Of a stretch of DNA of 48,479 nucleotides, positions 1 through 48,479 are shown piece after piece. Below the pieces are notes generated by a model. It saw only the letters and a program-made list of their open reading frames with translations. It made no database searches and was not told the origin of the DNA. The DNA comes from Nitrospinota bacterium (GTDB taxonomy: Bacteria > JADFOP01), in NCBI GenBank assembly GCA_022562795.1, contig JADFOP010000012.1, forward strand, positions 1-48,479. The letters are read 5' to 3'. Numbering within the stretch: position 1 is the stretch's first letter; each line of letters begins with the position of its first letter. The position numbers and the translations under genes are program-made.

Positions 1-215
1 AACTTGGTGGCGTAAACCACCCTTTTTGCCCCGTAGACTTGGACCAGAACATCCTGAAGTTCTTGCAGGAAGGAATCGGCGTGGTACTTCCCGTTTTCCA
101 GAAGGCCAATCACCCTGCCTTGCAGGTCCGGCAGATTGGCGCTGAGGCCGATCTCCTCGGGCACATCTTCGGCAGTGGGGTCGAGTATTTGGATCGTGGG
201 GGCTGGTTCCGCCAT
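1..215 (-). CDS. UGSC-family protein, N-terminal part (cut by window edge)
   Basis: An open frame runs on the minus strand from an ATG at 215 to the window edge with no stop, giving about 71 residues. A strong ribosome site (GGGAGGTAAC) lies just upstream of the ATG. The product starts MAEPAPTIQILDPTAED, continues with a GRVIGLLENGKYHADSFL segment, and ends in VYGAKRVVYATK. This layout (N-terminal I-L-x-P-T-A, then G-x-V-x-G-L-L-x-N-G-K, then a Y-G-A segment) matches the start of UGSC-domain proteins, a family of unknown chemistry whose diagnostic U/C-G-S-C motif lies further in and is outside this window. The family call is from memory of the pattern. The 3' end cannot be judged. Confidence 0.6.
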   Translation of the reverse strand, partial: MAEPAPTIQILDPTAEDVPEEIGLSANLPDLQGRVIGLLENGKYHADSFLQELQDVLVQVYGAKRVVYATK

Positions 216-390
216 GCCGGTTACCTCCCGGTTCGAAGACGAGATTACACCCTTGATAAGTTAATGGATTATAAGGGGAATGTCCAATCAGTGGTCTTGG
301 GTCGTCGGTCGCCGAGAAATGTGGCACCGCCGGACAGAAACCAGGGAGTAGCATTAGAGGCTGGTAACCGGCGTGGTGGGGCCGGCCTAG

Positions 391-591
391 TTGGCCATTG
401 ATGGCGGGGGCGATGACCATTTGATGGCGGGAGCGATGACAGTCTCGGCCTTGGTGGCCTCGTTGGTCCCCCTCGTCCTGGAACGGCTGAACATCGACCC
501 GGCGGTCGCCACGGGTCCCTTCATCACCTCAAGCCTCGACATCCTAGGGGTCATCATATATTTTAACCTGGCAAATTTACTCATTTTCTAA
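391..591 (+). pseudogene. mgtE: 3' remnant of mgtE (magnesium transporter)
   Basis: The frame encodes about 66 residues whose last 50 read like the final two membrane helices of MgtE: VPLVLERLNIDPAVATGPF followed by ITSSLDILGVIIYFNLA, then a stop. In the intact family this is the C-terminal end of the 5-helix Mg2+ channel domain. The cytosolic N domain, the CBS pair and the first helices are missing: upstream DNA in this frame is not recognisable. The only start is a TTG with no clear ribosome site. A 23-base tandem duplication lies at the 5' side of the remnant. It is best read as a deletion relic. A CBS-domain gene follows directly, but it is not the missing MgtE CBS part because it has its own start site and an ACT-like C-terminus. 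Confidence 0.6.
399..440 (+). repeat. 23-nt tandem duplication (two copies)
   Basis: TGATGGCGGGGGCGATGAC at 399-417 recurs as TGATGGCGGGAGCGATGAC at 422-440, one base different. The pair sits at the point where recognisable mgtE sequence begins, so it may mark the breakpoint of the deletion. Confidence 0.7.
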
Positions 592-700
592 TAAGGATAA
601 TAAATGCTGCTTCTCGCTGAAAACCTCCTGGCCCGTTCCCGATTTACCGTGAGGGAAGCAGCGATGCCGGCGAGGACGGGTGCTCACTATAGGAGCCGTC

Positions 701-1342
701 ATGCTAGTTAAGGACCGAATGACAACGAACGTCATCACCGCCTCACTTAAGACAGATGTGGAAGAGGCCTACCTGCTTATGAAGGAACACAGCATCCGGA
801 GGTTGCCCGTGGTGGATGAGGAAGGAACTCTGCTCGGCATCGTGACGGACCGCGACACCCGCCAGATGCTTATTCCATGGAAGTCCTCCAAGGAGGAGCG
901 GGAGTTCTATTACTTCGCCAGCGAGGTAACCGTTGGAGAGATTATGACCTCAGACGTGATAACCGTTCGCACCAATACGGATGTCGCCGAGGTGGCCCGT
1001 CTCATCTATAACCACAAGATTGGAGGTCTGCCCGTTGTAGATGACGAGAAAAAAGTGGTAGGAATCATTACGGAGATGGACATATTGGCCATGTTCATCG
1101 AGATGATGGGCATTATCGGGGCCTCGAGCCGCATCGACATCGTCCTTGGAGACGATCCCAAGGGATTCGAGAAGGTCTCCAAAATCATGCAGGACAAGGG
1201 GGGAGAGATTATCTCGGTGGGAATGAGTGGCGCCGAGGAGGAGACCGACAAGGTCTACTTCTTCCGTCTGGAGCCCTGTGAGACAAAACCCATGCGGGAG
1301 GCCCTCGAAGAAGCCGGCTATACGGTCGTCGCCACCGCCTAA
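701..1342 (+). CDS. CBS-pair protein with C-terminal ACT-like domain (AcuB-like)
   Basis: This 213-residue soluble protein has two CBS domains: about residues 1-62 (VKDRMTTNVITASL start, RRLPVVDEEGTLLGIVTDRD end) and about 76-138 (VGEIMTSDVITVRTNTD, then GGLPVVDDEKKVVGIITEMD). The last 65 residues (RIDIVLGDDPKGFEKVSKIM and on) look like an ACT-type ligand domain. This architecture is that of AcuB-like proteins, in which CBS pairs bind adenine nucleotides. The regulated partner is unknown here. I chose the ATG at 701 because AGGAG lies 5 bases upstream; an in-frame GTG at 680 has no ribosome site. It stands alone, downstream of the mgtE remnant. A G+C-rich hairpin without a T-run follows the stop. 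Confidence 0.8.
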   Translation: MLVKDRMTTNVITASLKTDVEEAYLLMKEHSIRRLPVVDEEGTLLGIVTDRDTRQMLIPWKSSKEEREFYYFASEVTVGEIMTSDVITVRTNTDVAEVARLIYNHKIGGLPVVDDEKKVVGIITEMDILAMFIEMMGIIGASSRIDIVLGDDPKGFEKVSKIMQDKGGEIISVGMSGAEEETDKVYFFRLEPCETKPMREALEEAGYTVVATA

Positions 1343-1503
1343 GGCCAGACCCCGGCCCGCCCGGGGTACTTAGAACAAGGTGCGACGTTTTCGCCGGGCG
1401 CGTCCTCGCGCTCGCTAGCTTTCCTAATTGCAAATCCAGGGAGTGCCGACCATGCGATACCACCCTATAATGGCGGGTGAAGGCGCTTGCGTTTATCTGT
1501 ATT

Positions 1504-2091
1504 ATGAAATATTATTCTTGTATGAGACAACAAAAGTCCCTCTCTCGAGGACGCCTCTCGCTCGCAGCGGCCTTCGCCCTAGTGGCGGTCCTCGTCCAGC
1601 CGGGCCTGGCCGATGTGCTCGGCGTCTACTTCGGCCCACGACAATCAATAGATAAACCCCTCATCGCCATCTTTGATAACGCCCAGCGCTCCATCCACGT
1701 GGCCATGTTTTCCTTCACCCTCGACTCCTACGCCGATGCCCTTATTCGCGCCCACGAAAGAGGGGTGGAAGTCAAGGTGGTGCTAGATAAAGGCCAGGCC
1801 CGCGGCCGGGGCTCCGACGCTCGAAAGCTAGAGGCTGCGGGCGTCCCACTCCGCTACGGAGCAGGCTCGGGCCTGATGCACCACAAGTTCTCCATCGTCG
1901 ACGGGCGCCTCGTGACCACCGGCTCTTACAACGCGACGTGGAGGGGCACACACCGGAACAACGAGAACGCCGTGGTCATCCTCGACCGAAATGTCGCCCG
2001 CTCCTTCGAGGACGAGTTTCGCTTCCTGTGGGATGAGAGTGGGAGGCTTCAAAGCAAGAGCGATGCCGGAGAGGCCTGGATGGGGCGCTGA
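1504..2091 (+). CDS. Secreted phospholipase D-like nuclease (single HKD)
   Basis: A Nuc-type member of the phospholipase D superfamily. After a basic N-region and a hydrophobic stretch (LSLAAAFALVAVLVQPGLA), likely a signal peptide, the mature part has FGPRQSIDKPLIAIFDNAQRS, a strand region (IHVAMFSFTLD), EVKVVLDKGQARG, and one HKD motif, HHKFSIVD, at residues 126-133 followed by GSYNAT. A single HKD implies a homodimer with a shared active site, as in endonuclease Nuc. About 195 residues is normal for the group. The start is uncertain: ATG at 1504, ATG at 1522 and GTG at 1477 are in frame and none has a good ribosome site. The neighbours suggest no pathway. Nuclease rather than lipase activity is inferred from size and sequence. 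Confidence 0.8.
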   Translation: MKYYSCMRQQKSLSRGRLSLAAAFALVAVLVQPGLADVLGVYFGPRQSIDKPLIAIFDNAQRSIHVAMFSFTLDSYADALIRAHERGVEVKVVLDKGQARGRGSDARKLEAAGVPLRYGAGSGLMHHKFSIVDGRLVTTGSYNATWRGTHRNNENAVVILDRNVARSFEDEFRFLWDESGRLQSKSDAGEAWMGR

Positions 2092-2205
2092 GAACAAGGG
2101 CCGCTAAGCAGAAGTGTTCCGCTCTCTCCCCGATTCACAATCCACCGTGATAGAATAACGCCGTCACTTCGCCTCGGAATCGCCTAAATCCTAAGGGAGG
2201 CCGAT

Positions 2206-2538
2206 ATGTTCTTCATCGTGAAGCTCGTTGTCTCGGCCCTGGCCATCGCGGGAATCAGTGAGTTGGCCAAGCGTCTGCCTGCTCTAAGCGGTCTAATCGC
2301 AGCCATGCCTCTGGTCACCCTCTTGAGCCTCATCTGGCTCTTTGTGGAGACCAAGGACTACGGCCTCGCCCACCGCTTCACGGTGGGAGTACTCTGGGGT
2401 CTGGCCCCGACATTGTTCTTTTTTGTGGCGGCCATTCCGCTACTGAAACGGGGCGTGAATTTCCCTCTCACCCTTGCGGTGAGCTTGCTGCTTTGGGCCG
2501 CGGCCGCCTACGTCCACCAGCGGGTCTTGGGGATGTAA
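2206..2538 (+). CDS. DUF3147 inner-membrane protein
   Basis: 110 residues with four predicted membrane helices (near residues 2-20, 27-46, 58-80 and 86-104). The pattern SELAKRLPALSGLIAAMPL, then LLSLIWLFVETKDYG, matches the DUF3147 family, small inner-membrane proteins of unknown function. GGGAGG stands 5 bases before the ATG, so the start is well supported. No co-transcribed partner is evident; the next gene has its own ribosome site 107 bases on. Confidence 0.75.
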   Translation: MFFIVKLVVSALAIAGISELAKRLPALSGLIAAMPLVTLLSLIWLFVETKDYGLAHRFTVGVLWGLAPTLFFFVAAIPLLKRGVNFPLTLAVSLLLWAAAAYVHQRVLGM

Positions 2539-2645
2539 GGGGCCCTCGCGCTCGCTATCTGGGGCCTGGAATCAGGCCGTCGCTTTCTCTATATTCAGAT
2601 CTAACGGGCCTAGCCAACCCCCGGGGCCCACGCGGAGGCAGACAA

Positions 2646-3167
2646 ATGTCCGGGAACACGGCAGTGCTGGTTATCGACATGCTTGAGGATTTCATCGCCC
2701 CCGGGGCGCCGCTCGAAGTGCCGGCGGGACGCAAGATCGTGCAGGCCCTCGCCGAAAGGCTCGAGAGGGCCCGGGCCGAGGGAACTCCCGTCATCTACGT
2801 GTGCGACGCCCACGCCCCCGACGACCCGGAGTTCGCCGTCTGGCCTCCACACGCAATCCAAGGCACGGCAGGGGCACAGGTGGTCGGGGACCTGGCGCCG
2901 AGGCCCGGCGAGCGGATTGTAACGAAGACGAGCTACTCGGGGTTTTACGAGACGGAGCTAGAGGCCGAGCTCCGCTCGCTTGGGGTGGACCACCTCGTCA
3001 TGACCGGGGTCGTGACCAACATCTGTGTTTTGTATACCGCCGCCGACGCCCTCATGAGGGGCTTTACGGTGACCGTCCCTCCAGACTGCGTAGCCGGCCT
3101 CAACGAAGAAGACCACGCCTTCGCCCTTCGCCAGATAACAGACATCCTCAAACCAGCGCGGGGGTGA
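2646..3167 (+). CDS. Isochorismatase-fold cysteine hydrolase, nicotinamidase-like
   Basis: 173 residues, the usual size of the cysteine-hydrolase fold. The catalytic triad is visible as D11 (LVIDMLEDF), K94 (IVTKTSYSGF) and C127 (VVTNICVLYTAADA), with the conserved cis-peptide Val-Val-Thr before the cysteine. D54, H56 and H69 (YVCDAHAPDD, WPPHAIQGT) fall where nicotinamidases bind their metal, so the likely reaction is nicotinamide to nicotinate plus ammonia in NAD salvage. A related amidase cannot be excluded. GGAGG 7 bases before the ATG supports the start. No NAD genes are nearby. The next 70 bases lead into a GGDEF fragment. Confidence 0.75.
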   Translation: MSGNTAVLVIDMLEDFIAPGAPLEVPAGRKIVQALAERLERARAEGTPVIYVCDAHAPDDPEFAVWPPHAIQGTAGAQVVGDLAPRPGERIVTKTSYSGFYETELEAELRSLGVDHLVMTGVVTNICVLYTAADALMRGFTVTVPPDCVAGLNEEDHAFALRQITDILKPARG

Positions 3168-3237
3168 CGGAGCCTATCGAGCCCCCATCCAGGATTGCCA
3201 CCCCTGCCCGCTGCGGGCCCGCCTCATCCACACCCTG

Positions 3238-3528
3238 GTGCAGGAGCTGGCCGTCATCCTTCCCAGCACTAATCTCAGCGAGGCCATGGTCTTGGCCGAT
3301 CGCCTTCGGGAGCGGGTCGAGGTCTTCGACGTCTCCTACGGCGGTCACGCCATCCGCCGCACCATCTCGATCGGTGTCGCCTCGCTCGCAGAGGGGTCGG
3401 CAAAGCGCACGGATGAGTTTCTCACGGAGGCTGACCGGGCCCTCTATATGGCCAAGCGGGGCGGGCGGAATCTGGTCGTACTATATAGAGATGGGATGGA
3501 CCTTGCTTTCTCGAAATTAACGATATGA
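3238..3528 (+). pseudogene. C-terminal half of a GGDEF (diguanylate cyclase) domain
   Basis: The 96-residue frame reads AVILPSTNLSEAMVLADRLR, then RTISIGVASLAEG and LTEADRALYMAKRGGRNLVV. These are the last three conserved blocks of a GGDEF domain, in order. The catalytic GG(D/E)EF loop should sit just before AVILP, but here the sequence is VQELAVILP, and upstream the frame gives a cysteine- and proline-rich stretch without similarity. The N-terminal half, including the metal-binding Asp, is therefore missing. The GTG at 3238 has no ribosome site. It is a decayed fragment with no expected cyclase activity. Confidence 0.75.
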
Positions 3529-3605
3529 TTATAGGTAAAAGGCGATCCCCCACCGAGTCCCTTTATCTCTAGCCGGCCGGGCAAAACCTCGTCGGACGCC
3601 AGCAC

Positions 3606-4712
3606 TCAGAGCGGCGGGGCGCCCGCAAACCGCCTGAGCATGTCTCGGGCTATGGCGTCATCGAACTGCTGAACGGGCGTCTTAAACAGGTAGGCGCTGG
3701 CCTCGATGATGGGTCCGGCCAGACCCCGGTCCAGGGCCACCTTGGCAGCCCGCACGGCGTCCAAGGCGACACCCGCCGAATTGGGCGAATCCTCCACAGA
3801 GAGGCGCACCTCCACATCCATCGGAACCCCGCCGAACTGCTCCGCTTCAATCCGCAGGAAACACAGCTTGTTGTCCTTCAGCCAGGGCACATAATCGCTG
3901 GGTCCGATGTGGACTTCGTCATAGCCGAGGATCGAGTCTTGCATCTGGCTCAACACCGAATCGGTTTTGCTGACTTTTTTGCTCTGGAGTCGCGAGCGGT
4001 CGAGCATATTGAGGAAGTCGGTGTTGCCCCCGACATTGAGCTGGTAAGTGCGCCGTACGGGATGGCCGCGGTCCTCGAAGAGCTTCGTTAGGACCCGATG
4101 GACGATCGTGGCGCCCACCTGAGACTTAATGTCGTCTCCTAGGATCGGCAGACCCGCCCGACGGAAGCGCTCACCATGGGTCTGGGAGATGAAGACCGGA
4201 ACGGCGTTTACGAAGCCACAGCCTGCCTCCAACGCGCAGTCGGCGTAGAAATGAGTGTTCTTTTCGCTCCCTACCGGGAGGAAGTTGATTATCACGTCGA
4301 CGCGAGCCCGCCGAAGTGTCTCAACAATGGCCTCCCGTGCCTCGGCCTCGCCTGCATACTGGTTGGGTCGCGGCATGAACCGGCGATCTACATCGTATTG
4401 GTCGTTGTGCTCTGGGATGCTATCAATGACGTAGCCCATCTCGACCGGACAGTCAACGAAGGGAACCTTCTCTTGGAACACGTAGGTGCAGTTGGGCTTG
4501 GCGAAAATGGCATCCGAGAGATCGAGGCCCACCTTTCTCTCGTCCACGTCAAAGGCAACGACGTAGCGAATATCGGACGCCCTGTAGCCTCCAAAGTCCT
4601 TCGTTATGAGACCCGGGATATCCGCATCAGGATCAGCGTAGAAAAACCGCCCCTGGACCAAGGAACTCGCACAGTTGCCGACACCAACAATCGCTGTTCT
4701 AACTTTTCGCAA
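3606..4712 (-). CDS. ino1: Inositol-3-phosphate synthase (Ino1)
   Basis: Converts glucose 6-phosphate to 1D-myo-inositol 3-phosphate with NAD+ as internal hydride carrier. The sequence closely follows the compact bacterial/actinobacterial type: VRTAIVGVGNCASSLVQG (NAD-binding loop, residues 4-21), DVIINFLPVGSE, AVPVFISQTHG, the signature GDDIKSQVGAT, LNVGGNTDFLNM, and DSPNSAGVALDAVRAAK. With the TTG start at 4712 the product has 368 residues, the family norm, and a GGAGGAGGA ribosome site lies 8 bases upstream. A longer frame to 4919 would add a 69-residue tail with no family match. Product use is inferred: inositol phospholipids or a compatible solute. The gene is alone on this strand, divergent from the epimerase gene. 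Confidence 0.92.
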   Translation of the reverse strand: MRKVRTAIVGVGNCASSLVQGRFFYADPDADIPGLITKDFGGYRASDIRYVVAFDVDERKVGLDLSDAIFAKPNCTYVFQEKVPFVDCPVEMGYVIDSIPEHNDQYDVDRRFMPRPNQYAGEAEAREAIVETLRRARVDVIINFLPVGSEKNTHFYADCALEAGCGFVNAVPVFISQTHGERFRRAGLPILGDDIKSQVGATIVHRVLTKLFEDRGHPVRRTYQLNVGGNTDFLNMLDRSRLQSKKVSKTDSVLSQMQDSILGYDEVHIGPSDYVPWLKDNKLCFLRIEAEQFGGVPMDVEVRLSVEDSPNSAGVALDAVRAAKVALDRGLAGPIIEASAYLFKTPVQQFDDAIARDMLRRFAGAPPL

Positions 4713-5050
4713 CGCGCCTGTCCTCCTCCTCCCCATTTTTTGCCCGCTCCAGGGATGCCAGGACACCAGTTGACATCGAGCGATGTCCCGACCTTCACCG
4801 AAGAAAAGTAATCTCTTCCCTCCTGCCCGTCTTTGTTGCCTGGGACCGGAGAAAATCCACCACCCGTCGAGCTTGGGGAGGCGCTCGCCGAACATTTCAA
4901 CGTAGATCGGAGGATGCAACTAACTATAACACGCTTGGCCGCCCTTGGGAAGCCCTTAGAGGCGGACTTTGCCCCCCACGTGCTTGACACCCCAGAGGCT
5001 GGTTCCTATGATGGCCGCCGTCCATCGAAAGGCTCGTCGGGAGCGGCTAT
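4713..5050. other. Intergenic region between ino1 and the epimerase gene
   Basis: 338 bases between divergent genes. It holds the candidate ino1 promoter (4923-4951) and the ribosome sites of both genes. I see no RNA gene, repeat or supported small gene. Frames crossing it are either the N-terminal run-on of ino1 or have no family resemblance. Confidence 0.5.
4923..4951 (-). promoter_or_regulatory. Candidate sigma-70 promoter of ino1
   Basis: On the minus strand TTCCCA (4951-4946) and TATAGT (4928-4923) are separated by 17 bases. The -10 box matches 5 of 6, the -35 box 4 of 6. Transcription would begin near 4916, leaving a leader of about 200 bases before the TTG start. Confidence 0.45.
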
Positions 5051-6064
5051 ATGGGGCCGAAGGAGATCAACCTCGTCACAGGGGCCACCGGCTTGGTAGG
5101 TAGCGCGCTCTGCGCGCGACTGAAAGGGCTCGGATGTCGGGTGCGAGCCCTGGTTAGGCCCACATCCGACGACTCGTTCGTCCGAAAGATCGGGGTGGAG
5201 CTGACCGAGGGCGACATCGCCATCAAGGAGGACTGCCTGCGGGCGGCTGATGGCGCCAGTACAGTCTTTCACTGCGCGGCAATCGTGTCTGACTGGGCAG
5301 AGGCCGAGGAAATTAACCGGGTCAACGTCGGGGGGCTTCAGTCCATGATGGAGGCGGCCCTGGCATTCGGGGTGCGGCGCTTCGTCTACCTGAGCTCATT
5401 GGCGGTGTTGGGCCTCGACCCCCAGGTGAACATCGACGAATCCGCCCCTATGGTGCTGACCGGTGATACCTACAATCAGACCAAAGTATTGGCCGAGCAG
5501 CTGGCCATTCGGTACCACCAGGAGCGTGGACTCGCCGTCTCGATCATCCGCCCCCCTTACATCTACGGGCCGCGGGACCGCCAGCTTTTGCCCCGCTTGA
5601 TCTCAACCCTCCAATCAGGGGCCTTCCGCTACATCGGCCCTGGACACCAGCCTTTCAGCCTCGTTTACGTCGAGAACCTCCTGGATGCTATTTTGAGCGC
5701 CGCCGAGCGTCCCGGGGCGGTCGGCCAGGTCTACCTCATCACCGACGGCGAGCCGGTGACCCGCCGCCAGCTAGTAGAGGCAGTATGCGACGGGCTGGGC
5801 CTGGCCCGGCCCACCCGAACGGTGCCTCTAAGCGTAGCCAAAGCGGGCAGCCGATTAATGGAAGTCGCCTACAGTATGTCGGGTAAGCGCGAGGCCCCAC
5901 TGCTTAACCGCTTCCGGCTCAAGTTCATGGCCACACCGCTCACCTTCTCCATCGAGAAGGCCCGCCGTGAGCTCGGCTACGAGCCCCGCTTCAGCTTCAC
6001 CGAGGGCATGGCGGCCACCCTGGCCTGGTGGCAGCAGCGAGACGCCGACCACCCCCAACCGTAA
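5051..6064 (+). CDS. NAD-dependent epimerase/dehydratase (extended SDR)
   Basis: 337 residues of the extended short-chain dehydrogenase type. The Rossmann loop is TGATGLVG (residues 10-17), the active-site serines are in YLSSLAV (residues 113-119), and the catalytic pair is Y141 and K145 in TYNQTKVLAEQ. IRPPYIYGPRD and the C-terminal RRELGYEPRFSFTEG segment are typical of sugar-nucleotide epimerases and 3-beta-hydroxysteroid dehydrogenase-like members. The substrate cannot be read from the sequence; a nucleotide sugar or a sterol/hopanoid-type substrate are both possible. GGGAG precedes the ATG by about 8 bases. It leads a same-strand series with dtd 74 bases downstream. Confidence 0.82.
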   Translation: MGPKEINLVTGATGLVGSALCARLKGLGCRVRALVRPTSDDSFVRKIGVELTEGDIAIKEDCLRAADGASTVFHCAAIVSDWAEAEEINRVNVGGLQSMMEAALAFGVRRFVYLSSLAVLGLDPQVNIDESAPMVLTGDTYNQTKVLAEQLAIRYHQERGLAVSIIRPPYIYGPRDRQLLPRLISTLQSGAFRYIGPGHQPFSLVYVENLLDAILSAAERPGAVGQVYLITDGEPVTRRQLVEAVCDGLGLARPTRTVPLSVAKAGSRLMEVAYSMSGKREAPLLNRFRLKFMATPLTFSIEKARRELGYEPRFSFTEGMAATLAWWQQRDADHPQP

Positions 6065-6138
6065 GCGCTTGCGCCCCTGCAGACCTGGGTGGTAGCATGG
6101 CCGACGATAGCGAATCGAGCGGGTAAGGAGGCTAGAGC

Positions 6139-6603
6139 GTGCGGGCGGTTGTCCAGAGGGTTCGGGGAGCCCGGGTCGAGGTGGAAGGCCGCACTGTGGG
6201 CGAGATCGAGCGGGGCCTCGTTGTCCTGCTTGGTGTCGGTAAGGGCGACACCGAGGCCGACGCCGACTACCTGGCACGCAAGATAGTCGGTCTTCGCATC
6301 TTTGATGACGAGGGAGGCTTCATGAACCGCTCTCTCGAGGAGGTGGACGGGGCGATGCTCGTCATCAGCCAGTTCACCCTCTACGCCGACACCCGAAAGG
6401 GACGACGGCCCTTCTTCGGCGAGGCGGCCGAGCCGGGCGAGGCCGAAAGGCTCTACGAGCGCTTCGTCGATCAGGTACGCTCAACAGGGGCGCCCGTTGC
6501 CACCGGCCTATTTAAGGAGATGATGGACGTGACGCTGACCAACGACGGCCCCGTGACCATCCTTATGGACAGCTCCGAAAAGGACCGGCCTCGGCGGGGG
6601 TGA
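6139..6603 (+). CDS. dtd: D-aminoacyl-tRNA deacylase
   Basis: Removes D-amino acids, and glycine mischarged on tRNA-Ala, to keep translation homochiral. 154 residues, family-typical, starting [17 protein letters not shown]. Both active-site motifs are intact: [15 protein letters not shown] and the cross-subunit LTNDGPVT (Gly-cis-Pro). It is a soluble homodimer. The start is GTG, with AAGGAGG about 9 bases upstream. The stop is 4 bases before the next start codon, so translational coupling is likely. Confidence 0.95.
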
Positions 6604-6607
6604 CACT

Positions 6608-7468
6608 GTGCCATCGTCTATTAAGCCTTTCTTAGACGAGCTCTACCAGACCTTCGACCGGCGCTATCTCGATTCCGACCCCCTTACCTTCGTCCACCGC
6701 TACGCCGAGAGGGCCGACCAGGAGGTCGTGGGGTTTCTGGCCGCCGGGCTCGCCTTCGGCAACGTCCGGTCCATTCAGGGCAGCCTTGAGCGGCTGCTTG
6801 GCGTCCTCGGCCCCAACCCCCATGCGTTTGTGCTCCGATTCGACCCCGCCCGCCACACAGAGTCGCTTCCCGCAACCGTCCACCGATGGATTAGAAGGCA
6901 CGACGCCGCCCGCACCCTCGTCGTGCTGCGCCGTCTGCTTAGGGACCACGGCTCCTTGGAGGCGGCTTTCGCCGCAGGCGACGACCCAGGAACTCCAACG
7001 GTGGAGCAAGGCCTCGCCGCCTTCGCCTCCCGGGCACGCGCCCTCGACCCCGGCCCCCTGGGAGGCGAAGCCCCCAAGGCGGGCCGCCCCAACGGCGCGG
7101 CGTACTTTTTCCCATCGCCTGCCGGCGGCGGGGCCTGCAAGCGCCTAAACCTATTTCTGCGCTGGATGGTCAGAGGCGGCGACGGCCTCGACCTCGGGCT
7201 CTGGAGCGCTGTGGCCCCCTCGCGCCTCCTCATCCCGCTCGATACCCATGTGGCCCGTATCTCCAGGGCCATCGGCCTCACCCGGCTTCGTTCCATCGGG
7301 CTCTCCATGGTCAGGGAAGTGACCGCGGGGCTACGCCGACTCGACCCAGCCGATCCGGTCAAGTACGATTTCGCTCTGGCCCGACTCGGCATTCTTGATT
7401 GGTGTCCGTCGAGCCGAACGCCGGGCCGCTGCGACGAATGCCCCCTGGAGACGGTCTGCGTCCTCTGA
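6608..7468 (+). CDS. DUF2400 / TIGR02757 family protein
   Basis: 286 residues. Landmarks are TFVHRYAERADQEVVGFLAA near the N-terminus, AFGNVRSIQ, an internal CKRLNLFLRWMVR, PLDTHVARISRAIGL, and a C-terminal cysteine cluster (CPSSRTPGRCDECPLETVC). This is the TIGR02757 family, of unknown function. The helix arrangement and the four C-terminal cysteines recall the iron-sulfur loop of HhH-GPD DNA glycosylases, so a DNA-related role is possible but unproven. GTG start. Coupled to dtd by 4 bases. Confidence 0.85.
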   Translation: MPSSIKPFLDELYQTFDRRYLDSDPLTFVHRYAERADQEVVGFLAAGLAFGNVRSIQGSLERLLGVLGPNPHAFVLRFDPARHTESLPATVHRWIRRHDAARTLVVLRRLLRDHGSLEAAFAAGDDPGTPTVEQGLAAFASRARALDPGPLGGEAPKAGRPNGAAYFFPSPAGGGACKRLNLFLRWMVRGGDGLDLGLWSAVAPSRLLIPLDTHVARISRAIGLTRLRSIGLSMVREVTAGLRRLDPADPVKYDFALARLGILDWCPSSRTPGRCDECPLETVCVL

Positions 7469-7635
7469 GCACCGCCGCCCCTGCCAACCGGCCTAAACGA
7501 TGGGTCAGAGATGTGGCCCGATCTGCAACGAACCATGCCGTATCGGACAGATGCTCCTCGTTATTTCGCTGCAGGCCCTTGACGATGGCCTTCGGCCGCC
7601 GTATAAATGCTCGATAACTCGTAGCCTCCTGAGCC

Positions 7636-8574
7636 ATGGTAACCATCGCCTTTACTTCCGACCTCCACGTGGACGCCTCCGAGGCCAACGCCGCTCTTAT
7701 GCCCCACCTGGTCGAGGCCGTCGAGGCTTCCGAGCCAGACCTCTTCGTGCTGGCGGGCGACGTGGGCGGAGGGGCTACGGGGTTGCTCGGGACCCTTGAG
7801 GCCTTCCGGCCTCTGCCCATCCCAAAACTCTTCGTCCCCGGCAACCACGACCTCTGGATGGAGGCCCGCGGGCCCTTCACCCGCTACCGGCTCGACAGCG
7901 CCACGAAGTATCACGCGCTCCTTCCGGCCCTCTGCGAGTCCGCCGGCTGGCACTACCTGCCGGCCGAGCCATTTAAGCTGAACGGGGTTGGCCTGGCCGG
8001 GGCCATGGGCTGGTACGACTACAGCCTTCGCAACCGCGCCCTCGACGGCCTCATCCCCCGGAGGGCCTACCTACGGGGCCGCTTCGGCCGCCTGGTGTGG
8101 AACGACGCCCGTCGCATCCGTTGGCCCAAGCGACCCGGCGAGCCGGGCTGGAGGCGGCGGAGCGCCTGCCTGACCGACAAGGCAATTCTCGAGGGGCAGC
8201 TCGCCTCCCTGGAGGACCACCTCTCCAGGCTCGAGGCCGAGGGCGCGTCGGCGGTCGTTGTCGTGACCCACTTCCTACCGGGGGCCGAATTGCTCGATTA
8301 CACGGGCCGGCCGGAGCTCGATTTCGCCTGCGGCTTCGCCGGAAGCCGGAGGCTCGGAGGCCTCATCGCCTCGCGGCCCGCCGTCCAAGCCCTCATCTGC
8401 GGTCACACCCACAGGCCCGGCCAGGCAACCTCAGGAGGCGTGCCCGTCTACCAGAGCCCAGTCGGGCTGCTCGCGCGCTGCTGCGCACGCCTGCCGTTCT
8501 TGAAGGCCGGAAGGCCTTCTCCTCTTGAGGTCTTGGCCAAAGAGCGGGTCGGCATCCTCAAGATCGAGGCCTAA
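7636..8574 (+). CDS. Calcineurin-type metallophosphoesterase
   Basis: 312 residues with the full two-metal phosphoesterase signature: SDLHVD (residues 8-13), LAGDVGG (40-46), PGNHDLW (69-75), an internal TH (VVTHFLPG), and the C-terminal CGHTHRPG. The central section is arginine-rich (RRIRWPKRPGEPGWRRRSA) and atypical. No signal peptide is visible, so it is probably cytosolic. The substrate is unknown. The region before the ATG has no good ribosome site, and 167 bases separate it from the DUF2400 gene, so it may have its own promoter, though I see no convincing boxes. Confidence 0.8.
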   Translation: MVTIAFTSDLHVDASEANAALMPHLVEAVEASEPDLFVLAGDVGGGATGLLGTLEAFRPLPIPKLFVPGNHDLWMEARGPFTRYRLDSATKYHALLPALCESAGWHYLPAEPFKLNGVGLAGAMGWYDYSLRNRALDGLIPRRAYLRGRFGRLVWNDARRIRWPKRPGEPGWRRRSACLTDKAILEGQLASLEDHLSRLEAEGASAVVVVTHFLPGAELLDYTGRPELDFACGFAGSRRLGGLIASRPAVQALICGHTHRPGQATSGGVPVYQSPVGLLARCCARLPFLKAGRPSPLEVLAKERVGILKIEA

Positions 8575-8682
8575 GTCCCACCGAACTTAGAAACCATAAA
8601 TGAGGGCTTGTAGCAGAAACATTCGGCAAGCCCCAAGATAAGGGGGTCATTTCGTAGCTTCCCCCTAATGGAGGACTCACCC

Positions 8683-9594
8683 ATGCCGACAATCGAATTC
8701 ATAGGACCCTTAATGGAATGGATCCTTTTTCCTCTCTTCAGGATCGCCATCATCATCATCGGCGCCTGGGGGCTCGCCCGGCTGTCGAAGCCCGTGCTGG
8801 AGCGCCTGGAGCCTTTCATCGTCAAGGCCCGCCATAAAGACGAAGCGAAGGGCGAGGCCGAAAAAAGGGCCAAGACCTTAACCCAAATAGTCTGGCACAT
8901 CGCGCGGGTCACCATCGGGGTGGTGGCCATCATCATGGTCCTCGGCCAGCTCGGCCTCCAGATCGGCCCCATCCTGGCCGGTTTGGGGATGGTGGGTCTC
9001 GCCGTCGGCTTCGGTGCGCAGAACATGGTCAAGGACGTCATAAACGGGTTCTTCCTCCTGATGGAGAACCACTACCGCGTGGGCGATGTGGTGCGCATGG
9101 CCGGTGTGGCGGGGCTGGTCGAGGCGGTCAACCTCCGGGTCACCATCCTTAGGGACCTGCAGGGTCGGGTCCACGTCATCCCCAACGGCCACTTCGAGGT
9201 CCTGACCAACTTCACCAAGGACTGGTCCCGGGCGCTCCTCGATATCGGCGTGGCCTACAAAGAGGACGTGGACGAGGTGATGGCCGTCCTTGAGGAGGTG
9301 GGGGAAGAGCTCCGACAAGACAAGGATTTCAAGGAGCTCATCATGGAGCCCCTGAACATCCTCGGGGTAGAGGACTTCGGCGAGAGCGAAGTCACCATCC
9401 GGATGTTTTTCAAGACCCAGCCCCTTAAGCAGTGGGACGTTTCCAGGGAGTTTCGCCGGCGGGTGAAGAAGGCCTTCGATGAAAAAGGCATCGAGATCCC
9501 CTTCCCACACCGGACAATCTACATGGGCGTCCCCGAAGAGCAGGGCCACCTCTTCGTCGAGCAGGTCCCAGCAGGAGGAAAAGCCGGGGAGTAG
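8683..9594 (+). CDS. MscS-type mechanosensitive channel
   Basis: Small-conductance osmotic release valve of the inner membrane, about 303 residues. Helices lie near residues 8-30 and 70-95, followed by the pore helix (GPILAGLGMVGLAVGFGAQN, glycine/alanine-rich as in MscS TM3), the beta domain (MENHYRVGDVVRMAGVAGLV), VHVIPNGHF and the C-terminal alpha/beta domain ending in an IPFPHRTIYMG strand. GGAGG at 8670-8674 sits 8 bases before the ATG at 8683, so I prefer that start over the in-frame ATG at 8668, which overlaps the ribosome site. It is convergent with thiC. Confidence 0.92.
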   Translation: MPTIEFIGPLMEWILFPLFRIAIIIIGAWGLARLSKPVLERLEPFIVKARHKDEAKGEAEKRAKTLTQIVWHIARVTIGVVAIIMVLGQLGLQIGPILAGLGMVGLAVGFGAQNMVKDVINGFFLLMENHYRVGDVVRMAGVAGLVEAVNLRVTILRDLQGRVHVIPNGHFEVLTNFTKDWSRALLDIGVAYKEDVDEVMAVLEEVGEELRQDKDFKELIMEPLNILGVEDFGESEVTIRMFFKTQPLKQWDVSREFRRRVKKAFDEKGIEIPFPHRTIYMGVPEEQGHLFVEQVPAGGKAGE

Positions 9595-9611
9595 GGCTTG
9601 AGAGGCCCATG

Positions 9612-9628
9612 GCGCCTATGGCGCTTTT
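9612..9628 (+). terminator. Weak hairpin after the mscS gene
   Basis: GCGCC and GGCGC form a 5-bp stem around a 3-base loop, followed by TTTTGG. It is short, so only a weak candidate for the end of the plus-strand series. Confidence 0.3.
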
Positions 9629-9645
9629 GGAGACAAAAAAAACAC

Positions 9646-9678
9646 AAATCGCGGAAAATCGCGGAAAATCGCGGAAAA
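9646..9678. repeat. 10-nt tandem repeat (GCGGAAAATC, about 3 copies)
   Basis: Three consecutive units of GCGGAAAATC, the last ending in ACC, lie between the convergent mscS and thiC genes. A sister array with the unit CGGAAAATGG occurs at 20006-20035. Confidence 0.85.
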
Positions 9679-9753
9679 CCGGGCTGGTAGGTATACTTAC
9701 AGAATGTGAAAGCCACAGCCGCCCTCGATCTTAAACCCTGCCGCCTTCTATCC

Positions 9754-11157
<1,404 letters not shown>

Positions 11158-11216
11158 AGCTCGTTACCTCCTGATTACGTGGAGAGAGTATGGGTTTATG
11201 ATGCCTGCCTCCTATT

Positions 11217-11873
11217 TTACGGGCGGGCCGGGGCGGCCTCGGTCATCTCACTAAGAATCCCTCGAGCCGCCTCAGCCGGGTCGTCGGCGGCAATGACGGC
11301 GCTGATGAGGGCCACACCACAGGCCCCGTGGGCGAGCACCTCGGCGACGTTGCCCGGCTTCACCCCCCCGAGGCCGATAACGGGGACGGACGTCCCCAGA
11401 GCCGCCGCAACCTCCTGGAGGGCCTCAAGGCCGACGGGAGGGCCGTAGGCGGCCTTGGAGGGGGTGTAGAAGAGGGGGCCGAAGAAGATGTAGTCGGCCC
11501 CCGCCTCGGCTGCCTGCCTGGCTTCGGCGAGCGAGTGGGTGGAGACCCCCACCAGCATCTCCTCGCCGACGATCCGTCGGGCGATGGCGGGCGGCAGGCC
11601 TCTGGCCGGTAGATGCACCCCGTCGGCCCCAACCGCGAGGGCCACATCCGCCCGGTCGTTGATGATGAGATGCGCCCCCCGCTCGGCGGTCAGCGCCCTA
11701 AGCTCCTCTGCCAAAGCCGTAAGCTTCCCGGCCGCCATGTCCTTCTCTCTAAGTTGAAACCACCGGGCCCCGCCGTCCAGGGCGCTCGCCACGACGTCGG
11801 CGAGCGGCCGGCCCCGGGTCTTGGCCCGGTCTGTGATGACCATCAGGTCGATCTGGCTGGACAGCTTCCTCAC
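11217..11873 (-). CDS. thiE: Thiamine-phosphate synthase ThiE
   Basis: Joins HMP-pyrophosphate and the thiazole phosphate into thiamine monophosphate. 218 residues, TIM barrel. Diagnostic segments: [55 protein letters not shown] and [13 protein letters not shown]. The GTG start overlaps the end of thiG by 4 bases (GTGA). The gap to thiC is 59 bases and contains the thiC ribosome site. Confidence 0.95.
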
Positions 11874-12649
11874 TCGATGAGTCCCTCCAGGGGGCTCGAG
11901 GCGGAGGCGTAGAGCTTACGCGGTATGCGGCCGGCCAAGTAGGCGAGCCGCCCGCTCTCGATGGCGAGCTTCATGGCACGGGCCATCCCGATGGGGTCCC
12001 TGGCCCCGGCGATCGCGGTGTTCATCAGAACCGCGTCGCACCCGAGCTCCATGGCGATGGAGGCGTCGCTGGCGGTCCCCACCCCGGCGTCGACGATGAT
12101 GGGGACGGTCGCCTGCTCCAGGATGATGCGGATGTTGTAAGGGTTTCGGACACCCAGCCCGCTGCCGATGGGCGCCCCCAGGGGCATGACGCATGCGGCT
12201 CCGGCCTCCACGAGCTGGCGGCAGACCACCGGGTCGTCGTTGGTGTAGGGCATCACCACGAAGCCCTCCTTGGCCAGCACCTCGGTTGCTTTAAGCAGCT
12301 GGGGGTTGTCGGGAAAGAGGGTATCCCGGCAGCCGATGACCTCGAGCTTCACCAGATCGGATATCCCCGCCTCGCGGGCCAGCCTGGAGGTCCGGATGGC
12401 CTCCTCGGCCGTGTAGCAGCCGGCCGTGTTGGGCAGGACCGTCACCCTGGATAGGTCGATGTAGTCCAGCAGGTTCTCCTGCGTGCGGTCGAGAATGTTG
12501 ACCCGCCTGACGGCTACAGTAATTATCTCAGCCCCCGAGGCCTCCAGGACCTCGGCGTTTTGTTTGAAGTCCTTGTACTTGCCGCTGCCGATGATCAACC
12601 GGGAGCGAAACCGCCGCCCGGCGACCTCAAGATGGTCGTTCTCCACCAT
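11870..12649 (-). CDS. thiG: Thiazole synthase ThiG
   Basis: Builds the thiazole phosphate ring from DXP, dehydroglycine and ThiS-thiocarboxylate. 259 residues. Blocks: [73 protein letters not shown] and [15 protein letters not shown]. The ATG overlaps the thiS stop by one base (TAATG), with GGAGG in the 3' end of thiS as its ribosome site. No dehydroglycine-forming enzyme (ThiO or ThiH) is in the window, so it must be encoded elsewhere. Confidence 0.97.
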
Positions 12650-12852
12650 TAGCCGCCTCCTACAAAGGTGACAATCTCAACCACATCCCCATCGCGGAGT
12701 TTCTCCTCTCCATAGGCCGCCTTGGGAACAATGTCACGGTTGCGCTCCACGGCCAGTAGCTCAGGCCGCATGCCGAGCTCCTCGATGAGCGAGGCCACAG
12801 TGGTCCCATCGGCCACTTCATGGCTCTCGCCGTTTAGATGAATAATCAGCAC
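12649..12852 (-). CDS. thiS: Sulfur carrier protein ThiS
   Basis: 67-residue ubiquitin-fold sulfur carrier, starting [16 protein letters not shown] and ending TFVGGG. The C-terminal diglycine is the site that is adenylated and turned into a thiocarboxylate; here there is one extra glycine in the run, so the chain ends Gly-Gly-Gly. The middle segment [15 protein letters not shown] is typical. GTG start with AAGG upstream. It is the first gene of the thi operon, directly downstream of the riboswitch and terminator. Confidence 0.93.
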
Positions 12853-12911
12853 AAGGTGGACCTTCTAGGGTCGGCCGGCGACGGGGAGGGGCAGCGGGGG
12901 GCGACGGGCCC

Positions 12912-12949
12912 ACAAGAACAACGCCGCCTCCCTGATCGTGGGAGGCGGC
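12912..12949 (-). terminator. Intrinsic terminator of the thi riboswitch
   Basis: A perfect 10-bp stem (GCCGCCTCCC at 12949-12940 and GGGAGGCGGC at 12932-12923 on the minus strand) with a 7-base loop is followed by GTTGTTCTTGT. It lies between the TPP aptamer and thiS, the expected place for a ligand-controlled transcription terminator. The alternative antiterminator pairing cannot be proven by eye. Confidence 0.75.
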
Positions 12950-13013
12950 GCGGCGAGTAAGCGAGTGATGCGCGCTAAGTGCCGGGTGAATTGCCAAAAA
13001 CCCCGGCCTTCCG

Positions 13014-13111
<98 letters not shown>

Positions 13112-13120
13112 TACATTCAT

Positions 13121-13150
13121 AATATACCTTTCCGGCGCAGCGTTCGTCAA
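13121..13150 (-). promoter_or_regulatory. Sigma-70 promoter of the thi operon
   Basis: TTGACG (13150-13145) and TATATT (13126-13121) on the minus strand are 18 bases apart. Transcription would start near 13114, a few bases before the aptamer, which fits well. Confidence 0.75.
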
Positions 13151-13264
13151 GGGGCATCGAAAGGCGCCCGCGGCTCGGCCCGTTAAAGGCCGGAGGCCGG
13201 GCCCTTGGCTGACCCTAGCACTTAGAGGAAAGGGAAGAATTGGCGCCCCGGCCTCCCCTCGCCC

Positions 13265-13294
13265 TTGCCTTCCCCTCTCAGGGTGGGGTATTAT
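13265..13294 (+). promoter_or_regulatory. Candidate promoter of the menaquinone operon
   Basis: TTGCCT (13265-13270) and TATTAT (13289-13294), 18 bases apart, about 50 bases upstream of the UbiD-like start codon. The remaining sequence back to the thi promoter is G+C-rich, with a GGCCCG...CGGGCC inverted repeat and no visible gene. Confidence 0.5.
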
Positions 13295-13344
13295 GAGGAG
13301 TTCCGGGCTTTGAGTCGTTAAGGAAAAGAAGGGAGCCGTCTTCC

Positions 13345-14808
13345 ATGGCCTACGGTTCACTAAGAGCCTTTGTAGAGCGGCTGGATGCAGCCGGCGAGCT
13401 GGTCCGCATCAAAACCCCCGTGAGCCCCGTCCTGGAGATAACCGAGATCGCCGACCGGGTGGTCAAGGCCGGCGGGCCGGCGCTGCTCTTCGAGCAGGTG
13501 GAGGGCTCAGCCTATCCCCTTATAATTAACGCCTTCGGGAGCGAGCGGCGGATGGCGTGGGCCCTGGGGTTCGAATCCCTCGACGAGGTGACCAAAGACA
13601 TCGAGGACCTGCTTGAGTTCGAGGTGCCCGAGGGCTGGATCGACAAGATCAAGCTCCTGCCGAAGCTTGCAAAGCTCGCCTCCTACGCGCCCGAGACGGT
13701 CTCTTCGGGGCCGTGCCAGGAGGTGGTGGAGACCGAGCCCTCCCTCGACGAGCTTCCCATCATGAAGTGCTGGCCCGAAGACGGGGGCCGATACATCACC
13801 TTCCCCCAGGTCATCACCCGAAGCCCCCGCGACGGCAAGCGCAACGTCGGCATGTACCGGATGCAGGTCCTCGACGAGCGCTCCACCATCATGCACTGGC
13901 AGCTCCACCACGACGCCAACCGCCACTACCACGAGGCGGAGCAGATGGGCCTGGATAGGCTCGAGGTGGCCGTGGCCCTGGGGGGCGACCCGGCCCTCAC
14001 TTACTCCGCCACGGCCCCCATCCCGCCCGGTATGGATGAGTACCTCTTCGGCGGATACTTCCGCAAAGAGAAGGTGCGGCTGGTAAAGGCCAAGACCGTG
14101 GAGCTGGAGGTGCCCGCCAGCGCCGACTTCGTCCTCGAAGGCTACGTCAAGGTGGGCGAGACCCGCACAGAGGGGCCCTTCGGCGACCACACGGGGTTTT
14201 ACACGGGCCTGGAGCAGTACCCCGTCTTTCATCTCACTGCCATAACCCGCAGGCGCGACCCCATCTACCCCTCCACCATGGTGGGCAAGCCCATCATGGA
14301 GGACGCCTACCTGGGTCTCGCCACACTCCGTCTGTTCTTGCCAATTTTGAAGATGCAGATCCCCGAACTTGTCGACTTCCATATGCCCCCCGAGGCGTGC
14401 TTTCACAACCTGGCCATCGTCTCCATCGAGAAACGCTACCCCTACCAGGCCCGCAAAGTGGTCCACCAGCTCTGGGGCCTTGGCCAGATGATGCTGACCA
14501 AGTGCATCGTTGTTGTGGACGCTCACATCGACGTTCGCAACCCCACCGAAGCGCTCTGGTACACGGCCGGCAACATAGACGCCCGCCGCGACGTTTTCTT
14601 CGCCGACGGGCCCGTGGACGTCCTTGACCACGCCTCCCCCTTCCTCGGCGCCGGCAGCAAGATGGGCATCGACGCAACGAGGAAGATGCCGGAGGAGGGC
14701 CACCCACGGGGCTGGCCCGAGGAGATTTTGATGACCGAGGAGATGGTCGAAAGGGTCACGGCCCGCTGGAAGGAGTATGGCCTTGCAGAGATCGTCCCAC
14801 TTGGGTGA
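13345..14808 (+). CDS. UbiD-family prenylated-flavin decarboxylase (menaquinone, MqnL-like)
   Basis: 487 residues, the UbiD family size. Segments: MAYGSLRAFVERLDAAGELV, GPALLFEQVEG, NVGMYRMQVLDERSTIMHWQ (prFMN-binding region), and EGPFGDHTGFYTG, which holds the catalytic Glu and neighbouring acidic residue. PIYPSTMVGKP and a C-terminal GIDATRKMPEEGHPRGW follow. In the first position of a futalosine operon the likely job is decarboxylation of the naphthoate ring after prenylation (MqnL), which needs prenylated FMN from a UbiX/MqnM partner that is not in this window. Assignment to this step rests on operon context; the family also contains UbiD proper and phenolic-acid decarboxylases. Confidence 0.88.
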   Translation: MAYGSLRAFVERLDAAGELVRIKTPVSPVLEITEIADRVVKAGGPALLFEQVEGSAYPLIINAFGSERRMAWALGFESLDEVTKDIEDLLEFEVPEGWIDKIKLLPKLAKLASYAPETVSSGPCQEVVETEPSLDELPIMKCWPEDGGRYITFPQVITRSPRDGKRNVGMYRMQVLDERSTIMHWQLHHDANRHYHEAEQMGLDRLEVAVALGGDPALTYSATAPIPPGMDEYLFGGYFRKEKVRLVKAKTVELEVPASADFVLEGYVKVGETRTEGPFGDHTGFYTGLEQYPVFHLTAITRRRDPIYPSTMVGKPIMEDAYLGLATLRLFLPILKMQIPELVDFHMPPEACFHNLAIVSIEKRYPYQARKVVHQLWGLGQMMLTKCIVVVDAHIDVRNPTEALWYTAGNIDARRDVFFADGPVDVLDHASPFLGAGSKMGIDATRKMPEEGHPRGWPEEILMTEEMVERVTARWKEYGLAEIVPLG

Positions 14809-15676
14809 GGCGACGGCGCGGTCCCGGCCCGCCTTGCCGCTCATCCTCGAGGACATAAAGCTCGCACACACCGTCTTCGCCATGCCCTTCGCCCTGATGG
14901 GGGCGCTCCTGGCGGCTGACGGGCTTCCGAGCCTGTGGGAGCTCACCTGGATCGTGGTCGCCGTGGTGGGCGCCCGAAGCGCCGCGATGGCGTTTAACCG
15001 GCTTGTTGACGCCCCTCTCGATGCCGCCCACGACCGTACCGAAGGCCGGCCCCTGCCGTCGGGCAAGGCCAGCCCACGCCACTACAAAGCCTTCATCGCC
15101 TGCTCTATAGCCCTGTTTGAGCTGGCCGCATGGATGCTCAACAGCCTCGCGTTCCTGCTCTCGCCGGTGGTGCTGGCCATCATCCTCGGCTACTCCTACA
15201 CCAAGCGCTTCACCCGTTGGAGCCACCTCTGGCTGGGGGTGGCGCTTGCCTGCGCCCCCATCGGCGCGTGGATCGCCATCCGCGGCGACATCGCCCTGGC
15301 CCCCCTCCTGCTGGGGGTGGCCGTGGCCTTCTGGGTCGCAGGGTTCGACACCTTATACGCCTGCCAGGACGTTGAGCATGACGCCGCTATGGGGCTTCAA
15401 AGCCTCCCTAGGGCCCTGGGGCTTAAGGGGGCTCTCCATGCCGCCCGGGCCTTCCACGTCCTTATGGTGGTGGCGCTGGTGGGGCTGCTGTTCGCGGCCG
15501 GCCTGGGCTGGATCTACCTTGCAGGGGTTCTGGTGGCAGTTGGGCTGCTGGTATACGAGCATATCCTTGTCCGCCCAGAGGACCTATCGAGGCTGCCCGT
15601 CGCGTTCCTCCACATCAACGGGTTGGTGAGCTTCACCCTCCTGGCGGCCACCGGTATAGAAAGGATTGTCCTATGA
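14777..15676 (+). CDS. mqnP: UbiA-family prenyltransferase (MqnP-like)
   Basis: Membrane enzyme that attaches the polyprenyl tail to an aromatic acid. 299 residues with about eight membrane helices. The two Asp-rich motifs for Mg-diphosphate are N74-x3-D78-x3-D82 (FNRLVDAPLDAAHD) and D191...D198...D202 (FDTLYACQDVEHD). In this operon the substrate is expected to be 1,4-dihydroxy-6-naphthoate. The frame overlaps the upstream gene by 32 bases; AAGGAG is only one base from the ATG at 14777, so TTG at 14783 or 14801 may be the true start. Confidence 0.88.
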   Translation: MALQRSSHLGEATARSRPALPLILEDIKLAHTVFAMPFALMGALLAADGLPSLWELTWIVVAVVGARSAAMAFNRLVDAPLDAAHDRTEGRPLPSGKASPRHYKAFIACSIALFELAAWMLNSLAFLLSPVVLAIILGYSYTKRFTRWSHLWLGVALACAPIGAWIAIRGDIALAPLLLGVAVAFWVAGFDTLYACQDVEHDAAMGLQSLPRALGLKGALHAARAFHVLMVVALVGLLFAAGLGWIYLAGVLVAVGLLVYEHILVRPEDLSRLPVAFLHINGLVSFTLLAATGIERIVL

Positions 15677-16773
15677 GTGAGCGAGCTTCCTGGCGCGATG
15701 AGGCCCTCGGGCCCATCGCCGAGAAAGTGGCCGCAGGCGAGCGGCTCTCGGCCGAAGACGGCCTCGTTCTGTTCGGCACACCCGACCTGTTGGGTCTCGG
15801 CGCGCTGGCGAACCAGGTAAGGGAGTCCCTCCACGGCAACGTTACACACTTCAATCAGAACCGCCATATCAACCCGACCAACATCTGCGAGGCCCACTGC
15901 CGCTTCTGCGCCTTCGGACGCGCCCCAGGCGCCGCCGGGGCCTACCAGTATTCCATCGAGGAGATTGTGGCCAAGGCCCGCGAGGCCGAAGCCGCCGGGG
16001 CCCGCGAGATCCACATCGTGGGCGGCCACCACCCGGACCTCTCCCTGGAGTGGTACTTAGAGATGCTTGAGGCCATGAAGCGGGCCTGCCCGGAGCTCCA
16101 CTTGAAAGCCTTTACGGCTATGGAGATAGACTACTTCACCGAGATAACGGGTCTCTCGGCGCGCGAGGTAATCGAGCGTCTCATGAATGCGGGGATGGAT
16201 TCCATGCCGGGCGGTGGGGCTGAGGTTTTCGCCCCCCGTGTGCGCAAGATAATTTGCCGGAACAAGGGCACCGGGGAACGCTGGATTGAGATCCACCGAA
16301 TCGCACACGGCCTTGGCATAAAAAGCAACTGCACGATGCTCTACGGCCACGTGGAGACGCACGAAGAGCGGGTCGACCACCTCCTTCAGCTTCGCGCGCT
16401 CCAGGACGAGACGGGCGGCTTCCAGGCGTTCGTGCCGCTGGTATTCCACCCCGAGAACACCGCTCTCAGGCGCATCACCAAGGCCAGCGGTGTGGAGGAC
16501 CTCCGGCTCATAGCCGTTTCCCGGCTGCTGCTCGACAACATTCCACACATCAAGGCCTACTGGATAATGCTGGGGATTAAAACGGCCCAAGTGGCTCTCG
16601 CCTTCGGGGCCGACGACCTGGACGGCACTGTGGTGGAAGAGAAGATTTTCCACGATGCGGGAGCCGACTCCCCCCAGGAGGTCCCCCTGGACGAGCTCGT
16701 GAGCCTCATCCGCGCCGCCGGGCGCGAGCCCGTCGAGCGCGACACCGTCTACAACGTCGTCCAACGCCACTAA
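15673..16773 (+). CDS. mqnE: Aminofutalosine synthase MqnE
   Basis: Radical SAM enzyme that joins the MqnA product to the SAM-derived adenosyl radical, giving aminofutalosine. 366 residues. The cluster cysteines are C72, C76 and C79 (ICEAHCRFCAF). Further family blocks: IHIVGGHHPDLSLEWY, MDSMPGGGAEVF, NCTMLYGHVETHEER and FVPLVFHPENT. The ATGA overlap with the mqnP stop shows coupling. With mqnA and mqnC next to it, the assignment among the MqnC/MqnE/CofH relatives is secure. Confidence 0.95.
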   Translation: MSERASWRDEALGPIAEKVAAGERLSAEDGLVLFGTPDLLGLGALANQVRESLHGNVTHFNQNRHINPTNICEAHCRFCAFGRAPGAAGAYQYSIEEIVAKAREAEAAGAREIHIVGGHHPDLSLEWYLEMLEAMKRACPELHLKAFTAMEIDYFTEITGLSAREVIERLMNAGMDSMPGGGAEVFAPRVRKIICRNKGTGERWIEIHRIAHGLGIKSNCTMLYGHVETHEERVDHLLQLRALQDETGGFQAFVPLVFHPENTALRRITKASGVEDLRLIAVSRLLLDNIPHIKAYWIMLGIKTAQVALAFGADDLDGTVVEEKIFHDAGADSPQEVPLDELVSLIRAAGREPVERDTVYNVVQRH

Positions 16774-16788
16774 AGAGGAACTCTCAGC

Positions 16789-17598
16789 GTGACGCAGCCG
16801 CGGCCCCGGCTCGGGATTCACTCGTTCTTGAACGCCATGCCCCTCGTGTGGCCCCTCATCAAGGGCCAGATGGAGCATCCTTTCGAGGTGGTGTTCGACA
16901 CACCGGCCCGGCTGGCCGACAGTCTCTCGGCCGGCCGCCTTGATGTCGCCATGGTCCCATCGGTGGAGGTCGCCCGTCACCCCGATTGGCGCGTTATGCG
17001 GGGGCCGGCGATCGCCTCCAATGGGGCCGTAGGCACCGTTGTCGTTGTCTCCCATAGGCCCCTCAAGGAAGTCCGCCGCCTGGCGGTGGACACCAAGAGC
17101 CGAACGAGCATCGTAATGATCGAAATTCTCTTTCGGAAGCGTTTCGGGCACCTGCCCGAGCTCGTACCCATGGCCGACGACCTGGAGGCGATGCTCGGCT
17201 CTTGCGAAGCTGCGCTCGTCATCGGCAACACGGCGTTCGGCGCGTCCCGCCTGGCCACACAGGGCTACCAGGTTGAAGACCTGGGCAGGCAGTGGTATGC
17301 TCTCACCCGCAAGCCCTTCGTCCACGCCGTCTACGCAGTGCGGCGAGGAGTAGAGTTAGGTCGAGCCGCCTCGCTCCTTGCCGAGGCCAAAGAGGCCGGG
17401 CTCGCACAGCTGGAAGCCATCGCCGAGAGCGAGGGCCCACCCATCGGCCTAGCCACTGACGAGGCCCTGGCCTATCTGCGAGATAAAATTATCTACGATC
17501 TGACCCCCAGGGAGGTCGCCGGCCTGGAGACCTTCTTGGCCCTCGGCGAGGAGCTAGGCCTGCTGGAGGGCCCGGTGGAGCTACGCTGGTATGAGTGA
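16789..17598 (+). CDS. mqnA: Chorismate dehydratase MqnA
   Basis: First step of the futalosine pathway: chorismate to 3-[(1-carboxyvinyl)oxy]benzoate. 269 residues, periplasmic-binding-protein-like fold. Typical pieces: RLGIHSFLNAMPLVWPL, GRLDVAMVPSVEVAR, VDTKSRTSIVMIEILF, VIGNTAFGAS and LGRQWYALTRKPFVHAVYAV. GTG start with GAGGA upstream. It overlaps mqnC by 8 bases. Confidence 0.94.
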   Translation: MTQPRPRLGIHSFLNAMPLVWPLIKGQMEHPFEVVFDTPARLADSLSAGRLDVAMVPSVEVARHPDWRVMRGPAIASNGAVGTVVVVSHRPLKEVRRLAVDTKSRTSIVMIEILFRKRFGHLPELVPMADDLEAMLGSCEAALVIGNTAFGASRLATQGYQVEDLGRQWYALTRKPFVHAVYAVRRGVELGRAASLLAEAKEAGLAQLEAIAESEGPPIGLATDEALAYLRDKIIYDLTPREVAGLETFLALGEELGLLEGPVELRWYE

Positions 17599-18673
17599 GG
17601 CAAACGTCAGGACGATCCTGGACAATGCCCTTGAGGGCCAACGGCTTACGAGCGACGATGCTCTGCGTCTTCTTGAGTCGGAGGAGTTGTTGGCGATAGG
17701 CCGCGCGGCCCAGGAGGTCGCCCTCCGCCGCCACCCCGAAGGCGCCGTCACCTACATAGTGGACCGTAACATCAACTACTCAAACGTCTGCAGCGCCGTT
17801 TGCACCTTCTGCGCCTTTTACCGCACACGCGGCCACGATGAAGCCTACGAACTGACCCGCCAGGAAATCTACGAAAAGATGGATGAGCTGGCGAGCCTCG
17901 GCGGCCGCCAGGTGCTCATGCAGGGTGGGCTTCACCCCGACCTGTCTCTTTCCTTCTACGAGGAGCTGCTGGCCGACCTCAAGGCCCGCTACCCCGAGGT
18001 CAACCTCCACACATTCAGCCCGCCGGAGATCATCAACTTCGTCGACCTCGAGGGCATCTCTCTGCGGGAGGTCATACGCCGCCTTAAGGCCGCGGGTCTG
18101 GGCTCCATTCCCGGCGGCGGGGCGGAGATTCTCGTTGAGGAGGTCCGCGACCGGATAAGCCGGGGCAAGGGCTCTGCGGCCCAGTGGCTAGAGGTCATGG
18201 AGACGGCCCACGAAGAGGGGCTTCGGACCACGGCCACCATGATGTTCGGCCACGTCGAGACGCTGGCCGACCGGGTTGAGCACCTCGAGGCCCTCCGTGA
18301 GCTGCAGGACCGAACCGGAGGCTTCACCGCATTCATCTGCTGGACCTTCCAGCCCGACAACACCCCCTTGGGAAAGAAACTCAACTACCGGCGGACCACC
18401 AGCCACGAGTACCTGAAGACCCAGGCGGTCGGGAGGCTCTTCCTCGATAACATCGAAAACGTCCAGACCTCCTGGGTCACCCAGGGCGAGAAAATCGGCC
18501 AGCTGTCTCTGCTCTTCGGGGCCAACGACTTCGGCGGCACCATGATGGAGGAAAACGTCGTCAGCGCCGCCGGAACCTACCATTACGTAAGCGAGGAGCG
18601 GATTCGGGAGCTGATTTCCGAGCTGGGCTTCACCCCCAAGCGGCGCACCACCTTCTACGAGCTTCTGGAGTGA
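17591..18673 (+). CDS. mqnC: Cyclic dehypoxanthinylfutalosine synthase MqnC
   Basis: Radical SAM cyclase that closes the spiro ring of dehypoxanthine futalosine. 360 residues. Cluster cysteines C67, C71 and C74 (NVCSAVCTFCAFYR). VLMQGGLHPDLSLSFYEEL, GLGSIPGGGAEILV, TTATMMFGHVETLADRV, CWTFQPDNTPLG and GGTMMEENVVSAAG are family hallmarks. The start overlaps mqnA. MqnB and MqnD, needed just before and after this step, are not in the window. Confidence 0.96.
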   Translation: MSEANVRTILDNALEGQRLTSDDALRLLESEELLAIGRAAQEVALRRHPEGAVTYIVDRNINYSNVCSAVCTFCAFYRTRGHDEAYELTRQEIYEKMDELASLGGRQVLMQGGLHPDLSLSFYEELLADLKARYPEVNLHTFSPPEIINFVDLEGISLREVIRRLKAAGLGSIPGGGAEILVEEVRDRISRGKGSAAQWLEVMETAHEEGLRTTATMMFGHVETLADRVEHLEALRELQDRTGGFTAFICWTFQPDNTPLGKKLNYRRTTSHEYLKTQAVGRLFLDNIENVQTSWVTQGEKIGQLSLLFGANDFGGTMMEENVVSAAGTYHYVSEERIRELISELGFTPKRRTTFYELLE

Positions 18674-18684
18674 GGGAGGCCCTG

Positions 18685-19302
18685 ATGGGTCTGCGCTCCC
18701 TCGCTCCCCTGGCGGCAGCTGTCCTCCTGGCGGTCGCCCCCGTTCTTCCGGCCTCAGCCGCCAAGGGGGGTGTTGCCGAGCTCACCGTCGTCGATATAAC
18801 CCAAAGCCCGACGCTCACCAGTTCCCATTGCGCGGTATTCGGGATTAGGTTGAGGATGAAGAGGGAGGCCGTCCTCAAGCGCCTCGGCGAGAAGGATCTG
18901 CTGTGGGGCTATTACAACGGCTATCTGCTGACCGAGAAGAAATTTTCCGACATAATCTACGTCTACGACCGCTTGAGCTCCGAGGCCGTGGGGGGAGCCC
19001 TCCTTCGGCTGAAGTTCAATAACGACGGGCGGCTGGCCTCCATCATCCTCTATCCGGCCATGGGCAAGTACCTGGTCGGTGAGAGCAAGCTCCTGGTTGA
19101 CCAGGAGGTGCTGGAGCCGTCGGTCCGCCGCCGACTCCTCGGCCGGGCCGATAAGGTTGAGTCCCAGGACCTACCCATCATCGATCTCAAGCTCGACATC
19201 TACAACTACTGGGCCCGCGGGTTTCAGATTCGCCACAAGCACTCCTACTCCAAACGGACCGACGAGGTCTACTTCAGCCTCATCCCCCCTAAGAATCCAT
19301 AG
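18685..19302 (+). CDS. Secreted protein of unknown function
   Basis: 205 residues with a clear signal peptide (LAPLAAAVLLAVAPVLPASA); no lipobox cysteine, so periplasmic or surface-exposed. The mature part contains HCAVFGIRLRMKREAVLKRLG, which recalls the start of SmpA/OmlA-like domains, then GALLRLKFNNDGRLASIILY and a C-terminal IRHKHSYSKRTDEVYFSL. I do not recognise the family. GGGAGG lies 5 bases before the ATG at 18685 and only 11 bases separate it from mqnC, so it is probably the last gene of the menaquinone transcript. A role in quinone biology is not implied. Confidence 0.7.
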   Translation: MGLRSLAPLAAAVLLAVAPVLPASAAKGGVAELTVVDITQSPTLTSSHCAVFGIRLRMKREAVLKRLGEKDLLWGYYNGYLLTEKKFSDIIYVYDRLSSEAVGGALLRLKFNNDGRLASIILYPAMGKYLVGESKLLVDQEVLEPSVRRRLLGRADKVESQDLPIIDLKLDIYNYWARGFQIRHKHSYSKRTDEVYFSLIPPKNP

Positions 19303-19382
19303 GTTGGACCTCCTCCACACTGGTGGGGTCTCTCCAATGGGGTCAAGGCTTATAATTGCAACCCCCTAAACTTGATTTTCCC

Positions 19383-19411
19383 TTGATGGGTGAAGGGTTC
19401 TAAAGTATATT
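19383..19411 (+). promoter_or_regulatory. Sigma-70 promoter of the glycine-zipper gene
   Basis: TTGATG (19383-19388) and TATATT (19406-19411) with a 17-base spacer lie in an AT-rich stretch unusual for this window. The start codon is about 50 bases downstream, with AGGAGG in between. Confidence 0.7.
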
Positions 19412-19462
19412 AAAATTAAGCGTAGGTTAGTGCCAAGTTAAAAATAATAGGAGGTAACCATC

Positions 19463-19921
19463 GTGCGATACGGAATTATCATCGTAGCCGTCTTAGCTCT
19501 GCTGGCTGCGCCCCTCCCGACGGTGGCCCCACAGGCTTCCGCCGGGGAGGAGACAGTTAAGGGGGCTCTCGGTGGCGCCGCCCTCGGCGGCCTCGTGGGA
19601 GCGGGAGTAGGCGCCCTTACGAAGCACAAGGGCAAGCGACGCCCCCTCGAGGGACTCGCCATCGGCGCCGGGGCGGGAGCCCTGTTGGGCGGTACCTTAG
19701 GAGCCCAGAAAGACGCCGCCGCCCGGCAGCAGGCCGAGCAACCTGTCTACCAGCAGCAAGGTTACGCGGGCCAGCCTGGCTACGGCGGTCAGCAGGGATA
19801 CGGGCAACCCATTCCTCAGGGAGGCCCGACGCCGGAAGCGCTTGAGATGGAGCGCCTCCGCCAGAGGAACCTGGAGCTTGAGCTAGAGATCGAGCGGCTT
19901 AGGAGCCAGCAGCAGCGTTAA
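19463..19921 (+). CDS. Exported glycine-zipper protein with Q/G-rich linker and coiled coil
   Basis: 152 residues. The signal peptide (IIIVAVLALLAAPLPTVAPQASA) is followed by a two-part glycine zipper (ALGGAALGGLVGAGVGAL, then IGAGAGALLGGTLGA) separated by a basic loop (KHKGKRR), then a Q/G/Y-rich linker (QQQGYAGQPGYGGQQGYG) and a short C-terminal coiled coil (LELELEIERLRSQQQ). This resembles YMGG/glycine-zipper outer-membrane-associated proteins with a stress or envelope role. The start is GTG with AGGAGG upstream. It has its own promoter and terminator and so is probably monocistronic and well expressed. Confidence 0.8.
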   Translation: MRYGIIIVAVLALLAAPLPTVAPQASAGEETVKGALGGAALGGLVGAGVGALTKHKGKRRPLEGLAIGAGAGALLGGTLGAQKDAAARQQAEQPVYQQQGYAGQPGYGGQQGYGQPIPQGGPTPEALEMERLRQRNLELELEIERLRSQQQR

Positions 19922-19952
19922 CAACGGCGATCCAGTAACCATCCATAGCAAG

Positions 19953-19981
19953 AGCCCAGGCCCGACGGGCGGGTCTGGGCT
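19953..19981 (+). terminator. Hairpin terminator after the glycine-zipper gene
   Basis: A 12-bp stem (AGCCCAGGCCCG with CGGGTCTGGGCT, one G-T pair) has a 5-base loop and is followed by TTCGTCCGTC. The T-run is weak, but the stem is strong and well placed 30 bases after the stop. Confidence 0.65.
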
Positions 19982-20005
19982 TTCGTCCGTCTGAGGCGCG
20001 GTATT

Positions 20006-20035
20006 CGGAAAATGGCGGAAAATGGCGGAAAATCC
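20006..20035 (+). repeat. 10-nt tandem repeat (CGGAAAATGG, 3 copies) at a start codon
   Basis: Three units, the last ending in TCC. Each of the first two contains an ATG (20012 and 20022); only the one at 20012 is in frame with the following amidohydrolase. It is related to the array at 9646-9678. Confidence 0.85.
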
Positions 20036-21322
20036 GGGACAAATCCCATTTCTGAGGCGCCCCTCAGCCGGACGCTCTTCGCCGCCGACTGGGTGGTGCC
20101 CGTCGCCTCGCCCCCCATCCCGGAGGGCGGGGTGCTGGTGGAGGGGCCCCGGATCGTCGAGGTGGGCCGGGCCCAGGCCCTAAGAAGGGCCGGCGTAGAC
20201 GAGGTCCGCGACTTGTCAGGCCACCTCCTGCTGCCGGGCCTGGTGAACGCCCACACCCACCTGGAGCTCTCCTTCCTCAAAGGCCGCATAAGCCCCTCCC
20301 TCCCGTTCGACGGCTGGATCGAGGCCCTGGTCGGGGAGCTCCGAGAAGCCGACGAGGCGACATTAGCCGACGCCGCCCGGTCGGGTCTCGCCGAGCTTAC
20401 CGCCAACGGGACGACCGCCGTAGGCGACATCTCCCGAAGCGGCATCTCCCACCCAATCATTGCCGACTCAGGCCTCAAGGGGGTGGTCTTCGTCGAGGTT
20501 TTGGGATTCCACCCCGACCACGAGCAAAGGGCGCTGGATGCGGCCGTCGGAACTCTGGAGCGGCTGGCCGCCCGGCCCGAGTCCCCCCTCCACGTGGGGA
20601 TAACCCCCCACGCCCCATACTCCACCTCGCCGGCGCTCTACCGAGGGGCGGCTGGGCTCGCCCGCACCCGGGGCCTGCCACTGGCAGTCCACCTGGCAGA
20701 GACCCCGGAGGAGGAGCTCTTCGTCCGGGAGGGCCGGGGGCCCCTTAGAGACCTGCTCGCGCGGTTCGGCCTCTGGTACGGGGATTTTCCCATCCCCGGC
20801 TGCTCGCCCGTGGAATACCTCGAGAGCCTGGGGGTCCTGGCTGGAGCTCTGGCCGTCCACTGCAACACCGTTACAGACGATGAGGACATCGGGCGCCTCG
20901 CGGCCGCCGGGGCCCCGGTGGTGCTGTGCCCGGCAAGCAACGCGTGGTTCGGCCGGCCCTCCCGCCATCCCCTCCCGTTGATGCTGGAGGCCGGGCTGCT
21001 CTGCGCTCTGGGGACCGACAGCCTCGCAAGCAACGACCGCCTCGACCTGTTGAGCGAAATGACCCTCTGCGCCGCCTCCCACCCAGAGCTCGCCCCAGAA
21101 ACGGTGCTCCACATGGCGACCGACTGGGCCGCCGAGGCCCTGGGGTTGAGCGGGCGCTGCGGAAGCCTCGAGGCCGGAAAGGCCGCCGATCTTGTGGCGC
21201 TCCGGCTGCCGGCTGGCGATATCAAAGAGCCGGTCTCGTGGGTGGTGGGCGAGGCGACGGGTGAGGATGTAGCTCTCGTTACGATAGACGGTGCGGTGGC
21301 CCATCGCGCCGGCGAAGGGTAA
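20012..21322 (+). CDS. Amidohydrolase-family deaminase, possibly aminofutalosine deaminase MqnX
   Basis: 436 residues of the metal-dependent cytosine/adenosine deaminase-like branch. Metal and active-site motifs are NAHTHLELSFL (H-x-H), PHAPYS, AVHLAET, VHCNTVTDDE and GTDSLASN. The C-terminal LSGRCGSLEAGKAADLVALR closes the composite beta domain. In futalosine organisms without a direct hydrolase, an enzyme of this type (MqnX) deaminates aminofutalosine to futalosine; the closeness to mqnE, mqnA and mqnC makes that the best guess. The alternative is S-adenosylhomocysteine/methylthioadenosine deaminase. The only in-frame start before the beta domain is the ATG at 20012, inside a tandem repeat and without a ribosome site. 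Confidence 0.72.
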   Translation: MAENGGKSGTNPISEAPLSRTLFAADWVVPVASPPIPEGGVLVEGPRIVEVGRAQALRRAGVDEVRDLSGHLLLPGLVNAHTHLELSFLKGRISPSLPFDGWIEALVGELREADEATLADAARSGLAELTANGTTAVGDISRSGISHPIIADSGLKGVVFVEVLGFHPDHEQRALDAAVGTLERLAARPESPLHVGITPHAPYSTSPALYRGAAGLARTRGLPLAVHLAETPEEELFVREGRGPLRDLLARFGLWYGDFPIPGCSPVEYLESLGVLAGALAVHCNTVTDDEDIGRLAAAGAPVVLCPASNAWFGRPSRHPLPLMLEAGLLCALGTDSLASNDRLDLLSEMTLCAASHPELAPETVLHMATDWAAEALGLSGRCGSLEAGKAADLVALRLPAGDIKEPVSWVVGEATGEDVALVTIDGAVAHRAGEG

Positions 21323-21373
21323 AGGGGGCCTGTCGTCACGCACTTCCCGTACTTCCTAATAAATGAACGGGTA

Positions 21374-21397
21374 GTCGGGGTCGCCCCTGACCCCGAC
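21374..21397. repeat. Hairpin repeat GTCGGGGTC / GACCCCGAC, copy 1
   Basis: Perfect 9-base inverted arms around a 6-base loop, within a longer conserved unit that starts GGGTAGTC and ends GACACC. Further copies at 21828-21851 and 23437-23460. Confidence 0.85.
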
Positions 21398-21598
21398 ACC
21401 ACCAAACCCCGGGTAGTCGGGCCGACCAAAGGTCTCTTGCGACCCAGCCCCCTTGGGGGCTTGCCCCGCTGCCTGCAGCACCTCGACACCAACAAACCCT
21501 GTAGGGACAGGGTTTACCCTGTCCGCAAAGAAAACCCGGACAGCCTAAATCCGCCTCAGGCGGACTACATTTTTAAATATCAAAAAACAGGCGGGCAT

Positions 21599-21638
21599 GT
21601 CGTCACGCACTTCCCGTACTTCCCGTACTTCCCGAATT
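21599..21638. repeat. Duplicated block with 9-nt units (CTTCCCGTA)
   Basis: TGTCGTCACGCACTTCCCGT recurs here and at 21331-21356. At 21331 the 9-base unit CTTCCCGTA is present about 1.5 times; here it is expanded to about three. It suggests slippage after duplication. Confidence 0.75.
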
Positions 21639-21659
21639 GAGAGCGATTTTTTTGCTTGA

Positions 21660-21754
21660 TGTAGGGACAGGGCCGACCAAAGGTCGCTTGCGACTCCCTG
21701 TCCGTGGGCTAGGAGGACGAGTCTGCGGACACCCACAAGGGGCGTCCCTGCACA
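21660..21754. mobile_element. MITE-like element, copy A
   Basis: 95 bases, beginning TGTAGGGACAGGG and ending GGCGTCCCTGCACA, imperfect terminal inverted repeats. The body shares GGCCGACCAAAGGTCGCTTG with copy C and ACACCCACAAGGGGCGTCCC with copy B. It has no coding capacity. Confidence 0.65.
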
Positions 21755-21827
21755 GGATTAGGCCAATGTATTGTCCGTTCTCTTGTTATGTAGGGACAGG
21801 GTTCATCCCTGTCCGGATCCCCGGGTA

Positions 21828-21851
21828 GTCGGGGTCGCCCCGGACCCCGAC
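21828..21851. repeat. Hairpin repeat GTCGGGGTC / GACCCCGAC, copy 2
   Basis: The same 9-base arms as copy 1, the loop differing at one base. It lies directly between a solo TGTAGGGACAGGG end and MITE copy B. Confidence 0.85.
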
Positions 21852-21859
21852 ACAACCAG

Positions 21860-21946
21860 TGTAGGGACAGGGCTCGTCCCTGTCCGTGGGTATGAAGGGC
21901 AGATCGCTACCCTAAAGGCCGGACACCCACAAGGGGCGTCCCTACA
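21860..21946. mobile_element. MITE-like element, copy B
   Basis: 87 bases, beginning TGTAGGGACAGGG and ending GGGGCGTCCCTACA, so the outermost 8 bases are perfect inverted repeats (TGTAGGGA and the like). Its middle shares GAAGGGCAGATCGCT with copy C. Confidence 0.7.
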
Positions 21947-22135
21947 CAACAAGAACCCGGTGATTTTGTGGGGAATCATGAGTAAGGACAGCCCGCCTCA
22001 GGCGGAGCGCAGGCCCCTTAAACAATCGACCGGGTTGGGATTAAAGCATCAACCTCGTCTATCAGGAGCCCCATCCATTCCCCCGGCCCTCGCGGTGTGG
22101 TATATTTATGCTTTGGCGCGGACTGACGAGGGACC

Positions 22136-22360
22136 ATGATCGTGAAGCGGTTTACGGCGGTCATCACGAAGGAAGATGGCTGGTACGTCGCCCGGTGTGT
22201 GGAACTGGGCACCGTGAGCCAGGGAAAGACCATCGAGGATGCTCAGGCCAACCTCAAGGAAGCCGTCGAGCTCTACCTAGAAAGTTTCGGGACCGAAGAC
22301 CTGCCAGAGACGACGGGCGAGGTGTTGTTCTACCCCCTTGAGGTTCCTGTGAGTGACTAA
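22136..22360 (+). CDS. hicB: HicB-family antitoxin, module 1
   Basis: 74 residues of the short HicB type: FTAVITKEDGWYVARCVELG, then GKTIEDAQANLKEAVELYLE and ESFGTEDLPE. HicB proteins neutralise HicA mRNA interferases by occupying the active site. There is no added DNA-binding domain. The ATG follows a GAGGG site. It overlaps the downstream hicA frame by 8 bases (GTGACTAA), the usual coupled layout. The antitoxin reads intact although its toxin is frameshifted. Confidence 0.85.
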   Translation: MIVKRFTAVITKEDGWYVARCVELGTVSQGKTIEDAQANLKEAVELYLESFGTEDLPETTGEVLFYPLEVPVSD

Positions 22361-22578
22361 ACTCCCCGTCCTTTCTGGCAATGCGCTCATTGCCGCCCTC
22401 CAAAAAGCGGGATTCCAAGTCGTCCGGCAGAAGGGCAGCCACGTCAGTCTCCAGAAGAGGGACTATAAGACGGTAGTACCCCTCCATGACGAGTTGGCCA
22501 GAGGAACGCTGCCTCGCCATCCTGAAGCAGTGTGGGCTCTCCCGGGACGAGCTCCTCGCGCTGCTGAGGAAGGGGTAG
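22353..22578 (+). pseudogene. hicA: hicA toxin, module 1, frameshifted
   Basis: The first 52 codons give a clear HicA: KLPVLSGNALIAALQKAGFQ, then VVRQKGSHVSLQ with the catalytic histidine, and VVPLHDELARGTL. After ARGTL the frame turns into nonsense, whereas the +1 frame continues with LAILKQCGLSRDELLALLRKG and a stop at 22576-22578, exactly the missing HicA C-terminus. One extra base in GCTGCCTCGCC near 22511 explains it. Either a natural inactivation or an assembly error. If read through, the unshifted frame would add a foreign tail to 22655. Confidence 0.85.
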
Positions 22579-22651
22579 AACGGCCAGCGGCTAAGCCTCA
22601 GGCGGACCTCAGGCGGAACCCCAACACGACTTGGCGAGGCCAAGGGATGAC

Positions 22652-22891
22652 TTAGGTCTCTTGATAGGCCCTTAAAAAATCTTCTCTCGGAATTCCCGCC
22701 TGGGTGCAGATGGTCCTCAAGGTCGAAGTCTTGATCCTTGGATGATTCGGCATGGTTAGGGGGGTCGATGTTCCATCAGGGTTCTGGCGGACCATGGAGA
22801 TGTGTTCCCGCTTTCGAACGATCTAGAACCCCAGTCTCTCGAATGCTTTGACCACTCGCCGGTTGGGGGCGTCGGCGGGGAACTTGGTCAT
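22652..22891 (-). pseudogene. hicA: hicA toxin, module 2, interrupted by an amber codon
   Basis: From the ATG at 22891 (overlapping the hicB stop as TGATG) the frame reads MTKFPADAPNRRVVKAFERL, then GF, then TAG at 22825-22823, and resumes IVRKREHISMVRQNPDG, TPLTMPNHPRIKTSTLRTIC and PREDFLRAYQET before a TAA. Everything after the stop matches HicA, including the histidine block (REHISM) and the HPRIK-x-S-TL segment. A single nonsense codon at position 23 is the only lesion. The frame is otherwise open for 79 codons. Confidence 0.8.
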
Positions 22892-23115
22892 CAATCCTCA
22901 ACGCCTGCTTCGGCGACGAAGGCGTCCAGCACGTGCGGGGCCTCTTCCAGCACCTCTTTTCCAAATGACTCTACGTGAAAGTTGATGGCCGATTTCACAT
23001 CGGCCAGGGCGTCTTCGTAGCTATCGCCCTGTCCGACGATTACCCCCTTGAGCCCCAGGGGGTAGGCCACATACCCGTCCGGATGTTTCTCAACGATGAT
23101 TTTCACCTGCCGCAT
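22891..23115 (-). CDS. hicB: HicB-family antitoxin, module 2
   Basis: 74 residues: VKIIVEKHPDGYVAYPLGLK, GVIVGQGDSYEDALADVKSA, INFHVESFGKEVLEE. It has the same short HicB fold as module 1 but is only distantly similar, so the two modules are not recent duplicates. The ATG overlaps no upstream gene; a weak promoter (TATAGT near 23173) lies about 60 bases upstream. Its toxin partner carries an amber codon. Confidence 0.8.
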   Translation of the reverse strand: MRQVKIIVEKHPDGYVAYPLGLKGVIVGQGDSYEDALADVKSAINFHVESFGKEVLEEAPHVLDAFVAEAGVED

Positions 23116-23242
23116 TGAAAAGCGCTCCTCTCCTCACCGTCCGTGCCTCGGCGGCATAGACAGGCCTTTACTATAGCAGCATTGAACGGCCAACAAAAGC
23201 TCCCCTTTTTAAGGAGGGCCGTTCCTCATAGCCTGGAAGATA

Positions 23243-23346
23243 TGTAGGGAAAGGGCCGACCAAAGGTCGCTTGCGACTCCCTGTCCGTGGGCATGAAGGG
23301 CAGATCGCTGCCCGAAAGGCCGGACAGCCTAAAGGCTGTCCCTACA
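23243..23346. mobile_element. MITE-like element, copy C
   Basis: 104 bases, beginning TGTAGGGAAAGGG and ending AAAGGCTGTCCCTACA. The outer TGTAGGGA and TCCCTACA are perfect inverted repeats. The body shares its left half with copy A and its middle (GAAGGGCAGATCGCT) with copy B. Confidence 0.7.
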
Positions 23347-23436
23347 TGATCTTGTGGCTGTGTAGGGACAGGGTTTATCCCTGTCCGTGGGTTTGAAGGG
23401 CGGGACGTGTGTACGGAGAGGGTTTATATATGGGTA

Positions 23437-23460
23437 GTCGGGGTCGCCCCTGACCCCGAC
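23437..23460. repeat. Hairpin repeat GTCGGGGTC / GACCCCGAC, copy 3
   Basis: Identical in arms and loop to copy 1 at 21374-21397, about 2 kb away on the other side of the hic modules. Confidence 0.85.
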
Positions 23461-23505
23461 ACCTTTTTAGGCGGACAACCGTCAATGCTTAGCACCAACA
23501 AAAAA

Positions 23506-23582
23506 ATGCCCGCCGCGCTGAGTGGCCTGAGGAGGAAGAAGGGATTTTTCACCCATCAACAAGACCACCAGGTGGCGGGCAT
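23506..23582. other. Inverted repeat that could fold as a long stem
   Basis: ATGCCCGCC (23506-23514) and GGCGGGCAT (23574-23582) are perfect complements 59 bases apart, with GTGG/CCAC pairing possible inside. It could be a structured RNA or another mobile-element end. No family recognised. Confidence 0.35.
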
Positions 23583-23766
23583 AATATCATTACTTTACTT
23601 AATTAGACCCCGGTCCCCGGTATTTTGTTCTCCTAAACGGCGCTTCTCGCAAATGGCTGAAATATCAGCCTAAATCCCCCTTATCGATATTATTTCCAAA
23701 AACTCATCAGGTCTTTGCGCCGCTCCAATGAACTCTCCATATCGGCGCTCTCATCTCTTATTTCCT

Positions 23767-24795
23767 CTACCCAAAGAAGACCTCGGCGGAGGCGAAGAAG
23801 TCGGGGTCTACCTGCTTTTTCTCCCGGAGGGCCTCGACCAAAGGCACAGGGACGATCTGGCCGCACTGGAGGGCTACCATCATTCCCCACTTGCCCTCCT
23901 CTGCCAGCTCCACCGCCTTCAGCCCGAAGCGGGTCGCCAAAACCCGGTCGAAGGCCGTCGGCGTTCCACCTCTTTGAATATGGCCCAGGATGGTCACCCT
24001 GGTCTCGATGCCCGTTCGCCGTTCGATCTCGGAAGCGATTACGTTTGAGATGCCCCCCAGGCGGACGTGGCCGAACTCATCAACACGGCTGTCCTGGGTC
24101 ACGAATTCACTGCCCTCTTTCGGCTTCACTCCCTCTGCCACCACTACGATAGAGAAGCTCCTGCCCCTCTCCTTGCGCCTTAGAAGGATGTCGCAGACCT
24201 CCTCCATGTCGAATGGCCGCTCGGGGATGAGGATGCAGTCGGCCCCACCCGCAAGACCCCCCACGGTGGCAATCCACCCGGCGTGGCGGCCCATGACCTC
24301 GACCACCATGACCCGATGGTGGGCCTCTGCGGTGGTATGGAGCCGGTCTATAGCCTCGCACACGATCTGACAGGCCGTATCGAAGCCGAAAGTCGCCTCG
24401 GTGGCCCCGATGTCGTTGTCGATGGTCTTGGGCACCCCGACCACCCCTAAGCCCCTATCGTTGAGCTTCGCGGCCACCCCCAGTGTGTCGTCGCCGCCGA
24501 CGGCGATTATGCCGTCGAGACCGAATTTCCGCCAGTTCTCCTCGAGCCGTTGGATAGACTCGTCGCTTCTAAAAGGGTTGGTCCGGGAGGTCCCCAGGAT
24601 GGTCCCCCCTTTGGGGAGAATGCCGCTCACCGAGTAGTCGGTCAGGGGCGAAGCTTCGCCCTCGATTAGGCCGGCCCAGCCCTGCTTGATGCCGAGCACT
24701 GAATGGCCGAGCTTGCCCGCTCTCCTAACGACGGCCCGGATGACCGCGTTAAGGCCGGGACAATCGCCCCCGCCGGTCAGAATGCCCAGGTGCAT
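23767..24795 (-). CDS. pfk: 6-phosphofructokinase, PPi-dependent signature
   Basis: 342 residues. Phosphorylates fructose 6-phosphate in glycolysis. The nucleotide-site residues that tell donors apart are D103 (VGGDDTLGV, where ATP enzymes have GGDGS) and K123 (VPKTIDNDI, where ATP enzymes have PGTIDND). Asp plus Lys at these two positions is the known signature of PPi-dependent enzymes, so this is predicted to use pyrophosphate and to work reversibly. Catalytic D126 and D128, VEVMGRHAGW and LGHIQRGGTPTAFDR are intact. GGAGGAGGA lies 8 bases before the ATG. It is the last gene of the minus-strand block with galT, glgA and the two-component pair. Confidence 0.9.
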   Translation of the reverse strand: MHLGILTGGGDCPGLNAVIRAVVRRAGKLGHSVLGIKQGWAGLIEGEASPLTDYSVSGILPKGGTILGTSRTNPFRSDESIQRLEENWRKFGLDGIIAVGGDDTLGVAAKLNDRGLGVVGVPKTIDNDIGATEATFGFDTACQIVCEAIDRLHTTAEAHHRVMVVEVMGRHAGWIATVGGLAGGADCILIPERPFDMEEVCDILLRRKERGRSFSIVVVAEGVKPKEGSEFVTQDSRVDEFGHVRLGGISNVIASEIERRTGIETRVTILGHIQRGGTPTAFDRVLATRFGLKAVELAEEGKWGMMVALQCGQIVPVPLVEALREKKQVDPDFFASAEVFFG

Positions 24796-24862
24796 AGCTT
24801 TCGTCCTCCTCCACCCGCCAAGCTAATGGGCGTCGGTTCGCTCCTGTCCCACGCTCCAGACA

Positions 24863-25219
24863 TCAGGTGGGCAAAAGGACCTTTCGCACCATTGCCTTTA
24901 GCTCGTCGAGGTCCGCCGACTTAACCACGTAGGCATCGGAGGCCCAAACGCTGAAATCCTGCTTGTATTCGCCGTAGGCGGTGACGATTATGACCGGCAA
25001 ATCCCGGTCTCTCTCCCTCAGGAGCCTAAGGAACTCGATGCCGTCGACCCCAGGCATCCGGATGTCCAGGGTGATGAGGTCGGGCCTTTCGGCTTCAATC
25101 TTCACCAGCGCTTCCTCTGCCGAGGCCGCAACAGACACCTCGTAGCCCTCATCGGCGAGCTCCTCCTTGTAAAGCAAGCGGATGTTCTCTTCGTCGTCGA
25201 TGACCAGAATCCGTTTCAT
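24863..25219 (-). CDS. Single-domain response regulator (CheY-like)
   Basis: 118 residues, receiver domain only. Acidic pocket D8/D9 (VIDDEEN), phospho-acceptor D52 (LITLDIRMPGVDG), the conserved Thr in IIVTAYGE and the Lys in AYVVKSADL are all present. There is no output domain, so it must act by protein contact or be a phosphate relay. Its start is 33 bases after the end of the GAF histidine kinase, the obvious cognate partner. Confidence 0.9.
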   Translation of the reverse strand: MKRILVIDDEENIRLLYKEELADEGYEVSVAASAEEALVKIEAERPDLITLDIRMPGVDGIEFLRLLRERDRDLPVIIVTAYGEYKQDFSVWASDAYVVKSADLDELKAMVRKVLLPT

Positions 25220-25251
25220 GACGTCGCTGCCTCCGAGCCGCGTAGCCTGCC

Positions 25252-27645
25252 TCAGCGCCCTTTCGGGGGGAGGCGCAATATGAACGTCACCCCCTCGCCC
25301 TCGCGGTTGATGACCTCAATCGCCCCGCCGTGGCCCCCGATTAGCCGCTTTGAGAGAGCCAGTCCGAGGCCCGTTCCCTCCCGCTTGGTGGTGAAGAAGG
25401 GATTGAAGATATTCTCTAGAACCTCCTGGGGAACCCCGCCACCGGTGTCGCTTATGGTGATAGCCACCCCCTCGCCGTCGGCCGTCGGCCACGGCTCGGT
25501 AATCACCGTCAACGTGCCGCCACCGGGCATGGCCTGCATGGCGTTGGCGAAGAGGTTGACGAAGACCTGCTTGAGCTGCTGGGAATCGGCCTCGATGGAG
25601 GGAAGGGTCGAGGAGAGATTGACATCGAGGGCAATCTGCTTGTCCTGAAAGTCCTCCCGGTAAATGTCGACCATGTCGCTCACAAGGGCGTTGATGCGGC
25701 AGGGCTCCAGCGACGGCGGCACCTGCTTGGAGTAGGACAGGACGTCGCCTAGGAGCGCCTCCAGGCGGTCCACCTCCCGAATGACGATGGAAGCGTAGTT
25801 CTTGTATGGAAAGTCCTCATCGAGCTTGCGGTGGAGGCGTCGGGCGAAGCCCCCGATGGTGGCCAGCGGGTTTCGGATCTCGTGGGCCAGGGCGGCCGTC
25901 ACCTCGCCCAGGGTCGCCATCCGCTCGCTCTCGATGAGGCGGCTTTGGACGGCACCGAGCTCGCCGGTCAGCTCCTTGAGCTTTTGGAAGAGCACAAGGT
26001 TTTCAATGGCAAGCCCCGCGTGGTTGGCGAAGCGGGAGAGGAAGTTGAGGTCCTCGTCTGTAATGGGCCTTTGGTTAAAGAGGTTATCGACTACGATGAC
26101 CCCGGTGACCTTGTCGGTGGCCATCAGCGGAACGGTGGCGAAGGCATCGGCCCCCAAGGCCTTCAGAAACTTCTCGTCCACCCTTGGGTCGGCCTGGGCG
26201 TCGGTGATGTTGAAGGCCTTCCTTTCACGAACCGTGAGACTCAATATCTCATCGGCCCGGTCCAGGGGCATGTTGAGGCTCCTTGCCATCCTGTCGAAGC
26301 GGCTCTCCCGGCCCACCAGCTGGCCGTCTGCGGCCGTGACCCACTCAAAGAGGCTTCGGCGCTCCTGGGCCAGGCGGCTCCAGATCTCGCCCGCCTCCTG
26401 AGCGCTATCGGGCCCCACCCCTCTCGTCCCCACCAGGGCGCCGGCCGCCTCGTCCACCATGAGAACCATCGCTCGGTTGAACCCGAAACCATCGCCCAGG
26501 GTCACGCAGGATAATATAATCTGCAAGAGCTTATCCAGGCTCATGGTGGTCCGCATGGCGTTGGAGATTTCGTAGAGGATGGAGAGCTCCCTAATCTTTA
26601 TAAGTTTCTCGCGGGCCAACCACTCCAGCCGCTCGTAGATGAAGGCGTTCTCGATGGCCGTGGCTGCATGGCTGGCGAAGGTGGAGAGCAGACGCTTGTC
26701 CGCGGCGCTGAAGGGGATCAAGCGGTCTGTCTCGGCGTCGCGCTTGCCGAACACCGTGAGGGCCCCTATGGCCCGTCCCTTGCTGATGATCGGGACGCAT
26801 AGCAGGGTCTGGAGCTCGCGCCCGAGTACGCCGGAATACCGAGGCTCGTGGGGCAAGTCGTCTACCCTCATCGGCGTGGCGGTGGCCACGACTTTGCCGG
26901 AAATCCCCTCGCCGAGCTTGAGCGGGGCAATCTCCCCAAGCGGCTGTGGCAGGCCGTAGGCGGCATTGACGAGGAGCTCGTTGCGGTCGAAGTCGACGAG
27001 CCGAAGGACGCTGGCCGTCGCCCTGGTCAGGTCCGAGCTGCTCTTGGCAATGAGGTTCAATACCTCGCTCAAGTCGAGGGTCGACGAGAGGGCCTGGCCC
27101 ACCTCGTAGAGGGCCGTCAGTTGGCTTAAGCGCTGGCGGGCCCGCTGGTAGAGCTGGGCGTGGCGGATTACGCTGGAGATTTGGTGGGCAACGGTCTGGA
27201 AGAACTCCACATCCCCTGGGCCGTAATCTCGCTCCTCGACGGCCTGGAGGTAGATGCACCCTATGGCCTTCTCCTCATCGATTATGGGCACACAGAGCAT
27301 GGACTTATATCGTTCCTCACCCGTCTCGGGAACGTAGAAGAAGCGCGGGTCCTTAGAGGCGTCCCTAAGAGCGATGGGCTGCTTGGTGGCTACCACGGTG
27401 CCCGTGATGCCTACCCCCTGTTTCAGGCGGACCCGCCCGACCGCCTCGGGGTTGAGACCCGTGGTGGCTTGCAGCACCAAGTCATCGGTCTCCTCGTCCA
27501 GGAGCACGATGGCGCACACGTCGGCTTGAAACCGCCCGCCCAGCATCTCAACGATGCCGTCGAGACGCTCCTGGAGGTCCATCGTGGAGTTGGCGATCTT
27601 CGCCACCTCGCCGACAATCTCCAGTTCCGCCCTCTCGGTTATCAC
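25252..27645 (-). CDS. Cytosolic sensor histidine kinase with three GAF domains
   Basis: About 797 residues: GAF1 (about 20-170), GAF2 (about 185-345), GAF3 (about 365-540), a short coiled coil, HisKA with H588 (ALAHEIRNPLATIGG), and HATPase with the N box near 697 (VNLFANAMQAMP), DTGGG at 733-737, and GTGLGLALSK. No membrane helices, so the signal is intracellular, for example a small ligand or redox state. I place the start at GTG 27645, with GGGAG 8 bases upstream and 13 bases after the glgA stop. A longer frame to 27756 would run into glgA and adds no conserved sequence. It sits between glgA and pfk, suggesting a carbon or energy signal. Confidence 0.88.
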   Translation of the reverse strand: MITERAELEIVGEVAKIANSTMDLQERLDGIVEMLGGRFQADVCAIVLLDEETDDLVLQATTGLNPEAVGRVRLKQGVGITGTVVATKQPIALRDASKDPRFFYVPETGEERYKSMLCVPIIDEEKAIGCIYLQAVEERDYGPGDVEFFQTVAHQISSVIRHAQLYQRARQRLSQLTALYEVGQALSSTLDLSEVLNLIAKSSSDLTRATASVLRLVDFDRNELLVNAAYGLPQPLGEIAPLKLGEGISGKVVATATPMRVDDLPHEPRYSGVLGRELQTLLCVPIISKGRAIGALTVFGKRDAETDRLIPFSAADKRLLSTFASHAATAIENAFIYERLEWLAREKLIKIRELSILYEISNAMRTTMSLDKLLQIILSCVTLGDGFGFNRAMVLMVDEAAGALVGTRGVGPDSAQEAGEIWSRLAQERRSLFEWVTAADGQLVGRESRFDRMARSLNMPLDRADEILSLTVRERKAFNITDAQADPRVDEKFLKALGADAFATVPLMATDKVTGVIVVDNLFNQRPITDEDLNFLSRFANHAGLAIENLVLFQKLKELTGELGAVQSRLIESERMATLGEVTAALAHEIRNPLATIGGFARRLHRKLDEDFPYKNYASIVIREVDRLEALLGDVLSYSKQVPPSLEPCRINALVSDMVDIYREDFQDKQIALDVNLSSTLPSIEADSQQLKQVFVNLFANAMQAMPGGGTLTVITEPWPTADGEGVAITISDTGGGVPQEVLENIFNPFFTTKREGTGLGLALSKRLIGGHGGAIEVINREGEGVTFILRLPPKGR

Positions 27646-27658
27646 CGGTAGATCTCCC

Positions 27659-29134
27659 TCATCGGGCCGCCGCAGCCGACGCAATCGCTCGCCTGTAGAG
27701 AGCGTCGTAGGCCCGAGCCGAAGCGCCCCAGGAGAAATCCTGGGCCATTGCTTCATTGACGATGCGCCCCCAGGCTTTCTGATCCGAGTAGAGGCGGCAG
27801 GCTCTGGCGACCGCCTCCACCATCTCTTCTGCGACGTATGAGCGAAACTTAAAGCCCGTGCCCTCGCCCCGCTCCTCGCTGTAGTCGACGATAGTGTCCT
27901 CCAGGCCCCCCGTGGCCCGGACTACGGGTATGGTGCCGTACTTGAGCGAGTAGAGTTGGTTGAGCCCACAGGGCTCGTAGCGTGACGGCATGAGGAACAT
28001 ATCGGCGCCCGCCTCAATCCGGTGGGCGAGCCCCTCGTCGAATCCCAGCATGAGCCCAAGCTTTTTTGGGTAGCGCTCGGCCGCTTCCTGAAGGGCTTCG
28101 TGGTAGACGGCCTCGCCGCTTCCGAGGATGACGAGCTGGAGGCCAAGGGCCATGAGCCGTCCCATCGCCTCGACTATCAGGTCCAACCCCTTTTGGGCGG
28201 CTAGGCGCGAGACGATCCCGACAAGCGGAGTGTCCGCCCTGGCGGGGAGCCCCATTTCTTTCTGAAGGGCCTTTTTGCATGCCGCTTTGCCCGCCAGATC
28301 GTCGGGCGTATAGTTGGCCCCAAGGTGTAAGTCGGTCGCCGGATTCCAGACTTCGTAGTCGATGCCGTTGACGATGCCGTATAGGTCAGCGGAGCGGTGG
28401 CGCAACACTCCGTCAAGGCGGTGGCCGAACTCTTCAGTCTGAATCTCCTTGGCGTAGGTCTCGCTCACGGTGCTCAAGACGTCGGCGAATATCAACCCTC
28501 CCTTGAGGAAGTTGAGCTTGCCGTAGAACTCCAGCCCGTCAATGGTAAAGAGCTCCCAGCCGAGGCCCGTCATGGGCATATCCAGATGCCAGAAGAGGCC
28601 CTGGTAGCCAAGATTGTGGACGGAAAAGACCGTGGCCAGCCCTGCCAGCGCCGAATCCTCCCGGTAGAGGGTTTTCAGATACACCGGGGCAAGGCCAGTC
28701 TGCCAGTCGTTACAGTGGAGCACCTGAGGCCCGAGGTCGAGGGCTTTGATGGCTTCCAGCACCCCCCTGGAAAAAAAGATGAACCGCTCCGCGTTATCGT
28801 GATAGTCGCCCTCTGGAGTGCCGTAGAGTGCGGGACGGTCGTAGTAGGAGGGCTTCTCGATGAAGTAGACAGGCACCCCTCCGTCGAGGGCGCCTTCGAG
28901 CAGTTCGGCCTTCTCGATCCGCCCGGCGATGGGCACCTCGATGCTTACGCCGAGCCGGCGAAGACCGTGGCGCTCCACATCGACCATCTGATAGCGGGGC
29001 ATGATAACCGCGACACGGTGGCCCAGCGCCCGCAGGGCCTTGGGCAGGGCGCCGGCTACATCTGCAAGGCCCCCGGTCTTAGCGAAGGGGGCAACTTCGC
29101 TGGCGGCGATACATATCTTAAGGGGTTCATTCAT
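27659..29134 (-). CDS. glgA: Glycogen synthase GlgA (GT5)
   Basis: Extends alpha-1,4-glucan from ADP-glucose. 491 residues. The N-terminal KTGGLADVAGALPKAL loop binds the donor. Other hallmarks: LHCNDWQTGLAPVYL, VFSVHNLGYQGLF, YGIVNGIDYEVWNP, GIVSRLAAQKGLDL and MPSRYEPCGLNQLYSLKYGT. AAAGGTG precedes the ATG. galT lies 80 bases upstream on the same strand. GlgB and GlgC are not in the window. Confidence 0.96.
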   Translation of the reverse strand: MNEPLKICIAASEVAPFAKTGGLADVAGALPKALRALGHRVAVIMPRYQMVDVERHGLRRLGVSIEVPIAGRIEKAELLEGALDGGVPVYFIEKPSYYDRPALYGTPEGDYHDNAERFIFFSRGVLEAIKALDLGPQVLHCNDWQTGLAPVYLKTLYREDSALAGLATVFSVHNLGYQGLFWHLDMPMTGLGWELFTIDGLEFYGKLNFLKGGLIFADVLSTVSETYAKEIQTEEFGHRLDGVLRHRSADLYGIVNGIDYEVWNPATDLHLGANYTPDDLAGKAACKKALQKEMGLPARADTPLVGIVSRLAAQKGLDLIVEAMGRLMALGLQLVILGSGEAVYHEALQEAAERYPKKLGLMLGFDEGLAHRIEAGADMFLMPSRYEPCGLNQLYSLKYGTIPVVRATGGLEDTIVDYSEERGEGTGFKFRSYVAEEMVEAVARACRLYSDQKAWGRIVNEAMAQDFSWGASARAYDALYRRAIASAAAAR

Positions 29135-29214
29135 CGCTCAGGCACCTTTCCCGCCTCGGAGACGGGGCAACGCGGACATGTGCGCCACCCTCGCCGGGGG
29201 CGGCGCTCCGCAAC

Positions 29215-30213
29215 TCAATCGTTCGCCTCCCGAAGATATTCGGCGGCCTCCTCAGGAGGGGTCGGGTTGATGTAGAACCCTGTGCCCCATTCGAATCCGG
29301 CGACCTTGGTCAGCTTGGGGATGATTTCGATGTGCCAGTGGTAGTACTCCAGGTTGAACCCGGTCACGGGCGAGGTGTGGATAATCAGGTTATACGGCGG
29401 ATTATCAAGCACGGCATCTAGCCGCCGCATGATGTCCCTAAGGAGACTCGCCAGATAATCGAAGCCCACCTTCTCGGTGTCCTCGTAGTGGGAGATGTGG
29501 ACCTTTGGCAGCACCCACGTCTCGAAGGGAAACCTGCTGGCGAACGGGGCGATAGCAATAAAGTTCTCGTTTTCGGTAATGACGCGTCTCTTGCCCATCT
29601 GTTCCTGATGGATGATGTCGCAAAAGATGCACCGCTCTTTGTTGGCGAAGTGCGCCTTGGCGCCGTCCATTTCCTCGGCCACCCGCTTCGGGACGATGGG
29701 AAGGGCGATGAGCTGGGTGTGGGGATGTTCCAGGCTCGCACCGGCGGCGTCTCCGTGGTTCTTGAATATGAGGATGTACTTGAACCGCTCGTCGCGCTTC
29801 AGGTCCTCAATGCGCTCCTGGAAGGACTGGAGCACCTCCTCCATGTTGGCCTGCGAAATAGTGGACCAAACGGAACCGTGGTCGGGGGTTTCTACGATAA
29901 CCTCGTGAGCCCCAATGCCCCTCATCATATCGTACATCCCTTCTCCGACCCGGCCCAGGTCGCCTTCAACCATGAGGGCCGGAAATTTATTTGGCACCAC
30001 CCTAACGCGCCAGCCTTCAGTGTCGGGAGAGGTGTCGGACGGACGATAAGCCAGCACTTCAGGCGGGGTCTTGTCTTCGTTGCCGTAGCAAAAAGGGCAA
30101 AACCCGCCCGCTTTCGGAGGCTCCGGGGCGGAGAAGTCGCTCGGCCGCTTGCCACGTTCGGTGGCGATGATTACCCACCGATCTATAATAGGGTCTCTGC
30201 GAAGCTCCGTCAT
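29215..30213 (-). CDS. galT: Galactose-1-phosphate uridylyltransferase-type enzyme GalT
   Basis: 332 residues of the HIT-like GalT family: transfers UMP between hexose 1-phosphates. Zn site C39 and C42 (FCPFCYGNE), active-site H163-P-H165 (LEHPHTQLI), EVIVETPDHG, a second CIFCDI pair, RFPFETWVLPK and the C-terminal YYHWHIEIIPKL. Pairing with glgA suggests a role in sugar phosphate and glycogen metabolism rather than galactose catabolism alone; some relatives act as ADP-glucose phosphorylases. The ATG at 30213 has AAGGGGAG upstream; an in-frame extension to 30300 is not conserved. Its promoter (30299-30328) lies in that extension. Confidence 0.92.
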   Translation of the reverse strand: MTELRRDPIIDRWVIIATERGKRPSDFSAPEPPKAGGFCPFCYGNEDKTPPEVLAYRPSDTSPDTEGWRVRVVPNKFPALMVEGDLGRVGEGMYDMMRGIGAHEVIVETPDHGSVWSTISQANMEEVLQSFQERIEDLKRDERFKYILIFKNHGDAAGASLEHPHTQLIALPIVPKRVAEEMDGAKAHFANKERCIFCDIIHQEQMGKRRVITENENFIAIAPFASRFPFETWVLPKVHISHYEDTEKVGFDYLASLLRDIMRRLDAVLDNPPYNLIIHTSPVTGFNLEYYHWHIEIIPKLTKVAGFEWGTGFYINPTPPEEAAEYLREAND

Positions 30214-30298
30214 CTTGACTCCCCTTGCTGAGGGATTTGTTCGGGCAAGAACTGCACTTCTCGGTAGGGGCGCGCATCCCCACATCCCTCTTACCGTC

Positions 30299-30328
30299 AT
30301 TCTAGAGAAGTCATACCAGTCTAGTCAA
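30299..30328 (-). promoter_or_regulatory. Sigma-70 promoter of the galT-glgA block
   Basis: TTGACT (30328-30323) and TAGAAT (30304-30299) on the minus strand, 18 bases apart: 5 of 6 matches in each box. Predicted start near 30292, leaving a leader of about 78 bases. Confidence 0.75.
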
Positions 30329-30363
30329 CGAAAAATCCCGCCTCGTCGAACGGGCGAAATCCC

Positions 30364-30392
30364 TTGGTGTCGGATTAGCTATGTGCTACACT
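30364..30392 (+). promoter_or_regulatory. Sigma-70 promoter of the tmk operon
   Basis: TTGGTG (30364-30369) and TACACT (30387-30392), 17 bases apart. The predicted start lies about 16 bases before the tmk ATG. Confidence 0.65.
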
Positions 30393-30414
30393 TTCTGAAA
30401 GAGAGGATTGGCTC

Positions 30415-31089
30415 ATGCCCGGAGGCTGTGTGTCGGGGCAGTTTGTCACACTTGAAGGTGTTGATGGAAGCGGCAAGAGCACGGTCTTGGGCAGATTGGG
30501 AGAGGCCCTGGCGGCCCAAGGCTACCCTGTGACGATGACCCGCGAGCCTGGCGGGACCGCCATAGGGGGGGGCATTCGGGCGGTTCTCCTGGATGTGGAA
30601 TCAGCCGGCATGAGCCCCATGTGCGAGGCGCTGCTCTACGCCGCCGACCGGGCCCAGCACGTAGCCGAGGTAATTCAGCCGGCCCTGGAGGCGGGCAAAC
30701 TCGTGCTGTGCGACCGGTTTACGGACTCAACGCTCGTCTACCAGGGCAGCGGTCGCGGTCTCGACCGGACCTGGCTGGAGCGGCTCTGCGACGTGGCAGC
30801 CGGCGGACTGGTTCCCGACATGACCCTACTGCTGGACCTCCCCGTAGAGGAAGGGCTTCAGCGCCTGCGCCGTCGGAGGACCTCCCAGGACGAGGGCCGC
30901 CATGAGGCCCGCCTCGATGAAGAGACTATCGCCTTCCACAGCCGTGTGCACGAAGGCTATAGAGCGCTTGCCGAGGCCAACCCGGAGCGGTTTACCATCG
31001 TTGACGCCTCCCTACCGGTGGATGATGTGGTGCGAGCCTGCCTCGAGGCCCTGGCCCCCGTGCTGGTCTCCGTAGGAGTCTCACCGTGA
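30415..31089 (+). CDS. tmk: Thymidylate kinase
   Basis: Phosphorylates dTMP to dTDP. 224 residues. P-loop EGVDGSGKST (residues 14-23), TREPGGTAIG, CDRFTDSTLVYQG and a lid with RRRRTSQDEGR. First gene of a coupled set: its stop overlaps the holB start by 4 bases (GTGA). The tmk-holB-ricT order is common in bacteria and links nucleotide supply with replication. Confidence 0.95.
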   Translation: MPGGCVSGQFVTLEGVDGSGKSTVLGRLGEALAAQGYPVTMTREPGGTAIGGGIRAVLLDVESAGMSPMCEALLYAADRAQHVAEVIQPALEAGKLVLCDRFTDSTLVYQGSGRGLDRTWLERLCDVAAGGLVPDMTLLLDLPVEEGLQRLRRRRTSQDEGRHEARLDEETIAFHSRVHEGYRALAEANPERFTIVDASLPVDDVVRACLEALAPVLVSVGVSP

Positions 31090-32090
31090 CGTTCCACAGT
31101 ATCGTCGGCCACGCCCGCGTCCTGGAGCGGCTCCGCCGCTCGCTGGCCGTTGAACGCGTGGCCCACGCTTACCTATTCGTCGGTCCCACCGGCGTCGGCA
31201 AAGCCACCGTGGCGCGGGCCTTCGCCGCGGCGCTGACATGCCCAGAGGAGCCGGGCGAGGGCTGCGGGACGTGTTCTAGCTGCCGAAGGCTGGCCGCCGG
31301 AGGCCACCCCGACGTCCACGTGGTGGAGCCCGATGGCCAAGAGGTGAAGATCGACCAAGTCCGGGCCCTTCAAGGCGCCCTCGCCTATCGGCCCGCGGAG
31401 GCGCAACGGGCCGTGGCCATAGTTCCGCAGGCAGAGCGGCTGACGCTGGAGGCGTCCAACGCCCTGCTAAAGACACTGGAGGAGCCACCCGGTGAGACGG
31501 TCGTGGTGCTGGTGACCCCGACCGCTTCCCTGCTGCCTTCGACTGTGGTATCTCGCTGCGAGCAGGTCAGCTTCACCCCGCTGCCTCCGGAGGAGCTGGC
31601 CTCCTTCTTGGTGGAGCGACGGGGGCTTACGGCCGAGGCCGCTAGGCTGACCGCAGCCCTGGCGGCCGGGCGCGTCGGCCAGGCGCTGGAGGCCGAGGTG
31701 GGCGAGCTCAAGGCCATGCGGGAGCGGGCGTGGCAGTTTTTGGCCGCAGCCGCCGACGGCCCTGGGTCGGTGCTGGCCTGGAGCCGAAAAAGCGTCGAGG
31801 AGATGCGCCGTGACCGCTCCAGCCCCAAGGCAGAAGGCCTGGAGTTGAGCTCGGCTCTCCTCAGCCTGGCCCGCGACATTATATTGACCCAGGCCGGCCA
31901 GCTCGACCGACTGATCCACGCCGATCTGGCAGACCGGTACTCGGCGCTTCCTGCGGCCCGTCGGCCGGCGGCAGCCCAAGCCATGTTCGAAGCCGTCCAG
32001 GTCGCCCGAAGCCGCCTGAAAAGGAACCTTAATCCCCAGCTGGTCTACGAGACGATGGGGCTTGCCATCGCCGAGGCCAACCGGGGTTAA
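31086..32090 (+). CDS. holB: DNA polymerase III delta-prime subunit
   Basis: Clamp-loader subunit. 334 residues. The P-loop region GPTGVGKAT is at 33-41, the four zinc cysteines at C52, C60, C63 and C66 (CPEEPGEGCGTCSSC), followed by KIDQVRALQGALAYRP, NALLKTLEEPPGETV and the VSRCEQV motif equivalent to the SRC arginine finger. The C-terminal third is the less conserved helical collar. GTG start in overlap with tmk. Confidence 0.93.
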   Translation: MTFHSIVGHARVLERLRRSLAVERVAHAYLFVGPTGVGKATVARAFAAALTCPEEPGEGCGTCSSCRRLAAGGHPDVHVVEPDGQEVKIDQVRALQGALAYRPAEAQRAVAIVPQAERLTLEASNALLKTLEEPPGETVVVLVTPTASLLPSTVVSRCEQVSFTPLPPEELASFLVERRGLTAEAARLTAALAAGRVGQALEAEVGELKAMRERAWQFLAAAADGPGSVLAWSRKSVEEMRRDRSSPKAEGLELSSALLSLARDIILTQAGQLDRLIHADLADRYSALPAARRPAAAQAMFEAVQVARSRLKRNLNPQLVYETMGLAIAEANRG

Positions 32091-32115
32091 CCATAGACTA
32101 AGAAGGGAGAGATCG

Positions 32116-32943
32116 ATGATTAACCTCGTCAGCATTCAGCTTTCCGACCACGGGAGGCTCTATCAATGCGAGGACCCCAACCTCTGCCTATCCATCGCAG
32201 ACCCTTGCATCGTTGAGAAGCAGTTCGCCGAGATCGCCTTCGGCCACATGGCGAGCAACTACATGCGCATACCCCGAGAGACATTCAAGAAGGATCCGTG
32301 GAAGGTCCTCCGGAAGGCGACCGATAAGGACCTTAATATGCAAGAGCGCAACGAGCGGATGGAAAAAGAGGCGATCTCCTCCTGTAAGGAGCTCGTTTCC
32401 ACCCACAACCTCTCCATGAAGCTGGAACAGGTCTCCTTCGCCTTTGATGCAAAGAAGGCGACTTTTTACTACACCGCCGAGGAATGGATCGATTTCCGCC
32501 AGCTAGTGCGCGACCTTGCCAAAGAGTTCAAGGTCCGAATCGAGATGCGCCAGATAGGGGCTAGGGACTTAGCCTCGCTGATGGGAGGATGCGATACCTG
32601 CGGCGAACAGTTATGCTGCACCCGCAATCTAAAGGAGCTAAAGCCGGTCCCCATTCGTGCGGCCAAAGACCAGAACTTCACAGGCAACCCGGACAAGCTC
32701 ACCGGCGTGTGCGGGCGCCTAAAATGCTGTCTTCTCTACGAGCACCCCAACTACATCGCCGTCAAGGGCTCCATGCCCAGCCCTGGGAAAACTGTGCGCC
32801 TACCCGAGGGGAAAGGCCGGGTCGCCAAGATAGACATCGTCCGAGAAGAGGTTCTCGTGATCCTCGAAGATGGGAGCCAGGTAGCCGTTCGCGGCGACCG
32901 CGCCACCGACCTCACTTTCCCCAACGGGCCCACCGACGGGTAG
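32116..32943 (+). CDS. ricT: PSP1-domain protein RicT
   Basis: 275 residues, the RicT/YaaT family. Two cysteine groups are present: C159, C162, C167 and C168 (GGCDTCGEQLCC), and C199, C204 and C205 (GVCGRLKCCLLYE), which in characterised Ric complexes bind a [4Fe-4S] cluster. The PSP1 core (FYYTAEEWIDFRQLVRDLA) precedes them. In Firmicutes RicT with RicA and RicF controls RNase Y processing; the role outside them is not established. AGGGAG stands 6 bases before the ATG. holB lies immediately upstream, the same neighbourhood as in Bacillus. Confidence 0.92.
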   Translation: MINLVSIQLSDHGRLYQCEDPNLCLSIADPCIVEKQFAEIAFGHMASNYMRIPRETFKKDPWKVLRKATDKDLNMQERNERMEKEAISSCKELVSTHNLSMKLEQVSFAFDAKKATFYYTAEEWIDFRQLVRDLAKEFKVRIEMRQIGARDLASLMGGCDTCGEQLCCTRNLKELKPVPIRAAKDQNFTGNPDKLTGVCGRLKCCLLYEHPNYIAVKGSMPSPGKTVRLPEGKGRVAKIDIVREEVLVILEDGSQVAVRGDRATDLTFPNGPTDG

Positions 32944-32952
32944 GACCGCGCC

Positions 32953-34914
32953 ATGGGTGGCCCACCGGCGGAAAAGACCATCTACATCACGACCCCAATT
33001 TACTACGTCAACGATGTGCCCCACCTCGGCCACGCCTACACCACCCTGGCCGCCGACGTGCTGGCCCGCCACCACCGCCTCCGCGGCCGTGAGGTCTTCT
33101 TCCTGACAGGAACCGACGAGCATGGCCAAAAGGTGGAGCGCTCGGCCGCCGAGCAGGGGCTAAAGCCCATCGAGCTCGCCGACCGCACGGTGGAGCGCTT
33201 CAAAGCGGTCTGGGAGGCGCTGCACATTTCCAACGACGACTTCATCCGGACCACCGAGCCGCGCCACCACCGGGCCGTTGAAGAGATCTTCCGCCGCATC
33301 AACGAGGCGGGCGACATCTACATGGGTGAGTACGAGGGGCTATACTGTGTGCCGTGCGAGACGTTCTGGACGGACCTCCAGATGGGAGAGGAGGGTGGTT
33401 GCCCATCCTGCGGGCGACCGGTCGAAAGGCTTCGGGAGAAGTCCTACTTCTTCCGGATGAGCAGCTACGAGAAGCGGCTGCTTGAACACATCGAGACCCA
33501 CCCGGAGTTCATCCAGCCCGAATCTCGCCGCAACGAGGTCCTATCCTTCGTGCGCCAGGGCCTGAGAGACCTCTCCATCAGCCGGACCACCTTCGATTGG
33601 GGCGTCCCTGTGCCGACCGACCCCTCTCACGTCCTCTACGTCTGGTTCGACGCCCTCACAAATTATCTCACCGCTCCCGGTTTCGGAGACGATCCAGAGC
33701 GCTTTGAGCGTATCTGGCCTGCCGACATCCACCTCATCGGAAAGGACATCCTCCGCTTCCACGCAGTTTACTGGCCGACCTTCCTCATGGCGGCGGGCCT
33801 TCCCCTGCCCCGCACCGTTTACGGCCACGGCTGGTGGACCGTCGAAGGCCGGAAGATGTCCAAGAGCCTTAGGAACGTGGTCGATCCCCTCTGGCTCATC
33901 GAGACCTACGGGGTGGACGCCGTTCGCTACTTCCTTCTTAGGGAAGTCCCCTTCGGCGCCGACGGCGACTTCTCCCACGAGGCCTTCATAGGGAGGCTCA
34001 ACGCGGAGCTGGCCAACGACCTGGGCAACCTCCTGTCGCGAACCGTCGCGATGATCCAGAAGTACTGCGACGGCATCGTGCCCGAGCCCTCAGGCGAAAC
34101 CGGGCTGGAGGAGGCCCTACGGGAGCGCGCGGCCGAGGTGATGGCCGCCCAGGACGGCTTCATGGCGGAGTGCGCCTTCCAGAAGGCCCTGATCAACATC
34201 TTCGGGCTCGTTGGGGCTGTCAACAAGTACATCGACGAGACCGCCCCCTTCAAGCTCGCAAAACGCGAGGCCGACCGGCCTCGGCTCCGGACCGTCTTAT
34301 ACACTCTTGCCGAGGTATTAAGGCTCTTGGGCCTCCTTATCGAGCCTTACATGCCGACGACGGCCATGAAGATCGGCTGCCAGCTCGGAATCCCGGCCCT
34401 TGAAGCGGGCCACCCCTTTGCCGAGACCGCCCGCTGGGGCGGCACCGCGGCGGGCCAGACCACATTCGCGGGACCGAAGCTATTCCCACGGATCGAAGAG
34501 GAGCACGCCTTGGCCATCCAACGGGAGGTTGTCCGCCTTGCCGAAGCTGAAGAGGCCCCGCCCGAGGAGGAGAGGATACCAGTGGAAGAGATTACCATCG
34601 AAGAGTTCCAACGGATTACGCTGCGAACGGCCAGAATCATCTCGGCCGAGCCCGTCCCCAAAGCGAAGAAGCTCCTCAAACTCATAGTGGAGGTCGGCGG
34701 AGGCGAGGAGCGACAGCTCGTGGCCGGGATCGCCCAGGACTACACCCCCGAGGCCCTGGTGGGCAAATCGGTCGTCGTGCTCACCAACCTCAAGCCCGCC
34801 CGCATCATGGGGGTCGAGAGCCAGGGCATGGTGCTCGCCGGAGAGTCGCCGGAAGGCAAAGTGGTGCTGGCCACCTTCGACGAACCGCTGGAGCCGGGCT
34901 GCGTGGTCAAGTAG
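32953..34914 (+). CDS. metG: Methionyl-tRNA synthetase with C-terminal tRNA-binding domain
   Basis: 653 residues. Class I signatures H24-L-G-H27 (VPHLGHAYTT) and KMSKS at 301-305. Two CxxC pairs (C132/C135 and C150/C153) form the zinc knuckle. The anticodon-binding helical domain spans about 365-500. The last 105 residues (RTARIISAEPVPKAKKLLKL to the end) are an OB-fold tRNA-binding and dimerisation domain, ending cleanly at PGCVVK. It starts 10 bases after ricT. Complete and unremarkable. Confidence 0.97.
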   Translation: MGGPPAEKTIYITTPIYYVNDVPHLGHAYTTLAADVLARHHRLRGREVFFLTGTDEHGQKVERSAAEQGLKPIELADRTVERFKAVWEALHISNDDFIRTTEPRHHRAVEEIFRRINEAGDIYMGEYEGLYCVPCETFWTDLQMGEEGGCPSCGRPVERLREKSYFFRMSSYEKRLLEHIETHPEFIQPESRRNEVLSFVRQGLRDLSISRTTFDWGVPVPTDPSHVLYVWFDALTNYLTAPGFGDDPERFERIWPADIHLIGKDILRFHAVYWPTFLMAAGLPLPRTVYGHGWWTVEGRKMSKSLRNVVDPLWLIETYGVDAVRYFLLREVPFGADGDFSHEAFIGRLNAELANDLGNLLSRTVAMIQKYCDGIVPEPSGETGLEEALRERAAEVMAAQDGFMAECAFQKALINIFGLVGAVNKYIDETAPFKLAKREADRPRLRTVLYTLAEVLRLLGLLIEPYMPTTAMKIGCQLGIPALEAGHPFAETARWGGTAAGQTTFAGPKLFPRIEEEHALAIQREVVRLAEAEEAPPEEERIPVEEITIEEFQRITLRTARIISAEPVPKAKKLLKLIVEVGGGEERQLVAGIAQDYTPEALVGKSVVVLTNLKPARIMGVESQGMVLAGESPEGKVVLATFDEPLEPGCVVK

Positions 34915-34969
34915 CCCGGCGAAGCAGGCATCGACCCACCCGCTCCCTAAGCCCCGCGCTCATGAAATC

Positions 34970-36349
34970 ATGCTCATAGACACCCACGCCCACCTGGAGA
35001 TGGAAGAGTTCGACGAGGACCGCGACGAGGTCCTCCTCCGAGCCCGCAAGGCCGGAGTCTCGGCCATAATCACTATCGCTTCGACCTTTGAGAGCAACGA
35101 ACAGGCCAAGACCGTAGCGGAGGCCTACCCGGGCGTCTACCACACCGTGGGCGTCCACCCCCACGACGCCAAGCACCTAACCCCAGAGCGCCTAAAGGAG
35201 CTCTGCCTCCGGGCCCTGGGGGAGCGGGTCGTGGCCTGGGGGGAGATCGGTCTCGACTACTTCCGCGACCGCTCGCCCCGCGAGGCCCAGCGGGCGGCCT
35301 TCCGCGAGCAGCTAGACTGCGCTGCGCGACTGGGGCTTCCCGTGGTCATCCACAACCGCGACGCCCACGACGACACCCTCTCGGTGCTTGCCGAGCAGGG
35401 CCCCCGCGAATCGACCGGGGTCTTCCACTGCTTCAGCGGAGACTCCTCTTACGCCAACCGATGCCTGGAGCTTGGCTTTTATCTCTCGGTAGGAGGTCCC
35501 ATAACCTATCCGAAGAACGATAAATATCGCGAGCTTGTGGGAACGCTCCCCACCGACCGGTTGCTTGTCGAGACCGACTCTCCCTTCTTAACGCCCCAGG
35601 CCCACCGGGGCCGCCGCAACGAGCCCGCCTACGTGACCTTCGTTGCCGAGGAAGTGGCCGAGGCAACGGGGCTTACTGTGGAGGAGGTGGGTCGGATCAC
35701 CACGAAAAACGTCTGGCGCCTCTTCGGAATAGGCCTCCGGGATGCTCAGCCCAGGATAGTACGCCCCCTTCGGGACAGCCTATATGTCAACCTCACCCAT
35801 CGCTCCACCAACGCGACCACCTTCTGCAGCCGGACCTTCGACCCCGGCCTCAGGGGCCACGACCTGCAGTCGGAGCGCGATCCCACCGTGGGAGAGGTGC
35901 TCCAGGCCATAGAGCCTGGGCTTTCCGGAGCCCGAGAGGTGGTCTTGTGCGGCTGGGGCGAGCCGACCCTCAGGCTCGAAGAGCTCAAGGAGATTGCCCG
36001 CCGGCTGAAGGAGAGCGGGTGCCGGGTGCGCCTCACCACCAACGGCCATGGCTCGATCATCCACGGGCGCGACATCGCTGAGGAGCTCTCCGGCCTGGTG
36101 GACGCGTGCTCCGTAAGCCTCATCGCCCAGGACGCAGATACCTACGAGGCCCTATGCCGGCCCACCCACGGAAAGGTGGCCTACGAAGCGGTCAAGGGCT
36201 TTATCGCGCTGGCCAAGGCTGGCGGGATGGAGGTAGAGGCCACGGCGGTGGACGTCCCGTACTGGGTGGATTTGGCCGCCTGCCGGATAGTAGCCGAGGA
36301 GGAGCTCGGAGTTCCCTTTCGGGTGCGCCGCCCCAGCGAGATGGGCTGA
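34970..36349 (+). CDS. tatD: TatD DNase fused to a radical-SAM-like domain with lost cluster cysteines
   Basis: 459 residues in two parts. Residues 1-257 are a complete TatD metal-dependent DNase: DTHAHLEMEEFDEDR, TVGVHPHDAK, GEIGLDYFRD, HNRDAHDDT, FHCFSGD and ETDSPFLTP. Residues about 265-459 follow the TatD-linked radical SAM family (TIGR04038-type): SLYVNLTHR, VVLCGWGEPTLRLEELKEIA, RLTTNGHGSIIHG and DACSVSLIAQDADTYEAL. The cluster motif should be C-x3-C-x2-C, but here it is S279-x3-T283-x2-C286 (RSTNATTFC), so the 4Fe-4S cluster cannot form in the normal way. The codons are tcc, acc and tgc, so no single-base error explains both losses. No ribosome site is visible at the ATG. Confidence 0.88.
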   Translation: MLIDTHAHLEMEEFDEDRDEVLLRARKAGVSAIITIASTFESNEQAKTVAEAYPGVYHTVGVHPHDAKHLTPERLKELCLRALGERVVAWGEIGLDYFRDRSPREAQRAAFREQLDCAARLGLPVVIHNRDAHDDTLSVLAEQGPRESTGVFHCFSGDSSYANRCLELGFYLSVGGPITYPKNDKYRELVGTLPTDRLLVETDSPFLTPQAHRGRRNEPAYVTFVAEEVAEATGLTVEEVGRITTKNVWRLFGIGLRDAQPRIVRPLRDSLYVNLTHRSTNATTFCSRTFDPGLRGHDLQSERDPTVGEVLQAIEPGLSGAREVVLCGWGEPTLRLEELKEIARRLKESGCRVRLTTNGHGSIIHGRDIAEELSGLVDACSVSLIAQDADTYEALCRPTHGKVAYEAVKGFIALAKAGGMEVEATAVDVPYWVDLAACRIVAEEELGVPFRVRRPSEMG

Positions 36350-36516
36350 AGTGGTATCAGGAAAAGGAGGGAAGTCTCGTAAAGATTCCGTATCTACTGG
36401 ATTCTTCGTACCTTGAGGCAGTATTCTCCATTGCCGGGGATGAAGGCGGGGTATTGATTGGCGTCGCTTGAATATCCAGCCACGCTAGCCTCTGAGAGCG
36501 TCACTATGAAGCCTCA

Positions 36517-36858
36517 TCAGCCAAGGGCCGCCCCAATCACCTCCAGCACTTTTTCCTCTTCAAAGGGCTTGACTATGAAGTTTTTTGCCCCATTAAGGAG
36601 GGCTTCGGTTACTTTATCTTTCGTACCGGCCGAGCTGACCATTACTACCACGGCGGCCGGATCTATGGCCTTAATCTGCTTGAGGGCCTCGATGCCGTCC
36701 ATCTTGGGCATGACGATGTCGAGAGTCACGCAATCGGGTAGAAGCTCCTGGTATTTCTGTACCGCTTCTTCCCCGTCGATGGCTTGACCCACCACCTCGT
36801 AGTTTTCCTGCTCGACAATCCGTTTAATGTGTTCATTGAGAAACTTTGAATCGGCTGG
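36517..36858 (-). pseudogene. CheY-like response regulator lacking its N-terminus
   Basis: Receiver similarity starts at about 36858 (ADSKFLNEHIKRIVEQENYE) and continues VVGQAIDGEEAVQKY, CVTLDIVMPKMDG (phospho-acceptor Asp), VVMVSSAGTKDKV and NFIVKPFEEEKV. The first beta strand and one of the two pocket acids (normally V-x-D-D-S) are missing, and no start codon lies between an in-frame TAA upstream and the GTG at 36795, which would drop a further 20 residues. The 5' end overlaps the FapA-like fragment in another frame, consistent with a deletion junction. Phosphorylation would be impaired. Confidence 0.7.
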
Positions 36859-37234
36859 CCAGCGACAGGGCCGCCTCTGGAGTTAGGCTGACCCCTTGTT
36901 CCTCCAAGGCCTTTAGTATTCGAGACAACAATGCCTAGGGGGCTTCCTCATTATAGTCGTACAGGATCAGATGAGCTGCCATCTCGTCTAGGCTCACCTC
37001 CACCCTGAAGGGCTCAAGGGCCCCCTGGTGGATTAAGAGCGGCTTGCCTCTCTAGCGCTTGTAGGCCAGCTTGACCGCTCCATAATCGATGGAGGGAAGG
37101 CCGAGTCCCTTCAAATATTCTACAAGTTCCGGGTAAGCGATATCCGCCTCCCCCTCCATGGTAGGCTGTAGGGTGAGTGTCAGGCCCTCGGGGCTTTGAG
37201 CCAGTTTGACTGTAGAGTTCGATTTATCAGTCAA
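36833..37234 (-). pseudogene. FapA-like (DUF342) fragment with two in-frame amber codons
   Basis: A TTG at 37234 with AGGAGG 8 bases upstream opens a frame that reads to TAG at 37054-37052, then GKPLLIHQGALEPFRVEVSL and DEMAAHLILYDYNEEAP to a second TAG at 36937-36935, then ALLSRILKALEEQGVSLTPE and on to TGA at 36835-36833. No other stop occurs in this frame over 133 codons. The V-x-V-S-x-D-x-M-x-A-x-L pattern followed by I-x-x-x-L-x-x-x-G-V recalls the N-terminal domain of FapA/DUF342 proteins, which occur in flagellar and chemotaxis operons. The large beta-helix part is missing. It overlaps the end of the CheA-like gene by 8 bases. Confidence 0.5.
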
Positions 37235-38462
37235 GGTCCACACCTCCTGCGGCAACCGGCTCCAGTTGCTGGGCCTCCTTCATACTGGTCATGACATTGT
37301 TGAAAATGGGTCGGTCATCAATGGGCAAGGAAACCTTCCTGAAATTTATGACGTGGTCCCGAATCTGGCAGGCTACGCGGTCTAGGTCCCCTAGAGCGTT
37401 GAGAAGCTCATTATTTCCATTCGGCAGGAACTCCTTGCTCAACTCGGCGATGCGAGTGTGGACATTGACGCACTCTCCCATCAGGTTTAAGATCTGGTCG
37501 AGCTCCGCGGCCTCTAACCTAACGGAAGAGGCTGGCTGAGGCCGACGTTCCCTGGTCTGCTTCTCCAAGGCCTCAGATAGCTCATCGGGCGTTATCAAGC
37601 CCTCCCCGAGGAGAATCTGTCCCAGTTGCCTTTGTTGCCCGAGCGCCCGTTCCACCTCCATGATGGTGATCTTCCCATCATCCACTAAAATCTCGCCCAG
37701 GCGTCTTGAGCCTCTCATCTGCGCCTCAGCGTAAGTTCCCAGAGACCGCACGCCGATTGGGTGCCCGTTACACAGGGGCTTGAGTCCCCTCTCGAGGACC
37801 GCTGGGCCTTGATCGGAAGTAAACTCGAAAATCCAGGCCAAATGAAATTGCGACGGGTCAAGCTCCTCCAAGGTTGGGACCCGGGAGGTGTCGGTCACTA
37901 CGCCATCCACCTCCCCCAAGCGAGCCAGATCGAGGAAAACCTTTAAGGGCTCTACGCCCTCGTCCAAAATGGTGGGTTTAAACCTCAGCTCAACCTCGAA
38001 GGCCTCTGGGACGTTGAGAGATGAGGATTGTTGCCCCTGGAGAGCGGCTGATGCCGCCGTGCTGGTCGCCCTGGAGCTTAAAGCCCTTAGCGATGCAGCG
38101 ACTTCCTCCAGGCTCGTCGGCAAACTCTCGTCGGCAAGGTGCTCAGGGGAGCTAATGGGGAGTTTCAGCTCATCCACGGCTCTCAGGAGAATCGAGATTA
38201 GCTCCCTCTCCACCGCCAGCTCACCGGAGCGGACGCGGTTTAGGAGATCTTCAACAATCTGGGTGAATTGACGGATGACCTCCAAGCCCACGATGCCCGC
38301 TCCGCCCTTTATGGTATGAGCTGCCCTAAAGATTTTTTCCACCAGAGCGCTGTCGGTGGGGTCGATATGCAAAGCCAGCAGGTCGGCCTCCATTCCGGTC
38401 AACAACTCGGTGGCCTCTTCCACAAAAATCTGAACAAGGTCGTCTCTCTTGGAGTTGCTCAT
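37227..38462 (-). CDS. CheA-like protein: Hpt and dimerisation domains, no kinase domain
   Basis: 411 residues. The Hpt (P1) domain at about 1-105 carries the phospho-His in AAHTIKGGAGIVGL. A P2-like middle (EVELRFKPTILDEGVEPLKV, FHLAWIFEFTSDQG) and two repeats (RLGEILVDDGKITIMEVERA, then QLGQILLGEGLITPDELSEA) follow. The P3 dimerisation helices (AAELDQILNLMGECVNVHTR) are at about 325-375. Then the chain ends: the HATPase (P4) and CheW-like (P5) domains, normally 350 residues more, are absent. It cannot phosphorylate itself and would need another kinase. The start overlaps the STAS gene by 4 bases (ATGA), and the end overlaps the next ribosome site, so the short form may be established rather than a fresh truncation. 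Confidence 0.8.
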   Translation of the reverse strand: MSNSKRDDLVQIFVEEATELLTGMEADLLALHIDPTDSALVEKIFRAAHTIKGGAGIVGLEVIRQFTQIVEDLLNRVRSGELAVERELISILLRAVDELKLPISSPEHLADESLPTSLEEVAASLRALSSRATSTAASAALQGQQSSSLNVPEAFEVELRFKPTILDEGVEPLKVFLDLARLGEVDGVVTDTSRVPTLEELDPSQFHLAWIFEFTSDQGPAVLERGLKPLCNGHPIGVRSLGTYAEAQMRGSRRLGEILVDDGKITIMEVERALGQQRQLGQILLGEGLITPDELSEALEKQTRERRPQPASSVRLEAAELDQILNLMGECVNVHTRIAELSKEFLPNGNNELLNALGDLDRVACQIRDHVINFRKVSLPIDDRPIFNNVMTSMKEAQQLEPVAAGGVDLD

Positions 38463-38740
38463 AGACCGAAATCCCTATCTAGCTTGGTCAAGGCCAAAAC
38501 GTTAGATACATAGGGGCTTGGGTCAACGATACGAATCTCCTGGCCCCGACCCAAGACCGACTTCTTTGCCGCCACGAGGACCTGAAGGGCTGCACCGTCC
38601 AAATCCGTAACCTCGGAGGCGTCCAGCATTACCACCTCGTCTCCGTTATTCAGGGCATTAAGAATACGCTCTTGCAAGTTTGCCGCGCCGGCCCCTGTCT
38701 CTTCCCTCTTTAGTCTTACAATCGCAGAGGTTTTGGACAT
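38459..38740 (-). CDS. STAS-domain protein
   Basis: 93 residues, one STAS domain (anti-sigma-factor antagonist fold): LQERILNALNNGDEVVMLDA, then SEVTDLDGAALQVLVAAKKS and IRIVDPSPYVSNVLALTKLD. The serine that is phosphorylated in SpoIIAA (D-S-S-G) is replaced by Gly-Ala here (LDGAAL), so phospho-control is unlikely. Such STAS proteins occur at the head of che operons. The ATG has an AGGTAGGA site. It overlaps the CheA-like start. Confidence 0.82.
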   Translation of the reverse strand: MSKTSAIVRLKREETGAGAANLQERILNALNNGDEVVMLDASEVTDLDGAALQVLVAAKKSVLGRGQEIRIVDPSPYVSNVLALTKLDRDFGL

Positions 38741-38811
38741 GGGTCTTCCTACCTTGTGGTACTTATCGAATATGTGAGCGAAGGGTTAAAGGTCTCATTT
38801 TAGGGCCGATT

Positions 38812-39408
38812 TCATGAGGGAGCATGCTCCTGGAATTTTTGGCTTCGCAATTTCTGACAAGACGTCTGGAAGGCGTAGTGGATAATCCGCTCCCGGTCGG
38901 CCTCGCGGATATGGGTAAATCCGACAGCCACCTCCCAGTCGTTTGCTCTCCTGTCGATGCGAAGGATGCGACCTGCGCACTGTACGTTGGAAACCGAAGG
39001 CCCCGGAAGAATGAATTTAAGCTCCAACAGTGATGAGACCGAGGGAGCCTTGCCGCAGGAGAGCTTCAGGCCAGACCCACTTATGTCGATGAGCCTGGCT
39101 TTGAGACCGTTCCACTCCCCGCGGGGGGATGAGGCGAGGGTCTCTAGCACGAGGTCCAGCTTAAATAGGATCTCTCGGTAGATAGGCATGAGGCGCTCGG
39201 CCTCCCCAACAAAGGGGTCCGGATCCGAGGCGGGCCAAAAGTGGAAATCCGGAGACTGCGACACAGCGAAATCTGCCCGGCATCGGTTGCCCAATTGCTC
39301 GTGTTCCTCCTCGGTGATTAACCGATAAGAGAGAGGGAAGGAATCCTCGACCCTGAAATAATCTCGACGGTCGCGGGCTTCTCTGTCATTTGAGTTTTTC
39401 CCTTTAAT
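38812..39408 (-). CDS. PilZ-domain protein, ATT start or 5' frameshift
   Basis: The PilZ domain, a c-di-GMP receptor fold, shows as GLKARLIDISGSGLKLSC, LLELKFILPG, RILRIDRRANDWEVAVGFTH and ADRERIIHYAFQ. The conserved N-terminal block of this family (RRDYFRVEDSFPLSYRLITE) is in the same frame but upstream of the first ordinary start, a TTG at 39294. The open frame reaches back to a TGA just before 39408, where an ATT lies 7 bases after AAGGAG. So either translation begins at ATT (198 residues), or a base has been lost after the ATG at 39389, which in another frame begins MTEKP. The N-terminal RxxxR-like arginines (RDRRDYF) are included only in the long form. Confidence 0.7.
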   Translation of the reverse strand: MKGKNSNDREARDRRDYFRVEDSFPLSYRLITEEEHEQLGNRCRADFAVSQSPDFHFWPASDPDPFVGEAERLMPIYREILFKLDLVLETLASSPRGEWNGLKARLIDISGSGLKLSCGKAPSVSSLLELKFILPGPSVSNVQCAGRILRIDRRANDWEVAVGFTHIREADRERIIHYAFQTSCQKLRSQKFQEHAPS

Positions 39409-39581
39409 GTCGCTTCTCCTTCACAAACTAGTGGTTTGCTGAATAAGAAGATAAGCAAAATGGATGCCGTTAGGGACTAGCGGGCTCAGGGTAGACTACA
39501 TACCCATTTTTCAATATATTGAGGCTCCAACCACAGGCTAGAGCCCTCTTAACTTATCGGCTCCTTGACGGAGTGCCAAAC

Positions 39582-41171
39582 CTATGACGCCAAGGCCCGG
39601 CGTATGTCCTTCTGGGGATTTTGCCTCACGACGCTTTCAAAGGCTTCAACTACTAGTGGGTCGAATTCCTTTCCGGCGTTGAAGCGAAGGTGGGCCATGA
39701 CCTCCTCCGGAGGGAATGCGGGCCTGTAGCTCCGATCCGACGTCATCGCCTCGTAGACATCCGCTACGGCCGTAATGCGAGCAAATAAGGAGGTCTCCTC
39801 TCCAGTTAGACCATCGGGGTAGCCGCTTCCATCTATTCGCTCGTGGTGGTGGCGGATGACGGTCATTTCCATGGGAAAGAGGTTTAAAGGTTCCAAGAGC
39901 TTCTCACCAATGATGGTGTGAGTCTTAATGACCTCGTATTCCTCGTGGCTGAGGGGGCCCTTCTTCTGTAAAATGTCATCGCGGATGGCCACTTTGCCTA
40001 GGTCGTGGAAATAACACGAGAAGTTGAGCGCGTCCACTTCCTCCTGGGAACAGCCCATCACCAGGGCTATGGAGGAAGCGAACAAGCAAACCCCCTTGGA
40101 ATGGTCTTTAATGTAAGGGTCTTTATACTCCACTAGGTCCACCATACTTCGAAAGCTATTGACCAGGTTTTCGTAAATCTTCTCGTACAAAAGAGCGTTT
40201 TCCAAGCAAAGGGAGGCCTCCTCGGACAGGGCCACATAAGGGCCCATCTCCATTGCAGTCATTGTCCGTGGCCGGTGGAAGTGGAACACGTGTAAGGCCC
40301 CAAAAACGTGGCCCTTTATCCGCATTGGAACGGTTGTCAAATCCTTGGTAGAAAGTGGCCTCTTATGTTCCACCAAAGACGTTAAGTGGGAATTGAGCAT
40401 CGCCCTCACCTTGGGCGGGATGTGGGTTTCTCCTTCGGTATTCTTGGTCCCAGGCGAGGCGTGAACCTGCGGGCCCATACCCGCGAACCCCTTCGCCTCC
40501 TTGATGGTCCATGCCCCCGATTCGGAGTTCAAGACCGAGACCACCACTTGGCCTGTCGGACTCATTTCAGAAGCCGCTGATGCCAGATAAGCGTACAGGT
40601 CGTCGCTGTCAGCGTTTGACCTGTAGGTCTCCCGCAAGGCCGCAAGGTCCGTAAGTCGGTAGCCAGTCGAGAGGTGTGTCTCGTAGCCCTCAGCCTGCTC
40701 CGATAGGGTCTCCAGCATTATATCCATCCCGTAATTGGAGACCCTCTTGAGAATAATCTTCTCCACCAGAGAGCCTACCTCGTCCAACTTTAAAGGCTTT
40801 GATAAAAAGTCGGACGCCCCCAATCGGAGGGCATCAACGGCATACTCCACCGAAGAGTGAGCGGTGACGATGACTACGGGCAGGCTCGGGGCGACCCGCT
40901 TTATCTCCGAGACGAGCTCTAGGCCGCTCATGCCGGGCATTTGGATGTCGACAAAAGCCAGGTCGAACCCGTGGGGCTCCATTAGCTCTAAGGCTTCATC
41001 TGCAGAGCCAGCCCCCAAAACTTCATAGCCCATCTTTCCCAGAAACCTTTTGAAAATACTGATGAACTCATGTTCATCATCCACCACCAGAATTCTTCCA
41101 ATAATGGGTGGTGGAGAAATTCCCCCATATTCGGAAATTCCCGGAAAATTGTCGTTTCCAGAACCCCTCAT
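39582..41171 (-). CDS. Response regulator REC-GAF-HD-GYP (c-di-GMP phosphodiesterase type)
   Basis: 529 residues. REC at about 25-140 with the acidic pair D31/D32 (VVDDEHE) and phospho-acceptor D75 (AFVDIQMPGMSG); a GAF-like domain at about 180-335; HD-GYP at about 350-515 with FHDLGKVAI and HHERIDGSGYPDGLTGEE. HD-GYP enzymes hydrolyse c-di-GMP, and all metal and GYP residues seen are intact. The first 22 residues (MRGSGNDNFPGISEYGG) are not part of REC and their DNA resembles the short A/T-C/G repeats elsewhere in the window. The ATG overlaps the small upstream gene by 4 bases. A phosphodiesterase beside PilZ and flagellar genes suggests motility control. Confidence 0.92.
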   Translation of the reverse strand: MRGSGNDNFPGISEYGGISPPPIIGRILVVDDEHEFISIFKRFLGKMGYEVLGAGSADEALELMEPHGFDLAFVDIQMPGMSGLELVSEIKRVAPSLPVVIVTAHSSVEYAVDALRLGASDFLSKPLKLDEVGSLVEKIILKRVSNYGMDIMLETLSEQAEGYETHLSTGYRLTDLAALRETYRSNADSDDLYAYLASAASEMSPTGQVVVSVLNSESGAWTIKEAKGFAGMGPQVHASPGTKNTEGETHIPPKVRAMLNSHLTSLVEHKRPLSTKDLTTVPMRIKGHVFGALHVFHFHRPRTMTAMEMGPYVALSEEASLCLENALLYEKIYENLVNSFRSMVDLVEYKDPYIKDHSKGVCLFASSIALVMGCSQEEVDALNFSCYFHDLGKVAIRDDILQKKGPLSHEEYEVIKTHTIIGEKLLEPLNLFPMEMTVIRHHHERIDGSGYPDGLTGEETSLFARITAVADVYEAMTSDRSYRPAFPPEEVMAHLRFNAGKEFDPLVVEAFESVVRQNPQKDIRRALAS

Positions 41172-41386
41172 TGCCCTGCCCCATCATTGCCGCTTGTCAG
41201 CTCCTGGACAATTTGTCCAGCCACCGCCTTGGCAACAGCCCTTTTTCTCCCGTCCTCCGAGATGGTCACAACATCCGCTGGCAATTCCAAAGCCTTGGAT
41301 TTGTTCTTATTAGCGATTCCTACTGTGCTTAAGCGCTCGCTCCTAATTCGCAGCAAAGCCGCAACATTTTCTAAATGAGTAACCAT
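41168..41386 (-). CDS. Small protein of unknown function in the flagellar block
   Basis: 72 residues. The C-terminal half (ADVVTISEDGRKRAVAKAVA) has the V-x-I-S-x-x-G-R style seen in several small flagellar-cluster proteins, and an anti-sigma-28 (FlgM) relationship came to mind, but the FlgM helices are not convincing. ATG with AAAGG upstream. Its stop overlaps the HD-GYP start (ATGA), and it lies 15 bases after the flaG-like gene, so all three are probably co-transcribed. Confidence 0.6.
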   Translation of the reverse strand: MVTHLENVAALLRIRSERLSTVGIANKNKSKALELPADVVTISEDGRKRAVAKAVAGQIVQELTSGNDGAGQ

Positions 41387-41401
41387 CGATCAAACCTTTT
41401 T

Positions 41402-41905
41402 CTAACCATATAGAACCAGGCGGCGTTGATCCCAGTTCCCGGAACGAGATTCTTTCCTCCGGCCCACGCCGCCAAGTACGTTGGGCTTGGACTCTGCTCT
41501 GGCTGTTACGTCGAGCCCCGGTCTAAATCCCCCATATTCCTTGGCAGCCTGGTCCTGCTTGTTGAGAATCCCCATGTCCTCGAGGAGCTCCGCTTTGCGC
41601 CTGCTGGTAGCCTCTCGGAGCTCTTCAACAAGCTCCATTTGTCCCTTAAGCTCCTCGCAGCATCGGCGGATGGCCTCCCCGGTCTCGTCGTCAATGACGA
41701 GGAAAGCAGGTCGGCCGGTATCCTCATCCACAAAGACCTTTATTCGCGGCCTCCGCTGGACAGGTTCCACCCGCGATGGACCCGCCTCACTTCCCCCCCG
41801 TAAAGGACGAGCCTCTCCTGACCCAGACTTGGAGACCTTGGGCTCAGCAGGCTGCCTCTTCTCAACTGGGTCTTCCGGGTTATGAGCCAAGGCCTTAACG
41901 TCCAC
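41402..41905 (-). CDS. FlaG-like protein with extended C-terminus
   Basis: 167 residues. Residues about 53-87 match the FlaG core (IKVFVDEDTGRPAFLVIDDE then TGEAIRRCCEEL), with a charged, disordered-looking N-terminus as usual. FlaG influences filament length. After the core there is a 75-residue extension (helical, then basic) that FlaG proteins lack, and the usual I-P-x-E-x-L end of the core is replaced by a CCEEL segment. It lies 112 bases downstream of flagellin on the same strand. Confidence 0.65.
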   Translation of the reverse strand: MDVKALAHNPEDPVEKRQPAEPKVSKSGSGEARPLRGGSEAGPSRVEPVQRRPRIKVFVDEDTGRPAFLVIDDETGEAIRRCCEELKGQMELVEELREATSRRKAELLEDMGILNKQDQAAKEYGGFRPGLDVTARAESKPNVLGGVGRRKESRSGNWDQRRLVLYG

Positions 41906-42017
41906 TTTCCAAGCCTCCCTAATTGCTCCCTCCGATTATTGGCGCCCCGGGAGACCCCCCACCGGACCTCCCGAGGCCACCAAAATGGCCGGCCCATGGG
42001 ACCGACCCGAGTTACTT

Positions 42018-43139
42018 TTACTGCAGCAGTGCCAATGCCGACTGAGACGAGATATTGGCCTGCGCAAGGATGGAGACACCAGCCTGGACCAGGATCTGAT
42101 TCCTCGTGAACTCCGTGGTCTCCTCGGCGATGTCGGCATCCCTAATGGTGGACTCAACCGAAGCCACGTTCTCGACGCTACTTGCGAGGTTGGCCGCGGC
42201 GAAGTCCATCCGGTTCTTGAACGCGCCGATATTGCCCAACGTCGTGTTGACGGTGTCAATGGCGGCGTCAATCGTGGTGATGTAGCTGTTGGCGTTAGAT
42301 TTGCTGGTCACGTTGCCCGTGACGCTGAGGCCGGTCGTCGTCAGGTCGCCCAGCGAAAGGGAGATGTTCTGGTTGGCGAAGGCGGCGACCTGGAAGTCCT
42401 GAGCTGAGGCAACCCCAGTCACGATGGTGTTGGCCGCCATAGAGCCACCAAGATTGGTCGAGTCGTAAGCGGCGTTGATGGTGATGGACAGCCCCAGATC
42501 GGTGAAGTTGAGCTTTTTCGTCTCGCCTTCGGCATCGATGTCGCCGGCGTTAAACGACACCACCTGAGTGGTGTTGGCATCCTGAATGGTAACCGACGTT
42601 GCGGTGGCAGCGGAGAGGGTGAAGGTCGTGCTGGCCGCAGCGCCGGTGATTTCGATCGACTGAATGCCGACCGCGGCAGTGATGCTGGCCCCCTGGCTGG
42701 AGAGGCTCACGCCGAAGGAGCCGTCCACCAGACCCACTGCGTTGAATGTGGTGTCGTCGGCGATTCGGTCGATTTCGGACTCAAGCGCAGAGCGCTCGGA
42801 GTCCAGAGCCGTTCGTGCAGCGGAGTCGTTCTGGTCGGAGGCGGCCGACACCGCTAGCTCACGGAGCCGGACCAAGATATTGGAAATCTCGGTCGCGGCA
42901 CCCTCAGCAACTTGACCCAGGGACGCGCCCTGGGCCGTGTTGAGGCTCGCCACCCTCACCCCGCCCAGCTGAGCGCGCAGCTTGTTGACGATGGAGAGGC
43001 CCGCGGCATCGTCTGCAGCGCTATTAATGCGAAGACCGCTGGAAAGTCTCTTCAGAGACCCTTCCAATCCCCTGCTGGAGATGCCCAAGTTCCTCTGGGC
43101 GGCTAACGCCACCGCATTAGTGTTTACTCGTAGAGCCAT
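42018..43139 (-). CDS. fliC: Flagellin
   Basis: 373 residues, complete. The conserved N-terminal D0/D1 (VNTNAVALAAQRNLGISSRG, then KRLSSGLRINSAADDAAGLS) and C-terminal D1/D0 (FKNRMDFAAANLASSVENV, DADIAEETTEFTRNQIL, SQSALALLQ) frame a T/S/A-rich variable middle. Short for a flagellin but normal for the domain set. GAGGAAG precedes the ATG. A sigma-28 promoter lies about 160 bases upstream. No second flagellin copy is in the window. Confidence 0.96.
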   Translation of the reverse strand: MALRVNTNAVALAAQRNLGISSRGLEGSLKRLSSGLRINSAADDAAGLSIVNKLRAQLGGVRVASLNTAQGASLGQVAEGAATEISNILVRLRELAVSAASDQNDSAARTALDSERSALESEIDRIADDTTFNAVGLVDGSFGVSLSSQGASITAAVGIQSIEITGAAASTTFTLSAATATSVTIQDANTTQVVSFNAGDIDAEGETKKLNFTDLGLSITINAAYDSTNLGGSMAANTIVTGVASAQDFQVAAFANQNISLSLGDLTTTGLSVTGNVTSKSNANSYITTIDAAIDTVNTTLGNIGAFKNRMDFAAANLASSVENVASVESTIRDADIAEETTEFTRNQILVQAGVSILAQANISSQSALALLQ

Positions 43140-43480
43140 TTGCTTCTTCCTCTTTTGATTGTGTTACAGCGTTCGGGATTATCTCATTCCTCCTTACAGC
43201 CGGTTGCAACCGTGAGTAAGAGGATCTGAGCACCTCTCGGAGCCCGGAAGATCACCTACATATTAGCGGCGATGCCGTTCTACAAGGAACTCAACTCTTT
43301 ATATCGTTAAATGTACGAAGAGGTTTAATTTATAATGCTAGAAACTAGATTGTCGCAGAGCTCGGCGAGGTGGCCTTGGCCCCGGTCCTGAAGCCCGGGG
43401 CCGAGGCTTAAGAATAGGGAGGATGGGTCCGACGGAGGGGGCTGGTCTTTTTGCTCGTTCGGGGCCAGCGCCCGCCAGAG
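43140..43480. other. Flagellin leader and upstream gap
   Basis: 341 bases. It contains the sigma-28 promoter (43301-43327) and a leader of about 155 bases with a second strong ribosome-like site (AAGGAGG near 43190) directly followed by ATGAGATAA, a two-codon frame. The remaining part next to the glycosyltransferase gene shows no gene. Confidence 0.6.
43301..43327 (-). promoter_or_regulatory. Sigma-28 (FliA) promoter of flagellin
   Basis: On the minus strand TAAA (43327-43324), exactly 15 bases, then AACGATAT (43308-43301), against the consensus TAAA-N15-GCCGATAA. The core CGATA matches. Late flagellar genes are the normal targets. Confidence 0.75.
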
Positions 43481-44871
43481 CTAGTCGTCCAGCTCACGGG
43501 CTCGCCCCACTTCGCCCCTGCCGAAGGCAAAGGCGGCGGCCGCCAAGCGCGCGTCCAGGAGCTCGGGCTCAAGGGCCAGGGCTCGGAGAAAAAACCCCGC
43601 GGCCTCTCTCCACCGGCCCTGACTTATCAGGCCGTGGCCCATGTTTAGAAGGGATTCCATCATGTCGGGCCGCCGCTCAAGGGCAAGCCCGTAATTGCGC
43701 TCGGCCTCCTCCCACCTCCCCTGGCGGGCCATCAGAAGGCCAAAGTTGTTATACAGCTGGACCGAGTCGAGGCCTACAGCGGCGGCCGCACTGAAGCGTT
43801 CCTCGGCTAAGTCCAGGTCGCCCAGTCTGAGGGCGATGGTCCCCAGCTTAAGCCAATACGTAGGGTGGGTTGTCCCGTCACAGGCGAGAAATGCCTCCTC
43901 AGCTTCTTCCAGGAGGCCCTCCTTTAGTAGTAAACATCGCCAGCCATAGGCGGGCCTCCTGGTCGTCGGGGCGAAGCTCCAGGGCCCTTTCCAGACAACC
44001 GCTGGCCTCCCCCCATTGGCCGAGTCCCATGAGGGCGGCCCCAAGGTAGCGGTTGGCTTTATAAATGACCTCACCTGGGTCCACGGGAATCAAGCTTGGC
44101 TTGGGCGTGAAGGAGAAACTCGCGCGTCTCCGAGAGGGCTTTGGGATGGTCCAGAAGACGAGCGCACCACTGGGCAGAGGCTTCATCCTCTCCCAACCCA
44201 TCAAGGGTGCGGGCCAGCATATAGTGGGCAAATAGGTCGTCGGGGTCCTGAGCAATCTGCTCTTCAACAATCTTACGGTTTCTAAGGAGCTTGCCTCTTA
44301 AGGCCTCGGCGTCCTGGTAGCCTGTATGGATTATCTCGATGGGCAGATGAACAGCGGAAATCTTGAGCCGCTCGACGGCATAGGTCGCCTGTTCATGAAC
44401 CCTGCCCTCAAAACGAATCGTCGGATTGTTGGGGAAGGCGCGAAGCTGGTAGCTTTGGGTAATGGCGCCTCCGGGCTCAAGCATCCGGACGACGAGGTAG
44501 ACGGCCTTGCCCTCGTTGGCTAAGAGCTCGTTCCGCAATGTTTCGGCCACCCCTGGCTCCAGCCGGTCATCGGCGTCCACCCAAAGGATCATCCGGCCCC
44601 GGGCGTAGTTGAGCGACCAGTTCCTCGCCTCGGAGAAATCATCTTGCCAGGGGTGATGGTGGACCTCGGCCCCGTAGCGTCGGGCGACGTCCACGGTGCG
44701 GTCTGTAGAGCCCGTATCCACCACAACGATCTGGTCGGCGACGGGCCCGAAGTCCTCCAGGCAGCCCGGAAGATTTTCCTCTTCATCTCGAACGATCACG
44801 CAGAGGGAAAGAAGGGGCTTCTTCTTGGAGACTTCGGACCGCTTTTTGCGGCGCTTTCGGCCACCTGCCAT
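43481..44871 (-). pseudogene. Family 2 glycosyltransferase with C-terminal TPRs, two frameshifts
   Basis: Frame 1 (44871 to about 44090) is a GT-A glycosyltransferase: LLSLCVIVRDEEENLPGCLE, VVVDTGSTDRTVDVA, ILWVDADDRLEP and RFEGRVHEQ, then the first TPR-like helices. The similarity then moves to a second frame (PVDPGEVIYKANRYLGAALM, CLERALELRPDDQEARLWLA) and near 43935 to a third (LLLKEGLLEEAEEAFLACDG and three clear TPRs to 43481). Both shifts are in the +1 sense. An intact gene would encode about 460 residues. SunS-like GT2-TPR proteins glycosylate peptides or proteins, and the place between flagellin and FlgL suggests flagellin glycosylation. The start is ATG 44871 (a TTG at 44883 is possible). 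Confidence 0.75.
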
Positions 44872-44891
44872 TAAGGACCCCAAAGCCGCTA

Positions 44892-45539
44892 CTAGTTTGT
44901 GAAGGCGCTGGCCTCCAGGCTTGACTCGGCCGAATGGCCGTTCCGGAGGCGGAGGGCTTCAAGCCGAGCCATGGTGTCATTATCGTCCGGAGACTGAACG
45001 AGGTAGGCTTGGAATAAGGAGATGGCCAACTCAATTTCTCCAAGCTGCTCACTTATCAGGCCTAGATTCACCAAGGTGTCGGGATCGCCCGGGTCGAGCT
45101 CCAGCGCCCGAGAGAAGTAGTTGAAGGCTTCCTCGAATTCGCCCCGGTTCCAGGTTATAACGCCCAGACTGGCAAACCCTTTGGCAGACCGGGCGTCCAA
45201 ACGCACTAAGCGCTGGAAGGCCTCTTCACCCTCCTCCAAGCGGTTTGCCCGAAAGAGGCAAATACCCAGCCGGTAGAGGATTTCGAGGTCATTGGGCGAG
45301 GCAACAAGGGCGCTTTCCAGCTCTTCAATGGTTGGGTCGCTGTCGGTTATGATCGATTTCATACCCCGCATCTCCATGTAACGGTTCGTCCTCTTATCCA
45401 TGAGGGCCTGATTGTCTATGCCCCCGCCGATTAACGTCCGACTTTCAGAGTGAGGGCGGAGGAGCCGCTCGACCATCCGATTGTCCTCCCGTTGAGGGAG
45501 GCAGACTTCTCCCATCAAGGCCGATTCGGATAACTCCAC
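44892..45539 (-). CDS. TPR-repeat protein
   Basis: Up to 215 residues. Three TPR motifs cover about 72-175: LEILYRLGICLFRANRLEEG, AKGFASLGVITWNRGEFEEA and PDTLVNLGLISEQLGEIELA. The N-terminal 60 residues are without similarity. The GTG at 45539 has no clear ribosome site and would lie about 10 bases after the possible sigma-54 start, so a downstream ATG may be the real start. The same strand and a short gap to the glycosyltransferase-TPR gene suggest a joint role in flagellin modification or export. Confidence 0.7.
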   Translation of the reverse strand: MELSESALMGEVCLPQREDNRMVERLLRPHSESRTLIGGGIDNQALMDKRTNRYMEMRGMKSIITDSDPTIEELESALVASPNDLEILYRLGICLFRANRLEEGEEAFQRLVRLDARSAKGFASLGVITWNRGEFEEAFNYFSRALELDPGDPDTLVNLGLISEQLGEIELAISLFQAYLVQSPDDNDTMARLEALRLRNGHSAESSLEASAFTN

Positions 45540-45557
45540 CCCGCCACGGTTAGTGTA

Positions 45558-45578
45558 AAGGGCAAGATGCGTGCCCTT
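45558..45578 (-). promoter_or_regulatory. Sigma-54-like promoter or hairpin upstream of the TPR gene
   Basis: On the minus strand GGGCACG, 4 bases, TTGC (45576-45562) fits the -24/-12 pattern TGGCACG-N4-TTGC with one mismatch. The same bases form AAGGGCA and TGCCCTT arms (7 bp, 7-base loop), so it could instead be a terminator after flgL. Confidence 0.4.
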
Positions 45579-45676
45579 CCTGATATTACCGTAACGTCAA
45601 TATTATCAAACTGATGCAATATTCAGAGGAAGGGCGGAGTGGGCAAATCATGGCCTGACTGGGTAAAAAGAGGTCT

Positions 45677-46564
45677 CTAGCTTAGGAAGGAGAGGAAGGA
45701 AATCCGGAGCACTTGCGCCGTTGCTGCCAAGGAGGTCTCGAACAAAGTCTGCTGGTTGGCCAGATTAGCAGCCACTTGGGCGAGGTCGGCACCGGAATTC
45801 TCCGCAAGCTGCTCCGTCAATTGGAGACGGGTATCCGCCAGGCGATTCCTGGCCACCTCCAGGCGATTGAGGCGAATGCCCGCCTGAGCCTGGAAAGAGA
45901 CGGTCTGGTCGATACCTTGGTCGAGCTGCTCTATGGCCAGGTTTATCCCGTTGGTGTCGTTATTGGAAAGGGCCGTCTGGAGGTCCGTTAGGGTCTGGAA
46001 TAGGTCCACGCCACCGCCGGTCCCATTGAAGACCTTGTCGCCTGTAAAGTTGATGTTCAGGGTATCGTTCGGGGGACCTATTCGTATTGCAATTGAGCCG
46101 CTGTCACCGCTGTAAGTTCCTGCGAGGTCGAAAGGCTCTGAACCCGTCTCGAAGCCCCCGAAGATAAAGCGATCACCCTGGCGAGTGTTGGCCTCCGACA
46201 GCAGTTGCCGTAAGAGGGAGCCGACCTCCTGGGAGGCGATGTCGCGGCTTACGCTGTCTGCCGTCGCGGTAACCTGCGTCAATGCCAAGTCCTTGGCCTG
46301 CGACAAAAGCTCGAAAACCTGACTCAGGGCCCTCTCGCTCTCTTGCAGAAAGGAAGTCCCCGACGTTACGCTCCTGTCGAATTGATCGAGCCTATCCAGC
46401 AGGCTGACGAGTTTCATCTCCCGTTCAGCCCCAATGGGGTTCTGGGAGGGCTTCGAAAAGCTCCGGCCCGAAGAGACCGCCTCTTGAGCCTCAAAGAGAT
46501 TCCGGTGGTTCTGCTGCATCTGCCTAATTGCAGAATCCACGATCATCTGGGTGGTGATGCGCAT
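45677..46564 (-). CDS. flgL: Hook-filament junction protein FlgL
   Basis: 295 residues, flagellin-related. The N-terminal MRITTQMIVDSAIRQMQQNH, then AQEAVSSGRSFSKPSQNPIG, the central RQGDRFIFGGFETGSEPFDL and the C-terminal RLNRLEVARNRLADTRLQLT are FlgL blocks; the C-terminus ends RISFLSFLS. AGGGAACG precedes the ATG. It lies 9 bases after the flgK remnant, the usual flgK-flgL order, but the FlgK half of the junction is broken. Confidence 0.93.
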   Translation of the reverse strand: MRITTQMIVDSAIRQMQQNHRNLFEAQEAVSSGRSFSKPSQNPIGAEREMKLVSLLDRLDQFDRSVTSGTSFLQESERALSQVFELLSQAKDLALTQVTATADSVSRDIASQEVGSLLRQLLSEANTRQGDRFIFGGFETGSEPFDLAGTYSGDSGSIAIRIGPPNDTLNINFTGDKVFNGTGGGVDLFQTLTDLQTALSNNDTNGINLAIEQLDQGIDQTVSFQAQAGIRLNRLEVARNRLADTRLQLTEQLAENSGADLAQVAANLANQQTLFETSLAATAQVLRISFLSFLS

Positions 46565-46573
46565 TTTCGTTCC

Positions 46574-47029
46574 CTAAATAAGGTTCAGAATTTCCTCGAG
46601 CAGTCGATTCATGGTCTCCAGCACCCTGACCGAGGCCTGAAAGGCTGCCTCGAACTGGGTGAGGCTGATCATCTCCTCTTCGAGCGAGACCCCCGATGTG
46701 GAGGCCCTCAGGATGTCGAGCTGAGTCACGATGGCCTGCTGTTGTTCCAAACCCGCGTCGGCGCTGGCTTTGGTCAGAAATACCTTGGCGGCGAATCCCC
46801 CGTAGTACTCCTCAAATGTGTTCTGATAGCTTCCCTGACTGAAGTTCAGCACCTTCTCCGACTGTAAATTGAGTAGGGCCAGGACGTTTTGGTTATCCCC
46901 AGGGGCAGTGGTCAGCCCCGCGGCTATGCGCTCGGGGCTGGAGCTTAACGTTCCGTCTAAGGCCATCTTCCTCGCGGCTCCTTCCGTCACGTTCAACGAA
47001 AAGGAATCACCGTCGTCGGGGGCGCCTTT
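46574..47029 (-). pseudogene. flgK: flgK remnant (C-terminal third)
   Basis: About 150 codons give the end of FlgK: GDNQNVLALLNLQSEKVLNF, then SLEEEMISLTQFEAAFQASV and RVLETMNRLLEEILNLI, the D1/D0 helices. Upstream the frame hits TGA at 47032-47030, and the following 130 bases to the sensor kinase show no FlgK sequence in any frame, so 300 or more N-terminal residues are gone. The only starts (TTG 46996, GTG 46990) lack ribosome sites. FlgK needs both ends to form the junction, so this cannot work alone. Confidence 0.85.
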
Positions 47030-47163
47030 TCAAAGGATGGGAAGAAATTTCCTAAGGATATCTGTTTCAGATGGCATACATCCAAGGCTCTGGGAGGTTT
47101 GAGAAGGAAGGCAATGCCATCGGTGTGGTGTTGCCCATGAGGACCGTCAAGAGAGTTGTTGTA

Positions 47164-48414
47164 TTATCCTACATGCTCCGCGACTTTGGGGAGAGAGATG
47201 AGCACGGTCGTGCCTTGCCCCACCTCGCTCTTTACCTCAACTTCGCCCTGTTGCGATTTAATAAGGTCATGCGTCATTGCCATTCCCATACCGACGCCTA
47301 CGCCCACCTTGGTGCTGAAGAATGGCTCAAAAATCCTGGAGCGAACTTCCTGGGACATACCCACTCCGGTGTCGCTGACGGCCAAGTGCACCGTTCCGCT
47401 CCCCTCCCACGTTCGAAGGGTCAGCCTTCCACCCATCGGCATAGCGTGGATAGAGTTTAAAACTACGTTCAGCAGGGCCTCCCTGAGCGTGGCCGGATCT
47501 GCCAATACGGACCGCTTCAACTGTAGGCGCTTTTGGACCTCAATGGATATGCCTTTAGCCAGAGCCTCTTTGAATTTAACCCGGAGCATCTCCAGCACGT
47601 CCTCCGCCACCTCGTTTAAATCGACTGGTGTTACGACCCTGGGACTTTCCGCCGTCTTGGAAGTCAGCTCTTGGAGGGACTTGATTGTGTTAGTGGCACC
47701 CATGATCGTCTGCTCCATGACATCGATTATACGAAAAGCCTCCCGGTCGGAGGGATCGAGCCGAGGGCGGAGAAGATAGAGGTTTCCAAGGACAAGCCCC
47801 AAGAAGTTGTTAAAGTCGTGTGCTTTTCCCACAGCGCTCTTTGCGAGCAGCTCAAACCTTTCGGTTAGGATTAGCTTCTCCTTGGTCTTTTTCAATGCCC
47901 CCCGAGTCAGGGAAACCTCCCAGGCCGTGGCCAGATGCCGGGCGAATATCTCCAAGACGGATTCGTCCCAAGGGGTGAACCGATCGGGGTTGGAGCTCAA
48001 AAGCACAAACACCCCTACAGGCCGTCCATCCACCACAACCGGAGCTCCTAGGAGGGCTTCATGGGCCGTGATATCGAGGAGCTCCCGATTTCCCCAACCA
48101 GTCTCTCTAGAAAGGTCCTTCACAACGACGGGTTTCCCCCCATCCATAAGCTCTTTTACGAAAGGCTCGTCAGCCCTGAGCACCTCCTCGACTCTATTGC
48201 GGTCCGCTCCGGAGACTCCAGCAAGCTGGAGCTGCCCTGAGACCTCATCCACGCTCCACATGATTACCAGAGTAACCCCCCAGAGAGGCTCTGCCAGCTC
48301 AGCGAGCGCCGCTGCTACCGCCACCGGCTCCCCGCCTGGGAGCGGCTGGAGCAGGAACGAGACCATGGAGTTCAACATCCTCGCCCTTTTCCCTCTATCG
48401 CGACGCCGCGCCAT
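47164..48414 (-). CDS. GAF-domain sensor histidine kinase (HDFNN type)
   Basis: 416 residues: GAF domain at about 30-170 (VTLVIMWSVDEVSGQLQLAG, VFVLLSSNPDRFTPWDES), a coiled linker, phospho-acceptor H199 (KAHDFNNFLGLVLGNLYLL, the HDFNN variant of the H-box), and an HATPase domain with the N box (LLNVVLNSIHAMPMGG), DTGVGMSQEV, and a glycine-rich lid (VGVGVGMGMAM). No membrane helix, so a cytosolic sensor. GGAGG lies 4-5 bases before the ATG. No regulator is adjacent. It sits where the 5' part of flgK should be, so its arrival may be linked to the flgK loss. Confidence 0.88.
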   Translation of the reverse strand: MARRRDRGKRARMLNSMVSFLLQPLPGGEPVAVAAALAELAEPLWGVTLVIMWSVDEVSGQLQLAGVSGADRNRVEEVLRADEPFVKELMDGGKPVVVKDLSRETGWGNRELLDITAHEALLGAPVVVDGRPVGVFVLLSSNPDRFTPWDESVLEIFARHLATAWEVSLTRGALKKTKEKLILTERFELLAKSAVGKAHDFNNFLGLVLGNLYLLRPRLDPSDREAFRIIDVMEQTIMGATNTIKSLQELTSKTAESPRVVTPVDLNEVAEDVLEMLRVKFKEALAKGISIEVQKRLQLKRSVLADPATLREALLNVVLNSIHAMPMGGRLTLRTWEGSGTVHLAVSDTGVGMSQEVRSRIFEPFFSTKVGVGVGMGMAMTHDLIKSQQGEVEVKSEVGQGTTVLISLPKVAEHVG

Positions 48415-48445
48415 AAGGCCTCCTTGCTCTTCCCGCCGCTTCCAA

Positions 48446-48476
48446 AACTAACCCCCCCTCCCTGGGGGTTTTAGTT
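48446..48476 (-). terminator. Hairpin at the right edge
   Basis: On the minus strand AACTAAAACCCCC pairs with GGGGGGGTTAGTT with a small bulge, followed by TTGG. It is a plausible terminator of a minus-strand gene beyond the window. Confidence 0.5.
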
Positions 48477-48479
48477 CCC

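Follow-up and report, generated by a model that had tools for sequence, protein, structure and literature searches.

Solved radical-SAM barrels, such as those of MoaA, PFL-activating enzyme and NifB, hold a [4Fe-4S] cluster by three cysteines. In the family TIGR04038 (tatD_link_rSAM), such a domain is joined to a TatD hydrolase, with TatD preceding the radical-SAM domain in every one of 75 full-length homologues chosen for alignment; some other members are stand-alone frames of ~200 aa. In the literature searched, TIGR04038 has no reported function, and an open-literature search did not turn up any account of radical-SAM pseudoenzymes that are linked to TatD or lack the cluster. The TatD deoxyribonucleases 6l25, 2gzx, 1j6o and 4p5u are stand-alone proteins that lack a radical-SAM domain. 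A link between TatD and proofreading comes solely from the reported activities of some TatD-family members.

The window analyzed here, a 48,479-nucleotide contig of a Nitrospinota bacterium (genome G000), encodes a member of this family with a degenerate cluster motif. Three genomes were compared within the phylum, namely the window genome, a member of the same genus (G001, the genus-mate) and an outgroup from the same class (G002, the nearest outgroup). Across 386 genomes, 92 distinct TIGR04038 members were retrieved and aligned. The features of the locus are as follows.

30415 to 34914, plus strand: tmk, holB, ricT and metG, upstream of the fusion gene, in an order identical to that of the outgroup
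34970 to 36349, plus strand: TatD-TIGR04038 radical-SAM fusion ORF, 459 aa in an uninterrupted single frame
34970 to 35734, plus strand: TatD hydrolase domain (approximately residues 1 to 255), with H6, H8, E92, H128, H153 and D203 all intact
35759 to 36331, plus strand: degenerate TIGR04038 radical-SAM domain (profile match)
35804 to 35827, plus strand: degenerate cluster motif S279-TNA-T283-TF-C286 (family form, CxxxCxxC)
35948 to 35971, plus strand: GE motif C327-G-W-G-E-P-T-L334, retained (C327 is Gly in the genus-mate)
36035 to 36052, plus strand: TTNGHG block (residues 356 to 361), retained
36110 to 36124, plus strand: S381-V-S383-L-I385, aligned with the MoaA VSLDA block, with Ser383 kept and the family-conserved Asn385 lost (Val in the genus-mate)

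The tatD gene closes a tmk-holB-ricT-metG-tatD run that is arranged alike in the outgroup. On its 3′ side (36517 to 43139, minus strand) lie genes for a CheY-like receiver, a CheA-like protein of 411 aa that combines an HPt part with an MshE-type c-di-GMP-binding motif, a NosR-family-like response regulator, and flagellin. Within the 459-aa ORF, residues 3 to 253 match the TatD profile PF01026 (275.9 bits) and residues 264 to 454 match TIGR04038 (190.9 bits, against a cutoff of 129.7), so the protein passes the family threshold. It shares with the family the fusion architecture and the GE and TNG blocks. The domain is also homologous to TIGR04100 (rSAM_pair_X), but its score of 143.5 bits is below the cutoff of 262 for that family, to which it does not belong by score. 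An AlphaFold2 (AF2) model of the whole protein, built on a 70-sequence alignment, had a pLDDT of 94.1 and a pTM of 0.84; because the alignment consists mostly of intact homologues, this confidence speaks for the family fold and less for the mutated copy, whose own folding it leaves unproven. The N-terminal part of the model superimposed on the TatD deoxyribonuclease 6l25 at 1.1 Å (TM score, 0.97 of target; Foldseek E value, 3e-28), and its metal-ligand residues are intact. The C-terminal barrel matched PFL-activating enzyme (3c8f) and NifB (6y1x) in the PDB, and the radical-SAM domain profile matched MoaA (1tv7; E value, 4e-6) and PFL-activating enzyme, with the family VSLNA block aligned with VSLDA of MoaA. 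Unlike these enzymes, which share the barrel and carry three cluster cysteines, the window domain lacks two.

An earlier note on this DNA had described the motif as S-x3-T-x2-C in an open frame with preserved GWGEPTL and TTNGHG blocks. This description was accurate: the codons are TCC for S279 (35804), ACC for T283 (35816) and TGC for C286 (35825), and GWGEPTL occupies residues 328 to 334. Its view that the domain is otherwise preserved holds for these two blocks but not for Y265R, L301S, F326L and N385I, which depart from the family at positions that are 90 to 99% conserved and at which the genus-mate departs too. Thus, Y265, C279, C283, L301, F326 and N385 are lost in both copies, and Y272, C286, L299 and C327 are lost in the genus-mate alone. 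The residues kept in both are N274, T276, F285, GxGEP, R354, T357, G359, S383, F411 and R453. The CxxxCxxC motif of functional radical-SAM proteins is therefore represented by one of three cysteines in the window copy and by none in the genus-mate. In the TatD part, none of 32 columns conserved at 95% shows a departure.

Among the 92 distinct members, 90 have CxxxCxxC, including that of the nearest outgroup (CTNECIFC), and the only exceptions are the window genome and its genus-mate. The genus-mate motif reads STNETTFT; the Ser and Thr that stand for the first two cysteines are encoded as in the window, by TCC and ACC, and the third cysteine is also gone. Both genomes are fragmented (84 and ~780 contigs), which would suit an artefact of sequencing, assembly or binning. 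However, the genus-mate is an independent assembly that shares 78% protein identity and a syntenic region of ~25 genes with the window, and sequencing error is excluded because the same two codons occur in it. In addition, reaching the two codons from TGC requires three nucleotide changes, and the frame is undisturbed. An artefact is thus extremely improbable. In the simplest history, Cys279 and Cys283 were probably lost in the genus ancestor, before its two known species split. A profile search of the window genome found no second TIGR04038 match, and compensation by another copy was rejected on this ground.

The third cysteine is not the only further loss in the genus-mate. Its GE motif has changed from CGWGEP to GGYGEP, and a TAG at codon 423 and a TAA at codon 431 cut off the last 37 residues. 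The frame past both stops can still be aligned to the same terminal stop, and the in-frame stops look recent. These losses bear on the possibility that the domain still works, with C286, C327 or cysteines of a partner as substitute cluster ligands, or with nonradical SAM chemistry. The SAM-contact elements GxGEP, TNG and Ser383 are present in both species, and C286 and C327 are retained in the window copy, as this explanation would have it, but the genus-mate lacks both cysteines and Asn385 is gone from both species. A working domain is accordingly very unlikely.

Because the loss of Cys279 and Cys283 is placed in the genus ancestor, all divergence between the window and genus-mate copies would postdate it and can be used to examine selection on the altered domain. 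The NG86 omega was 0.38 for the radical-SAM domain (bootstrap confidence interval, 0.26 to 0.57), i.e., purifying selection after the loss of catalytic residues, as would be expected of a pseudoenzyme, and 0.19 for TatD (0.13 to 0.27). The radical-SAM value was the higher in 99.5% of bootstraps, and maximum likelihood gave the same ranking (0.15 versus 0.06). The amino acid identity of the domain is 73%, versus 31% (maximum, 38%) in neutral simulations at the smallest distance tried, which slightly exceeds the observed four-fold-site distance. The radical-SAM domain is therefore under purifying selection after the loss, approximately half as strongly as TatD. The earlier note had also argued from the open frame, an argument that proved weak, since in a sequence this rich in GC a single lineage simulated under neutrality escapes stop codons in 27 to 37% of runs. 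Compared with the other syntenic genes, leaving out an ORF at 28397 that is antisense to a longer gene, the radical-SAM domain had the highest omega, the next being 0.293.

The relaxation is not evenly spread over the domain. Of 35 family-conserved columns (≥85%), 7 (20%) differ between the window and genus-mate copies; for 13 pairs of intact copies the figure is 11 of 462 (2.4%; binomial P, ~2e-5, with pairs that are not fully independent). At the other radical-SAM columns the window and genus-mate copies differ at 27%, which is inside the intact-pair range of 15 to 47%, and in TatD both the conserved and the ordinary columns behave normally. The ratio of radical-SAM to TatD divergence, at 1.43, is larger than in any other of the 24 pairs compared, yet it is near that of intact pairs (up to 1.37) and is weak on its own. 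Constraint has gone specifically from the catalytic-core columns, which is the pattern expected when the fold is kept and the chemistry is not.

These results can also be read as slow pseudogenisation, in which the genus ancestor no longer needed the radical-SAM activity and the domain is the decaying tail of a needed TatD. Its well-kept look would then reflect the harm done by misfolded tails and the short time elapsed. An omega twice that of TatD, the turnover of conserved core columns, and the two in-frame stops of the genus-mate with its loss of the third cysteine, Y272, L299 and C327 all agree with such decay. However, 73% identity has been kept after the loss where neutrality predicts ~31%, the ordinary columns evolve as in intact domains, and neither copy has a frameshift, with the window domain open throughout to the usual end of the family. 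Slow pseudogenisation is thus a somewhat unlikely explanation. The proposal of the earlier note, that two substitutions in an intact domain point to a pseudoenzyme and not to random decay, is upheld by the fixed, genus-shared loss and the purifying selection that followed, and is weakened by the erosion in the genus-mate and the turnover of core columns. Its suggestion that the domain is kept for binding is one reading beside the slow erosion of a dispensable domain, given an omega twice that of TatD.

The best explanation, with a probability of roughly 0.6, is that the protein carries a cluster-less pseudoenzyme domain on a TatD-type hydrolase, most likely with a noncatalytic job and under weakening constraint. 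The fused radical-SAM domain would have become a pseudoenzyme in the genus ancestor, where Ser and Thr replaced two of the cluster cysteines and several core residues also changed, all ahead of the species split. Judging from radical-SAM chemistry, the domain would be unable to hold a [4Fe-4S] cluster, cleave SAM or make a 5′-deoxyadenosyl radical. The barrel would still be produced, with its shape maintained by selection, and would most likely serve the TatD half without radical chemistry, either by stabilizing TatD or by holding its substrate or a SAM-like ligand. Constraint may now be weakening, with the genus-mate losing the end of the domain. The stops and further conserved losses of the genus-mate, a radical-SAM omega above those of the neighbors, and the occurrence of the degenerate form in two genomes only all count against this explanation.

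The window genome has 23 other radical-SAM hits, 21 of which have CxxxCxxC. The two that do not are as follows.

G000:C11:26971-27656 (genus-mate, G001:C630): MnmL/YtqA homologue, matching TIGR01212 with 157.8 bits over a 228-aa stretch (cutoff, 180)
G000:C20:13551-14624 (genus-mate, G001:C768): NirJ-like protein with the GGEP motif (GGEPLLHP)

The first cluster cysteine of the MnmL/YtqA homologue is present in 28 of 28 relatives elsewhere, including the nearest outgroup, and is replaced by Pro in the window genome and by Leu in the genus-mate; the YFQAYTNTYAP and GTRPDC blocks are degraded as well. The NirJ-like protein has lost all three CxxxCxxC cysteines in both species, and its nearest relatives retain them. 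Both frames are open in both species, with omegas of 0.34 and 0.25, respectively. Three of ~24 radical-SAM proteins in the genus are thus without cluster ligands and yet selected. These two proteins resemble the TatD-linked domain in their open frames, in the loss of cluster cysteines in both species and in being under selection, but they belong to other families, lie at unlinked loci and have no TatD. A lineage-wide, cluster-free reuse of radical-SAM folds, in which all three would have become nonredox scaffold or ligand-binding proteins, is a doubtful extension.

General iron-sulfur loss was rejected as a cause, since the cysteines of RicT and ThiC are kept in the window genome along with those of the 21 other radical-SAM hits. 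The ThiC gene (9754 to 11157), with CxxCxxxxC kept, and the ThiG gene (11870 to 12649) lie on the minus strand of the window downstream of a TPP riboswitch (12999 to 13117, minus strand; 65.3 bits). At 15673 to 18673 (plus strand), there are two radical-SAM genes with intact cysteines and MqnC/MqnE-like motifs, from which they are presumed to belong to the futalosine menaquinone pathway.

A haem-copper oxidase subunit I is encoded in the window genome (G000:C30:22542-23873). Haem-copper oxidase was not found in the intact outgroup, and the genus-mate genome (85% complete) has only a fragment. Across the 386 genomes, TIGR04038 and COX1 are weakly anti-associated, with COX1 in 31 of 92 carriers (Fisher P = 0.054). 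Oxygen use alone is insufficient as a cause because this association is weak and all cysteines are retained in the remaining 30 carriers with COX1. None of the three phylum genomes, intact and degenerate carriers alike, has class III NrdD, which is therefore uninformative on this question.

Radical-SAM folds that remain selected after cluster loss would reveal uses of the barrel besides radical chemistry. In this family, intact relatives, the half-lost window copy and the fully cysteine-less copy of the genus-mate stand side by side. A genus that lives without the radical activity yet keeps the protein would make it possible to distinguish a TatD-supporting role from the chemistry of the domain. 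In addition, the same kind of loss in three of ~24 radical-SAM proteins of one genus points to a testable cause at the level of the lineage.
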